A stretch of DNA of 42,744 nucleotides from Acidithiobacillus caldus ATCC 51756 (lineage in GTDB: Bacteria; Pseudomonadota; Gammaproteobacteria; Acidithiobacillales; Acidithiobacillaceae), in NCBI RefSeq assembly GCF_000175575.2, contig NZ_CP005987.1, positions 129,229 to 171,972 of the forward strand, in the 5' to 3' direction. Numbering within the stretch: the first letter of the stretch is position 1; each line of letters starts with the position of its first letter. The notes below the pieces were generated by a model that worked only from the letters and a program-made list of their open reading frames with translations, was not told where the DNA came from and did not search any database. Positions 1 to 42,744 of the stretch are shown in pieces. A program made the position numbers and the translations under genes.

Positions 1-2
1 CG

Positions 3-296
3 TACACCAGATTCGATCATAGCTCTACGCAGGCATACTACTATCGGACAAGTGGTGGCGCGGAGATTGATCTCTTGCTGGCATCACCTGGCGGTAGTAA
101 GTGGGCCATAGAGGTAAAGCGCAGTTTTACGCCGCGTCCCGAGCGAGGATTCTATGCAGGCTGCGAAGATGTGTCGGCGTCTCATCGATTTGTGGTCTAC
201 CCGGGAACGGAGAGTTTCCCGCTGCCGCATGGTGTGGAGGCGGTCTCCGTATCTGAGTTTGCTCGTCGATTGCATTTTGGGGGCCATGATGGGTAA
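3..296 (+). CDS. C-terminal part of a DUF4143-type AAA ATPase (cut by window start)
   Basis: The frame is open from the first bases of the window, so the gene begins outside it. The visible 97 residues carry the end of the family: an acidic 'AEIDLLL' strand, then 'WAIEVKRS', the D...ExK pattern of the nuclease-like DUF4143 domain, then 'RGFYAGCEDV' and 'FVVYPGTE', which are typical of this group of stand-alone ATP-binding proteins. The ATPase domain itself is not in the window. Role in the cell is unknown; these genes are common on mobile islands. The stop lies inside or just before the next gene, so the two may be cotranscribed. Confidence 0.75.
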   Translation, partial: YTRFDHSSTQAYYYRTSGGAEIDLLLASPGGSKWAIEVKRSFTPRPERGFYAGCEDVSASHRFVVYPGTESFPLPHGVEAVSVSEFARRLHFGGHDG

Positions 297-306
297 ATCT
301 GGGGTT

Positions 307-795
307 ATGAGCAAAACTCGGCTTGGACATCCGGCTTCTTGTGGTTCAGCCTCTGCTGGGAAGGCGGGGGAGTTCCGAATCTTTTATCTCAGAAGCGTCG
401 GCAGTTTGGCGGAAGAGGCCCAACGCGGGGTCCAGGCGGGGGAGATAGTCCGAGTGGGACGAGCGATGGGACGCCCCAACGACTACGTATTCCGGGTTCT
501 TCGATTCTCTCCGGCCACCGCGAAGCGAAAGCTCAAAAAGGCGGAACGCATGTCGCCGGAACAATCCGAGCGCGTGCTGGGTCTCGAACGCATCATTGGC
601 CTGGTCGAGGTGATGCTAGAAAAGTCTGATGTGCCGAGTGAATCGTTCGATGCCCCGGTGTGGGTCGCGAATTGGCTGGATCGGCCATGCCCGGCCCTGG
701 GCAATAAATGCCCCGCCGAGTACATGGGCACCCGTATGGGTCAGGAACTCGTTGAGGGGATTCTGGCCCAGATGCAGTCTGGGGCCTATGCGTGA
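307..795 (+). CDS. Xre/MbcA/ParS-type antitoxin (DUF2384 toxin-binding domain)
   Basis: A 162-residue protein. The last ~60 residues, with 'WLDRPCPALGNKCPAEYM' followed by 'GQELVEGILAQMQSG', match the ParS/MbcA toxin-binding domain of antitoxins that neutralise RES-domain NAD-degrading toxins. The region before it (about residues 40-100) fits the family's Xre-like helical N-terminus. I chose ATG 307 (ggg 3 nt before); an ATG at 286 or 289, overlapping the upstream stop and preceded by ggggg, is an equal alternative. Its stop overlaps a GTG that starts the remains of a RES toxin. Such antitoxins usually repress their own operon as part of the toxin-antitoxin complex. Confidence 0.8.
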   Translation: MSKTRLGHPASCGSASAGKAGEFRIFYLRSVGSLAEEAQRGVQAGEIVRVGRAMGRPNDYVFRVLRFSPATAKRKLKKAERMSPEQSERVLGLERIIGLVEVMLEKSDVPSESFDAPVWVANWLDRPCPALGNKCPAEYMGTRMGQELVEGILAQMQSGAYA

Positions 796-1013
796 TCGTC
801 TGGCGGATCGCTGGGCACGGTGAGCCGCCGGGAGTACGACCGGTGGATCTAACCGATCCCGTGAGCGTGGTCGCATTGTTTCTTTGCCTGCTCTATTGGC
901 CCTCGCCAGCGCCTGTGAAAATACGGAATGCTGTCGCAGAGATCGCCCCCGATCCCTGGCGCGTAAAAGTCGAGGTCACACTGCCGATCGTCGGACGGCA
1001 GAAAATAGGGTAG
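792..1013 (+). pseudogene. decayed RES-domain toxin
   Basis: The GTG at 792 overlaps the antitoxin stop by four bases, the usual arrangement of antitoxin-RES pairs, and the product starts 'VIVWRIAGHG', like RES toxins (family start similar to 'MIVWRIS.H'). The expected 'GRIVYLAESPALALLE'-like block appears in another frame as 'RGRIVSLPALLALASACEN' (about 865-920), so the gene has at least one frameshift and the remaining protein is far shorter than the ~150 residues expected. The partner antitoxin is intact, so this is an orphaned antitoxin. The RES assignment rests on the N-terminus, the displaced block and gene order. Confidence 0.5.
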
Positions 1014-1033
1014 CACAGGCTGAGGTGCAGGCG

Positions 1034-1060
1034 GGCGGCTTTGAGCCGCCTGGTTCTTGC
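1034..1060 (+). terminator. hairpin after the antitoxin/RES remnant
   Basis: A 7-bp stem (ggcggct / agccgcc) with a 3-nt loop is followed by a weak T-rich run (tggttcttg). It could terminate the antitoxin transcript before the next gene pair. The poor T-tract limits confidence. Confidence 0.35.
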
Positions 1061-1126
1061 TGCACACCGTGGAGCGATGGTTTACAACACAGAGATTCAT
1101 GGTCTCTTCTGCAGGGAGTCGTCATC

Positions 1127-1384
1127 ATGTCGGACAAGTCTTTGACAGTGAAGATTATGGCGAATTGGGATGGAGGGTATCATCAGCTGGCCAGCGGCTA
1201 TGAAATATCGTCCCTCCGCTTGCTAACGCGAGCTCGGCCAACGGCTGCTGTTTCTTCCGACACGAGCGATGAAACGGCCGCCCGCGTTCTCAAGGCGCTT
1301 GAGCGATTTCGCACGGATGAAGATTTTGCAAAAAAAATGATGGTTCGTGCTGGTATTATTGACGAAAACGGTCGTTTTCTGTAA
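1127..1384 (+). CDS. small protein paired with PARP-like gene (possible antitoxin)
   Basis: An 85-residue acidic/basic mixed protein starting at ATG 1127 behind 'caggga'. It has a 'KIMANWDGGYHQ' start and a C-terminal helix-rich stretch 'ETAARVLKALERFRTDEDFAKKMMVRAGI'. I do not recognise a named family. It lies 10 bases upstream of a gene with an ADP-ribosyltransferase-like signature, in the position an antitoxin would take. The antitoxin role is inference from gene order and size only. Confidence 0.6.
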   Translation: MSDKSLTVKIMANWDGGYHQLASGYEISSLRLLTRARPTAAVSSDTSDETAARVLKALERFRTDEDFAKKMMVRAGIIDENGRFL

Positions 1385-1394
1385 CTAAGGACTA

Positions 1395-1820
1395 ATGGTG
1401 CGGTGGCATAAATATCAAAAAAAGCCATCTGTTGTGCCAGGATTTCACGGGACCACAAAAACCATTGCCGAATCTGTTTTATGCGATAGCGGGGCGCTCG
1501 AAATTTCCAACAATGATTACAATTGGCTGGGCAAGGGCATTTATTTTTGGGAAGGGGATCCTTCCCGTGCTATGCTATGGGCAGAAAATAAATGCGCCCG
1601 GCGTGTTCCTGTTGAACAGCCCGCTGTGGTTGGGGCGATCATTGATCTTGGAAACTGCTTAACACTACCAATCAGAGTCGTCTACGATAGCCTTGAGGAG
1701 AAGGGTATCTCTGCGGTCATCCACCCGTACACGAATTTGCCCTGGTCCCGGTACTGGATCAGGTGTAGCCCGGCAGGACCGGGATGTACCCAGAGCACGT
1801 GGCCGGCGCCGTTGGTGTAG
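1395..1820 (+). CDS. PARP/ADP-ribosyltransferase-like protein, C-terminus probably lost
   Basis: Residues ~15-70 contain 'GFHGTTKTIAES' and then 'NWLGKGIYFWEGDPSRAMLWA'. The H of HGT and the Y of GKGIYF match the first two positions of the H-Y-E triad of PARP-fold ADP-ribosyltransferases (PARPs have 'HGS/HGT' and 'GKGIYFA'). 'PAVVGAIIDLGNCLTL' follows. From about 1680 the reading runs antisense to a minus-strand gene (1682-1906), so the natural C-terminus with the third catalytic residue has probably been lost by rearrangement. With the preceding small gene it forms a candidate toxin-antitoxin-like module. The start is ATG 1395; the RBS is weak. Confidence 0.6.
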   Translation: MVRWHKYQKKPSVVPGFHGTTKTIAESVLCDSGALEISNNDYNWLGKGIYFWEGDPSRAMLWAENKCARRVPVEQPAVVGAIIDLGNCLTLPIRVVYDSLEEKGISAVIHPYTNLPWSRYWIRCSPAGPGCTQSTWPAPLV

Positions 1821-1906
1821 CCCGATACTAGGTGTTGCGCCGCGCTGAGATTGGATCCCCAGGCGGGGGCTGGCAAGATCAAGGGTCCCCAGAAAAGTCG
1901 CCGCAT
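1682..1906 (-). CDS. small probable secreted protein, possibly 3'-truncated
   Basis: A strong ribosome site (ggaggagaccgcc) precedes ATG 1906 on the minus strand. The 74-residue product begins with 'MRRLFWGPLILPAPAWG', a short signal-peptide-like segment, followed by 'NLSAAQHLVSGYTNGAGHVLW' and 'GLHLIQYRDQGKFVYGW'. I recognise no family. Its 3' end overlaps, on the opposite strand, the end of the PARP-like gene, so one or both genes are rearranged there. It lies downstream of another minus-strand gene but beyond that gene's terminator. Confidence 0.5.
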   Translation of the reverse strand: MRRLFWGPLILPAPAWGSNLSAAQHLVSGYTNGAGHVLWVHPGPAGLHLIQYRDQGKFVYGWMTAEIPFSSRLS

Positions 1907-1922
1907 GGCGGTCTCCTCCAAC

Positions 1923-1952
1923 AAAAAAGCCCGAACCATAAAAGGTTCGGGC
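1923..1952 (-). terminator. Rho-independent terminator of the minus-strand gene 1959-2246
   Basis: A perfect 9-bp stem (gcccgaacc / ggttcgggc) with a 6-nt loop is followed, on the minus strand, by a run of six T. It starts seven bases past the stop codon of the gene at 1959-2246. Confidence 0.9.
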
Positions 1953-1958
1953 AATCGA

Positions 1959-2246
1959 TCAATGTGCGGTGATGCCGCCTTTCTTCATGACCGTCAGAAC
2001 ATCCTTTAGGAGCTCCGCTTCGGTGTCGAAGGTGCAGACCTCTACCACGCTTCCCAAGGCGGTGATCACCGCCAGATGTGCTCCCGACACCCAGAAGCGG
2101 GCGCCGTCCTCGGTGTTGAGGGGCACTTCGACGAAGCCTTCAGGAATATCGCTCCAGTCTTCGTCGCCCTCGAGAAAGCCCAGGTGCTGGCCCTGCTCTT
2201 CTCCCGGGTGCGGTGTGTAGCGCTGCACGAAAGTTTCAAAATCCAT
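1959..2246 (-). CDS. uncharacterised 95-residue acidic protein
   Basis: Complete small gene with an agaggg-type ribosome site before ATG 2246 and a clear terminator directly after the stop. The acidic product ('PHPGEEQGQHLGFLEGDEDW', 'EVPLNTEDGARFWVSGAHL', 'FDTEAELLKDVLTVMKKGG') is probably cytosolic; no transmembrane or signal segment is visible and I recognise no family. Independent start, RBS and terminator make it a real gene, probably cargo of the surrounding mobile DNA. Confidence 0.75.
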   Translation of the reverse strand: MDFETFVQRYTPHPGEEQGQHLGFLEGDEDWSDIPEGFVEVPLNTEDGARFWVSGAHLAVITALGSVVEVCTFDTEAELLKDVLTVMKKGGITAH

Positions 2247-2332
2247 CCTTTTTCCCTCTTTACTTGGGTAGCCAGCCGGTTCCGGTCAATCGCCCGCCTA
2301 TGGGCCCGATAGGGTCTCGCCGGAACCGTTGA

Positions 2333-2593
2333 TCAGCGTTTTATCTGTAAACTTCGTGTTGCGCTCTCGACTTCTGCGTCATACAGCGGCCCACGAAACA
2401 GCACCTGGGCGTGCGGCCCGGCGGTGTAGTAGATGGTCTGGTGGCCGCCATCGTCCGCCAGATACCCCTGCAAACCGCTTGGACCCGAGAACGTGCAGAC
2501 GATGTCTGGGGCTTGTGGCCCGAGCAGGTTCGCCGGCAGGTGCGTTGGCGGCAAGCACGGAAGGGCAGAGGCCGCAACCATCCCAGTCGACAT
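2333..2593 (-). CDS. uncharacterised 86-residue protein
   Basis: The minus-strand frame opens upstream, and ATG 2593 is the first reasonable start. Residues 1-25 are small/hydrophobic and proline-rich ('MSTGMVAASALPCLPPTHLP'), so a poor signal peptide is possible. The rest ('DIVCTFSGPSGLQGYLADDGG', 'QTIYYTAGPHAQVLFRG') reads like a genuine folded protein. No Shine-Dalgarno is obvious; an internal ATG at 2578 is another option. The start sits beside an inverted repeat (2594-2618) shared with the divergent gene at 2708. Confidence 0.45.
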   Translation of the reverse strand: MSTGMVAASALPCLPPTHLPANLLGPQAPDIVCTFSGPSGLQGYLADDGGHQTIYYTAGPHAQVLFRGPLYDAEVESATRSLQIKR

Positions 2594-2618
2594 ATGCACA
2601 AAATACCGCTTTGTGCAT
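2594..2618. promoter_or_regulatory. 9-bp inverted repeat in a divergent promoter region
   Basis: The arms atgcacaaa and tttgtgcat are separated by 7 nt, with partly symmetric tcgac/gtcga sequence outside them. It lies at the 5' end of the minus-strand gene (start 2593) and ~90 nt upstream of the plus-strand gene at 2708. Size and position suit a dimeric repressor operator; the regulator is unknown. Confidence 0.4.
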
Positions 2619-2707
2619 TTCGTCGAAATTCCCTTTATTCCTATACGGGCTATTGCTAGACTCCTTCTATCGCCATCGCGAAACTTTTCTGAACAGGAGG
2701 ATACAGT

Positions 2708-3124
2708 ATGCGAAAGACTACCGGAAAGACCGCAACCCCTCGGAAGACGGCAGCCGCTGCGGTTACGGAGCAGCCACGCAAGATCATTCATCGGAACCGC
2801 CGCACGCAGGAAGAGCTGCATGCCGCACTGGAAGCGCAGCTGCAGAAGCAGTTGGAGCGGGCGGAGATGATCCGCAAGAAGATCGAGTCCCTCGATAACG
2901 CGCGCTTCAGCACGATCGCCGTTCTCAGTAAGGCGCTGCCGGATTTCAAGCGCGAGGCCGGTGAGGATGTGGTGGTAACGCCCGAATTCCTGGTCGGTAC
3001 CGCGGTGTATCTGCGCAAGGCCATGAACGAAAAACGGGCCGCCTACGATGACGTGGTGGCCTTGGGGCGGCAGCATATCAGCAAGCCGGCCGAAGAACTC
3101 TTGCAGATGGTACGCCGGCGCTGA
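2708..3124 (+). CDS. uncharacterised basic, helix-rich protein
   Basis: Strong ribosome site (aacaggagg, 7 nt spacer) before ATG 2708, and a canonical terminator after the stop. The 138-residue product starts with a Lys/Thr/Ala-rich basic tail (residues 1-28), then a long predicted helix with coiled-coil character ('TQEELHAALEAQLQKQLERAE', ~37-60), then 'VVVTPEFLVGTAVYLRKAMNEK'. The basic tail suggests nucleic-acid contact, which is speculative. No family recognised. It appears to be a single-gene transcription unit. Confidence 0.75.
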   Translation: MRKTTGKTATPRKTAAAAVTEQPRKIIHRNRRTQEELHAALEAQLQKQLERAEMIRKKIESLDNARFSTIAVLSKALPDFKREAGEDVVVTPEFLVGTAVYLRKAMNEKRAAYDDVVALGRQHISKPAEELLQMVRRR

Positions 3125-3141
3125 GATCGGGCGGAATGCGG

Positions 3142-3165
3142 AAAAGGGGCTTCGGCCCCTTTTTC
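3142..3165 (+). terminator. Rho-independent terminator
   Basis: The stem aaaaggggc / gccccttttt with a ttcg tetraloop and a built-in T-run begins 17 bases after the stop of the 2708 gene. It is a canonical intrinsic terminator. Confidence 0.92.
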
Positions 3166-3230
3166 TATTTGTGGGGTCTGCTTGCGGTACACTGTTGGTA
3201 TGTCTCTGGTTTTGCTGAGGACCGTGCGCC

Positions 3231-3503
3231 ATGTCCCCCATCGTCGCCCTGCTGGCTTTTCTTTCTCTTTTGTATGTCGCCAAGAAACTTCTGAAAGGCA
3301 TGCTCTATCTTGCATTTTTTGTTGTGATGACGGTCGTGGTTCCGGGCTTTGCCTTGCACACAGCGATCTGCCGGCGGATAGCGGCTCTACAGCGTCGACG
3401 AACGGTCTGCTTGTTCACGCCGAACATTGAGGCGTCCTCCTGGTCGGCGTGGCTGTTATCGCTCCGGCAGCGCGCGCAGGGTTCAATTTGTCGAATCCTA
3501 TAG
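3231..3503 (+). CDS. small membrane protein, uncharacterised
   Basis: A 90-residue product with a hydrophobic N-terminal half: 'IVALLAFLSLLYVA' and 'MLYLAFFVVMTVVVPGFAL' look like one or two membrane segments separated by KKLLKG, then a basic tail. A weak 'gagg' lies ~10 nt upstream of the ATG. The C-terminal third is less protein-like and overlaps a possible minus-strand mini-gene. No family recognised. Confidence 0.45.
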   Translation: MSPIVALLAFLSLLYVAKKLLKGMLYLAFFVVMTVVVPGFALHTAICRRIAALQRRRTVCLFTPNIEASSWSAWLLSLRQRAQGSICRIL

Positions 3504-3611
3504 GGAATAGGCCAATAGCCAGCGCAGGATGCTGAACCACCAGGACGGGACCCATGGGAAAGCATCAAGAAAGAGAATAAAGAGGAGAACGGCAGAACGG
3601 ATGCGTCGCAT
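3498..3611 (-). CDS. possible 37-residue membrane peptide
   Basis: ATG 3611 on the minus strand opens 37 codons ending at TAG. The product is almost entirely hydrophobic/aromatic ('VLLFILFLDAFPWVPSWWF' then 'LRWLLAYSL'), the composition of a small single-pass membrane peptide. A ggga lies 13 nt upstream, too far for a good ribosome site. Its 3' end overlaps the end of the plus-strand small membrane protein by a few bases. Confidence 0.3.
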   Translation of the reverse strand: MRRIRSAVLLFILFLDAFPWVPSWWFSILRWLLAYSL

Positions 3612-3679
3612 AACGGTTTATGCTCCCAAAATGCGGTATCCTGTATGCTATCACTATTTGATCGAGCGAGGTATTTGAT

Positions 3680-4819
3680 ATGCCAAACATCAAGAGTATC
3701 CGCGACGGTAGCGTGCACCTGTATGGGCAGAACGCGGCCATCGATCGTGTGGATCGTGCGGTCCGCCGCGCCTTCAGCGGCCTGCTCGATACCAAGGGGA
3801 AGCCCCGCCTGAGCATGCTGCTGCTGGGCCCCTCCGGTGTCGGCAAGACCGAGACCGCCAAGGCGCTGGCGGAAGCCCTGTACGGCAACCGCGACAAGGT
3901 AGCCCGGTTCAATGCCAACGAGTGCGCCACCGAGGGCGGCCAGTTCAAGGCCTTCGGCCCGCCCCGGGGTTACTTGGGGTCGGACAAGGGCGGCCAGCTC
4001 ACCCAGGACGTAAAGAAGTTCCACGGCCACTGCGTCATCCTGATCGACGAGATCGAGAAGGGGAGCCAGGAGATCTTCGACGGCCTCATGACTGGCCTCG
4101 ATGAGGGATATTTCGAGGACGCCTCTTTTGGGGAACGGATCTCCATCGAGAACTGCGTCCTGGTAATGACCAGCAATATCCTCGCGGATCGGGACCTGTC
4201 GGAGCTCGACGATACGGAGTTGCGCACGGCAATCAGTGGGGCGCGAGTCACCAACACGCGGAATCAGAGCACGACCCCGTTTCGTCCGGAGTTCATGGGT
4301 CGCATTCAGGAGGTGATCTGCTACGACCAGCTGAAGCCAGAGGACATTGCTTCCATTGTCGCGCACAAGTATCAGCGCAGCATCGCCGTAAACATCGCCG
4401 TGCAGACCAAGCTGCTGATGCTGGATCTCAGCCCCATCGCGCTCGGCTATATCACGGACCAGGTCACCGGCAGTCGCTTCGGTGTGCGCCACGTCGATCA
4501 GGTGCTTTCCCGCGAGATCGTAGACCGGGTGATCGACATGGGCGACGCGCTGCCCACAGACCGCAAGTGCTGGTACGTCTGGGACTACCGCGACGGGAAG
4601 CTCGAACTCATCAACGTCCACAAGCAGGGAATCGCCTTCTTGCGCGAACAGCGGGGCGAGGACCACCAGACGACGAACGACTATCTGCTGCGCCTGAGCA
4701 AGCAGCTCATCGCCCGCGCCCGCGAGGTGCAGAATGCCACGCCGCGTTCCGTGGCCGCAAAGACCCCGCAGCCGGTGGGCGGCAAGCCCGCGGAGCCGAG
4801 CCGCTACATCGTGCGCTGA
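3680..4819 (+). CDS. single-domain Clp-like AAA+ ATPase (AAA_2)
   Basis: A 379-residue protein with one complete Clp/Hsp100-type AAA+ module: Walker A GPSGVGKT (50-57), Walker B VILIDEIEK (119-127), sensor-1 MTSN (163-166), 'FRPEFMGR' with the Arg finger region (201-208) and a sensor-2 GVR (268-270). It resembles the second nucleotide-binding domain of ClpA/ClpB but lacks the N-domain, the first AAA domain and any protease-docking loop I can see. The C-terminal ~60 residues are Pro/Ala/Arg-rich and flexible. It is probably a hexameric remodelling ATPase with an unknown client. A gagg lies 8 nt before ATG 3680. The next small gene begins 12 nt downstream behind ggagg. Confidence 0.85.
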   Translation: MPNIKSIRDGSVHLYGQNAAIDRVDRAVRRAFSGLLDTKGKPRLSMLLLGPSGVGKTETAKALAEALYGNRDKVARFNANECATEGGQFKAFGPPRGYLGSDKGGQLTQDVKKFHGHCVILIDEIEKGSQEIFDGLMTGLDEGYFEDASFGERISIENCVLVMTSNILADRDLSELDDTELRTAISGARVTNTRNQSTTPFRPEFMGRIQEVICYDQLKPEDIASIVAHKYQRSIAVNIAVQTKLLMLDLSPIALGYITDQVTGSRFGVRHVDQVLSREIVDRVIDMGDALPTDRKCWYVWDYRDGKLELINVHKQGIAFLREQRGEDHQTTNDYLLRLSKQLIARAREVQNATPRSVAAKTPQPVGGKPAEPSRYIVR

Positions 4820-4831
4820 TCGGAGGAAATC

Positions 4832-5070
4832 GTGTCTGCCGATTGGATCTTCTGGGGCGGCCTGGCGCCCTGTTTTTGTTGCTTATCTTCGTAAAGGGCC
4901 TGCGCGATCTGCTCACCATGCTGGTACGTGCCGGCTGGGAATTGGGAAGACTGATCGGACTGATGGCCTACCATTCCCTCAAGTCATCAAGATTTCCCTG
5001 GTGTTCACCATCCAATCCTTTAGCATCATCCGACGGGATGCGGAGCGGCGGGACGCCGAAAAAGACGTAA
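4832..5070 (+). pseudogene. short membrane-protein gene, frameshifted
   Basis: A clear ribosome site (cggaggaaatc) precedes GTG 4832, which opens 'VSADWIFWGG' and stops after 20 codons. One frame over, from ~4860, a membrane-like sequence continues: 'GALFLLLIFVKGLRDLLTMLV' then 'AGWELGRLIGLMAYHSL'. A single +1 change would join them into a one-pass membrane protein cotranscribed with the AAA+ ATPase. The tail beyond ~4990 looks non-coding. Sequencing error is possible. Confidence 0.4.
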
Positions 5071-5107
5071 AGACGGGTGTGTCGAAAAAGCGGAGACCGT
5101 TACGCCG

Positions 5108-6184
5108 ATGAAGGAGAAAAAGGAAAAGGTATTCCGGACCTTTAATCAGTACATCCGGCCTAAGATTCCGCAAAATATTGGATCAAGATACTATCGCGGC
5201 AACAACAAGCCAATAGACGTTTGCCGTTATCACGATACCTACGATGTAGGCATAGGTTATATATTCTCTGATTATACCGTTATTCTCCACAAGGAATATT
5301 CACTAAAAAAGGACGGATTCTCCGTTGTTCGCAGAAAATGCGCAAATCCATACTGTCGTTTTTGTCCGCATATACGGCACTTCAGGCTCGCGGACGGAAA
5401 ACTCTACACTTCACCTACCGCCGCCGACTTTCGCCGGACTTTGCCGGACGGTCCGCGCATGGTCAATACCTATATGGATATGAAGCGCAGGGTCGAAAAG
5501 TTGATACGGTTTGAAAAAGAAATAAGCTGGCTCAATAAATTTGAAAAGAACGCAATGGAAGAGCTGAGCCTGATCATCGATTACTTTAGCAAGGAAATGC
5601 GGGAAGCGGACCAAGAAACGCATCAATATGACGCCTATCATTTCCGCTGGGCACAACTGCAGGATCTGCCAGAGCAGGAGATCGTTGGTCCATATACACC
5701 CTTGTGGGGGGCACGTCTCGATCAGGCTCTCGTCCTGCTGAGAGGGGCGTATGAAGAAGTACGGAGGGGGCTGCACGCCTTTTATTATGGCCGATTGGGT
5801 GGTCACAGCAACAAGTGGTCGGAATTGCTTTTCCCAGTTCCAGCACATCGGACGGTGGGGGATGTTCCAAGATATCAGTGGCGCTACATCGTTTTCTCTA
5901 AGACCACAAGGACGATCACATACAAGAGCCACCTACTTGTTGGCGGGAAGGGAGGGGTGAAGATCAAAAGGCTGCTCAAGGGACAGTATCCCAGTCAGGC
6001 CGACCTGGCGCCTTGGAGGTATCAAGGGTTAAGAAGCAACATCCTCGCCTACGCGCACAAGACCCGGCAATTGGATCAGCTTGGGGACCTCCTCAACAGG
6101 CTGATTCGCAGCGCCAAGAAAGGGCTTCCAGCTCTTGGCAAAATAAAACATGCCTCTGAATCATTCTCAGCAATCAAGCTCTAA
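5108..6184 (+). CDS. uncharacterised protein, C-terminus supplied by IS1595 end
   Basis: A 358-residue protein of unknown family, with AT-richer sequence than its neighbours. Visible features are a Cys/His cluster 'CANPYCRFCPHIRH' (about 84-97) that could bind zinc, a charged helical middle (~120-180, 'MKRRVEKLIRFEKEISWLNKF'), and a basic C-terminal third. The ATG is at 5108 with no strong Shine-Dalgarno. The last ~11 codons and the stop lie inside the left terminal repeat of the IS1595 element (6147-), so the natural end was probably replaced when the element inserted. Confidence 0.65.
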   Translation: MKEKKEKVFRTFNQYIRPKIPQNIGSRYYRGNNKPIDVCRYHDTYDVGIGYIFSDYTVILHKEYSLKKDGFSVVRRKCANPYCRFCPHIRHFRLADGKLYTSPTAADFRRTLPDGPRMVNTYMDMKRRVEKLIRFEKEISWLNKFEKNAMEELSLIIDYFSKEMREADQETHQYDAYHFRWAQLQDLPEQEIVGPYTPLWGARLDQALVLLRGAYEEVRRGLHAFYYGRLGGHSNKWSELLFPVPAHRTVGDVPRYQWRYIVFSKTTRTITYKSHLLVGGKGGVKIKRLLKGQYPSQADLAPWRYQGLRSNILAYAHKTRQLDQLGDLLNRLIRSAKKGLPALGKIKHASESFSAIKL

Positions 6185-7127
6185 CTCTCTGTGAGGCATA
6201 GAGAAAGGAGGTCTGAGATGAAAGCTGAAGCGACGAACCTCTTGCAGTGGCAAGCGCGGTTTGGCACGGAAGAGGCCTGCTTGGAGGCGCTGAAACAAAA
6301 GCGCTGGCCCGAGGGGTTTCGATGTCCGAAATGCGGCCATGACCGCGGATACTGGATCGCCGGACGAAAACTCTTTCAGTGCGGGCACTGTCGCCATCAG
6401 ACCTCGGTGACGGCCGGCACAATTTTTCATTCGTCCAATGTGCCCCTGGTGCAATGGTTCCTGGCCATCTATTTGATGGCGAGCGACAAGGGCGGATTGT
6501 CCGCCCTGCGGCTGTCGAAGCAGATTGGGGTCTCCTGGATCACGGCTCACCGGATGTTGCGCCGCATGCGCCGCGCCATGGGCGATCGCGACAGTCTGTA
6601 TCGCTTGGAAGGGCTGGTAGAGTTGGACGATGCCTTTGTCGGTGGACGCCGGTCTGGGGGGAAGAGCGGTCGAGGGGCCGAAGGCAAAACACCGATCTTG
6701 GTTGCCGTGGAAAACCGGGGCAAGAAGGCGGGCTTTATTGCCATCGAGACGACGCCTTCGGTCTCTGCCGACCGGATTCGCGAATTCGCGCGGCGACGCT
6801 TGCGCCCCAAGCAACCTACCCGCACCGACGGCTTAATAGCGCTGCGAGTTCTCGGAGAGAGCCAAGAGCATGAGGGGCGCGTGACCAAACCGCATCAGGT
6901 GGACGAGTGGTTGCCGTGGGTACACATCGCCATTGGTAACCTCAAGGCCTTTCTTTTGGGCACATTCCATGGGGTATCCGGCAAATATCTGCAGGAATAT
7001 CTGAACGAGTTTGTCTATCGCTTCAATCGCCGTTTCTGGGAGCCAGAACTGCCCCTGAGGTTGCTCAATGCCTGTATGGAACATATCCCGGTCCGGCTTG
7101 TTGCTGAGAAAGGTTAACAGGCATGTT
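6147..7127 (+). mobile_element. IS1595-family insertion sequence, apparently complete
   Basis: The ends match as inverted repeats of about 30 bp: the left begins acatgcct and contains ttctcagcaa, and the reverse complement of the right also begins acatgcct and contains tttctcagcaa. A related copy at 16466-17372 shares both ends, which supports the borders. I see no target duplication outside the repeats (caaaataa versus cgtgaatg). One transposase gene fills the element. Both neighbouring genes end inside the terminal repeats. Confidence 0.75.
6218..7117 (+). CDS. IS1595-family (ISXO2-like) transposase
   Basis: A 299-residue transposase, full length for the family. It has an N-terminal zinc ribbon (C36-x2-C39 ... 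C55-x2-C58), a helix-turn-helix-like 'GLSALRLSKQIGVSWITAHRML', then the ISXO2-type DDE domain with 'VELDDAFVGGRR' (first Asp), 'RTDGLIAL' (second Asp) and the conserved tail 'LLGTFHGVSGKYLQEYLNEF'. The ribosome site aaaggagg precedes ATG 6218. No stop or frameshift, so it may still be active. Confidence 0.9.
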   Translation: MKAEATNLLQWQARFGTEEACLEALKQKRWPEGFRCPKCGHDRGYWIAGRKLFQCGHCRHQTSVTAGTIFHSSNVPLVQWFLAIYLMASDKGGLSALRLSKQIGVSWITAHRMLRRMRRAMGDRDSLYRLEGLVELDDAFVGGRRSGGKSGRGAEGKTPILVAVENRGKKAGFIAIETTPSVSADRIREFARRRLRPKQPTRTDGLIALRVLGESQEHEGRVTKPHQVDEWLPWVHIAIGNLKAFLLGTFHGVSGKYLQEYLNEFVYRFNRRFWEPELPLRLLNACMEHIPVRLVAEKG

Positions 7128-8298
7128 CGTGAATGATGATCTCTTCACCAATACGAGTGAACGGGGCGATGAATGCAAATCCATCACCATCTTCCGATGC
7201 CGCGATGAGATTCAGTGCTTCTCCCCGATTCGGCACCTCGGCAGCATGTTGAAAGGGCTGACTCTGTTGAATGGTTGCAGTCCACGCCTCGGAAATGCAT
7301 ATAAGTGCGCGAGCCTGTATGCGCTTCACTTCTGAAGCAACTGTGCGCCACATTCTGTACTTGTCAGATCGATCCTCAGGCCGTAGTTCAAGGAAGACAG
7401 CCTGTTTGCTCTGATTGAAGAGCATCACTATAGACACGTGATGGCCGTCCACTTTCAGCATGGTCTTGGCCATCTCAAAGAAATACGTTGCCATGTCGCG
7501 CAGTTCATTCCCTGTCTTTGGCAACGGCGGGACGCCAGCGAGGCCGTATTTCTCAAGAACTGCGGCTTGGTTAGTAGGATCTCTGCATTCTTTCGTAATC
7601 GAGGCGGATGATACGGTGTCAAGGATGGACACTTCTCCTGTAGAAACCTTTACCCAAATTGATCGATACTCGCCATCGTCGACCATGCAAGGTGGCAACC
7701 CCCATCCATCAGCAGGTGGTGCTCCGGTAGAGGCGTTTTGTAGATCGTTGAGAATTCGAGATAGGAAGGTCCAGCAGTAGGCAAGCAACTCAAGGAATTC
7801 GGCTTCAGGGAAGTCACTGATGACCCAGCGACGTTCAATCCGCAATTGAGAGTGTTTCAGATACTCGGCGGGAATTCCTTTGCTCCGAAACTCAGCGAGA
7901 ATCTTAGCGGTAGTGATTCTTGGAGAGTATTCAGCCTGAAGAGTCGGCACCTCCGACTCAATATAGCTGCCGACCAGAGACGCCCTCAATTTGCTGTGCA
8001 ATTCGAGGTCTCTTACCTTGACGATTTTGTTTCGTGCCTCTACTGACCATTTCATTCTGGCGTCAGCACGCAATTTGGATCGCCACGCGCCATACCATTG
8101 ATCGAAGTCCGGAATACGTGCCTTGTCCGCTTGCAAGACAAAGGTCACGCTCCGCAACGCCTGAATGCAGGCATTGATTTCGATCCGGAAGTCTTCCGGG
8201 GAAAAGTACGCTTCTAGGGCGCGAACCCAGTGCTTGCGCGCATCGAATAGCCGCTTATACGCTGTTGATCCTGGAGCGTCTGCGCTTTTCGTGTCCAT
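7114..8298 (-). CDS. uncharacterised 394-residue protein, C-terminus at IS edge
   Basis: A long minus-strand gene with no recognised family. It is soluble and lacks membrane segments. The N-terminal third ('ACIQALRSVTFVLQADKARI', 'WYGAWRSKLRADARMKWSVEA' and 'RNKIVKVRDLE') is helix-rich and reminiscent of HEPN-like folds with an R-N motif, but this is only a resemblance. The stop TAA and final residues ('HEHAC') lie inside the right terminal repeat of the IS1595 element, so a few native C-terminal residues were probably replaced. A sigma-70-like promoter lies ~40-70 bp upstream of the start. Confidence 0.65.
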   Translation of the reverse strand: MDTKSADAPGSTAYKRLFDARKHWVRALEAYFSPEDFRIEINACIQALRSVTFVLQADKARIPDFDQWYGAWRSKLRADARMKWSVEARNKIVKVRDLELHSKLRASLVGSYIESEVPTLQAEYSPRITTAKILAEFRSKGIPAEYLKHSQLRIERRWVISDFPEAEFLELLAYCWTFLSRILNDLQNASTGAPPADGWGLPPCMVDDGEYRSIWVKVSTGEVSILDTVSSASITKECRDPTNQAAVLEKYGLAGVPPLPKTGNELRDMATYFFEMAKTMLKVDGHHVSIVMLFNQSKQAVFLELRPEDRSDKYRMWRTVASEVKRIQARALICISEAWTATIQQSQPFQHAAEVPNRGEALNLIAASEDGDGFAFIAPFTRIGEEIIIHEHAC

Positions 8299-8337
8299 CG
8301 GCGAATGTTCTTAGGTGGCTAACGTGTTTTGGGCTGC

Positions 8338-8365
8338 ACTATAGGCGCAGCGTAACACTTCGCAA
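8338..8365 (-). promoter_or_regulatory. sigma-70-like promoter for the 8298 gene
   Basis: On the minus strand ttgcga, a 16-nt spacer and tatagt stand ~40 bp upstream of the ATG at 8298. Rest of 8299-8488: nothing recognised. Confidence 0.4.
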
Positions 8366-8488
8366 TGCAGCATAACATCCTGAGTCGTCCTCATTTGCAA
8401 GTAGCATAACGGCTTAATAGTACTTCCTTCCGATATAGATGGGAACGACAGCTTCCGCTGCATCACCGCCCATTCCCTGGCCATATTC

Positions 8489-8716
8489 TTACCGAGGTTT
8501 GAGGGTTTCGTCCAGCAAGGTCATCTGGTATGCTCTCCGGCTCGCTGCCAGGACGTGGACCAAGCCGCTCACGGTGATCCCCAGTAGGCGCACGGACGCG
8601 CTCTTGGGAACTGCTCGGTCTAGTAACTCTGGTAGCAATGCCGCGATAGCGTCCGCGCTTCCGATGCCCTCGGTCGCCGTATATGCTCGGGTGACCGTGG
8701 TGTTACGTCTTTCGTT
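8489..8716 (-). pseudogene. 3' fragment of a Y-family DNA polymerase (dinB-like)
   Basis: The minus-strand frame gives about 75 residues with 'ADAIAALLPELLDRAVPKSAS' then 'VRLLGITVSGLV' and the end 'YQMTLLDETLKPR', resembling the little-finger domain and C-terminus of DNA polymerase IV (compare 'VRLLGVSVSGL...QLSLFD'). No start codon or catalytic palm is present; similarity stops near 8716, just before the left end of the next transposon. It is a remnant of a gene destroyed by insertion or deletion. Confidence 0.5.
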
Positions 8717-8883
8717 ATTTCAGAATCAGCGAAGCGAGTTATCCCGCTTTCCGTTGGAGGGATTATGGGAAACGGTTCCTGGATAAACTGGGACAGCTAG
8801 GAGGGTAGGAAGGGCAGACTCCCCTTGGGTATGGTAGGAAGCTTTCGAGACGTTCCAACCTGCTCAACCTGGAGGATCTGCCC

Positions 8884-9417
8884 TTGAAGCGCATCGTAGC
8901 TGGTATTCTGTCCTTACAACAACACCGGGAAACCCTTGCCCAGTATCCAGAACGCTATCGTCCAGCGCATTGCCCCCATTGTGGGTCTGGTCACCCCTGG
9001 CACCATGGCCACTATGAGCGCAAGGCGGACCGTTCGCCTCGGGGGCCGGAAAACCCCGTCTGGATCCCTCGCTTTTATTGCCGACGCTGCCGCCACACGT
9101 GTTCCCGACTGCCTTCCTGTGTAGCCCCACGACGCTGGTATGGCTGGGCCATCCAGCAGTGCGTCTTGCTGTACCTGTGGCTGAGTTTCTCCTTGTCGTT
9201 CACCAGCCTGCGCTTTGGACCCAGCCGAGATACTTGCCGCCGCTGGTTGCGCTGGCTCAAAGGCCGGCATCCCCTCTGGCAATTCCGTCTGTGTACCGAT
9301 CATCCCCATTGGGGGCGCACACCCGGCTGGCCGGAGTTTTGGGTCGAGGTCCTGGATCGGCAACCGCTCTCTGAACTGGTTGCTTGGCTCGATAGCCACG
9401 ATGCCACCGTCCCCTGA
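8884..9417 (+). CDS. transposon-associated zinc-ribbon protein (DUF6431-like)
   Basis: A 177-residue protein starting at TTG 8884 behind ggagg. It has a two-part zinc ribbon, C30-x2-C33 and C66-x2-C69 ('CPHCGSG' ... 'FYCRRCRHTCSRLP'), then Trp/Arg-rich 'RRWYGWAIQQCVLLYLWLS' and 'TCRRWLRWLKGR', a layout typical of DNA-binding accessory proteins found before rve-family transposases. The C-terminus may be shortened, since another frame stays open past the stop. Likely role: recognition of transposon ends; inferred from position and zinc ribbon. Confidence 0.65.
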   Translation: MKRIVAGILSLQQHRETLAQYPERYRPAHCPHCGSGHPWHHGHYERKADRSPRGPENPVWIPRFYCRRCRHTCSRLPSCVAPRRWYGWAIQQCVLLYLWLSFSLSFTSLRFGPSRDTCRRWLRWLKGRHPLWQFRLCTDHPHWGRTPGWPEFWVEVLDRQPLSELVAWLDSHDATVP

Positions 9418-9515
9418 TCTTTGGCACGCTGATCCTGGCGAGACGGAGGAAAACCCACCCACAGATTGACCCCACACACTTTACCCTCTCCCCACGATGG
9501 GGGCGGTTCTGGTGG

Positions 9516-9540
9516 CATGGGGCTGCGTTTTTGCCCCATG
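9516..9540 (+). promoter_or_regulatory. hairpin directly before the integrase ribosome site
   Basis: A perfect 8-bp stem (catggggc / gccccatg) with a 9-nt loop ends at the base before the gaggaa that serves ATG 9551. It could attenuate transcription or hold down translation of the transposase. Confidence 0.4.
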
Positions 9541-9550
9541 AGGAATTGCC

Positions 9551-10864
9551 ATGACCAAACCGATCGATCCAGTGGCCTTGTTCCGCTTGTCGGTACTCGG
9601 CCCCTTGTTGCACCGCTCCTTGAACCGGGGAGAGTTCCAGCGCCTGGTCCGGGAGTTGGCCGAGCGCCACTACGAGGTCCCCGGTTCCCGCCGGACCCTG
9701 CTCAGCCCCAAGACCATCGCCGCTCGGTATTACGCCTATCGGGATCATGGGATCGATGGCCTCGCGCCCCGTCCCCGTCGGGACCGCGGCCGGTCCCAGA
9801 TCGCCGCCGAGGTTCAGGAACAGATCCTGGTGCTCAAGCGGGAGAATCCCCGCCGCTCTTTGGGGCAGATCGTGCTGCTCTTGGAAAGCAGCGGCCAAGT
9901 CCCCTTGGGGAGCGTGTCGCGCTCGGCCATCCACCGCCTATTGCAACATCATGGCCTGTCCCGGCCCGAGGAACGGGCGCCAGAGGAAAAACGCAGCTTC
10001 GTCGCCGCCCATGCCGGGGATGTCTGGTATGGCGATGTGCTGCATGGCCCCCGGATCTCCCTCCATGGGAAACCGCGCAAGGTCTATCTCGTCTCCCTGA
10101 TGGACGACGCCTCCCGGCTCCTCACCCACAGCGCCTTCTGTCTCGGAGAGACGGCCCTCGATATCGAGGGCGTCCTCAAACAGGCTTTGCTCAAGCGGGG
10201 CGTGCCCCGGAAACTGGTGGTGGATAACGGCGCCGCCTACCGCTCGGCCTCTTTGCAAGGTATCTGCGTCCACCTGGGCATCGCGCTGATCTACTGCCGC
10301 CCCTATGCCCCCGAGGGGAAGGGCAAGCTGGAGCGCTGGCACCGCACCTTCCGCGATCAGTTCCTCAGCGAAATGGATTTACGGGCCATTCGCGGTCTCG
10401 ACGACCTCAACGCCCGCCTCTGGGCCTGGCTGGAGCAGGTCTATCACCAGCGGCCCCATGGTGGACTGGCTGGAGTGTCGCCGTTACAGCGTTACCAGCA
10501 GGACCTGCCCCACATCCGCAGTCTGGGCATCCAGGCTCCCCGGATCGATGATCTCTTCTATCACCGGCTCCCCCGGAAGGTGCGCAAGGATGGCACCGTC
10601 TCCTGGGAGGGGCGGCGCTTCGAAGTCCCCTACGAACTTGCCGGCAAAGCCGTCACCCTGGTCGTGGATCCCCACGGCAAGCGCGTCCTTCGCGTAGAGA
10701 AGGAAACCGGCGAGGATCTGGGCCCGGCTACTCCCTTGGATCTGGAAGCCAACGCCCAGCGTCGCCGCCACAAGCCCAGTCCGGCCCCAGATGCACCCGA
10801 AAAGCCCAGCAGCAGCCTGGTCGAGATCGCCCATCGGCAGTATTACGGCAAGCAGGAGGATTGA
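9551..10864 (+). CDS. DDE integrase/transposase (rve domain)
   Basis: A 437-residue recombinase. The N-terminal ~135 residues hold helix-turn-helix DNA-binding segments ('LLSPKTIAARYYAYRDHGIDG', 'VSRSAIHRLLQHHGL'). The rve catalytic core has D162 ('WYGDV'), D225 ('VDNGAAY') and E261 ('EGKGKLERWHRT') with the exact D-35-E spacing. A C-terminal Mu-type beta domain follows ('FEVPYELAGKAVTLVVDPHG'). It is intact and translationally linked to the ATPase gene (the stop lies inside that gene's ribosome site region). Likely catalyses strand transfer together with the downstream ATPase. Confidence 0.85.
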   Translation: MTKPIDPVALFRLSVLGPLLHRSLNRGEFQRLVRELAERHYEVPGSRRTLLSPKTIAARYYAYRDHGIDGLAPRPRRDRGRSQIAAEVQEQILVLKRENPRRSLGQIVLLLESSGQVPLGSVSRSAIHRLLQHHGLSRPEERAPEEKRSFVAAHAGDVWYGDVLHGPRISLHGKPRKVYLVSLMDDASRLLTHSAFCLGETALDIEGVLKQALLKRGVPRKLVVDNGAAYRSASLQGICVHLGIALIYCRPYAPEGKGKLERWHRTFRDQFLSEMDLRAIRGLDDLNARLWAWLEQVYHQRPHGGLAGVSPLQRYQQDLPHIRSLGIQAPRIDDLFYHRLPRKVRKDGTVSWEGRRFEVPYELAGKAVTLVVDPHGKRVLRVEKETGEDLGPATPLDLEANAQRRRHKPSPAPDAPEKPSSSLVEIAHRQYYGKQED

Positions 10865-10866
10865 CC

Positions 10867-11613
10867 ATGATTCTCCAGCACTTCGGTCTGAAGCATCTGC
10901 CCCTGAGCAAAGAGTCCCCGGAACTCTGGGACGACGGCAGCCTGGCCAGCCTGCGCGAATCCTTCCAATGGCTCCTGCACACCCCCGGCCTCGGGCTGCT
11001 TACCGGCGACCCGGGGGTGGGCAAGACGGCCACCCTGCGCCTGCTCACCGAGCCACTCAATCCCCATCGCTACCGCATCATCTATCAGTCCGATACTGAC
11101 TTTGGCCGAGTCGATATCTACCGCACTCTGGGCCGCGCCCTGGGCGTCGAACCCCACTACCGCCGCGCCCATTTATGGAAAGACCTCAAGGAACGCATCC
11201 AGGACTTGGTCGAGAACAAGCAGGTCCTACCCGTCTGGATCCTGGACGAAGCCCAGAACCTCCCCCCGGACTTCTTCCGCGATTTCCCGGCCTTCCTCAA
11301 CTTCGCCTTCGACTCTCGGGATCTGCTGACCGTCTGGCTGGTGGGCCACCCGAGCCTCGCACAAACCCTGGATCGGGTTCCCTATGCCGCCCTGGCCAGT
11401 CGCATCCGGGTCCGCTATCACCTGCGCCCGGTCCTGGAGCGAGAGCGCTTCGCCGCCCTGATCACCCATGCCTTCCGCTCCGCCGGCTGTTCGCACACCC
11501 TGCTGTCCGACTCCGGCCTGGAGCTGCTCCACCAGGCATCCAAGGGTTGCCCACGGCAGGCCGGCAACGTCCTCCACACGGCCCTGCGCCTGGCCGTGCC
11601 CAAGGGGGGCTGA
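10867..11613 (+). CDS. ExeA/TniB-like AAA ATPase of the transposon, frameshifted at its end
   Basis: Start ATG 10867 with aggagg 6 nt upstream. The 248-residue product has Walker A GDPGVGKT (47-54), Walker B VWILDEAQN (123-131) and an arginine-rich C-terminal lid, as in ExeA/TniB/MuB-like ATPases that choose targets and activate transposases. The frame stops right after a run of six G (~11605-11610), but one base back the frame continues 'GLNHLPDDLIQTAIEALR' to a stop at 11661-11663 that overlaps the next ATG as ATGA. The family normally ends this way, so the full protein is probably ~265 residues, made by a -1 shift or lost by a recent deletion. Confidence 0.8.
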   Translation: MILQHFGLKHLPLSKESPELWDDGSLASLRESFQWLLHTPGLGLLTGDPGVGKTATLRLLTEPLNPHRYRIIYQSDTDFGRVDIYRTLGRALGVEPHYRRAHLWKDLKERIQDLVENKQVLPVWILDEAQNLPPDFFRDFPAFLNFAFDSRDLLTVWLVGHPSLAQTLDRVPYAALASRIRVRYHLRPVLERERFAALITHAFRSAGCSHTLLSDSGLELLHQASKGCPRQAGNVLHTALRLAVPKGG

Positions 11614-11659
11614 ACCATCTGCCCGACGACCTGATCCAGACCGCCATCGAGGCGTTACG

Positions 11660-11857
11660 ATGAAGGCTCCGCCAATCGACGAGGCCGATGCCCTGCTGGA
11701 GGATTGGGACCGGCTGTTCCCGGCAGGGCTGTCCGATGAGGCCGCAGCGGCGCTGCTGCACTTCGTCGACGCCTTGGGGAGTCTGCTGGAGAGCCGTTAC
11801 GGCGCACAGGCCAGGGCCCATCAAATACGGTCCGCGGACCCCCACCCACCGTTCTGA
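11660..11857 (+). CDS. small acidic protein, last gene of the transposon
   Basis: A 65-residue acidic, helical protein ('IDEADALLEDWDRLFPAGLSD', 'AAAALLHFVDALGSLLESRYG'). ATG 11660 overlaps the stop of the shifted ATPase frame (ATGA), indicating translational coupling. No named family. It may be a small regulator or targeting partner of the ATPase, inferred only from conserved gene order. Confidence 0.55.
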   Translation: MKAPPIDEADALLEDWDRLFPAGLSDEAAAALLHFVDALGSLLESRYGAQARAHQIRSADPHPPF

Positions 11858-11966
11858 ACCCATCCGCCGTCCCGTGCTCTTCCAGGGGTGTGTACTTCCC
11901 AAATCCGCATGGGACGCACCCGCCTGTTCGCCCTCAAATAGCTCGGAACAAAACGCCTGATTTATC

Positions 11967-12176
11967 GTGGGACGTAACACCCCCAAGACCCTGCGGGTAT
12001 GGGTGAATCAAGCCGCAGTAGAGGCCGGCAGCCGGCCCGGGATGCCAGCGTCGGAACGACAGCGCATCCAGGAACTGGAGCGGGAGGTCAAGGAGCTGCG
12101 GCGAGCCAATGAGATCCTGAAGCTGGCCAGCGCGTTTTTTGCCCAGGCGGAGCTCGACCGCCGATGCAAGCGCTGA
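11967..12176 (+). pseudogene. IS3 orfA, N-terminus missing
   Basis: The remaining frame reads '[20 protein letters not shown]', then the leucine-zipper-like '[19 protein letters not shown]' and '[15 protein letters not shown]', the standard C-terminal two thirds of IS3 orfA. The N-terminal helix-turn-helix is gone, so OrfA and any OrfAB fusion would not bind the ends. It overlaps orfB by 13 nt. Confidence 0.8.
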
Positions 12177-13075
12177 GGAGTTTTGTCGACCAACACCGCC
12201 GGTCCTACGGGGTCGAGCCTATCTGCCGGGTCTTGGAGATAGCTCCATCGGGATACCGTCGCGCCGTGGCGTGCCAGAGGCATCCCGAATTGAGAAGCCG
12301 GCGAGCCAAGCGGGATGAGGAACTCTTATCCGCTATCCGCTCGGTCTGGGAAGGTAGCCGACAGGTCTACGGAGCCGTCAAGGTTTGGCACAAACTGCGC
12401 AAGGAGGGAGTCACGGTGGCACGCTGTACCGTCGAGCGCCTGATGCGCTCTCAAGGTTGGCAGGGGGTCCGACGCGGCAAGCGGCAAAGGACGACGATTG
12501 CTGACCAACAGCAGCCCTGTCCGCAGGATTTGGTGCAGCGAGATTTTCGCGCCGAGCGGCCCAACCAGCTCTGGGTGGCAGACTTCACCTATGTGTCGAC
12601 CTGGGAAGGGTGGATCTACGTGGCCTTCATCATTGATGTTTTCTCCCGCAGGATCGTCGGTTGGCAAACCAGCACCACCATGCACACGGACTTTGTTCTG
12701 GATGCTCTGGAGCAGGCCATCCACTCCCGGCGCCCCGGCCAAGGACTCACGCACCATTCTGACCGAGGCTCACAGTACCTTAGCATTCGCTATTCGGAGC
12801 AGTTAGAAGAAGCGGGTATTGCGGCTTCCGTGGGCAGCAAGGGGGACTCCTACGACAACGCCTTGGCCGAGACCGTCAATGGTCTCTACAAGGCCGAAGT
12901 CATCCATCACCGCGGTCCCTGGACGAACCAAGTATCTGTGGAGTGGGCTACCTTGGAATGGGTCCACTGGTACAACGCGGATCGGTTGTATGGACCCCTG
13001 GGATACATCAGTCCAGCAGAAGCAGAGGAGAACTACTATGCTCAGTTGAAACTGCCGACCTCAAAAGCAGCATGA
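12164..13075 (+). CDS. IS3-family transposase OrfB
   Basis: A 303-residue OrfB with an intact rve core: D140 ('WVADFTYV'), D200 ('HHSDRGSQY') and E236 ('[10 protein letters not shown]'), D-35-E spacing. The N-terminal HTH_21-like '[16 protein letters not shown]' segment is present. The ATG lies inside orfA in the -1 frame, where IS3 elements normally make the OrfAB fusion by frameshifting. Intact but stranded, since the left end of the element is lost. Confidence 0.9.
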
Positions 13076-13114
13076 GGAACGAATAAAGCCCTCCACAAAA
13101 CTCGGGGGGATTCA

Positions 13115-13286
13115 TACCTCACCCCGATTGCGCCCACCTTATAGACGTACCCCTCATCGGCTAACAGGTCTTTCTTCACCACCGTCCTATGCGCAACATC
13201 CCGTCTGACTCAATGCAATCCGGTCTACCGCCATTCCATCACCACCCGGCCTGGGTTTTCGACCTCCTCAGTACACCAAAACAAAT
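13115..13286. other. gap after IS3: no gene recognised
   Basis: No start-to-stop gene with a ribosome site. The minus strand reads 'RDVAHRTVVKKDLLADEGYV' followed by 'YKVGAIGV' over ~13120-13200, a short protein-like remnant I cannot assign. Confidence 0.3.
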
Positions 13287-13287
13287 T

Positions 13288-13322
13288 GCATCAGCAAGGT
13301 GCGCTAGGCACACATATGGTGC
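13288..13322 (+). promoter_or_regulatory. two tandem NtrC-type binding sites
   Basis: 13308-13322 is a perfect match to the NtrC consensus GCAC-N5-TGGTGC (gcacacatatggtgc). 13288-13302 (gcatcagcaaggtgc) matches with two mismatches. The centres are 20 bp apart, two helical turns on the same face, and lie ~110-150 bp upstream of a sigma-54-type promoter, the layout of classic nitrogen-regulated enhancers. Confidence 0.65.
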
Positions 13323-13418
13323 GAAACGCACTGATTTTGGGATATATAGTTGATGGGCTGCCAGGTGTTGAAACAAAACATTTTTATATTTTCAAACAGA
13401 TACAAAATGCTTGGTCCA

Positions 13419-13434
13419 TGGCATGTTTCCTGCT
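13419..13434 (+). promoter_or_regulatory. sigma-54-type promoter of the permease
   Basis: tggcatgtttcctgct matches TGGCACG-N4-TTGCW with GG and GC in exact -24/-12 register and two mismatches. Transcription would start near 13445, ~20 nt before the ATG, leaving room for the ggagg ribosome site. Confidence 0.65.
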
Positions 13435-13464
13435 TATTAAAATTATACACTCGGAGGAAACGCC

Positions 13465-14880
13465 ATGGTGACAAATATCCAAACCACGCAGTCCCTAAAA
13501 GGATCGAGTCTGGGTTTAATGGAGGCGGTGGGTCAATCGCTAGCAAATATATCACCAACACTAACTCCAGCGTTAAATATGGGTGCTGTGGTCGCGCTGG
13601 CTGGACAGGGTACGTGGTTGGTGTATGTGGTAGCGACGATCGCGCTTATTATAGTAGGCCTAAATATGTCTATCTTGGCAAGCAGATTTGCTGCTGCCGG
13701 GTCATTTTTTGTTTTTATTTCACGATCTCTCGGCCCGATGATGGGAGGCCTTACTGGATGGGCCCTAATACTGGCGTACATAGGGACCGCCATGGCATTG
13801 TTGGCAGGGCTTGCGATTTTTGTAAACAACACGTTAGCCCCTCTTGGTCTAACCATACCGCCGATTGTGAGTTACTTAATATTCGGTGCATTAGCTTGGT
13901 ATTTGGCATATAGGGACATAAAGCTTTCGTCCAGAATAAGCCTTATAATAGAGGCTATATCAGTCACCGCTATATCCATCTTGGTTTTTTCTGTGGTTGG
14001 GAAAAACTATTCACCTTCAGTTATAGGTACGCAGATCACAATATCTGCTATACCGTTGAAAGGAATGTTTGAAGGAGTTGTTCTAGCTATCTTTTCATTT
14101 GTCGGTTTTGAGAGCTCGGTAACGCTGGGAAAAGAGACTAGAGATCCAACAAGAAATATCCCCCGAGCTGTGATGGGGAGTATGTTATTCGCAGGACTGT
14201 TTTTTACCATAATGGCTTTTGCTATGATTACGGCATTTAAGGGCAATGCGACTGCGTTTGGTAATGATCCTGCTCCGCTGGAGACGCTTCTCGGCTATCT
14301 CCATCTCGCTTTCTTGTCAACACCGGTATACGCCATCGCCTCTTTAAGTTTATTTGCCTGCGTTCTAGCATCCATAAATGCCGGATCGCGGTTGCTCTTT
14401 TCTATGGGCAGATATCAGTTTGTACATAAATCAATGGGCTTCGTGCATGCTTCACATCAAACCCCACATGTTGCGATAACAATTAGTTCTGTACTGGCAG
14501 TATTGGGCCCTATATTTCTGATTGATAAGGGCGCAATGAATACGTATGATATAGCTGGCACTATAGCGACATTCGGCTTTATCTTTGTATATCTTCTGGT
14601 CAGTATTTCCGCGCCACTATATTTGGCCAAAAATAGATCTGGTTCCATGTTGTCTGTTCTCCTGGGACTGATAGGATCCTGTCTAATGGCTGCCGCGTTT
14701 TTTGGGAGCGTATATCCGGTTCCAGCTTACCCATTCAATTTGCTACCGTACATTTTTATCGCGTATTTGCTCATTGGAATGGCGATGTTATTTCGTCTTA
14801 AGTATGTATCTCCTGCTATACTTGAGAGAGTCGAACTTGATTTGGAAGGCAATGAAGGAGCAATAATTGGAAAGAAATAG
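13465..14880 (+). CDS. APC-superfamily amino-acid/amine permease
   Basis: A 471-residue inner-membrane protein with about 12 hydrophobic segments and the APC signatures 'SLANISPTLTPALNMGAVVAL' near the N-terminus (unwound TM1) and 'IFSFVGFESSVTLGKETRDP' followed by 'TRNIPRAV' after TM6. The ribosome site ggagg lies 8 nt before ATG 13465. NtrC-type and sigma-54 sites upstream indicate nitrogen-limitation control. With the methylamine pathway 4 kb downstream, an amine or N-methylated amino-acid substrate is plausible, but APC sequence alone does not fix it. The gene is markedly AT-rich compared with the pathway genes, so it was probably acquired separately. Confidence 0.85.
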   Translation: MVTNIQTTQSLKGSSLGLMEAVGQSLANISPTLTPALNMGAVVALAGQGTWLVYVVATIALIIVGLNMSILASRFAAAGSFFVFISRSLGPMMGGLTGWALILAYIGTAMALLAGLAIFVNNTLAPLGLTIPPIVSYLIFGALAWYLAYRDIKLSSRISLIIEAISVTAISILVFSVVGKNYSPSVIGTQITISAIPLKGMFEGVVLAIFSFVGFESSVTLGKETRDPTRNIPRAVMGSMLFAGLFFTIMAFAMITAFKGNATAFGNDPAPLETLLGYLHLAFLSTPVYAIASLSLFACVLASINAGSRLLFSMGRYQFVHKSMGFVHASHQTPHVAITISSVLAVLGPIFLIDKGAMNTYDIAGTIATFGFIFVYLLVSISAPLYLAKNRSGSMLSVLLGLIGSCLMAAAFFGSVYPVPAYPFNLLPYIFIAYLLIGMAMLFRLKYVSPAILERVELDLEGNEGAIIGKK

Positions 14881-16013
14881 GGTTCGGTATCTTTGTATTG
14901 ATTTGGAATGCAGCATGGCCAGGATTGGAGCGATGGGCGCATTTCAGGTAGAAACGCAAGGCCAATTGAGCCATATATTTCTCGGTGCAGAGGGTGGTAT
15001 CATCGGCAACACGCATTGAGTGATTTTGGCTATCTTTGATAACTCACTGAAAAATCATGGAGGTCCGTTGAGCACGATGAGCATCGCCGTCAGTCACTTG
15101 TCGAGCTGGCTGTAACTTCTTCTTCGGGTTTCGGGAGTAAAGAGTTGTTATAGGGTGTTTACTCCGGACGGCAGGCGATCGAATGGCCAAAGATTTCTCG
15201 TACAGTTAGTTTGGTAGACTTATTATGACGGGTTATTTTAGGTGCAAATGGTTTTTAGAAATAATCGGGAGTAGACGCGTGCCTTCTGGGCAGTACAAGC
15301 TTTTCCCGGTTCGTTTTGGCTTAGGCACGCAGTGAGAAGTTATACTCTGAAAAAGGGTTCTTTGAAGAAGGAAACTTGTTGGAGAAATGAACCTTGCATA
15401 AGTGCTTCCAGTCCAAGGACCTTGAAGACTGAGATGGCGATCAGTCGGATTCCCGGGGACAGATCCGTTGTAACGAAATGTTCGAACCTGTTATTAACCC
15501 AGGCACTCGCCGCTCAAGGAAGGGATCTGGCGAAGCGTCGCGCATGGCGTGTTTTAGGCATGCGTTCTCTTATGTTCGGTGCGGATAGATTGCCGGAGAG
15601 TGGGTTATCAACGCCGTTCGGGGTACAGTAAACGATGCTTCCGATCAAGTCGTGGACGCTCTTGTTCGAAACCGGCTTAACGTTCTCGTTACGGACGTGG
15701 GCTACGAGTACTACGTCTTCATTCCGGATCTTGGGTTTCGCCAAGTCGCGTTGCGCGTGGCAGCTATGCGCGGGGGCACTCCAGTTGATTGATGCTCTAA
15801 GCTTTAAGTCAACCGCGCAAAGTGTATTCGTAGCTGTCGGGGGATTAAGTCTATCTTCGGCTGAACGAAGATCGTGGAAGGCATTCCTCAAACACTATTG
15901 GTGTTGGTCGTATGAAGTCGCATGTTTAATCAACGCGTATGTTTGTTGCCTATTTTTATGCATGATAATAGGTCAAGTTTTCGATCAACAGGCTTCGTTT
16001 CTTTTATAAGATT
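14881..16013. other. 1.1-kb gap, largely decayed DNA
   Basis: No convincing gene. One in-phase stretch, 15478-15792 on the plus strand, looks protein-like: it starts 'MFEPVINPGTRRS', is broken by a single TAG at 15586, and continues 'IAGEWVINAVRGTVNDASDQ', 'VLVTDVGYEYYVFIPDLGF' and 'ALRVAAMRGGTPVD'. I cannot name its family. The rest (14881-15470) shows no structure I recognise. Confidence 0.3.
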
Positions 16014-16433
16014 ATGCAAAATATGCAGGGAGGCATACGTTACTCGACAAATTCGCGAATAACGGTCGATCAGTTTATCGACTTGCTTAGACAGTCATCG
16101 CTCGGTGATAGGCGCCCAATCGATGACTTGGGTCGTATGACCGGAATTCTTTTGAACACAAACCTGTTAGTTACGGCCTGGCACGGAAGACTATTGGTTG
16201 GGTTGGCTCGATCTATCACTGACTTTTATTTCTCTTGCTATATTTCAGATCTGGCGGTTCGTAGTGAGTATCAGAATATTGGGATAGGAAAATCTCTTAT
16301 ACGTTTAGTTCAGCGATCGTTATCGCCGGAGTGTAAATTGATCCTGATCGCCGCGCCTTCAGCTAACTCATATTATAAGCATCTTGGATTTGAACAAAAC
16401 TCAAGGTGTTGGACATTGAATCGTAAAATATAG
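16014..16433 (+). CDS. GNAT-family N-acetyltransferase
   Basis: A 139-residue protein, normal for a minimal GNAT. The acetyl-CoA-binding motif A is visible: 'YISDLAVRSEYQNIGIGKSL' (Q-x-x-G-I-G), followed by 'LIAAPSANSYYKHLGFEQN', the usual beta5/alpha4 end. The substrate is unknown. The ribosome site is weak; ATG 16023 is an alternative start. AT-rich like the permease. It lies between decayed DNA and a dead IS1595 copy, so it may be a passenger. Confidence 0.8.
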   Translation: MQNMQGGIRYSTNSRITVDQFIDLLRQSSLGDRRPIDDLGRMTGILLNTNLLVTAWHGRLLVGLARSITDFYFSCYISDLAVRSEYQNIGIGKSLIRLVQRSLSPECKLILIAAPSANSYYKHLGFEQNSRCWTLNRKI

Positions 16434-16465
16434 GAGATTCTTTTATCCAGACCGGTCTTTCAGGA

Positions 16466-17372
16466 ATATGCCCGTGAATCGTTCTCTGCGCTTGTATTAT
16501 AACTGTTTGTTTGCCTTTAGAGTCAGAGAGTTGGGGTGAAGGTGGAGCCGTGAATCTGATGCAGTGACAGGAACGTTTTGGAACGGAAGAAGTCTGCAAG
16601 AAGGTGTTGAGGCGGCTGCACTGGCTCAACGGCTTTCAGGGCCCGAAATGTGGATATGGCCTCGGCCATTGGATGGTGAATTGGAAGCTCTATCAGTGTG
16701 AGCGTTGCCGCCATCAGATTTCGGTGATGTCATGGCTTGTGCGCTCTTTATATTCCATCAATGTGCCTCAGGTGCAGAGGATTGTGGCCATCCATCTGAT
16801 GGTCTGCGACAAAGATGGGGTATCGGTGTTGCGACTGTCGAAGTAGATTGGGCTGTCCTAAATCACGGCATATCGGATGCTGCGAAAAATGCGCCACTCC
16901 ACGGCTGATCGGAACAGCGTGTATTGTCTGGATGGCCTCGCGGCGGTGGCTGATGACCCTTTCGTTGGTGTCCGGATTTTCGGAGGCAAACTCGGACGCG
17001 GGGCGGAGGGCATGACACCACTATAGTTTGTCAAGCGGCATCTGCTTTCCTGACAATCCGCACGCACTGATGGCCTGATGGCACTGTGAGTGCTGGGAGA
17101 AACCCAGCAGCAGCATGAAGGCCGGGTGATGAAGGCGGTGCAGGTAAACGAATGGCTTCCATGGGTCGATATCGATATTGGTAACCTCTGGGCTTTTTTG
17201 TTGGGAATGCCGCACGGGATTTCTGCTGGATCTATCGTCCGGAATATCTGACGAATTTGTCTATCGCCTCAATCGCGCTCTGGGGTTGCCGAGTTTCTAA
17301 TGTGCCTGCTTGATATGTGGATGAACCATTGTCCTTTTCGGCTAGCGGCTGAGAAAGGTTAACGATCATGGG
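16466..17372 (+). mobile_element. degenerate IS1595-family copy
   Basis: Both ends can be aligned with the intact element at 6147-7127: left aatgcccgtgaatcgttct, right gctgagaaaggttaac followed by gatcatg. The inside aligns throughout but is riddled with substitutions, stops and small indels. It marks the left side of the methylamine island. Confidence 0.75.
16550..17361 (+). pseudogene. IS1595 transposase pseudogene
   Basis: Recognisable blocks in shifting frames: 'ERFGTEEVCKKVLRRLHWLN', 'GPKCGYGLGHWMVNWKLYQC' plus 'ERCRHQ' (zinc ribbon), 'IVAIHLMVCDKDGVSVLRLSK', then 'EWLPWVDIDIGNLWAF'-like sequence near 17150. Several in-frame stops (for example after 'RLSK' at 16844) and frameshifts make it inactive. 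Confidence 0.85.
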
Positions 17373-17564
17373 GCTTGAAGCTCCACCCCTGATGATGAAA
17401 ATAGTCCTGACCATTGGCGTTGCCAGTCGCTAGAGGCACCACAGCCGGGCGGTGCTTGGCTTCAGCGGGTTTATGGTGGATCGCTCTTTCTTCTCTTTGC
17501 AAGCCTCTGGTGAGGTCTGCGGGGCAGGTGTGCCCAGCGTTCTGCCGTTTTTTCACAGTAAGTG

Positions 17565-18158
17565 TCAGTCATGTTCGCCGTAAACAATCATTGAGAGAAA
17601 AAGAATGGGTAGTTGCAATAGGCTCTCCGGCCCGTGCGGGACATCGCCCCGAAAGGTTAGGGCGTCGCCGGGCTCCAGCCGATAGGTATAGTTGCCATGG
17701 CGGTATTCGATAATTCCCTCCAACATGTAGATGAACTCCGTGCCGGGATGCTGGAACGTGGGGAACACCTCCGCCGCGTCGTCCATGCTTATAAGAAACG
17801 GCTCAAATCGTTTTTCTGGACCTTGGTCATAGGCAAGCAGATGATAGGTATGTCCACGCCTCGTACCACGTCGAACCACCTCCATCCCCTCACCTTTTTT
17901 GACGAGCTGGGCGCTGCCTTCCGGTACGTCATAGTTCCTAAACAGTGCTGAGAGGGAGACCCCCAGCGCTTTGGACAATCGGGAGAGTGTGTCCAGGCTC
18001 ATTGCGGTCTGTGCATTCTCAATTTTGGACAGCATGCCCTTGCTTATTCCTGTCAGCTTGGCGACGTCCGCGATGGTTAGACCTTGGCGCGCTCGCAACT
18101 CTCTGATAACGCTACCTATATAACGTTCAAGATCGCTACCGGGTTCTATCGCTGCCAA
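17565..18158 (-). CDS. XRE-cupin transcriptional regulator (SutR/PuuR type)
   Basis: A 197-residue protein: an N-terminal helix-turn-helix (about 14-70, 'IRELRARQGLTIADVAKLTG' then 'ISKGMLSKIENAQ') and a C-terminal cupin (about 110-190) with H137-x3-E141 ('HPGTEFIYMLEG') and H175 ('GDVPHGPE'), which could bind a metal or small ligand. It is transcribed divergently from purU with 112 bp between the two starts, so it is the likely local regulator of the methylamine operon, sensing a pathway intermediate. Ligand and direction of control are unknown. Full family length and no defects. Confidence 0.85.
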   Translation of the reverse strand: MAAIEPGSDLERYIGSVIRELRARQGLTIADVAKLTGISKGMLSKIENAQTAMSLDTLSRLSKALGVSLSALFRNYDVPEGSAQLVKKGEGMEVVRRGTRRGHTYHLLAYDQGPEKRFEPFLISMDDAAEVFPTFQHPGTEFIYMLEGIIEYRHGNYTYRLEPGDALTFRGDVPHGPESLLQLPILFLSMIVYGEHD

Positions 18159-18190
18159 AAGGGGCTCCTGTGTTGCTCGTGTTTCGTGTC

Positions 18191-18207
18191 AGGAAAAATT
18201 CTTGCAT
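18191..18207 (+). promoter_or_regulatory. possible sigma-54 promoter before purU
   Basis: aggaaaaattcttgcat keeps GG and GC in -24/-12 register and has a perfect TTGCAT -12 box, but the -24 box is poor (aggaaa). It overlaps a sigma-70-like alternative (ttgcat, 17 nt, taatga). No NtrC-type site is obvious in this intergenic region. Confidence 0.3.
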
Positions 18208-18270
18208 GAAGATAAACACCTGTGTAATGATCATACCATGCTTGGCTAGTGGACAGGATAAGAGATCCTC

Positions 18271-19131
18271 ATGTTGGAGAAAGCGCATTACACCCTGACC
18301 CTCTCGTGTCCAGACCGAGTAGGCATTGTTGCGCGGGTTGCTGGATTCTTGGCGGAGCATGGAGGTTGGATTACCGAGGCAAGCCACCACGCAGATGCGG
18401 GGACCGGTCGCTTTTTTCTTCGCCAACAGATTCAGGCGGATTCTCTTCCTTTTGATTTGGAAGGGTTTCGAGGAAAATTTTCGGAGATCGCACACACGTT
18501 CGACATGCAATGGTCCATAACCGACTCAAGGCGGCGCAAGCGGATGGTCCTGATGGTATCCCAGCAAGGACATTGTCTATACGACTTGCTTGGACGGTGG
18601 CGGAGTGGTGAGTTGGCAGTGGATATTCCAGCCGTCATCTCGAACCACGAGACGTTCCGCGATTTTGTCGAGTGGCATGGGATTCCATTTCACCACATTC
18701 CGGTAACACCGGAGACCAAGTCGGCGGCATTCGCCGAGGTGTCTGCTATCTTTGACCGAGTAGGGGGTGATGTCTTGGTGCTGGCTCGTTACATGCAGGT
18801 CCTGGATGCGGAGACCTGCGCCCGCTACCCCGGGCGGATCATCAACATTCACCACAGCTTTCTGCCTGGCTTTGTGGGTGCTCGGCCCTATCATCAGGCC
18901 TACGCGCGTGGCGTAAAGTTGGTTGGCGCCACCTGCCATTATGTGACAGAGGATCTTGATCAAGGGCCCATCATCGAGCAGGACGTTTTGCGCGTGGATC
19001 ATGGAGATATGCCGACCGATCTCATCCGCTCGGGACGCGATGTTGAAAAAACGGTGTTGGCTCGAGGCCTTCGCTACCACCTCGAAGACCGGGTGCTACT
19101 GAATGGTCAGCGCACGGTCGTATTCCGATAG
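18271..19131 (+). CDS. purU: formyltetrahydrofolate deformylase
   Basis: 286 residues, normal length. An N-terminal ACT domain (about 5-85, 'TLSCPDRVGIVARVAGFLAEH') is followed by a formyltransferase-fold hydrolase domain with the catalytic triad N192, H194 ('INIHHSFLPGF') and D230 ('EDLDQGPIIEQ'). Hydrolyses 10-formyl-THF to formate and THF. It leads the operon, 11 nt before mgdA, and with FolD at the other end would drain the methyl carbon of methylamine as formate and free THF for N-methylglutamate dehydrogenase. PurU also accompanies sarcosine oxidase operons, so its presence alone does not define the pathway. Confidence 0.92.
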   Translation: MLEKAHYTLTLSCPDRVGIVARVAGFLAEHGGWITEASHHADAGTGRFFLRQQIQADSLPFDLEGFRGKFSEIAHTFDMQWSITDSRRRKRMVLMVSQQGHCLYDLLGRWRSGELAVDIPAVISNHETFRDFVEWHGIPFHHIPVTPETKSAAFAEVSAIFDRVGGDVLVLARYMQVLDAETCARYPGRIINIHHSFLPGFVGARPYHQAYARGVKLVGATCHYVTEDLDQGPIIEQDVLRVDHGDMPTDLIRSGRDVEKTVLARGLRYHLEDRVLLNGQRTVVFR

Positions 19132-19142
19132 GAGAATCTGCC

Positions 19143-20384
19143 ATGCCGTTGTCGCTACTTCGCTTTGCAGCATCCAAAACGCATCCAGAACCCCGCATGT
19201 TTCGGCGCTTCAACCAGTTAAAAGAATCCTACGATGTGGTCATTATCGGTGCGGGAGGACACGGGTTGGCAGCGGCTTATTATTTGGCACGAGACTACGG
19301 TATTACCAATATCTGCGTCCTGGAAAAGGGGTATATCGGCGGTGGTAACACAGGTCGGAATACCACTATTGTACGCTCCAACTACCTTACTCCCGAGGGT
19401 GTGCAGTTCTATGACGCCTCTATTCGCCTCTGGGAGGACCTCGCGGAGGATTTTGATCTCAATCTCTTTTATTCGCGACGCGGGCATTTCACCTTGGCCC
19501 ACAGCGATTCGGCTATGCGCACCATGCGCTGGCGAGCGGAAGTCAACAAACATTATGGGGTGGAATCCGAGGTAGTGGACGCCGATTTTGTCCATCGGGT
19601 CCTACCCATGATGGATCTGGAATGCGGCGGGCATGCGCCCGTATTGGGAGCTCTCTATCACGCACCGGGGGCTATCGTTCGGCACGATGCTGTGGCTTGG
19701 GGATACGGACGTGGCGCAGACCTGCGGGGGGTGGAAATTCACCAGCAGACCGCCGTCACGGGGATCGACGTGCGATCCGGTAAGGTGGTCGGGGTAAACA
19801 CTACACGAGGATACATCCATACCGACCGAGTACTCTCTGCTGTAGCTGGGTCTACCCCCGCCATATTAGACATGGTGGGATTGGAGTCCCCCATTTTCGT
19901 ACATCCTCTGCAAGCAATGGTGAGCGAACCGACCAAACCTTGGTTGGATCCCATTATCGTATCTGGCAGCCTGCATGTGTATGTGAGCCAGTCGGCGCGG
20001 GGGGAGCTGGTCATGGGTGCGTCTCTGGACCCCTATGAGCTCCACTCGACCCGTTCCACTCTGGACTTTGTGGAGGGACTGGCCGCTCATATGCTTGATT
20101 TGTTTCCATTCCTGTCGCCACTCAAGGTCGTTCGGCAATGGGCGGGCATGGCAGATATGACGCCGGATTTTTCCCCGATCATGGGGAAAACTCCGGTCGA
20201 AGGATTCTATTTGGATGCCGGATGGGGCACCTGGGGTTTCAAGGCCACGCCCATTGCTGGAAAAACCATGGCACACACCCTGGCGGAGAACCAGCCGCAT
20301 CCGTTGATTGCTGGATTTTCCTTGGATCGCTTTACCGATTTTTCCCTCACCGGCGAACGCGGCGCCGCCGCTGTGGGACATTAA
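19143..20384 (+). CDS. mgdA: N-methylglutamate dehydrogenase subunit A (sarcosine oxidase beta-like)
   Basis: A 413-residue flavoprotein with a DAO/SoxB fold: dinucleotide-binding GAGGHG (36-41) followed by the 'VLEKGYIGGGNTGRNTTIVRS' region, and 'IVRHDAVAWGYGRG' near 179-191, where the beta subunit of heterotetrameric sarcosine oxidase carries covalent FMN. C-terminal 'DAGWGTWGFKATPIAGKTMA' is typical. It forms the substrate-oxidising core with MgdB, C and D. Assigned to N-methylglutamate rather than sarcosine because gmaS and mgsABC follow in the same operon. Good ribosome site (ggagaatctgcc). Confidence 0.85.
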   Translation: MPLSLLRFAASKTHPEPRMFRRFNQLKESYDVVIIGAGGHGLAAAYYLARDYGITNICVLEKGYIGGGNTGRNTTIVRSNYLTPEGVQFYDASIRLWEDLAEDFDLNLFYSRRGHFTLAHSDSAMRTMRWRAEVNKHYGVESEVVDADFVHRVLPMMDLECGGHAPVLGALYHAPGAIVRHDAVAWGYGRGADLRGVEIHQQTAVTGIDVRSGKVVGVNTTRGYIHTDRVLSAVAGSTPAILDMVGLESPIFVHPLQAMVSEPTKPWLDPIIVSGSLHVYVSQSARGELVMGASLDPYELHSTRSTLDFVEGLAAHMLDLFPFLSPLKVVRQWAGMADMTPDFSPIMGKTPVEGFYLDAGWGTWGFKATPIAGKTMAHTLAENQPHPLIAGFSLDRFTDFSLTGERGAAAVGH

Positions 20385-20399
20385 GGGGAGGAGACCGCC

Positions 20400-20657
20400 A
20401 TGAAGATGTTGCCTTGTCCGATTTGTGGCACCCGAAATCTTGCGGAATTTTTGTATTATGGGGTACGTCGCTCGATGCCAGATCCGACACAATGCAGCGA
20501 CGCTGAATGGGCGCGCCACCTCTTCTTCCGCCAAGGCGCTGCGGGGGTCAAGGAGGAATGGTGGTGCCACCTGCCCTGCAACGAGTGGTTTGCGATCCGG
20601 CGGGATACGGCGACTGATGAGATCTTAGGCTCGGCCCGGATGGGGGATCCGACATGA
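20400..20657 (+). CDS. mgdB: N-methylglutamate dehydrogenase subunit B (sarcosine oxidase delta-like)
   Basis: An 85-residue zinc protein. C6-x2-C9 ('CPICGTRN') and H57/C60 ('CHLPCNEWF') match the Cys-Cys-His-Cys zinc site of SoxD. 'CNEWFAIRRDTATDEI' is the family's end. A structural subunit of the MgdABCD complex. Starts 15 nt after mgdA behind ggggaggag and overlaps mgdC by four bases (ATGA), so the subunits are translationally coupled. Confidence 0.88.
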   Translation: MKMLPCPICGTRNLAEFLYYGVRRSMPDPTQCSDAEWARHLFFRQGAAGVKEEWWCHLPCNEWFAIRRDTATDEILGSARMGDPT

Positions 20658-23569
20658 GCGGACGAAGATTGGCATCCGTTCCAGGCGAATGGATCGCTCG
20701 TGACCGACCAATTTCCTTTCGCTTCGAGGGCAATCCAGTCCAGGGTTTTGCCGGTGATACGGTATCCAGTGCCCTGTGGGCGGCCGGTCAGCAAGTCCTG
20801 GGACGGAGCTTCAAGTATCACCGACCGCGCGGAATTTTCTCCCTGGCCAATCATGATGTGAATACCCTCATGCAGTCTGGACGGCAGCTGAACCTGCGTG
20901 CCGACGTCTCTCTGCTCCAGGAGGGTATGGATCTGTATGCGGTAAATCACCGCGGAAGCCTTACCCGAGACCCAATGCGTGTCCTCGATCGCCTTTCTGC
21001 TTTCCTGCCAGTTGGATTTTATTACAAGGCGTTCTACCGAAAAAGCTGGTTTCCTCTCTGGGAGCGTATGTTCCGTCGTGTTGCCGGTTTGGGGGTTTTG
21101 GACCTGCACGGATCCCGGCAGCAAACCCCCAAGGATTACGACTTTTGCGATGTTGCTGTTGTCGGAGCAGGCTTGTCCGGGATGGCTGCGGCATTGGCGG
21201 CTGCCGAGCGAGGTGCGCAGGTCTTGCTGATTGACGAGAACCTCCACGCGGGGGGATCCGCGCAGTATCAGCGTGGGCGCCGAGCGGAGGGATACGAGCG
21301 GTCGCAAGACCTTGTACAACGGGTGCGGGAGCATCCGCAAATCCGCTTGCGTTTGAGCACGACCGTGGTCGGGTATTACGCTGACCATTGGTTGGCTCTT
21401 GTAGATGAAAAGAGGATGACCAAACTTCGCGCCCGTGCGATGGTTGTTGCCACAGGTGCGATTGAACAACCCGCCGTTTTCCGAAACAACGATTTGCCTG
21501 GGGTCATGCTGGGTTCGGCTGCGCAGCGGCTGCTGTATCGCTATGCCGTGGCTATTGGCGATGCACCGGTAATTTTGGCAGCCAACGATGACGCTTACCG
21601 ACTGGCGGAAGATCTGATACTGCATGGTATCGTGCCGGCTGGTGTGGTGGAAATGCGCAGCTCGGCCATGGCCGACGCGGCTCCGCGCGACTGGTTGCGA
21701 AGCCAGGGCGTTCCCATCTTTGATCAGTATACGATTGTTGAGGCGGTGCCCGATGCCAACGCTGTGGTGGTTACGGGAGCTCGAATTGCGCCCTGGGCAA
21801 ATGGTCGAGCAGACACCTCCCAGATACAGACACTCCCGTGTGACAGCATTTGCCTGAGCGTTGGCTGGGCACCGGCAGCCCATCTGCTCTACCAGGCGGG
21901 AGCCCGCATGCGCTATGCCGACGAGGTGGAGCAGTTTGTTCCCGCCACGCTGCCCCCTGGGATACTGGCCTGTGGGCGAGTGAATGGCATGTATACGGCC
22001 GCCCACAAACAGGAAGATGGCACACGCGCCGGGGAAGAGGCTGCGGCTTTCTTGGGTTTTGGTACGCCTTCCCAGCGGCGTGTGGCACCAGAAGCCCAGT
22101 CGCCGAGTCATCCGTGGCCGATCGTTGAGCATCCCGATGGCAAGAACTTCGTTGATTTGGATGAGGACCTTCAGCTTAAGGATTACGCCAATGCCATGCA
22201 GGAGGGTTTTGATAACATCGAACTGTTGAAACGGTTCACCACCAACGGAATGGGTCCGAGCCAGGGGAAACACTCAAATATGAATGCGCTGCGTATTCTT
22301 GCGCGCGCGCAAGGTTTATCACACGAGAAAGTCGGAACGACTACGGCGCGGCCTTTCTACCACCCAGTTCCGCTGGCCATCTTGGCTGGCAGGGGATTCC
22401 ACCCCTATCGTCACACCCCCTTGCACGAAGCCCACGTGGCGGCTGGAGCGCAGATGAGTCAGGCCGGGGATTGGTGGCGTCCCGACTTTTACCGCACGGA
22501 ACGCGAGCAAGAGCGTGGGGCGTGCATTCTTGCTGAGGTAAAAAATGTGCGCAACGGCGTTGGCCTGATCGATGTCAGCACACTCGGCAAGATCGAGGTC
22601 CGCGGACCCCAGGCAGTGGAGTTTCTTGAGCGTGTGTACATCTCCCGTTATGCCAAACTCAAGGTGGGGATGACGCGCTACGGGGTGATGTGCGATGAGG
22701 CAGGCACGGTCATCGATGACGGCGTGGTGGGTCGCCTGGCGCCAGATCACTTTTATGTGACCACGACGTCTTCGGGAGCGGCTGCTGTCTATCGCGACTG
22801 GAGTCGCTGGAACACGTGGTGGCGTCTCGATTGCGTGATCACCAACCTGACCGGGACCTTTGCCGCGATGAACCTGGCCGGGCCAGAATCTCGGGAAGTA
22901 CTGCACCAACTAAGCGACCTCGACCTCAGCGGCGATGCCTTCCCCTATCTTGGCATCCGCGAGACGCACATCGCGAATGTCCCGGCACGGGTGCTCCGGG
23001 TAGGATTCGTCGGCGAGTGGGGCTACGAAATTCACGTTCCCGCGAGTTGCGCCATGGCAGTATGGGAGGCGCTCATGACAGCCGGGGCAGCGTTCGGAAT
23101 TCGACCCTTTGGTGTGGAAGCCCAGCGTGTATTGCGTCTCGAGAAAGGCCATATCCTTTTGGGTCAAGACAGCGACGGTCTGACTCATCCCTATGAGTTG
23201 GGTCTCGACTGGGCCGTCAAGATGGATAAACCATTCTTTGTCGGCCAGCGTAGTCTGCAAGTTTTACAGAACCACCCACAGCGACGTCGATTGCGCGGCT
23301 TTCGATTGTTGCCTGCTTACCGAGAAACACCGCCTCTCGAAAATCACTTGATTATCGTTGACGATCGGATTGCCGGACGGGTGACGAGCGTCGCCTTTAG
23401 CCCAACTCTGGATGCCCATATCGGTTTGGCGCTCTTGGACAGAGCGTTCGCAGACGTAGTGGCGACGCTCCCGATACGGCTGGGCGATGGGCGAATGGTG
23501 TATGCGGAAGTGGTGGATACACCTTTCTATGATCCCGATCACCTGCGACAACGGGAGGTGATGGTATGA
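20654..23569 (+). CDS. mgdC: N-methylglutamate dehydrogenase subunit C (sarcosine oxidase alpha-like)
   Basis: 971 residues, the size of SoxA. In order: a ferredoxin-like segment ('GNPVQGFAGDTVSSALWAAG', ~27-46), a pyridine-nucleotide/FAD-type Rossmann region with GAGLSG (171-176) and 'AMVVATGAIEQPAVF', then a C-terminal GcvT-like tetrahydrofolate-binding domain (~590-960; 'VGLIDVSTLGKIEVRGPQAVE', 'GFVGEWGYEIHVPA'). The GcvT part lets the methyl carbon leave as 5,10-methylene-THF when THF is bound, otherwise as formaldehyde, which ties the enzyme to PurU and FolD. Overlaps both mgdB and mgdD by four bases. Confidence 0.9.
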   Translation: MSGRRLASVPGEWIARDRPISFRFEGNPVQGFAGDTVSSALWAAGQQVLGRSFKYHRPRGIFSLANHDVNTLMQSGRQLNLRADVSLLQEGMDLYAVNHRGSLTRDPMRVLDRLSAFLPVGFYYKAFYRKSWFPLWERMFRRVAGLGVLDLHGSRQQTPKDYDFCDVAVVGAGLSGMAAALAAAERGAQVLLIDENLHAGGSAQYQRGRRAEGYERSQDLVQRVREHPQIRLRLSTTVVGYYADHWLALVDEKRMTKLRARAMVVATGAIEQPAVFRNNDLPGVMLGSAAQRLLYRYAVAIGDAPVILAANDDAYRLAEDLILHGIVPAGVVEMRSSAMADAAPRDWLRSQGVPIFDQYTIVEAVPDANAVVVTGARIAPWANGRADTSQIQTLPCDSICLSVGWAPAAHLLYQAGARMRYADEVEQFVPATLPPGILACGRVNGMYTAAHKQEDGTRAGEEAAAFLGFGTPSQRRVAPEAQSPSHPWPIVEHPDGKNFVDLDEDLQLKDYANAMQEGFDNIELLKRFTTNGMGPSQGKHSNMNALRILARAQGLSHEKVGTTTARPFYHPVPLAILAGRGFHPYRHTPLHEAHVAAGAQMSQAGDWWRPDFYRTEREQERGACILAEVKNVRNGVGLIDVSTLGKIEVRGPQAVEFLERVYISRYAKLKVGMTRYGVMCDEAGTVIDDGVVGRLAPDHFYVTTTSSGAAAVYRDWSRWNTWWRLDCVITNLTGTFAAMNLAGPESREVLHQLSDLDLSGDAFPYLGIRETHIANVPARVLRVGFVGEWGYEIHVPASCAMAVWEALMTAGAAFGIRPFGVEAQRVLRLEKGHILLGQDSDGLTHPYELGLDWAVKMDKPFFVGQRSLQVLQNHPQRRRLRGFRLLPAYRETPPLENHLIIVDDRIAGRVTSVAFSPTLDAHIGLALLDRAFADVVATLPIRLGDGRMVYAEVVDTPFYDPDHLRQREVMV

Positions 23570-24099
23570 CTATTGCTGCCAAACGACGGAGCCCTCTGCA
23601 GGGCTGGTCGACGCCCTTCGTAACTGCTGTCGATCTCTCTCTGGAGCCGCGTTGGGGGTGTAAGGGGCCCGGGGCAGCTGCCTGGTTGCAGGAGCAAGGG
23701 AACCCCGTCCCGTCGTTGCCGAATACCTGGGATTCGGGCGATGCAGTTGCAGTGTACCGGCTCGGTCGAAGTGAATTTTTATTGGAGGGTCAGAAAGACG
23801 TAATCGATGGTCTCAGAGAATCTCCGATCCCCTCGGGCGTCTTCCCGGTCTTGCGAGATGGAGCGGCATTGCGTCTGCAGGGCGATGGAGTTCCGATCCT
23901 ATTGCGGCAGATTTGCGGTGTGAACTTTGCCGCTCTCGACCTGGGTACACGGCCCGTCGTTTTGACGAACATGATTGGGGTATCGGTCATAGCAGTCCCC
24001 GAAAGCGAGCTGCGAAGCTTGCGCTTATGGTTTGATGGAAGCTTTGGACACTATTTTCAGGAAACCCTGCGCGCACTCGCCGGGGAGTTACGGCCATGA
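23566..24099 (+). CDS. mgdD: N-methylglutamate dehydrogenase subunit D (sarcosine oxidase gamma-like)
   Basis: A 177-residue SoxG-type subunit, the most variable of the four. Recognised from position, size and the central '[13 protein letters not shown]' and C-terminal '[21 protein letters not shown]', a shortened GcvT-like fold. The start overlaps the mgdC stop (ATGA). Completes the heterotetramer. The gene ends 22 nt before gmaS. Confidence 0.8.
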
Positions 24100-24121
24100 G
24101 CTTGAAGGAGGGAGTAGGGCG

Positions 24122-25453
24122 ATGACGTACGAAGAAGCGTTGGAGTTTCTGCAAGAGCGGGATATTCGTTATGTTCTGGCGCAGTTCGTGGATATCCACG
24201 GTGCAGCCAAAACCAAGTCCGTGCCGGTCAAACATTTTGCCAGTATTCTCGAAAACGGTGCCGGTTTTGCCGGTTTTGCCGTGTGGGGACTGGGCATGGA
24301 ACCCCACGGACCGGATTTTATGGCCGTTGGCGACCTTTCTACCCTGTCTCTGGTTCCCTGGCAGCCGGGATATGCGCGCATCGTTTGTGATGGCCATGTA
24401 CACGGCAAACCCTGGCCTTTTGACACCAGGGTAACGTTGAAAACGCAAGTTCAGCGCCTGACTGAGCGGGGCTGGACCCTGTATACCGGATTGGAGCCGG
24501 AGTTTTCCTTGCTGCAGCGAGACGACCACGGGCGTATCCATCCCTGTGACCCGAGTGACTCTCTGCCAAAACCGTGTTACGACTACAAGGGGCTCTCTCG
24601 ATCGCGAGCGTTCTTGGAACGGCTGGTAAGTAGCTTGATCGCCTGTGATATCGATGTCTATCAAATTGACCACGAGGACGCCAATGGGCAGTTCGAAGTC
24701 AATTATACCTATACCGACTGTTTGCGCTCTTGCGATCAATTCACCTTTTTCAAAATGGCAGCGGCGGAAATCGCTCACGACATGGGATTGATCTGTTCTT
24801 TCATGCCCAAGCCCTTTCCCAATCGGCCGGGGAATGGGATGCACATGCATCTCTCTATCGGCAATGCTGAGGGCCAGAACTTGTTTGCCGACGCGGGCGA
24901 CCCCAAAGGCCTTGGCTTGTCTTCCGTCGCATACCATTTTCTTGGCGGGTTGCTTGCACACGCACCGGCTCTCGCTGCCTTCTGTGCGCCTACGGTCAAT
25001 TCTTACAAGCGGCTCGTGGTCGGCCGTTCCCTGACGGGCGCCACCTGGGCTCCAGCCTACATTAGCTATGGCGATAACAATCGGTCCTCTATGGTCCGCA
25101 TTCCTGGTGGGCGTTTGGAGTTACGCCTTCCAGATGGATCCAGTAATGCCTATCTGGCTACCGCCGCGGTCATTGCGGCTGGCTTAGATGGAGTCGATCG
25201 AAAGCTGGATCCTGGGGCTCCAGTGAATGCCAACTTGTACGATTGGTCACCTGAGGCACTCAAGGAAGCAGGGATAGGGGTCCTTCCACAAAACCTGCAC
25301 GAGGCCTTGCTGGCCCTTGAGGCGGATCCAACCGTGCGTCAGGCCCTCGGTCCTGTAGCTGAGGAGTTTCTGCGTCTCAAGCACATGGAATGGGTGGAAT
25401 ATATGCGCCACGTTTCGGATTGGGAGCTACAGAGTTATCTGGAGTTCTTTTGA
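24122..25453 (+). CDS. gmaS: gamma-glutamylmethylamide synthetase (glutamine synthetase-like)
   Basis: 443 residues. Glutamine synthetase fold with the catalytic '[10 protein letters not shown]' (E125, E127), '[13 protein letters not shown]' (E192) and 'GNGMHMHLS' blocks and the C-terminal '[18 protein letters not shown]'. Ligates methylamine to glutamate with ATP, giving gamma-glutamylmethylamide. ATG 24122 is chosen because gaaggaggg stands just upstream; the frame is open further up but runs into mgdD. Lies between mgdD and mgsA exactly as in known N-methylglutamate clusters. GlnT-type glutamine synthetases are close relatives, so substrate is inferred from context. Confidence 0.87.
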
Positions 25454-25464
25454 GCAAGCAAGCT

Positions 25465-25480
25465 CGTGCCGTTGGGCACG
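25465..25480 (+). other. short hairpin between gmaS and mgsA
   Basis: A 6-bp stem cgtgcc / ggcacg with a 4-nt loop in the 46-nt gap, followed by aaaggag, the mgsA ribosome site. No T-run, so it is not a terminator; it might adjust mRNA stability or relative expression. Confidence 0.3.
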
Positions 25481-25499
25481 GAGAAAGGAGAATGCAGCC

Positions 25500-26402
25500 A
25501 TGTGTGGGATCGTTGGTCTGTTGATCAAAAAAGAAGAGTTGTATCCCCAATTAGGGGGCTGGATGCTGCCCATGCTGCAGGGGATGACGGAGCGTGGGCC
25601 AGATTCTGCGGGTGTCGCCGTATTTATCGATAACGTCTCGGAAGCACAGTCTCAGATCAGCTTGTATGTTGGACAGGCTGCAGGATATGGGTGGGCAGCC
25701 CTGGCTAAACGGATGGAGGACGATCTGCAAACGAGGGTGACTATACAGTCGTGCGCCAACCATGCGATTTTGCAGAGCGATATCCAAGCTACCCAAAAAA
25801 TTCAATCTTGGGTACGGGACAATGCCCCGGAGGTTCAAATGCTGGCTCTAGGCCATCGGATGATCGTCTACAAGGATGTGGGACGCCCGGCCGAAGTGGC
25901 CGATCGGTATGCCCTGGGAACGGTGCAGGGGAGTCACTTGGTGGCACACACACGCATGGCCACAGAATCCGCTGTTACCCCGGATCGGGCGCACCCCTTT
26001 ACGGCGGGAAAGGATTTTTGTTTGGTGCACAACGGCTCCCTGTCCAACCCTTACAGTCTCCGCCGTACCCTGGAAGCCGAGGGGATCGTCTTCGCTACCG
26101 ACAACGATACCGAGGCCGCATGCCGCTTTCTGGAATGGCGTTTACGCGAAGGCGATACGCTGGAAGCAGCCATTGAGAAAAGCTTTTCGGCGCTTGATGG
26201 GTTTTTCACTTTCCTGATGGGGACGACGGATGAAATGGCTCTAGTACGCGATCCTTTTGCCTGTAAACCCGCCGTTGTTGCTGAAACTAGCGATTATGTT
26301 GCCATCGCCTCAGAGTTCCGAGCCCTCGCGCATCTTCCGGATATCGATCATGCGCATGTCTTTGAGCCAGCCCCGGAGGAGATTTACCTATGGAAGGTCT
26401 GA
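25500..26402 (+). CDS. mgsA: N-methylglutamate synthase subunit A (class II amidotransferase domain)
   Basis: 300 residues starting MCGIVG, so removal of Met exposes the nucleophile Cys of Ntn-type glutamine amidotransferases. 'VAHTRMATESAVTPDRAHPF', 'HNGSLSNPYSLRR' and 'DNDTEAACRFLEWRL' match the GltB/PurF amidotransferase domain as a stand-alone protein. It would release the methylamine from gamma-glutamylmethylamide. The ribosome site gaaaggag is strong; the 3' end overlaps mgsB by 13 nt. Confidence 0.88.
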   Translation: MCGIVGLLIKKEELYPQLGGWMLPMLQGMTERGPDSAGVAVFIDNVSEAQSQISLYVGQAAGYGWAALAKRMEDDLQTRVTIQSCANHAILQSDIQATQKIQSWVRDNAPEVQMLALGHRMIVYKDVGRPAEVADRYALGTVQGSHLVAHTRMATESAVTPDRAHPFTAGKDFCLVHNGSLSNPYSLRRTLEAEGIVFATDNDTEAACRFLEWRLREGDTLEAAIEKSFSALDGFFTFLMGTTDEMALVRDPFACKPAVVAETSDYVAIASEFRALAHLPDIDHAHVFEPAPEEIYLWKV

Positions 26403-27088
26403 CCTTCGATCTGCGCAACACCTCGGTGCGTGAGATCAATCAATATTTGCATCAAACTATTGCTCAGGATACTGGCGGGACCGTCGCCATTGAACATCCC
26501 GATGGGGCGCACAATTTGGCCGTGGGCTTGAATGCCCCATGGAAGGTGCACATTCTTGGTCACGCAGGGTATTACGCTGGCGGGATGAACCAAAAAGCAA
26601 CCGTTATGATTGATGGAAGTGCCGGCACTGGTGTCGCAGAAAACATGATGAGCGGACGGGTACACGTTCGTGGATTTGCATCCAATGCGGCAGGGGCATC
26701 CGCTCATGGAGGGCTTTTAATTATCGATGGAGACGCCGGACTGCGCTGTGGAATTTCGCTGAAAGGTGGGGATATTGTTGTTGGGGGTTCGGTCGGTAGT
26801 TTCAGTGCATTCATGGCGCAAGCAGGACGTATGGTTGTCTGTGGTAATGCGGGCGATGCTTTTGGAGATTCGCTCTACGAAGCAGTGCTGTATGTAAGGG
26901 GTAAAATTGCGTCTCTGGGGGCAGATGCGCAGGAGGAGCCAATGCAAGAAGCAGACTATCAGGCCGTTGACGCTTTATTGCGTGCAGCGGGAACGGACTA
27001 TCGGCACTACGATGCGCAACAATTCCGCAGGATCGCCTCGTCACGCAAACTTTATCATTGGAATGCCGACGCACGACACGACTACTGA
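26390..27088 (+). CDS. mgsB: N-methylglutamate synthase subunit B (GXGXG beta-helix)
   Basis: 232 residues. Repeated G-x-G-x-G turns ('MIDGSAGTGVAENM', 'IIDGDAGLRCGISLKGGDIV', 'VCGNAGDAFGDSLYEAVLYV') form the right-handed beta-helix found as the C-terminal domain of glutamate synthase GltB, here separate. A structural/scaffold subunit between the amidotransferase and the FMN subunit. Overlaps mgsA by 13 nt; mgsC starts 13 nt after its stop. Confidence 0.88.
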   Translation: MEGLTFDLRNTSVREINQYLHQTIAQDTGGTVAIEHPDGAHNLAVGLNAPWKVHILGHAGYYAGGMNQKATVMIDGSAGTGVAENMMSGRVHVRGFASNAAGASAHGGLLIIDGDAGLRCGISLKGGDIVVGGSVGSFSAFMAQAGRMVVCGNAGDAFGDSLYEAVLYVRGKIASLGADAQEEPMQEADYQAVDALLRAAGTDYRHYDAQQFRRIASSRKLYHWNADARHDY

Positions 27089-27101
27089 GAGGATTTACAG
27101 C

Positions 27102-28460
27102 ATGAAAACCGCGAATCACCACGTTCCTGCACAAGAAATATCCGCCGGCTACGACCCGACAGTTCTTAGTTATATCCAACAGGCGGCGACGCATGGTCTC
27201 TACGAAATCCGTGGGTTAGGTGCAAAACGCAGAGTGCCGCACTTCGATGACTTGTTATTACTGGGGGCCTCAATGTCGCGTTACCCCCTTGAAGGGTATC
27301 GTGAAAAATGCTCTACACAAACAGTGCTTGGGACACGGTATGCCAGCAAGCCCATCGTCTTGGATATTCCGATCACTATCGCCGGTATGAGTTTTGGAGC
27401 CCTTTCGGCGTCGGTGAAGGAAGCGTTGGGGCGGGCTGCCTCTGCTGTCGGAACTTCAACCACAACGGGCGACGGTGGAATGACGGAAGAGGAGCGGATC
27501 GCATCAAAAATCCTCGTGTATCAATGTTTACCTTCGCGCTATGGATTCCGGCCAGATGACCTACGTCGTGCCGATGCAATCGAGATTGTCATTGGCCAAG
27601 GTGCGAAGCCAGGGGGTGGTGGCATGTTGCTGGGACAAAAAATTAATCCTCGCGTGGCGGCCATGCGTACCCTACCGGCCGGGATTGACCAACGTTCTGC
27701 TTGCCGCCATCCCGATTGGACTGGTCCAGACGACCTTACGATAAAAATCCAGGAGCTCCGTGAGATTACGGATTGGGAGAAGCCGATATACGTTAAAATC
27801 GGTGCGTCTCGCACCTATCACGATGTAAAACTTGCTGTCCACGCCGGTGCCGACGTAATCGTGTTGGATGGGATGCAGGGGGGAACAGCCGCAACCCAGC
27901 AGGTCTTCATAGAACATGTGGGCATTCCCACCCTGGCTGCGCTGCGTCAGGCGGTGCAGGCTCTGGAAGATTTGGGAATGAAAAACACGGTGCAGTTGGT
28001 AATTTCTGGAGGTATCCGCACCGGCGCGGACGTTGCCAAGGCGTTGGCAATGGGGGCAGACGCGGTATCCATAGGACAAGGAGTGCTCATGGCGATGGGC
28101 TGTAATGCGCCGACATGGACGGACCTCGCTGGAAACGCAATAGACGCACAGGAGGACTACCAAACCCTGGGGACAATGCCGGGAGCATGTCACCACTGTC
28201 ACACGGGGCGTTGTCCCGTCGGCATAACGACTCAGGATGCCATTCTGGAGAAACGATTAACTCCAGATTGGGCAGCGAAGCGGGTTCAGAATTATCTGCA
28301 AACGCTCACTATGGAGTTAACTACTCTGGCACGTGCATGTGGAAAGAGTAACGTCCATCATCTGGAGCGAGAAGACTTGGTAGCGCTCACCGTGGAGGCG
28401 GCCGCAATGGCCAGAGTACCGCTTGCAGGAACAGCATGGGTGCCTGGACTGGGAGGTTAG
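27102..28460 (+). CDS. mgsC: N-methylglutamate synthase subunit C (FMN, glutamate synthase-like)
   Basis: 452 residues. The GltS FMN/TIM-barrel domain is clear: 'IGQGAKPGGGGMLLGQK' (164-180), 'VKIGASRTYHDVKLAVHAGAD', 'VISGGIRTGADVAKALAMGAD', and a 3Fe-4S-type cluster motif C363-x2-C366-x4-C371 ('CHHCHTGRCPVGI'). Transfers methylamine, channelled from MgsA, to 2-oxoglutarate and reduces it to N-methylglutamate. ATG 27102 has gagagga upstream; the frame is open earlier but overlaps mgsB. Last gene of the GC-rich block. Confidence 0.9.
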   Translation: MKTANHHVPAQEISAGYDPTVLSYIQQAATHGLYEIRGLGAKRRVPHFDDLLLLGASMSRYPLEGYREKCSTQTVLGTRYASKPIVLDIPITIAGMSFGALSASVKEALGRAASAVGTSTTTGDGGMTEEERIASKILVYQCLPSRYGFRPDDLRRADAIEIVIGQGAKPGGGGMLLGQKINPRVAAMRTLPAGIDQRSACRHPDWTGPDDLTIKIQELREITDWEKPIYVKIGASRTYHDVKLAVHAGADVIVLDGMQGGTAATQQVFIEHVGIPTLAALRQAVQALEDLGMKNTVQLVISGGIRTGADVAKALAMGADAVSIGQGVLMAMGCNAPTWTDLAGNAIDAQEDYQTLGTMPGACHHCHTGRCPVGITTQDAILEKRLTPDWAAKRVQNYLQTLTMELTTLARACGKSNVHHLEREDLVALTVEAAAMARVPLAGTAWVPGLGG

Positions 28461-28566
28461 ATATAATTCTCAGAAACTGCCCAGCTAATCATATGGAGGC
28501 ACTATTATCACCACCGTAATACAGGATTGACAGATACCATCTTAACCAATTCTTAGGATACACCTA

Positions 28567-29433
28567 ATGACCGCAAACATACTTGATGGAAAGTCTCTAG
28601 CCAGATCAATCATCAACGATCTGAGTAGACGTGTCTCTCAACTTACTTTTCATAAGCTCACACCGGCTCTCGCCGTCATACTTATTGGAGATGATCCAGC
28701 ATCGGCATTATATGTTAAAAACAAGGCAAACGCCTGCGACCAATGCGGAATAAAGAACATTATCTACCGCTATAATAACAACGTTTCACAACAACAAATC
28801 ATAAATGATATATACATGTTAAATGATGACCCAACTATTCACGGTATTCTAGTTCAGCTACCACTTCCTAAACATATAGATATACCGCATATAATCGAAT
28901 CTATATCGCCACGAAAGGACGTTGATGGTTTTCATCCATATAATGTTGGGAGATTGGCCGTTGGATCACCAACGCACCTCTTGCCATGCACCCCAAAGGG
29001 CGTAATCAACTTACTTAAATATAATCATATATCTCTATCTGGAGCAAACGTAGTTGTTATAGGAGCGAGCAATATTGTTGGTAAGCCATTATCTAACATG
29101 CTTATAAATGAGGGCGCAACCGTCAGTATATGTCACAAACTGACAACCAATCTGAGTGATCACACCAGAAATGCTGACATATTGATTTCAGCCACTGGAC
29201 ATGCCGGACTAATCTGCAGCGAAATGGTAAAGCGAGCGGCCGTTGTTGTTGACGTGGGCATATCGAGAAATGCCGATGGCAGAATCATTGGTGATGTCGA
29301 TTACGAAAACGTGCGCAAAATAGCATCATGGATAACCCCCGTACCAGGCGGTGTTGGCCCAATGACTATTGCCATGCTTCTTGAAAACACTGTTTGTGCC
29401 GCAGAACGGCTCCTCAACATTTCGAGTGCGTAA
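28567..29433 (+). CDS. folD: methylene-THF dehydrogenase/cyclohydrolase
   Basis: 288 residues. Catalytic Y49/K53 ('YVKNKANACDQCGI') and 'PRKDVDGFHPYNVGRLAVG' are conserved, then the NADP site 'VVVIGASNIVGKPLSNML' and 'PVPGGVGPMTIAMLLENT'. Converts 5,10-methylene-THF to 10-formyl-THF, the substrate of PurU. It follows mgsC after 106 nt, which contain a perfect TTGACA (28527-28532) but a poor -10. Codon use is much more AT-rich than the mgd/mgs genes, so it was acquired separately. The last eight codons (RLLNISSA) lie in the left end of the ISL3 copy starting at 29408, yet the enzyme's conserved core is complete. Confidence 0.9.
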   Translation: MTANILDGKSLARSIINDLSRRVSQLTFHKLTPALAVILIGDDPASALYVKNKANACDQCGIKNIIYRYNNNVSQQQIINDIYMLNDDPTIHGILVQLPLPKHIDIPHIIESISPRKDVDGFHPYNVGRLAVGSPTHLLPCTPKGVINLLKYNHISLSGANVVVIGASNIVGKPLSNMLINEGATVSICHKLTTNLSDHTRNADILISATGHAGLICSEMVKRAAVVVDVGISRNADGRIIGDVDYENVRKIASWITPVPGGVGPMTIAMLLENTVCAAERLLNISSA

Positions 29434-30717
29434 GGCGAAATTATTGTTCTATGAGAAGGGCAGCTAGATGAGACAAAGGATGGATCAAGTAAATCAGCTG
29501 TTCACTAAGGCACTGGGATTGGTTCTATCGTGGGCGGTGGACGACGTGCGGTTTACCGTAGAAGAGAAACGGCTGGACCTGCACGGCAACGTCCCCAAGG
29601 GGAGTCACTTGCCATGCCCGGTCTGCGGTCAGGATTGCCAGGTACTCGACACCCAGGAGAATTTCTGGAGCCAATTGGATTTCTTTCAGCGTGTGGCGGA
29701 TCTCCGCGTCCGCGTACCTCCGTTCCAGTGCCAAGAACAGGGAGTGCATTTGGCGCCTCTTCCTTGGGCGCGGGAAGGCTCGGGGTTCAGGTTATTCTTC
29801 GAGGCTCAGGTGATGGCTACGGTCCGAGAGATGCCTGTGCTGACAGTCGTCCACTCGGTCCGTGAGACGGATCATCAGCGGCTCTGGCGTGTGCACGATC
29901 ATTTCGTTTCCAAAGCCCGCGCGGCCGTGGACCTGTCCGAGGTACACGCTATCGATGTCGTCAAAACCAGCAGGCGACGGAGCCATGATTACATTGCCCT
30001 GTTCGTGGACCTGGAGGCCAAACGCCTACTCTTTAATACGCCGGGCAAGGATGTCAGGAATCTCACGACATTCGCCGAAGATCCGCAGACCCATGGCCGC
30101 AGGGCCAAGGCCATTGCAGAAGTCAGCATGGACCTCTCACTAGTCTACGAAAAAGGAGCTGCAGCAAACCTGCCGAACGCCCAGATCACCTTAGATCGCT
30201 TCCACATCAGGATACTTATCTATGACGCCGTGGATACCGAGCGCAAGGTGGTGGAATGTCTACTTCCGGCCGAACCTGGAAAAAATCCGTTGGCTGTGGC
30301 TCAAGAGCCCGGAAAAGTTCTCGGCCAAGCAACGCGCCAGGTTCCAGGAGCTCCGAAAAAAATAGAACCTCAAGTCAGCTCAGGCTTATCAGTACTACCT
30401 GACTTTCCAGGGAATCTTCAAATCAAAAACCACCATCAAGACGAAACCCTGTTGAAGACGTGGATGGAAAACATCAAAACCAGCGGATTACCGCCCCTGA
30501 TCAAGGTTGCTTACACCATGATGAATCATTGGGACGTGCACCGCGATGGTACGAGAGCCAGATTGCCAATGGCATCCGGGGGCAGCACGTCAACAGCCAC
30601 CCCCAATCCGTCAAAACCAAAGCACGTGATTACTGCGCCCACATGAACTACCCAAAATGGCTTACCGCATACCCGGAAGCTGGATCTTAGGCTACTCACA
30701 TGAAATGTCGAAGAACC
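29408..30717 (+). mobile_element. ISL3-family element, degenerate copy
   Basis: The left end ggctcctcaacatttcgag and the right end cacatgaaatgtcgaagaacc match those of the intact copy at 32556-33859. The flanks (cgcagaac on the left, acttgtca on the right) do not form a target duplication, so one side has been rearranged. It sits with its left end inside folD and its right end against an IS1595 remnant. Confidence 0.8.
29480..30703 (+). pseudogene. ISL3 transposase pseudogene
   Basis: Aligns along its length with the intact transposase at 32628-33845. The first catalytic block 'GVDETNSRRGHDY' has become 'DVVKTSRRRSHDY', losing the catalytic Asp and the Glu after it. Frameshifts after ~30240 scramble the remainder, including the last acidic block 'GILEGFNSLL'. 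Not functional. Confidence 0.88.
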
Positions 30718-30728
30718 ACTTGTCACGG

Positions 30729-30833
30729 TGTCATGAGAAATATTTGCAACTGCACCTGGATGAGTTTGTTCACTGCTGCAGCGGACGATTTTGGGGAGCA
30801 GCGCTCAGGCTGCATCTCGTCCATGCGTCCTGA
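30729..30833 (+). pseudogene. 3' fragment of an IS1595-family transposase
   Basis: The frame reads 'CHEKYLQLHLDEFVHCCSGR' then 'FWGAALRLHLVHA', clearly the 'KYLQEYLNEFVYRFNRRFW' end of the IS1595 transposase seen at 6218-7117. Only this piece remains, cut off on the left by the degenerate ISL3 copy. It is the third IS1595 trace in the window and lies on the far side of the methylamine island from the copy at 16466. Confidence 0.75.
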
Positions 30834-30881
30834 ACCACATGCTCCAAGATTTTTCGACGAATATCGCTCGTGCGTCTATTT

Positions 30882-32573
30882 ATGAAAAAACCATATAGAG
30901 ATACTTTTGAAATAAATTACATTAAAAACCAGAGCTACTGTCGTGTTGCTCATTATTCCATATCAGCGAGTCAAAATAAAACCAATCAAGATTATATAGC
31001 TTATGCTGACGGAGGAGCCAGCCTGCGACAAACCCGCGGCAATATTTGGGTGCTGGCCGATGGTATGAGTGGTGGAAAAGCTGGAAGAGTAGCAGCAGAG
31101 TTGTTCGTCCGTCAACTAATTGATGGGTACACTCACCTTTCCCCAACCATATCAATTGCGAGCGCCCTAGGACGAGCAGTTGATGCTGCGAACAGATCAA
31201 TACATTGGTTATCACGCAACGATCCCAATCTTGCTGGAATGGCAACAGTCTTTTGTGCGATAGTAATGCGCGGATGGGAATTTTATGCGTGTTATGCGGG
31301 GGATGTTCACTGCTACCGATGGCGCAACAGAAATATTACTCTACTAACTGTTGATCATACTATTAAAGCTATGATTGGCAATATTGTATACCGAGCGGCG
31401 GGCATGAATGATGTCTTGAATACTGATTTTCACAAGTTAGATATAGAACAAGATGACATTATTATACTAATGTCTGACGGCTGCTATCGTTATCTTAAAG
31501 AACGAGAAATTAGAGAAATCATGATTTCAGCCAGTTCACTTGCAGATGCTGCAGAGAAAATGGCCAATTCCGCAATTGTTAACGGATCTCAGGACGATGT
31601 CACGATTGGCTTATTAGAGGTACTTTGGCTCCCATCAAAAACGATGAGCATTTTTGAGCACGAGTTTTTTTCAATACCGATAGGGAGACCGCCAAACATT
31701 GGCGCCAATATTGATGGTTATCATATCTTGGAGCACATATATGATGGGTATCAGAGCGTATTATTTCGGTCATTTGATGAAAAGAGCAATACTGAGAAGG
31801 TCTTAAAGTTTCCAAAGCGGCAATTAAATGATGATGATGCAATCCGGCGCACATTTGCCACTGAAGATTGGGTTTCATCGATTGTGTCTAGCCCGTGGTT
31901 GGTACGCACAGCACATGACGGACGCTGCCGCAGCCAAGTATATACTGTAATGTTATCATATAAAGGTCAAAATTTATCAATGATAATTAGATCGAAGACG
32001 CTGACCGTAAGGGAAGGACTAGAAATCATGAAGCAACTCGCAAAAGCTGTCTACGCTTTACATAAATTAAATATCATACATCGAGATATCAAGCCAGACA
32101 ATGTCTTCATCACCGACCGTGGCGATGTGTTGCTGCTTTTTGCTCTCGTACCTGGCACAATAGACCAGAAATCAAATCTTATGCTAGGAACACTGGCATA
32201 TATGGCACCAGAAATAATTGCCGGTGCGCCAGGAGATAGTCGTTCAGATGTGTATTCACTTGGTGTTACTTTCTATTATATGTTCTCTCGATGGAAGCCC
32301 CCGATCGACGCTGAAGGTTACAGATCGCTGCGCCGGTATCGTCCTGACATTCCAGACTGGCTTGATAGAGTTATAAAAAAAATGGTCTCAGCAAATCCTA
32401 GAGATCGATATTCGGATACACTTGAAGTTCTTTATGATATTGAAAGCCAAGTAGAAATGTTTGGTCTTGAAGGTGTTCAAAAAAAATCTAAGCTCATTAT
32501 TAGAGAAGTAGTTTTGCTTAGAGTGGTTGTGTTGTTGCTTATTATTATAATTTTCGGCTCTTCGACATTTTGA
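30882..32573 (+). CDS. PP2C phosphatase / Ser-Thr kinase fusion with degenerate kinase DFG
   Basis: 563 residues from ATG 30882 (an in-frame GTG lies at 30870). Numbered from that GTG: PP2C domain ~30-250 with metal-binding Asp sites 'NQDYIAY' (D41), 'LADGMSGG' (D64), 'LMSDGCY' (D203) and 'GSQDDVTIGL' (D242/243). Kinase domain ~283-530: K313 ('EKVLKFP'), 'IIHRDIKPDNVF' (H404-R-D406, N411) and 'YMAPEII'. Where DFG should be there is L423-F-A, so the Mg-binding Asp is missing and the kinase may be dead. One hydrophobic C-terminal segment ('VVLLRVVVLLLIIIIF') anchors it in the membrane. The final GSSTF and stop come from the ISL3 element inserted at 32556. Strongly AT-rich. Confidence 0.88.
   Translation: MKKPYRDTFEINYIKNQSYCRVAHYSISASQNKTNQDYIAYADGGASLRQTRGNIWVLADGMSGGKAGRVAAELFVRQLIDGYTHLSPTISIASALGRAVDAANRSIHWLSRNDPNLAGMATVFCAIVMRGWEFYACYAGDVHCYRWRNRNITLLTVDHTIKAMIGNIVYRAAGMNDVLNTDFHKLDIEQDDIIILMSDGCYRYLKEREIREIMISASSLADAAEKMANSAIVNGSQDDVTIGLLEVLWLPSKTMSIFEHEFFSIPIGRPPNIGANIDGYHILEHIYDGYQSVLFRSFDEKSNTEKVLKFPKRQLNDDDAIRRTFATEDWVSSIVSSPWLVRTAHDGRCRSQVYTVMLSYKGQNLSMIIRSKTLTVREGLEIMKQLAKAVYALHKLNIIHRDIKPDNVFITDRGDVLLLFALVPGTIDQKSNLMLGTLAYMAPEIIAGAPGDSRSDVYSLGVTFYYMFSRWKPPIDAEGYRSLRRYRPDIPDWLDRVIKKMVSANPRDRYSDTLEVLYDIESQVEMFGLEGVQKKSKLIIREVVLLRVVVLLLIIIIFGSSTF
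32548..32555 (+). repeat. 8-bp target-site duplication, left copy
   Basis: TAATTTTC directly before the ISL3 left end, identical to 33860-33867 directly after the right end. Confidence 0.9.
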
Positions 32574-33859
32574 GTGGGTAAGGCGGTATGATTGCCTAGT
32601 GGAGCGGTCAGCAAGCCGAGGGGATTTATGGACCAAGGGAATCAGCTGTTCACGCTGGCATTGGGCCTAGTTCCACCGTGGGCGGTGGACGCGGTTCGGT
32701 TTACGGTGGAGGAGAAGCGCCTGGACCTCTATGTGAACTTCTCAAGAGGTAGCCACTTCCCTTGTCCGGTCTGCGGTCAGGATTGTCCCGTCCATGACAC
32801 GCAGGAGAAGGTCTGGCGCCACCTCGACTTCTTCCAGCATGCGGCCTACCTCCATGCTCGGGTGCCGCGGGTCCAGTGCCCGGAACACGGTGTGCATTTG
32901 GTGCCCGTCCCCTGGGCGCGGGAAGGCTCAGGATTCACACTGCTCTTCGAGGCTCTCGTCATGGCCATGGTCCGGGAGATGCCGGTGTTGACGGTTTCCC
33001 GATTGGTCCGGGAGACGGACCAGCGACTCTGGCGGGTGATCGACCATTATGTCTCCAAAGCCCGCGAGGCGGTGGACATGTCGGAGGTTCAGGCCATCGG
33101 TGTCGACGAAACCAACAGCCGGCGCGGCCACGACTACATCTCCCTGTTCGTGGACCTGGCGGCCAAGCGCTTACTCTTCGCCACCCCAGGCAAGGATGCT
33201 CAGACCTTTGAGAAGTTCTGCGAAGATCTGCAGGCCCATGGTGGTAACTCCGAGGCTATTGCGGAGGTGAGCATGGACCTCTCTCCAGCCTTCCAAAAAG
33301 GTGCCGCAGAACACCTACCCAACGCCCAGGTCACCTTCGATCGCTTTCACCTGATGAAGCTCATCAATGAGGCCGTGGACGTCGTGCGCAAGGGAGAGGT
33401 GTACTCCCAACCCGACCTAAAGAAGAGCCGCTGGCTTTGGCTCAAGAATCCAGGAAAGCTCTCGGCCAAGCAGAGCGCCAAGCTCCAGGAGCTCCTCAAG
33501 AACCAGAACCTCAAGACGGCCCAGGCCTACCAGTTCCGCCTGACCTTCCAAGAAATCTTCACGATCCAGAATCGCCACCAGGGCGCTGTGCTCCTCAAGG
33601 CCTGGATGGAAAACGCCAAGGCCAGCGGACTACCCCCTCTGGTCAAAGTCACCTACACCCTCATGAACCACTGGGATGGCATCCTCCGCTGGTTCGAGAG
33701 CCAGATCACCAACGGTATCTTGGAGGGCTTCAACAGCCTCCTGCAGTCTGCCAAGGCCAAGGCCCGTGGCTACCGCACCCACAAGAACTTCATCAATATG
33801 GCCTATCTCATCCTGGGTAAGCTCGATCTCCGGCTACCCACATGAAACGTCGAAGAACC
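32556..33859 (+). mobile_element. ISL3-family element, intact, with target duplication
   Basis: 1304 bp. The left end ggctcttcgacattttgag and the right end (reverse complement ggttcttcgacgtttcatg) are imperfect inverted repeats of ~23 bp. The element is flanked by a perfect 8-bp direct repeat, the duplication size of the ISL3 family. The insertion is recent: removing it and one repeat restores the end of the kinase gene. Confidence 0.93.
32628..33845 (+). CDS. ISL3-family transposase
   Basis: 405 residues, full length. N-terminal zinc ribbon ('FPCPVCGQDCPVHDTQEKVW', then 'RVQCPEHGVH'), helix-turn-helix region, then the DDE_Tnp_ISL3 domain with 'IGVDETNSRRGHDY' (first Asp), 'VTFDRFHLMKLINEAVD' (second Asp) and 'GILEGFNSLLQSAK' (Glu). 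ATG 32628 follows gagggg. No defects, so it is probably active. Confidence 0.93.
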   Translation: MDQGNQLFTLALGLVPPWAVDAVRFTVEEKRLDLYVNFSRGSHFPCPVCGQDCPVHDTQEKVWRHLDFFQHAAYLHARVPRVQCPEHGVHLVPVPWAREGSGFTLLFEALVMAMVREMPVLTVSRLVRETDQRLWRVIDHYVSKAREAVDMSEVQAIGVDETNSRRGHDYISLFVDLAAKRLLFATPGKDAQTFEKFCEDLQAHGGNSEAIAEVSMDLSPAFQKGAAEHLPNAQVTFDRFHLMKLINEAVDVVRKGEVYSQPDLKKSRWLWLKNPGKLSAKQSAKLQELLKNQNLKTAQAYQFRLTFQEIFTIQNRHQGAVLLKAWMENAKASGLPPLVKVTYTLMNHWDGILRWFESQITNGILEGFNSLLQSAKAKARGYRTHKNFINMAYLILGKLDLRLPT

Positions 33860-33867
33860 TAATTTTC
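33860..33867 (+). repeat. 8-bp target-site duplication, right copy
   Basis: TAATTTTC directly after the ISL3 right end. The bases that follow (tcg att gtt tcg tga) are the original last codons of the phosphatase/kinase gene. From there to 34118 I see only AT-rich DNA with TATAATGCG twice (33925 and 33952), possible -10 elements for the next gene. Confidence 0.9.
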
Positions 33868-34118
33868 TCGATTGTTTCGTGATAAGTTATGCTCATAATT
33901 CGTTCGCAACGATAATAATCGTTTTATAATGCGTCTTTGTGTACAATATACTATAATGCGACAGAGATAAATAGTTTAACAAAATCGCCTGCGAATTTGT
34001 TGCCAGCCTCTCTCACAACTAATTTGGGATTGCGCGAGTCCGGCAGTGAATATCTGCGGTTTACAGCATTCCGATCCATGCTATCCTAAAAATAGAGCAC
34101 GGATTGGAGTATGCTTTG

Positions 34119-34430
34119 ATGGCTACCACAGGCAAGCATTGGCTAAATCAGAACCGGATTGCCCCGAGTATAGAACCGTCCATAAGTAGCGATATAGAAG
34201 CCATAAGCGCGCTGCGCGCTGCGCTTCGGACAGTAACCGACAAACTCGAGACACTATATCTGGATGGCCCGGAGAAAAAAGAGCGAACAAAAGATGATCG
34301 CGACAGGTATTCAGGCTGGATCGACGAAATGTACGGCAGCATCGCCAAAGCGCGCGCCATACTAAACGCTACCGAGGATTATGCGGGGGTGATCGAGCGG
34401 CGCCGCGCGGGCCGCCCAGCAGATCGATAA
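34119..34430 (+). CDS. uncharacterised 103-residue helical protein
   Basis: ATG 34119 with ggag 11 nt upstream (TTG 34104 is an alternative). The product is charged and helix-rich: 'SSDIEAISALRAALRTVTDK' then 'LETLYLDGPEKKERTKDDRD', 'GSIAKARAILNATED' and a basic end 'ERRRAGRPADR'. No membrane segment and no family recognised. TATAAT-like boxes in the AT-rich DNA 160-190 bp upstream may drive it. Confidence 0.6.
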   Translation: MATTGKHWLNQNRIAPSIEPSISSDIEAISALRAALRTVTDKLETLYLDGPEKKERTKDDRDRYSGWIDEMYGSIAKARAILNATEDYAGVIERRRAGRPADR

Positions 34431-34567
34431 CCAAGGAACATCGTCGGCCCTGCTTCCGTCTAACGTGCTGTTGGCCATCATCGCTAACGCATCCAGGTAC
34501 TGCATCGCGGCGTAAAGGCCATCCGGATGCCAAGCGTCGTTCCGCGGCAGGCAGACAGGAGCACTCC

Positions 34568-34891
34568 ATGCGTACAACGATACCGTTTCTCTTGATTGGC
34601 GCGCTGGCATTGGCCGGTTGCGCGAACAATCCCTATGCGAGCAATGCCACCACGGCGGATGCCAGCGGCGGGGCACTGTTGGGAGCCCTCGCTGGGGCTG
34701 TGATCGGCAACCAGACGGGTGCGCCATTGGCCGGCGCCGCTATCGGTGCCGGTATGGGCGGTTTGGCGGGCTACGCCGTTGGGCATGGGCAGGAAACCCA
34801 AAATGACGTTCCACCACCCGGCTACTACGCGCCACCACCCAATAATCCGGTCTGTCCGGCAGGATACACCTGTGTCCCAGATCAGCGTTGA
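34568..34891 (+). CDS. glycine-zipper lipoprotein
   Basis: A 107-residue envelope protein. Signal peptide with lipobox LAGC (Cys18 lipidated), then two glycine-zipper helices ('GGALLGALAGAVIGNQTGAP' and 'LAGAAIGAGMGGLAGYAVGHG') of the SlyB/OmpA-like zipper type, then a proline-rich tail with a Cys pair ('PVCPAGYTCVPDQR'). Probably outer-membrane associated. ggag ribosome site; no operon partner. Confidence 0.8.
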   Translation: MRTTIPFLLIGALALAGCANNPYASNATTADASGGALLGALAGAVIGNQTGAPLAGAAIGAGMGGLAGYAVGHGQETQNDVPPPGYYAPPPNNPVCPAGYTCVPDQR

Positions 34892-34914
34892 TCGCGAATA
34901 AAACAGCGGGACAC

Positions 34915-35150
34915 TCACACCGGCCGCACCCCAGCCGGCGCGGCAATCACGTGCTCGTAGACCCGGAAGGTAATAGCCAGGTCCTCGTGGCCGAGCCAGG
35001 CCTTGACGATGGCGGGCGCGATGCCGGCGCGCAGCTGACGGGTCGCGAAGGTATGCCGTAAGACGTGGGGGCCGTAGGCCGGTTTCTCGATGCCGGCACC
35101 ACGGATAGCCTCCGAAACGGTCGTGTAGGCCCAGGTCCGGGTGAGCGGCG
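34915..35150 (-). pseudogene. duplicated 3' end of the tyrosine recombinase gene
   Basis: About 78 codons nearly identical to the C-terminus of the recombinase at 36226-37149, including 'HVLRHTFATRQL', 'WLGHEDL' and the Tyr in 'VYEH'. The R and K of the catalytic set are absent because the 5' part is missing. In DNA terms it is a ~225-bp direct repeat of 36230-36455, framing a ~1.1-kb segment with small genes. Confidence 0.85.
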
Positions 35151-35776
35151 CTCGGTGCTCACCCACTTCCTGCCGAAGCTCCTGCTAGGTCCGTCACACC
35201 ACGCCTGGCCCATGCTGCGCCACACGCCCCTGAGCTTTTCGCTGCGGGCCTCGGCTGGGTCTGCCTGGTGGTCTTCCGGTTCCACCTTGCTTCGCCACAG
35301 CGGTACCCTGTTCTCACTGCTCGGGGGTGCCGAAGCTTCCCTGCTCAATGCCGGTATCGCTCTCCTGGTGCTTTATGCGCTGCTATAGCAGGGCGAACCG
35401 CTGCAGCACGCCATCGTCGAGCGGGTGCGCCGGTATTTTGGCGAGACGACCTGGGAGATCCTGTCGCGTGGGGTCCGGATTCTCCGCGGTACCTTCTTTA
35501 GTCTGGTCATTACCATAATGCGGCGTAAAGCCAATGCGTTTAGGTATGGGGATATGAACCGCATTATGGTAATGACGCACGAGCCAATACACAGCGCTGG
35601 GAAACCACAAAGCATCGACGGGAATCAGGGTATAGGCTCCGGCGTGCAAGGCAATGGCATCCAGCCAAAAGGGCAGTCCCACGCGGAGCCGAAACATACG
35701 CTTAACACACGCAATGCGTGTGTTATCCTGTATCTGCAGTTGAATGTTGAACCTTGAAATGGGAAAGGAGAGCATC
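35151..35776 (+). other. gap with a broken membrane-protein-like frame
   Basis: One plus-strand frame reads 'GTLFSLLGGAEASLLNAGIA' then 'LLVLYALL', a TAG at 35386, and resumes in phase with 'QGEPLQHAIVERVRRYFGET' then 'TWEILSRGVRILRGTFFSL'. This may be a decayed membrane-protein gene with one nonsense codon; no start or family is clear. From 35500 onward it holds a large inverted repeat and no other gene. Confidence 0.3.
35506..35576. repeat. 18-bp perfect inverted repeat with 35-nt loop
   Basis: gtcattaccataatgcgg (35506-35523) and its exact complement (35559-35576). It could be a recombination site, a mobile-element end or a strong RNA hairpin. It lies between the recombinase fragment and the small gene at 35777. 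Confidence 0.6.
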
Positions 35777-36001
35777 ATGGAAGTTACTACCGAAAACAAG
35801 AGGTATCGCGGATTCTGGTCTAGCCAAGCCTTCTATGGCCAGCGCTACAGAACATTAAAAGAATCCGACCTGCCTGGATTCTTTTGCGAAGAATATGGAT
35901 ACAAGCCGGAAGATCTTGCAGCTATCCAAAACCTGAAAGTCGGTGAAGTTTGGGAGTCCCAAGACTATGGCATGTATCACACGGTGAGGCGTCAGAAGTA
36001 G
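35777..36001 (+). CDS. uncharacterised 74-residue protein
   Basis: Good ribosome site (aaaggag, 9 nt) before ATG 35777. The acidic/aromatic product ('RGFWSSQAFYGQRYRTLKES', 'EEYGYKPEDLAAIQNLKVGE', 'VWESQDYGMYHTVRR') is soluble; I do not recognise it. The next gene starts 4 nt after its stop, so the two form a small operon with a helix-turn-helix protein; the pairing resembles a phage- or toxin-antitoxin-type couple, but nothing in the sequence proves that. Confidence 0.65.
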   Translation: MEVTTENKRYRGFWSSQAFYGQRYRTLKESDLPGFFCEEYGYKPEDLAAIQNLKVGEVWESQDYGMYHTVRRQK

Positions 36002-36005
36002 TCGC

Positions 36006-36158
36006 ATGGCAGACCGTTATCCAATATCTGAAGAAATACGGGCTGTTAGATCAGAGCGCGGATTAACGCAACGTCAGGCTGCGCAAACCATCTTATCAGC
36101 CGAGCGGACATGGCAGGATTGGGAGCGCTGGGTGAGAAAGATGCACCCTGCGCTTTGA
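36006..36158 (+). CDS. short helix-turn-helix protein (50 residues)
   Basis: ATG 36006 lies 4 nt after the stop of the 35777 gene. The product has 'EEIRAVRSERGLTQRQAAQT' and 'ERTWQDWERWVRKMHPAL', matching a common family of minimal HTH proteins ('GLTQ.QAA' ... 'RTWQ.WE.G.R.MHPA'). It is shorter than usual by a C-terminal helix but has the recognition helix. Probably a DNA-binding regulator or antitoxin of the small operon. Confidence 0.6.
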   Translation: MADRYPISEEIRAVRSERGLTQRQAAQTILSAERTWQDWERWVRKMHPAL

Positions 36159-36225
36159 TGGCTTTTTCTTCATGGTGGCGTAACAAATGAGCGGTCTGAT
36201 GGTGCGCGCCTCGATCGTACATGCC

Positions 36226-37149
36226 TTACACCGGCCGCACCCCCGCCGGTGCGGCAAACACATGCTCATAGACCCGGAAGGTAATAGCCAGATCCTCGTG
36301 GCCGAGCCAGGCCTTGACGATGGCGGGCGCGATGCCCGCGCGCAGCTGACGGGTCGCGAAGGTATGCCGTAAGACGTGGGGGCCGTAGGCCGGTTTCTGG
36401 ATGCCGGCACCGCGGATCACCTCCGAAACCGTGGTATAGGCCCAGGTCCGGGTGAACGGTGCTCCGACCGCCGTCGAAAAGAGCCAATCCCCGTTGCGCA
36501 CGAAACGCTGCCGCCTCTCGAGGTAGCCCTCGAGCACGACCTGCAGGGTCGGGGATATGGGCACCTCGCGCTCCTTGTTTCCCTTGCCGATCACGCGCAC
36601 GACGGGTGGATCCGCCTCGAGACGCACCTGGGCGAGAGAAAGGGATAACGCCTCCGACACCCGCAAACCCGTAAAGAGCAAGAGATGAAGAAAAACCCGC
36701 TTGCGATAGACGGAGAAGGGCAGCAGGTCGTCTAGCGGAATAGTCGCCAGAAATCGCGTTTCCTCCTCACTGTCCAAAACCGTCGGCAACCGCTTCGCCA
36801 TGCGCGGACCAGACTTCCCCTTTTTCTTGCGGTACTGCACCGACCAGGAGCTGGTGGGATTATCGTCGGCAAGGCCACGATCCTGCAGAATCCCATATAA
36901 AGCACTCAATGCCTGCATGTAGGCCAACTGGCTGGATCGCGACAGACCCCGGTCATCGAGGAAACGCTGGAGATGGGCTGCCGTGACGTGATCCGGGTGG
37001 AGACTACGATTAGCGCACCAATGCAGGAACGTCCGCGCAACCGTGATATACTGCTTTTGCGTGTTTTCGGCGTGATCTGGGTATTCAACGAACTCCAGCA
37101 TCGCGTCCGGGTTGAAGGGCAGAGCAGAGGATTTGGCGGTTTTGGGCAT
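36226..37149 (-). CDS. tyrosine recombinase (XerC/D-like integrase)
   Basis: 307 residues. N-terminal SAM-like DNA-binding domain (~15-110, 'YITVARTFLHWCANRSLHPD'), C-terminal catalytic domain with R163 ('TGLRVSEAL'), K189 ('IGKGNKER'), H258-x2-R261 ('HVLRHTFATRQ'), H284 ('WLGHED') and Y294 ('VYEH'): the full R-K-H-R-H-Y set. The start is ATG 37149 with gagg upstream; the frame is open to 37287 but that part looks untranslated. A palindromic candidate crossover site lies ~100 bp upstream, and its own 3' end is duplicated at 34915-35150. It may move the adjoining small-gene cassettes. Confidence 0.9.
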   Translation of the reverse strand: MPKTAKSSALPFNPDAMLEFVEYPDHAENTQKQYITVARTFLHWCANRSLHPDHVTAAHLQRFLDDRGLSRSSQLAYMQALSALYGILQDRGLADDNPTSSWSVQYRKKKGKSGPRMAKRLPTVLDSEEETRFLATIPLDDLLPFSVYRKRVFLHLLLFTGLRVSEALSLSLAQVRLEADPPVVRVIGKGNKEREVPISPTLQVVLEGYLERRQRFVRNGDWLFSTAVGAPFTRTWAYTTVSEVIRGAGIQKPAYGPHVLRHTFATRQLRAGIAPAIVKAWLGHEDLAITFRVYEHVFAAPAGVRPV

Positions 37150-37244
37150 TTCTCGGACCTCAAAAATGCGGTTGGAGGGGGGTTCAGGGCCACCGGGGCG
37201 GATCGTAGGCTCCGGGTGGCCTCTGGTTACTGCCTCGATACCGC

Positions 37245-37279
37245 CTATCGTAACATAATTGGCTATTATGTATCGATAG
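37245..37279. repeat. 15-bp inverted repeat with 5-bp centre: candidate recombinase core site
   Basis: The arms ctatcgtaacataat and attatgtatcgatag pair except for a ta/at swap and flank tggct. The dif/loxP-like shape just upstream of the tyrosine recombinase suggests the binding and crossover site. A further half-site-like attatgtta occurs near 37343. Confidence 0.5.
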
Positions 37280-37410
37280 CAGGCCATCGTGTGGGGTCCA
37301 AGGACCAGACGGCAGCCGCGAAGCGGCCAGGAACTGCAGAATTATTATGTTAGGATAACGATTATCACGGCGGAACATATCCATCATCGCGGAAAGACAG
37401 GAGACAGCGC

Positions 37411-37695
37411 ATGAGCACCGAAGAAAACACCACGCAGGAAGAGCAGGTTGTACCGGAAGAGCCACACTTCGTCGAGCCGTCCAAGGTCGTCAGCTATGCA
37501 GCCAAAGGGGAGGAATACCTCGAGTTCCAGTGGATCAGCGATCGGCTGGTGTTCCCAGGGAAAATCGCTGCACGCCAGAGAGACCGGGAAATCGTCAAGC
37601 TGGCTCTTTTCTGTCTCAAAGCCAAAATGCAGGAAATACAGGAGAAGAACGGACGTCCGTTCGTGCCCAGCGAATCGCTGAAAATAGATGACTGA
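37411..37695 (+). CDS. uncharacterised 94-residue acidic protein
   Basis: ATG 37411 behind aggaga. Acidic start ('STEENTTQEEQVVPEEPHFVE'), then 'YLEFQWISDRLVFPGKIAAR' and a helical end 'IVKLALFCLKAKMQEIQEKN'. No family recognised. First of a series of four genes, each overlapping the next by 8-10 bases, that ends with a ProQ/FinO protein; cotranslation is likely. Confidence 0.65.
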   Translation: MSTEENTTQEEQVVPEEPHFVEPSKVVSYAAKGEEYLEFQWISDRLVFPGKIAARQRDREIVKLALFCLKAKMQEIQEKNGRPFVPSESLKIDD

Positions 37696-37864
37696 CGATT
37701 TGGGCCGACATTCCGTAGCAGACGCGGAGTTCGGGGAAATGCGAGCATCCGTTTACACCGGGGAACGCTGGGATCCGTTCGGCGCCCGGCCGGTTGTCGG
37801 AATGGGACAGATCTGTGGCGCACTCCCAGCAGTACAAACAGAGCAAGGTACGCCATGGGAGTAA
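37688..37864 (+). CDS. 58-residue protein in the overlapping array
   Basis: ATG 37688 lies inside the end of the 37411 gene (8-base overlap) and the stop at 37864 lies inside the next gene. Product 'MTDDLGRHSVADAEFGEMRA' then 'YTGERWDPFGARPVVGMGQ'. No family recognised and no clear ribosome site. The interlocking starts and stops on both sides are the main evidence that it is real. Confidence 0.45.
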   Translation: MTDDLGRHSVADAEFGEMRASVYTGERWDPFGARPVVGMGQICGALPAVQTEQGTPWE

Positions 37865-38103
37865 CTCGCAACCCCAGCACGCCAAGTGGCGCCGTTACTC
37901 CGATTTGCAACGATTGCGGTATATGCCTGTGTTGGGATATATCAGAAGAGCAATACGATACCGAAAAAGACTTTTGGGATGCCTGGATCTGCCAGGATTG
38001 CCATGGCGGAGTACCGTTATCCCGAAAAGCGTACTACGCGCAACGGCAGAGGCGACCGGAGCGCCAACCCAGGCGTGCGCGATATGGAGAAGAAGATGGG
38101 TAA
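37855..38103 (+). CDS. small zinc-ribbon-like protein
   Basis: 82 residues. Cys pattern C18-x2-C21-x2-C24-x-C26 ('CNDCGICLC') with C46-x2-C49 ('WICQDCHGG') predicts zinc binding. Basic C-terminus 'RRPERQPRRARYG'. ATG 37855 overlaps the previous gene and its stop overlaps the ProQ/FinO start (ATGGGTAA). Role unknown; nucleic-acid binding is plausible. Confidence 0.6.
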   Translation: MGVTRNPSTPSGAVTPICNDCGICLCWDISEEQYDTEKDFWDAWICQDCHGGVPLSRKAYYAQRQRRPERQPRRARYGEEDG

Positions 38104-38935
38104 GCTAGAGATCCAGCACGAGATTCCATCGCAGTTCCAGGACACGATGACCCTGCTGCACACGCGCTGGCCCGAAGCATTCTCGGGGTTCAAGCCTTTG
38201 GAGATTGGTGTTCGCGAGAAAATCCTGCAGGAGCTCGGCACCGAGCACAAAGACGCCATCAACGCATTTTTGCGCTGGTACACCAGCAGCTTGCCGTATT
38301 GCGAGCAGGTCCTCGCGCGGGAACATCGAGTCCGCCTGGATGGTACGCCGGGGGATGTGCTTACCACAGCAGACAAGCGATTTGCCCACGCCCGACTGTA
38401 CCGCAATGCACCGCCCAAGGGAGAAAAAAAGCGTAACCGCCGTTTGGTCGCGCCGGATCTGTCGCCAGATTTGCTGGCCAAACAGCAACGCCTGGGGGAC
38501 CTCGCATCCCGGTGGTCGGCCGAGGCAAGGAAAGCCCAAGCCCATTTGCCCAAAAAGAGAAACAAAGTCGGCGATCTCGCCTTTGTGCATGCCGATAAGG
38601 CGTACCGGCCGGTACTGTTCTATCGCGTGGACCGCACCGCGAACGGCGATATGGTGCACTGGATAACCGCAGACGGTGCCTACGGCCGGGCGCTGGCCAA
38701 AGACCTGTATGCGGTGCCGCCGGAGAAAGGCCAATCCCCGGCCGCATCGGAACGAGAACCGCCGGCATCGCCGACCGAGGCCTCCGCACCCGAGCCGGAA
38801 AAGGAGTTGCCGACGCGAGGCGCCCAACGGTTTGGGAGCGTGCTGCGCCTCAAAAAGAAGGATCCGGAAACACCCACAACGAGGAAGACCTCCACAGCCG
38901 AACCCAGCGGCGACTCTGGGCAGACGGAAAAATGA
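38096..38935 (+). CDS. ProQ/FinO-family RNA-binding protein
   Basis: 279 residues. Residues ~10-100 form the FinO domain: 'LLHTRWPEAFSGFKPLEIGV', 'AINAFLRWYTSSLPYCEQVL', 'RVRLDGTPGDVLTTADKRFA'. Then a basic linker and a C-terminal domain ('GDLAFVHADKAYRPVLFYRV') and an acidic/proline-rich tail. Such proteins bind structured ends of small RNAs and mRNAs; plasmid- and element-borne members regulate transfer or copy number. ATG 38096 has ggag 6 nt upstream; ATG 38084 is possible. It closes the overlapping array, suggesting an element-encoded RNA regulator. Confidence 0.82.
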   Translation: MGKLEIQHEIPSQFQDTMTLLHTRWPEAFSGFKPLEIGVREKILQELGTEHKDAINAFLRWYTSSLPYCEQVLAREHRVRLDGTPGDVLTTADKRFAHARLYRNAPPKGEKKRNRRLVAPDLSPDLLAKQQRLGDLASRWSAEARKAQAHLPKKRNKVGDLAFVHADKAYRPVLFYRVDRTANGDMVHWITADGAYGRALAKDLYAVPPEKGQSPAASEREPPASPTEASAPEPEKELPTRGAQRFGSVLRLKKKDPETPTTRKTSTAEPSGDSGQTEK

Positions 38936-38947
38936 GCGATTAACACC

Positions 38948-39040
38948 ATGGCTACATTCGAACTGATCAAGCTCAAGCGCGCCCATCAGTCTCAGAAATT
39001 CACGCTGGAGGCCATTACGGATACCTTCGGCCTGAGTTAA
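38948..39040 (+). CDS. possible 30-residue peptide
   Basis: ATG 38948 opens 30 codons ('MATFELIKLKRAHQSQKFTL' then 'EAITDTFGLS'). It starts 12 nt after the ProQ/FinO stop without a clear ribosome site. It may be a real small gene or the start of a truncated one. Confidence 0.25.
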   Translation: MATFELIKLKRAHQSQKFTLEAITDTFGLS

Positions 39041-39067
39041 CCAGAAGAAGGAAGTGTTAGCATATTC

Positions 39068-39922
39068 TTGACCGTAACTCAAAACGGTACGATTAAAGAG
39101 TACGGATTGTCCATCTGTTCAGCAGACTACAACAAACGCTGGATAAAAAAATTCTTTGACGCATTTATTGCGTTGCCCGAGTGGAGAGAAAACTTTGCGA
39201 GCTCGGAGATTGATCCGAAACAAATTCACGAAACCGTAGACATTGAATTAAAAGAAGGAACCGTTGCGGTAGATAAAGAGATCGCGGCAGCTATCAAAAA
39301 ACTCAACGATCAAGGTATAGAAACCGCATTCTCGTGTCAAGGCGGGAATGGTGGTCCGATAGCCTATATCGTTCTAAAAAAAGGTTCACGATTCCCAGAG
39401 GAACTCCTGTCGGCGTGGCGCGGGGCGGGTTGGCAAACCAACGGTTGGGACGTCCACGCCGACGGACTTTTCGGGCAGGAGGATATAAACGCACAACGGT
39501 TTGTGCAATCCCTGAAAGATTGGGTCAATGGGGAGTTGGATACCAGCGGACAGAAATACAGAGTCTTGGAACCCAGAATCAACTCGCTTCCGAAAATACC
39601 GCCATTTACTCCGCCAGTAGACGAAAATAACACTTTGGAAATTCAGATAAAAAGGATAATTAAGAAAGGGCGGAAAGCAAAGTTCTCGGACCTCACCCGG
39701 CTGAGATCGGGCAGGGACCGGTACAGCACGATGCCGCTGGAACAACTGGCCGAACTGGCAGGAGAAGCGGCAGCAAAAACGCTCAGGATCGCCTTTACCG
39801 ATGACGGCGCGCTGGCCAGCGCGATGCGCTGGGTGCTTCGAGGTCTCCCGCCCCAGCTCGCGATAAAGAAAGTAAAGGCGGATCAGACGATCGCCGCCAA
39901 CGCAAAGAAACAACGACGCTGA
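39068..39922 (+). CDS. uncharacterised 284-residue protein
   Basis: The start is TTG 39068; the ribosome site is weak (aggaagtg ~20 nt upstream). The centre holds 'IKKLNDQGIETAFSCQGGNG' and 'AYIVLKKGSRFPEELLSAWR', a compact alpha/beta pattern I have no name for but which reads like an element-borne cargo family. The C-terminal third is basic and helical ('LRSGRDRYSTMPLEQLAELA', 'LRGLPPQLAIKKVKADQ'). The N-terminal half is AT-richer than the C-terminal half, which may mean a fusion. No membrane segment. Confidence 0.6.
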   Translation: MTVTQNGTIKEYGLSICSADYNKRWIKKFFDAFIALPEWRENFASSEIDPKQIHETVDIELKEGTVAVDKEIAAAIKKLNDQGIETAFSCQGGNGGPIAYIVLKKGSRFPEELLSAWRGAGWQTNGWDVHADGLFGQEDINAQRFVQSLKDWVNGELDTSGQKYRVLEPRINSLPKIPPFTPPVDENNTLEIQIKRIIKKGRKAKFSDLTRLRSGRDRYSTMPLEQLAELAGEAAAKTLRIAFTDDGALASAMRWVLRGLPPQLAIKKVKADQTIAANAKKQRR

Positions 39923-40049
39923 ATGCCTAACACCGGGTTGGATGGACAGAAAAGCAAGGGGATCGCCATATACCTGAGCTCCGCACACCACGATTTGGCT
40001 TTTGTACATATGGCGATATACTGCAATGCACCTATTGGCGAGAGTGGCC

Positions 40050-40931
40050 ATGCCGGACCCGACGGAAGACACACCAACGACGACGCTGTACCAGGAGCTG
40101 CAGCAGGCGTTCGAGCATTTTAACCAGGCGCTCTTCGTCCGCGAGCTGGGCAAGTCCCTGAATCCCTGCATTATCACCCTGCAGCGCAAGCGCCGGTCGC
40201 ATGGCTTCTTTCACAGCCAGCGCTTCTGCCACCTGAGCAGTGGCGCCCAGGCCGACGAGATCAGCCTGAATCCCACGTACTTCGCGCTGCACACCATCGA
40301 AGAATCGCTCTCGGTGCTGGTGCACGAGATGGCGCACCAGTATCAGGCGCTTTACGGCAAGCCTGGTCGCCGCGGGTACCACAACAAGGAGTGGGGCGGC
40401 ATCCTCAAGAAAATCGGCCTCTATCCATCGAGCACCGGGCAGCCCGGAGGACGCGAGGTGGGCGAACAGATGAGCCATTTCATCGTCCCCGATGGTCCCT
40501 TCGTGCGCGCCTGCAACGAACTCATCACCCGCGAATACCGCCTGTCGTGGATGGATCGCTTCCCGGAGCTCGATGACGACGAGTACGAGGACCCCAGCCT
40601 CTGGGAACCGATCCCGGCCGAAGACGCCCCGGAGCCCTCCAGACCAGAAGCGGATCCATTGACCAACGCAGCGGACCCGGAATCGGACGAACGCAAGTCC
40701 GCAGAGGAAACCATCCATCCGCCATTGCGGGTGGACCGCGCGATCATCCCCGCCCTGCAGCGACCGGACCGGTTTGTCCTGCCAAGCCAGCTGCCACCCA
40801 AGACGCCCAATACGCGCCGCAAGTACCGATGCCCGAGCTGCGGCAACCAGGTCTGGGGCAAACCCGGGATGCACCTCCTGTGTGGGGAATCCCGATGCAG
40901 GCAATCAGCAATGGAAGAAAAGGAAGCTTGA
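40050..40931 (+). CDS. SprT-like metalloprotein with C-terminal zinc ribbon
   Basis: 293 residues. SprT-like domain with H92-E-x2-H96 ('VHEMAHQYQ') and H111 ('GYHNKEWGGILKKIG') as metal ligands, then a ~130-residue acidic, proline-rich linker, then a zinc ribbon C261-x2-C264 ... C278 ... C283 ('YRCPSCGNQVWGKPGM'). SprT/Spartan relatives act near DNA, in some cases cutting DNA-protein crosslinks; protease activity here is inferred only. ATG 40050 is chosen for the gagag upstream; earlier in-frame codons exist. Confidence 0.82.
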   Translation: MPDPTEDTPTTTLYQELQQAFEHFNQALFVRELGKSLNPCIITLQRKRRSHGFFHSQRFCHLSSGAQADEISLNPTYFALHTIEESLSVLVHEMAHQYQALYGKPGRRGYHNKEWGGILKKIGLYPSSTGQPGGREVGEQMSHFIVPDGPFVRACNELITREYRLSWMDRFPELDDDEYEDPSLWEPIPAEDAPEPSRPEADPLTNAADPESDERKSAEETIHPPLRVDRAIIPALQRPDRFVLPSQLPPKTPNTRRKYRCPSCGNQVWGKPGMHLLCGESRCRQSAMEEKEA

Positions 40932-40953
40932 AACCTTTCCAAAAGGGATTTGG

Positions 40954-40962
40954 TGCTATACT
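40954..40962 (+). promoter_or_regulatory. extended -10 promoter of the barrel protein
   Basis: tgctatact matches TGN-TATAAT with one mismatch, ~46 bp before ATG 41008. There is no good -35 element. Confidence 0.35.
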
Positions 40963-41007
40963 GGATTTCGCCAATATGGAATTACCTCAAAAACGAAGGA
41001 GACCCTT

Positions 41008-41883
41008 ATGCGGAAAACCGCCGTGCTCGCCGCACTCTGCACCTTGAGTCTCGGTGCATCCGGACTGGCCCTGGCCGCCACCAATCCCAACATCCTCGCT
41101 GCCAACAACGAAATCGGCCTGTCCGTTTCCGGCAATTTGCTCAATTACCAGGAGCACATCACTCCCGGCGATACGGAATCCGGCTGGACGCCGGGATTTG
41201 GCGTGAAATACAGCCTGATGCAGAACCTCGCCGGCATCCACAACGCCTACGTCGCCGTGCGTTTCGGCTGGAGCCGCGGCAACGTCGCCTATCACGGCTT
41301 CACCCAGCGGCCCACGGCCAATGGCGTGGTCTACAGCCCCTATCGGGGGACCGATAACGCCACCATGTACCGGGTTATCGCCCGCGTTGGCATGGGGCTC
41401 AACATCCGCCCAGGCGCCATGGTCACGCCCTTTGTCTTCGGAGGTTACCAGCACTGGAACCGCCATCTGCTGGGGCCGGAGGGCTACACCGAGGACTATC
41501 ACGCGGGCGTGGTGGGCCTTGGAGCCATGGTCCAGGATGCCGTCACCCGCAAGCTCGTGCTCACGCTCACGCCCGAGTTCGGTGCCGTGGTGGGCGGGGG
41601 CCTGCACACGAACCTGTTCCATGGGCACATCACGCCGGCCTCTTTTGGGACCACGGGCGAAGAGAAGATTTCGCTCTCCGCCGACTACGCCCTGTCGGGC
41701 GCCTATGGCTACGGCGCGGGCATGGGCTGGCACCTGTACGGTGGCCTGAGCTACACCCACTACAACTACACCGGTGGGCCAATCTCGCTAGCGTACCGTG
41801 GCCAGACGGTCCCCTTTGGGGATGAGCCGTTCAGTTCCACCAACCTGTTCCAGGTACAGGCCGGTGTCGCTTATTCGTTCTGA
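41008..41883 (+). CDS. outer-membrane beta-barrel protein
   Basis: 291 residues with a classical signal peptide ('MRKTAVLAALCTLSLGASGL' then 'ALA'), followed by alternating aromatic/polar beta-strands ('AYVAVRFGWSRGNVAYHGF', 'MVTPFVFGGYQHWN', 'WHLYGGLSYTHYNYTGG') and a terminal Phe ('GVAYSF'), as recognised by the barrel-assembly machinery. The family is not recognised. aaggaga precedes ATG 41008. It overlaps the start of the next gene by 20 nt. Confidence 0.8.
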   Translation: MRKTAVLAALCTLSLGASGLALAATNPNILAANNEIGLSVSGNLLNYQEHITPGDTESGWTPGFGVKYSLMQNLAGIHNAYVAVRFGWSRGNVAYHGFTQRPTANGVVYSPYRGTDNATMYRVIARVGMGLNIRPGAMVTPFVFGGYQHWNRHLLGPEGYTEDYHAGVVGLGAMVQDAVTRKLVLTLTPEFGAVVGGGLHTNLFHGHITPASFGTTGEEKISLSADYALSGAYGYGAGMGWHLYGGLSYTHYNYTGGPISLAYRGQTVPFGDEPFSSTNLFQVQAGVAYSF

Positions 41884-42550
41884 ACCGCAGGGCGGGGCGA
41901 CCCGCCCGCAAACCGCACTATCGGCCCTCGAGCGCGTCCTGATCGGTGCTTCCCGCGTCGAGCAGGCATTGCGCAGCATCGGCGGCAAGGGCCGAGGTCT
42001 TCACGAGCTTTGCAGCAGCCTGGGGCGGATCCTGCCGCCCGGCCTGTCCAACACCATTCATCAGATTGCGCGCGTCCGCAACCGAGCCGCCCACGAAGCC
42101 GACCGGTTCCGGATAGGAAAGGGCGAGTTGCGGCAGTACGAACACCATTGTCGCTGGGTACTGCGGGAGCTGGGGCGTATCGAGCGTTGGCGGGGGCCCA
42201 GAAAGCCGCGCGGGCCGTGGTACCACACCCAGTGGCGGCAGCATCGACTGGGCCGGGCCACCGTTTTCCTGCATATCCTTCTGGTACTCGCCGTGTTTAC
42301 CGTTCCCCTGGGGGCAGCCATCCTGCTCATTCAGCACGGCGCCTGGATCGATGCCGTGGCCAGCGCCGCGGTCGCCGCACTCAGCGCCGGGATCCTGGCG
42401 TACCGCCGCATAGTAAGCCTGCCCATACTCGGATTGGTGCTTATGGGGCCGCTGGCGGCTTTGCTGGCCATCCCGAGCCCGGGGAACGCTCCGGCGGCCT
42501 ATCTCGCTTTGCTGCTGGGCTCCTGGCTCTTAGCGGCTACGAGCGCATAG
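41864..42550 (+). CDS. HEPN-like membrane protein
   Basis: 228 residues from GTG 41864 inside the end of the barrel gene; ribosome site weak. The N-terminal ~95 residues are helical and end with 'ARVRNRAAHEADRF', the R-x4-H motif characteristic of HEPN/DUF4145-like domains, many of which are RNases or regulators. The C-terminal half has about four hydrophobic segments ('VFLHILLVLAVFTVPLGAAI', 'AVASAAVAALSAGILAY', 'ILGLVLMGPLAALLAI', 'AAYLALLLGSWLLAATS'). A membrane-tethered HEPN is unusual; function unknown. Confidence 0.6.
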   Translation: MSLIRSEPQGGATRPQTALSALERVLIGASRVEQALRSIGGKGRGLHELCSSLGRILPPGLSNTIHQIARVRNRAAHEADRFRIGKGELRQYEHHCRWVLRELGRIERWRGPRKPRGPWYHTQWRQHRLGRATVFLHILLVLAVFTVPLGAAILLIQHGAWIDAVASAAVAALSAGILAYRRIVSLPILGLVLMGPLAALLAIPSPGNAPAAYLALLLGSWLLAATSA

Positions 42551-42586
42551 CAACCATTTGACTGGGGCAACACACCGTTGTACTGT

Positions 42587-42744
42587 CTAGGCTTCACCGC
42601 CCCTATCGCACGATAGAAAACGCTCCTTGGCAAGAGCTGCACAATAGCCGTCGGGAAACCACGGCACCGAACCACGCTTGCCGTCCTGGCAGCGTACGAC
42701 GATCCCATTCTGCAAAACGCAGATACGAAACCCAGGAGACCACC
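42587..42744 (-). CDS. C-terminus of an unknown gene (cut by window end)
   Basis: The minus-strand frame stays open to the window edge and reads 'SPGFRICVLQNGIVVRCQDG' then 'VPWFPDGYCAALAKERFLSC' and a TAG. Composition looks protein-like, but too little is present to name it. Confidence 0.35.
   Translation of the reverse strand, partial: WSPGFRICVLQNGIVVRCQDGKRGSVPWFPDGYCAALAKERFLSCDRGGEA

Follow-up and report, generated by a model that had tools for sequence, protein, structure and literature searches.

What would genes for an N-methylglutamate (NMG) route do in an autotrophic acidophile? This question is raised by a block of genes in a 42,744-nucleotide stretch of DNA (hereafter the window) from a member of the Acidithiobacillaceae. 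The analysis indicates that the block is most likely a complete NMG operon through which methylamine is broken down, probably as a source of nitrogen. The pathway is already known; what is new is mainly its location in this host and the uptake and control genes that accompany it. Acid growth is a trait of the family, and ammonium or N2 are the nitrogen sources usually described for sulfur- and iron-oxidising acidophiles, among which the use of organic-amine nitrogen would now be placed.

Gene content of the block

The block begins with a divergent gene for an XRE-cupin regulator, followed by ten co-oriented genes in the order purU, mgdABCD, gmaS, mgsABC and folD (Table 1). The original prediction of these identities, of a complete NMG set and of the divergent neighbour was borne out: all ten reading frames are open, nine match the expected families, the eight pathway genes (mgdABCD, gmaS and mgsABC) are intact and the neighbour contains both expected domains. 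The predicted spacing (overlaps of 4–13 bp, gaps no larger than 46 bp) is correct from purU to mgsC, a run of nine genes, but not for folD, which lies 106 bp behind mgsC. Gaps separate purU and mgdA (11 bp), mgdA and mgdB (15 bp), mgdD and gmaS (22 bp), gmaS and mgsA (46 bp) and mgsB and mgsC (13 bp), and overlaps join mgdB to mgdC (4 bp), mgdC to mgdD (4 bp) and mgsA to mgsB (13 bp). The starts of gmaS and mgsC were refined to ATG codons; the alternative TTG of gmaS at 24032 falls within mgdD. A scan for promoters and terminators gave no more signals than in shuffled sequence.

Table 1. Features of the NMG block and its surroundings (positions in the window). The profile scores of GmaS and MgsC were obtained from the longer starts at 24032 and 26907, respectively.
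Feature	Position	Strand	Basis
APC-type amino-acid permease (candidate importer)	13465..14880	+	AA_permease 7e-29
XRE-cupin regulator, divergent	17565..18158	-	HTH_3 and Cupin_2
Operator/promoter-like site in the xre–purU interval, TTC-N7-GAA-N7-TTGC	18183..18205	+	conserved pattern
purU, formyltetrahydrofolate deformylase	18271..19131	+	TIGR00655 342.3 bits, cut-off 285.95
mgdA, sarcosine-oxidase-beta-like N-methylglutamate dehydrogenase subunit	19143..20384	+	DAO 6.1e-64
mgdB, delta subunit	20400..20657	+	SoxD 4.1e-27
mgdC, alpha subunit with folate-binding domain	20654..23569	+	GCV_T 255.7 bits, SO_alpha_A3, GCV_T_C
mgdD, gamma subunit	23566..24099	+	relatives and fold
gmaS, gamma-glutamylmethylamide synthetase (glutamate-methylamine ligase)	24122..25453	+	TIGR03105 639.6 bits, cut-off 469.6
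mgsA, N-methylglutamate synthase subunit (class-II amidotransferase)	25500..26402	+	GATase_6 1.8e-17
mgsB, GXGXG subunit	26390..27088	+	GXGXG 9.6e-10
mgsC, FMN glutamate-synthase-like subunit	27102..28460	+	Glu_synthase 3.3e-94
folD, methylene-THF dehydrogenase/cyclohydrolase	28567..29433	+	both THF_DHG_CYH domains
PP2C phosphatase/Ser-Thr kinase fusion	30870..32573	+	Pkinase and PP2C domains

All four subunits of MgdABCD were found, MgdD by its relatives and fold only. MgdA matched 1vrq_B (375.9 bits), with His181 within the shared HD motif, and MgdC matched 1vrq_A (440.6 bits). MgdD gave no Pfam or NCBIfam match at 0.001 and is 38% identical to MgdD of Methyloversatilis universalis EHg5; the best PDB match of its AlphaFold model (pLDDT 72, 6 sequences) was 1vrq_C (E 6.6e-7), and this model of moderate quality suggests a gamma-chain fold. 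Heterotetrameric sarcosine oxidase (1vrq, 2gag) contains alpha, beta and gamma relatives of Mgd by sequence or fold, and shares with it a SoxD-type delta subunit, the HD motif and the folate domain. Mgd differs in its linkage to gmaS-mgsABC and in NCBIfam soxB, soxA and soxD scores below the sarcosine-oxidase cut-offs; such scores fit Mgd but prove no substrate.

GmaS was set apart from GlnA by profile scores. It exceeded the TIGR03105 cut-off and scored below the GlnA profile's own cut-off (TIGR00653), and its best PDB match was 9qur, annotated as 'Glutamate--methylamine ligase' (742.9 bits; next match 364.8). Judged by these scores, it belongs to the glutamate-methylamine ligase type and not to GlnA. 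In a GmaS tree of 91 rows, a branch of length 10 led to the three GlnA rows of the host; these rows were dropped, as was a 28% paralogue from locus L036. The GATase, GXGXG and Glu_synthase proteins of the three-subunit synthase MgsABC are encoded in this order. MgsA began with MCGIVG, MCGIIG or MCGLVG in 85/85 relatives extracted (82 without repeated genomes), Cys2 being kept in every one, and MgsB showed 51–81% identity across NMG loci.

Going by the known enzymology of these families, GmaS would join methylamine to glutamate at the expense of ATP, giving gamma-glutamylmethylamide, from which MgsABC and 2-oxoglutarate would form N-methylglutamate with regeneration of glutamate. MgdABCD would then return N-methylglutamate to glutamate by oxidation and, as its folate domain predicts, pass the methyl carbon to tetrahydrofolate (THF). 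FolD would oxidise the THF-bound C1 unit to 10-formyl-THF, and PurU would split the latter into formate and free THF.

The locus of M. universalis contains the same eight genes mgdABCD-gmaS-mgsABC in the same order with an adjoining XRE-type gene, and the window proteins are 78% (MgdA), 57% (MgdC), 71% (GmaS) and 77% (MgsC) identical to those of strain EHg5. Unlike the window's host, M. universalis is a methylotroph, and a search at E up to 1e-6 matched neither purU nor folD within the 21 kb of the EHg5 locus. According to the excerpted text of PMC5023235, mgsC and mgdD mutants of strain FAM5 lost methylamine use. The portion of a review available to us (PMC8292978) describes Pseudomonas sp. 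C5pp, which uses methylamine as sole nitrogen source; the enzymes are as in the window, including PurU and FolD, but are encoded in two operons 37.7 kb apart (gmas-mgsABC-amt and purU-folD-mgdABCD), with an amt transporter and with folD beside purU.

Distribution and the folate genes

The NMG block is patchily distributed, being present in 7 of 29 genomes of the family, and the family blocks form one clade in a four-protein tree of 33 rows (the window, 6 family loci and 26 other loci chosen by hand). The seven carriers and 22 non-carriers offer a natural comparison within one family. Since the gene order and the divergent regulator recur in 6 of the 28 other family genomes (one of them cut by a contig end within mgsC), the order is not due to chance. 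True PurU was found in 7/7 carriers and 0/22 non-carriers, several of the 29 genomes being less than 90% complete; chance would give this with a probability of 6.4e-7 if the genomes were independent, which they are not. In the host genome, PurU of the block was the sole full match, the others being partial (29–32%).

The folD gene of the block is an optional and compositionally distinct end-piece. Its G+C content is 42.7% (GC3 38%), while the nine genes from purU to mgsC have 53–59%. Another FolD, 52% identical to that of the cluster, is encoded on contig C1 of the host genome. A second folD was detected in four of the seven carriers and in none of the 22 non-carriers; the contig of one carrier ends within mgsC, two carriers lack a second folD, and in one genome a single folD gene was matched in two adjoining pieces. 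Because folD is optional and another FolD is present in the cell, the cluster copy is probably not the source of self-sufficiency in THF that had been proposed for the route. In the folD tree, the window gene lay outside the clade that unites several betaproteobacterial cluster folDs with those of the other Acidithiobacillaceae; a constraint keeping the four family cluster folDs together was rejected only weakly (p-AU 0.035, in a test made once the tree was known).

A C1-folate exit is chemically sensible. Among loci with full flanks, purU accompanied 13 of the 26 that contain mgdA and mgdC and none of the 13 that lack them, and it was also found in two short-flank loci without mgdA/mgdC. Half of the former group (13/26) is free of purU, and therefore PurU is not needed everywhere.

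The placement of purU before mgdA and of folD behind mgsC, originally regarded as little described, was rejected as a novelty. Of 86 loci, 9 share it, which come down to 7 genomes once two repeats are removed; with plasmid pBPHY01 of Paraburkholderia phymatum STM815, this makes eight other genomes or plasmids. On pBPHY01 the order xre, purU, mgdABCD, gmaS, mgsABC, folD is that of the window, with folD directly behind mgsC, and the proteins are 47–79% (mgd/gmaS/mgs), 67% (purU) and 53% (folD) identical. The two differ in the orientation of the xre match (2552-3118 +) and in the PP2C/kinase gene, which was not found within the 18 kb of pBPHY01 read. In two further Paraburkholderia plasmids, match positions put folD approximately 3.0 kb behind gmaS. 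NMG genes with folD and purU are also named together in print, in a cluster figure legend within the accessible part of PMC7574528.

Regulator, permease and PP2C/kinase fusion

The XRE-cupin protein has relatives of 74–87% identity at the same place in six members of the family. Among 16 loci that have both purU and xre, 13 show a pattern of the TTC-N7-GAA type in the 200 bp upstream of purU (10 of 13 when three repeated genomes are left out), and 21 of the 29 gmaS-first loci show it in the 250 bp upstream of gmaS; the background was 72/6250 random 200-bp stretches. The search, which included TTGC, allowed spacers of 7–8 and 1–8. The XRE-cupin protein probably controls the operon from this putative site.

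Relatives of the APC permease with at least 54% identity occur in exactly 7 of 29 family genomes, all with the NMG block, the best match in a non-carrier genome being 35%; in one locus (L037) the permease gene adjoins xre. Among the 29 family genomes, long relatives of the PP2C/kinase fusion are also confined to the seven carriers (in one from residue 100), so that PurU, the permease and the fusion are common to the same seven genomes. An APC permease gene neighbours the PP2C/kinase gene in locus L036 and in six Paraburkholderia/Burkholderia NMG loci. In the window, an ISL3 gene precedes the kinase gene, and the permease gene is located on the opposite side of the NMG block.

Proteins with the same fused PP2C and Ser-Thr kinase domains are known from nitrate/nitrite uptake, with transporter neighbours. 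In 10/10 plasmid loci read, the PP2C/kinase gene adjoined a nitrate, nitrite, formate/nitrite or MFS transporter gene, and identity to the window protein was 25–34% among the 15 plasmid matches listed. A literature search found nothing useful on a kinase/phosphatase beside nitrate genes. The window protein keeps the PP2C motifs and HRD, whereas DFG is missing; D-[FYL]-G is kept in 12/12 aligned loci (10 genomes), and the kinase half of the window protein looks inactivated. The permease and the fusion probably serve uptake and its control. The co-occurrence of the permease, the fusion and PurU, together with the operator-like site and the transporter neighbours, suggests a unit that probably extends beyond the NMG block and comprises uptake, a switch, the NMG route and the C1-folate exit.

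Methylammonium is fully protonated at acid pH and does not enter the cell by simple diffusion, and the co-travelling permease and kinase/phosphatase provide a testable idea for charged-amine uptake. Tentatively, a transferable nitrogen-scavenging kit of acidophilic autotrophs can be envisaged, in which the APC permease would import methylammonium, the fusion would turn this uptake on and off through reversible phosphorylation and an intermediate would be sensed by the XRE-cupin protein at the TTC-N7-GAA operator, the permease, kinase/phosphatase, PurU and NMG genes being gained and lost together.

Nitrogen source or another role

Two strong matches to the RuBisCO large chain in the host genome agree with the expected autotrophy. 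The proposed nitrogen-scavenging role is favoured over a methylotrophic one. The host genome search found no formate-THF ligase and no PQQ alcohol dehydrogenase over the cut-off, and the linked kinase/phosphatase is of the type that adjoins nitrogen transporters. However, an enzyme of the FdhF/YdeP family (884.8 bits, over the cut-off) with an adjoining FdhD, together with RuBisCO, would allow a carbon or electron use. The same pathway would then serve mainly energy and carbon, as autotrophic methylotrophy with methylamine as a supplementary electron donor: formate from PurU would be oxidised to CO2 by FdhF/YdeP, the electrons entering respiration and the CO2 the Calvin cycle. We consider this unlikely, as no Fdh-alpha over the cut-off was found in the host genome, YdeP-type enzymes are poorly characterised, and the missing ligase and the kinase type also speak against it.

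The use of methylamine as a nitrogen source through NMG genes is already in print, as far as the excerpts of PMC8292978, PMC7574528 and PMC5313617 extend. In the accessible parts of the last two, Donghicola sp. KarMa uses methylamine for nitrogen only, and the NMG genes of this strain and other Rhodobacteraceae are accompanied by an XRE regulator gene and by folD and purU, as in the window; unlike the window's host, these are marine heterotrophs with TMA/DMA genes in the clusters. The open-access papers searched yielded nothing joining Acidithiobacillus and N-methylglutamate and, among the matches listed for Acidithiobacillus and methylamine, no title on methylamine use there.

The permease resembles amino-acid carriers, and GMAS enzymes make theanine from ethylamine (PMC7677707, in the part available). 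Action of the operon on another amine or N-alkyl amino acid imported by this permease (for example ethylamine/theanine or N-methylglutamate itself), or amine detoxification, is nevertheless improbable, given that the Mgd, GmaS and Mgs proteins have counterparts in M. universalis EHg5, which uses methylamine, and match these at 38–78%. An acquired, IS-flanked island in decay, with its function lost, would account for the IS genes on both sides, the kinase without DFG and the deviating composition of folD, but is very improbable with ten full-length open genes, their key residues and the operator-like site all kept. For methylamine catabolism as the preferred reading, the function of the whole unit is not assured, because IS elements flank the block and the kinase half looks inactivated.

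As to a possible plasmid origin of the block, neither the window nor the initial 130 kb of contig C2 contained a tRNA, but a gyrase-B-type gene is present on C2. No record of the plasmid collection covered 80% of window positions 12001-34000, and among the matches listed those of at least 99% were IS matches. A stretch of mgdA matched two Paraburkholderia plasmids at approximately 74%, also among the matches listed.

Gene content of the block and its host genome

The original prediction of ten co-oriented genes making up a complete N-methylglutamate (NMG) set, purU, mgdABCD, gmaS, mgsABC and folD (18271–29433), was borne out. All ten genes are real and open, and their identities were determined using Pfam and NCBIfam, with relatives and a predicted fold added for MgdD. 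MgdD showed 38% identity with the protein of M. universalis EHg5. The structure predicted for it by AlphaFold (six sequences; mean pLDDT 72) had as best match the gamma subunit of heterotetrameric sarcosine oxidase (1vrq_C, E 6.6e-7). GmaS scored 742.9 bits against the solved glutamate-methylamine ligase versus 364.8 for the next chain. MgdA residues 21–413 were aligned with the sarcosine oxidase beta chain, MgdA His181 corresponding to the histidine of the shared 'HD' motif, which we take to be the FMN-carrying residue. In addition, the Cys2 start of MgsA is conserved in 85/85 extracted relatives.

Assigned features of the block and its surroundings
Feature	Position	Strand	Assignment or location
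Permease	13465–14880	+	APC-type
TTC-N7-GAA then TTG(A/C)	18183–18205		between xre and purU
purU			PurU family, over cut-off (Pfam/NCBIfam)
mgdA			DAO/SoxB-like (Pfam/NCBIfam)
mgdB			SoxD (Pfam/NCBIfam)
mgdC			SoxA-like with GcvT folate domain (Pfam/NCBIfam)
mgdD			small protein, without Pfam or NCBIfam assignment
gmaS			type III glutamine-synthetase-like, TIGR03105 over cut-off
mgsA			class II amidotransferase (Pfam/NCBIfam)
mgsB			GXGXG protein (Pfam/NCBIfam)
mgsC			Glu_synthase-domain protein (Pfam/NCBIfam)
folD			FolD (Pfam/NCBIfam)
PP2C/kinase	30870–32573	+	PP2C phosphatase/Ser-Thr kinase fusion
ISL3, IS3, IS481-type transposases, tyrosine recombinase	29468–30646, 12164–13075, 9551–10864, 36226–37287		around the block
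ISL3 element	32555–33861		99.8–99.9% identical to ISAtc2 of Acidithiobacillus caldus plasmids

The window lies at one end of the 172-kb contig C2, in a 2.99 Mb genome of four contigs. No tRNA was found on this contig (window and first 130 kb scanned), which carries a gyrase-B-type gene, two kdpA, cellulose synthase and a TnpB-like protein (L029–L035). The host belongs to Acidithiobacillaceae, a family of acid-growing bacteria, and its expected autotrophy agrees with the presence of RuBisCO in its genome. This genome contains one PurU copy and a second FolD (contig C1), 52% identical to the cluster FolD. Formate-THF ligase was not found in it, and neither PQQ alcohol dehydrogenase nor Fdh-alpha was found there over cut-off. 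An FdhF/YdeP-family oxidoreductase, with FdhD adjoining, exceeded its own cut-off.

Distribution of the block and the predicted folate exit

NMG-type GmaS was found in 7 of the 29 family genomes, several of which are less than 90% complete: the window's genome and six others at 76–86% identity. The block is absent from G001, the one other genome of the genus to which the window belongs. The gene order is the same in all seven carriers, each of which, like the window, has the predicted divergent XRE-cupin regulator; the G026 contig stops within mgsC. Three further features occur in exactly these seven genomes: true PurU (at least 66%), an APC permease relative (at least 54%, against 35% for the best non-carrier) and the long PP2C/kinase fusion (at least 32%; match from residue 100 in G026). 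A kinase-only match (28%) was found in one non-carrier, G012. The chance of each exact coincidence is 6.4e-7 if the genomes are independent, an assumption that does not hold for genes that are mostly linked and co-inherited. In a four-protein tree of 33 rows, the seven family blocks formed one clade (100/100), so that a single acquisition into the family, then loss and/or transfer, would be the simplest reading. This clade nests in a 19-row group (98/96), whose named rows outside the family are betaproteobacterial.

The direct product of MgdABCD is given as both CH2-THF and formaldehyde in PMC4543880 and is predicted as methylene-THF in PMC5023235. The exact co-occurrence of PurU and the NMG block in Acidithiobacillaceae favours a THF-bound product that would need to be drained to free THF. 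A general need for PurU appears less probable, because purU is missing nearby in half (13/26) of the full-flank loci with mgd beyond the family.

These loci come from a scan of genome contigs in which the best 80 of at least 577 relatives were taken, namely many Betaproteobacteria, also Gammaproteobacteria, Cyanobacteria, single Planctomycetota and Acidobacteriota, and others. Full flanks (at least 9 kb on both sides of gmaS) were available for 39 of the 80. Among them, 26 contain mgdA and mgdC (40% or more), 13 of these with purU and 9 with folD; the other 13 lack mgdA/mgdC and none has purU or folD. The shorter-flank loci L052 and L076 contain purU without mgdA/mgdC. Including six family loci, purU directly precedes mgdA in 18/86 loci (15 genomes), and purU and folD bookend the block in 9/86 (7 genomes: A. 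ferruginosus, A. sulfuriphilus, G008, MAG SZAS-76, Zoogloea oleivorans, Thiomicrorhabdus 6S3-12 and Nitrincola tapanii). The Paraburkholderia phymatum plasmid pBPHY01 likewise carries purU-mgdABCD-gmaS-mgsABC-folD. Thus, the folate genes do lie at both block ends, as noted originally, but the arrangement is recurrent rather than rare. PMC8292978, PMC7574528 and PMC5313617 already describe the NMG pathway, nitrogen use and the folD/purU and XRE link, and PMC4543880 describes a single replicon that bears NMG operons together with two folD-purU pairs. No paper joining Acidithiobacillus with N-methylglutamate was found among the open-access papers searched.

Ferrovum species are acidophilic iron oxidisers; in the NMG block of an uncultured Ferrovum sp. 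(L122), folD follows mgsC. In G015, a second glutamine-synthetase-like gene (28%) and mgsB-like and mgsA-like matches were found ahead of the NMG block (L036:1867–4647).

In many gmaS-mgsABC loci, mgdABCD is absent and a gene for a DAO-family oxidoreductase is present in its place, frequently accompanied by ETF-like and FixC-like genes (for example L057:2925–8367 and other Burkholderiales loci). DAO was present in 10/13 full-flank loci without mgdC, six of them also with ETF-alpha, and in 0/26 with mgdC. This gene set may represent another type of N-methylglutamate dehydrogenase, linked to ETF; no title on such an enzyme was found among the literature matches listed.

Regulation and neighbouring genes

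The site between xre and purU overlaps a -35-like box and is a candidate operator. The pattern of TTC-N7-GAA then TTG(A/C), with small spacer freedom, was found in 13/16 loci with purU and xre (10/13 without three repeated genomes), a partly circular count, as the pattern was defined after viewing the alignment. It also occurs upstream of gmaS (250 bp searched) in 21/29 gmaS-first loci, which were not used to define it, though they are related by descent. Random 200-bp stretches contained it in 72/6250 cases.

In L036 and six NMG loci of Paraburkholderia/Burkholderia, the PP2C/kinase gene directly follows the permease gene. No description of a permease-kinase/phosphatase link was found among the papers searched. 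In the plasmid collection, 36 records contained a PP2C/kinase relative; neighbours were read in 10 annotated of 15 listed records (9 strains), with H37, H39, H41, H46, H47 and 21 others outside the count. In 10/10 of these loci, its neighbour is a gene for a nitrate/nitrite, formate/nitrite or MFS transporter (with nirBD in five), which supports a putative nitrogen role for the module. The kinase half of the window protein has no DFG (near 32130–32150), with an in-frame gap relative to its relatives, D-[FYL]-G being present in 12/12 aligned loci, and its PP2C motifs are intact. Without these residues, the putative switch in the window may be non-functional or act only as a phosphatase. G008 has two PP2C/kinase genes (C31:19809–21401 and 36931–38607); the one behind folD has an internal stop and the other adjoins a second permease.

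Between the permease side and the regulator, 16434–17564 contains no long ORF and by eye resembles transposase remnants. Since the permease adjoins xre in L037, an insertion may have parted them in the window. The identity of the ISL3 element to ISAtc2 is a probable sign of recent IS exchange.

The gene folD is set apart from the other nine by 106 bp behind mgsC and by its G+C (0.427 versus 0.53–0.59). A second folD was found in 4/7 carriers and in no non-carrier of the 29 family genomes; its G+C is below that of purU, mgdC, gmaS and mgsC of the carrier's own block, just slightly below purU in G003. The window folD was placed apart from its counterparts in the other family clusters (p-AU 0.035, a weak post hoc result), a hint at repeated recruitment of this gene.
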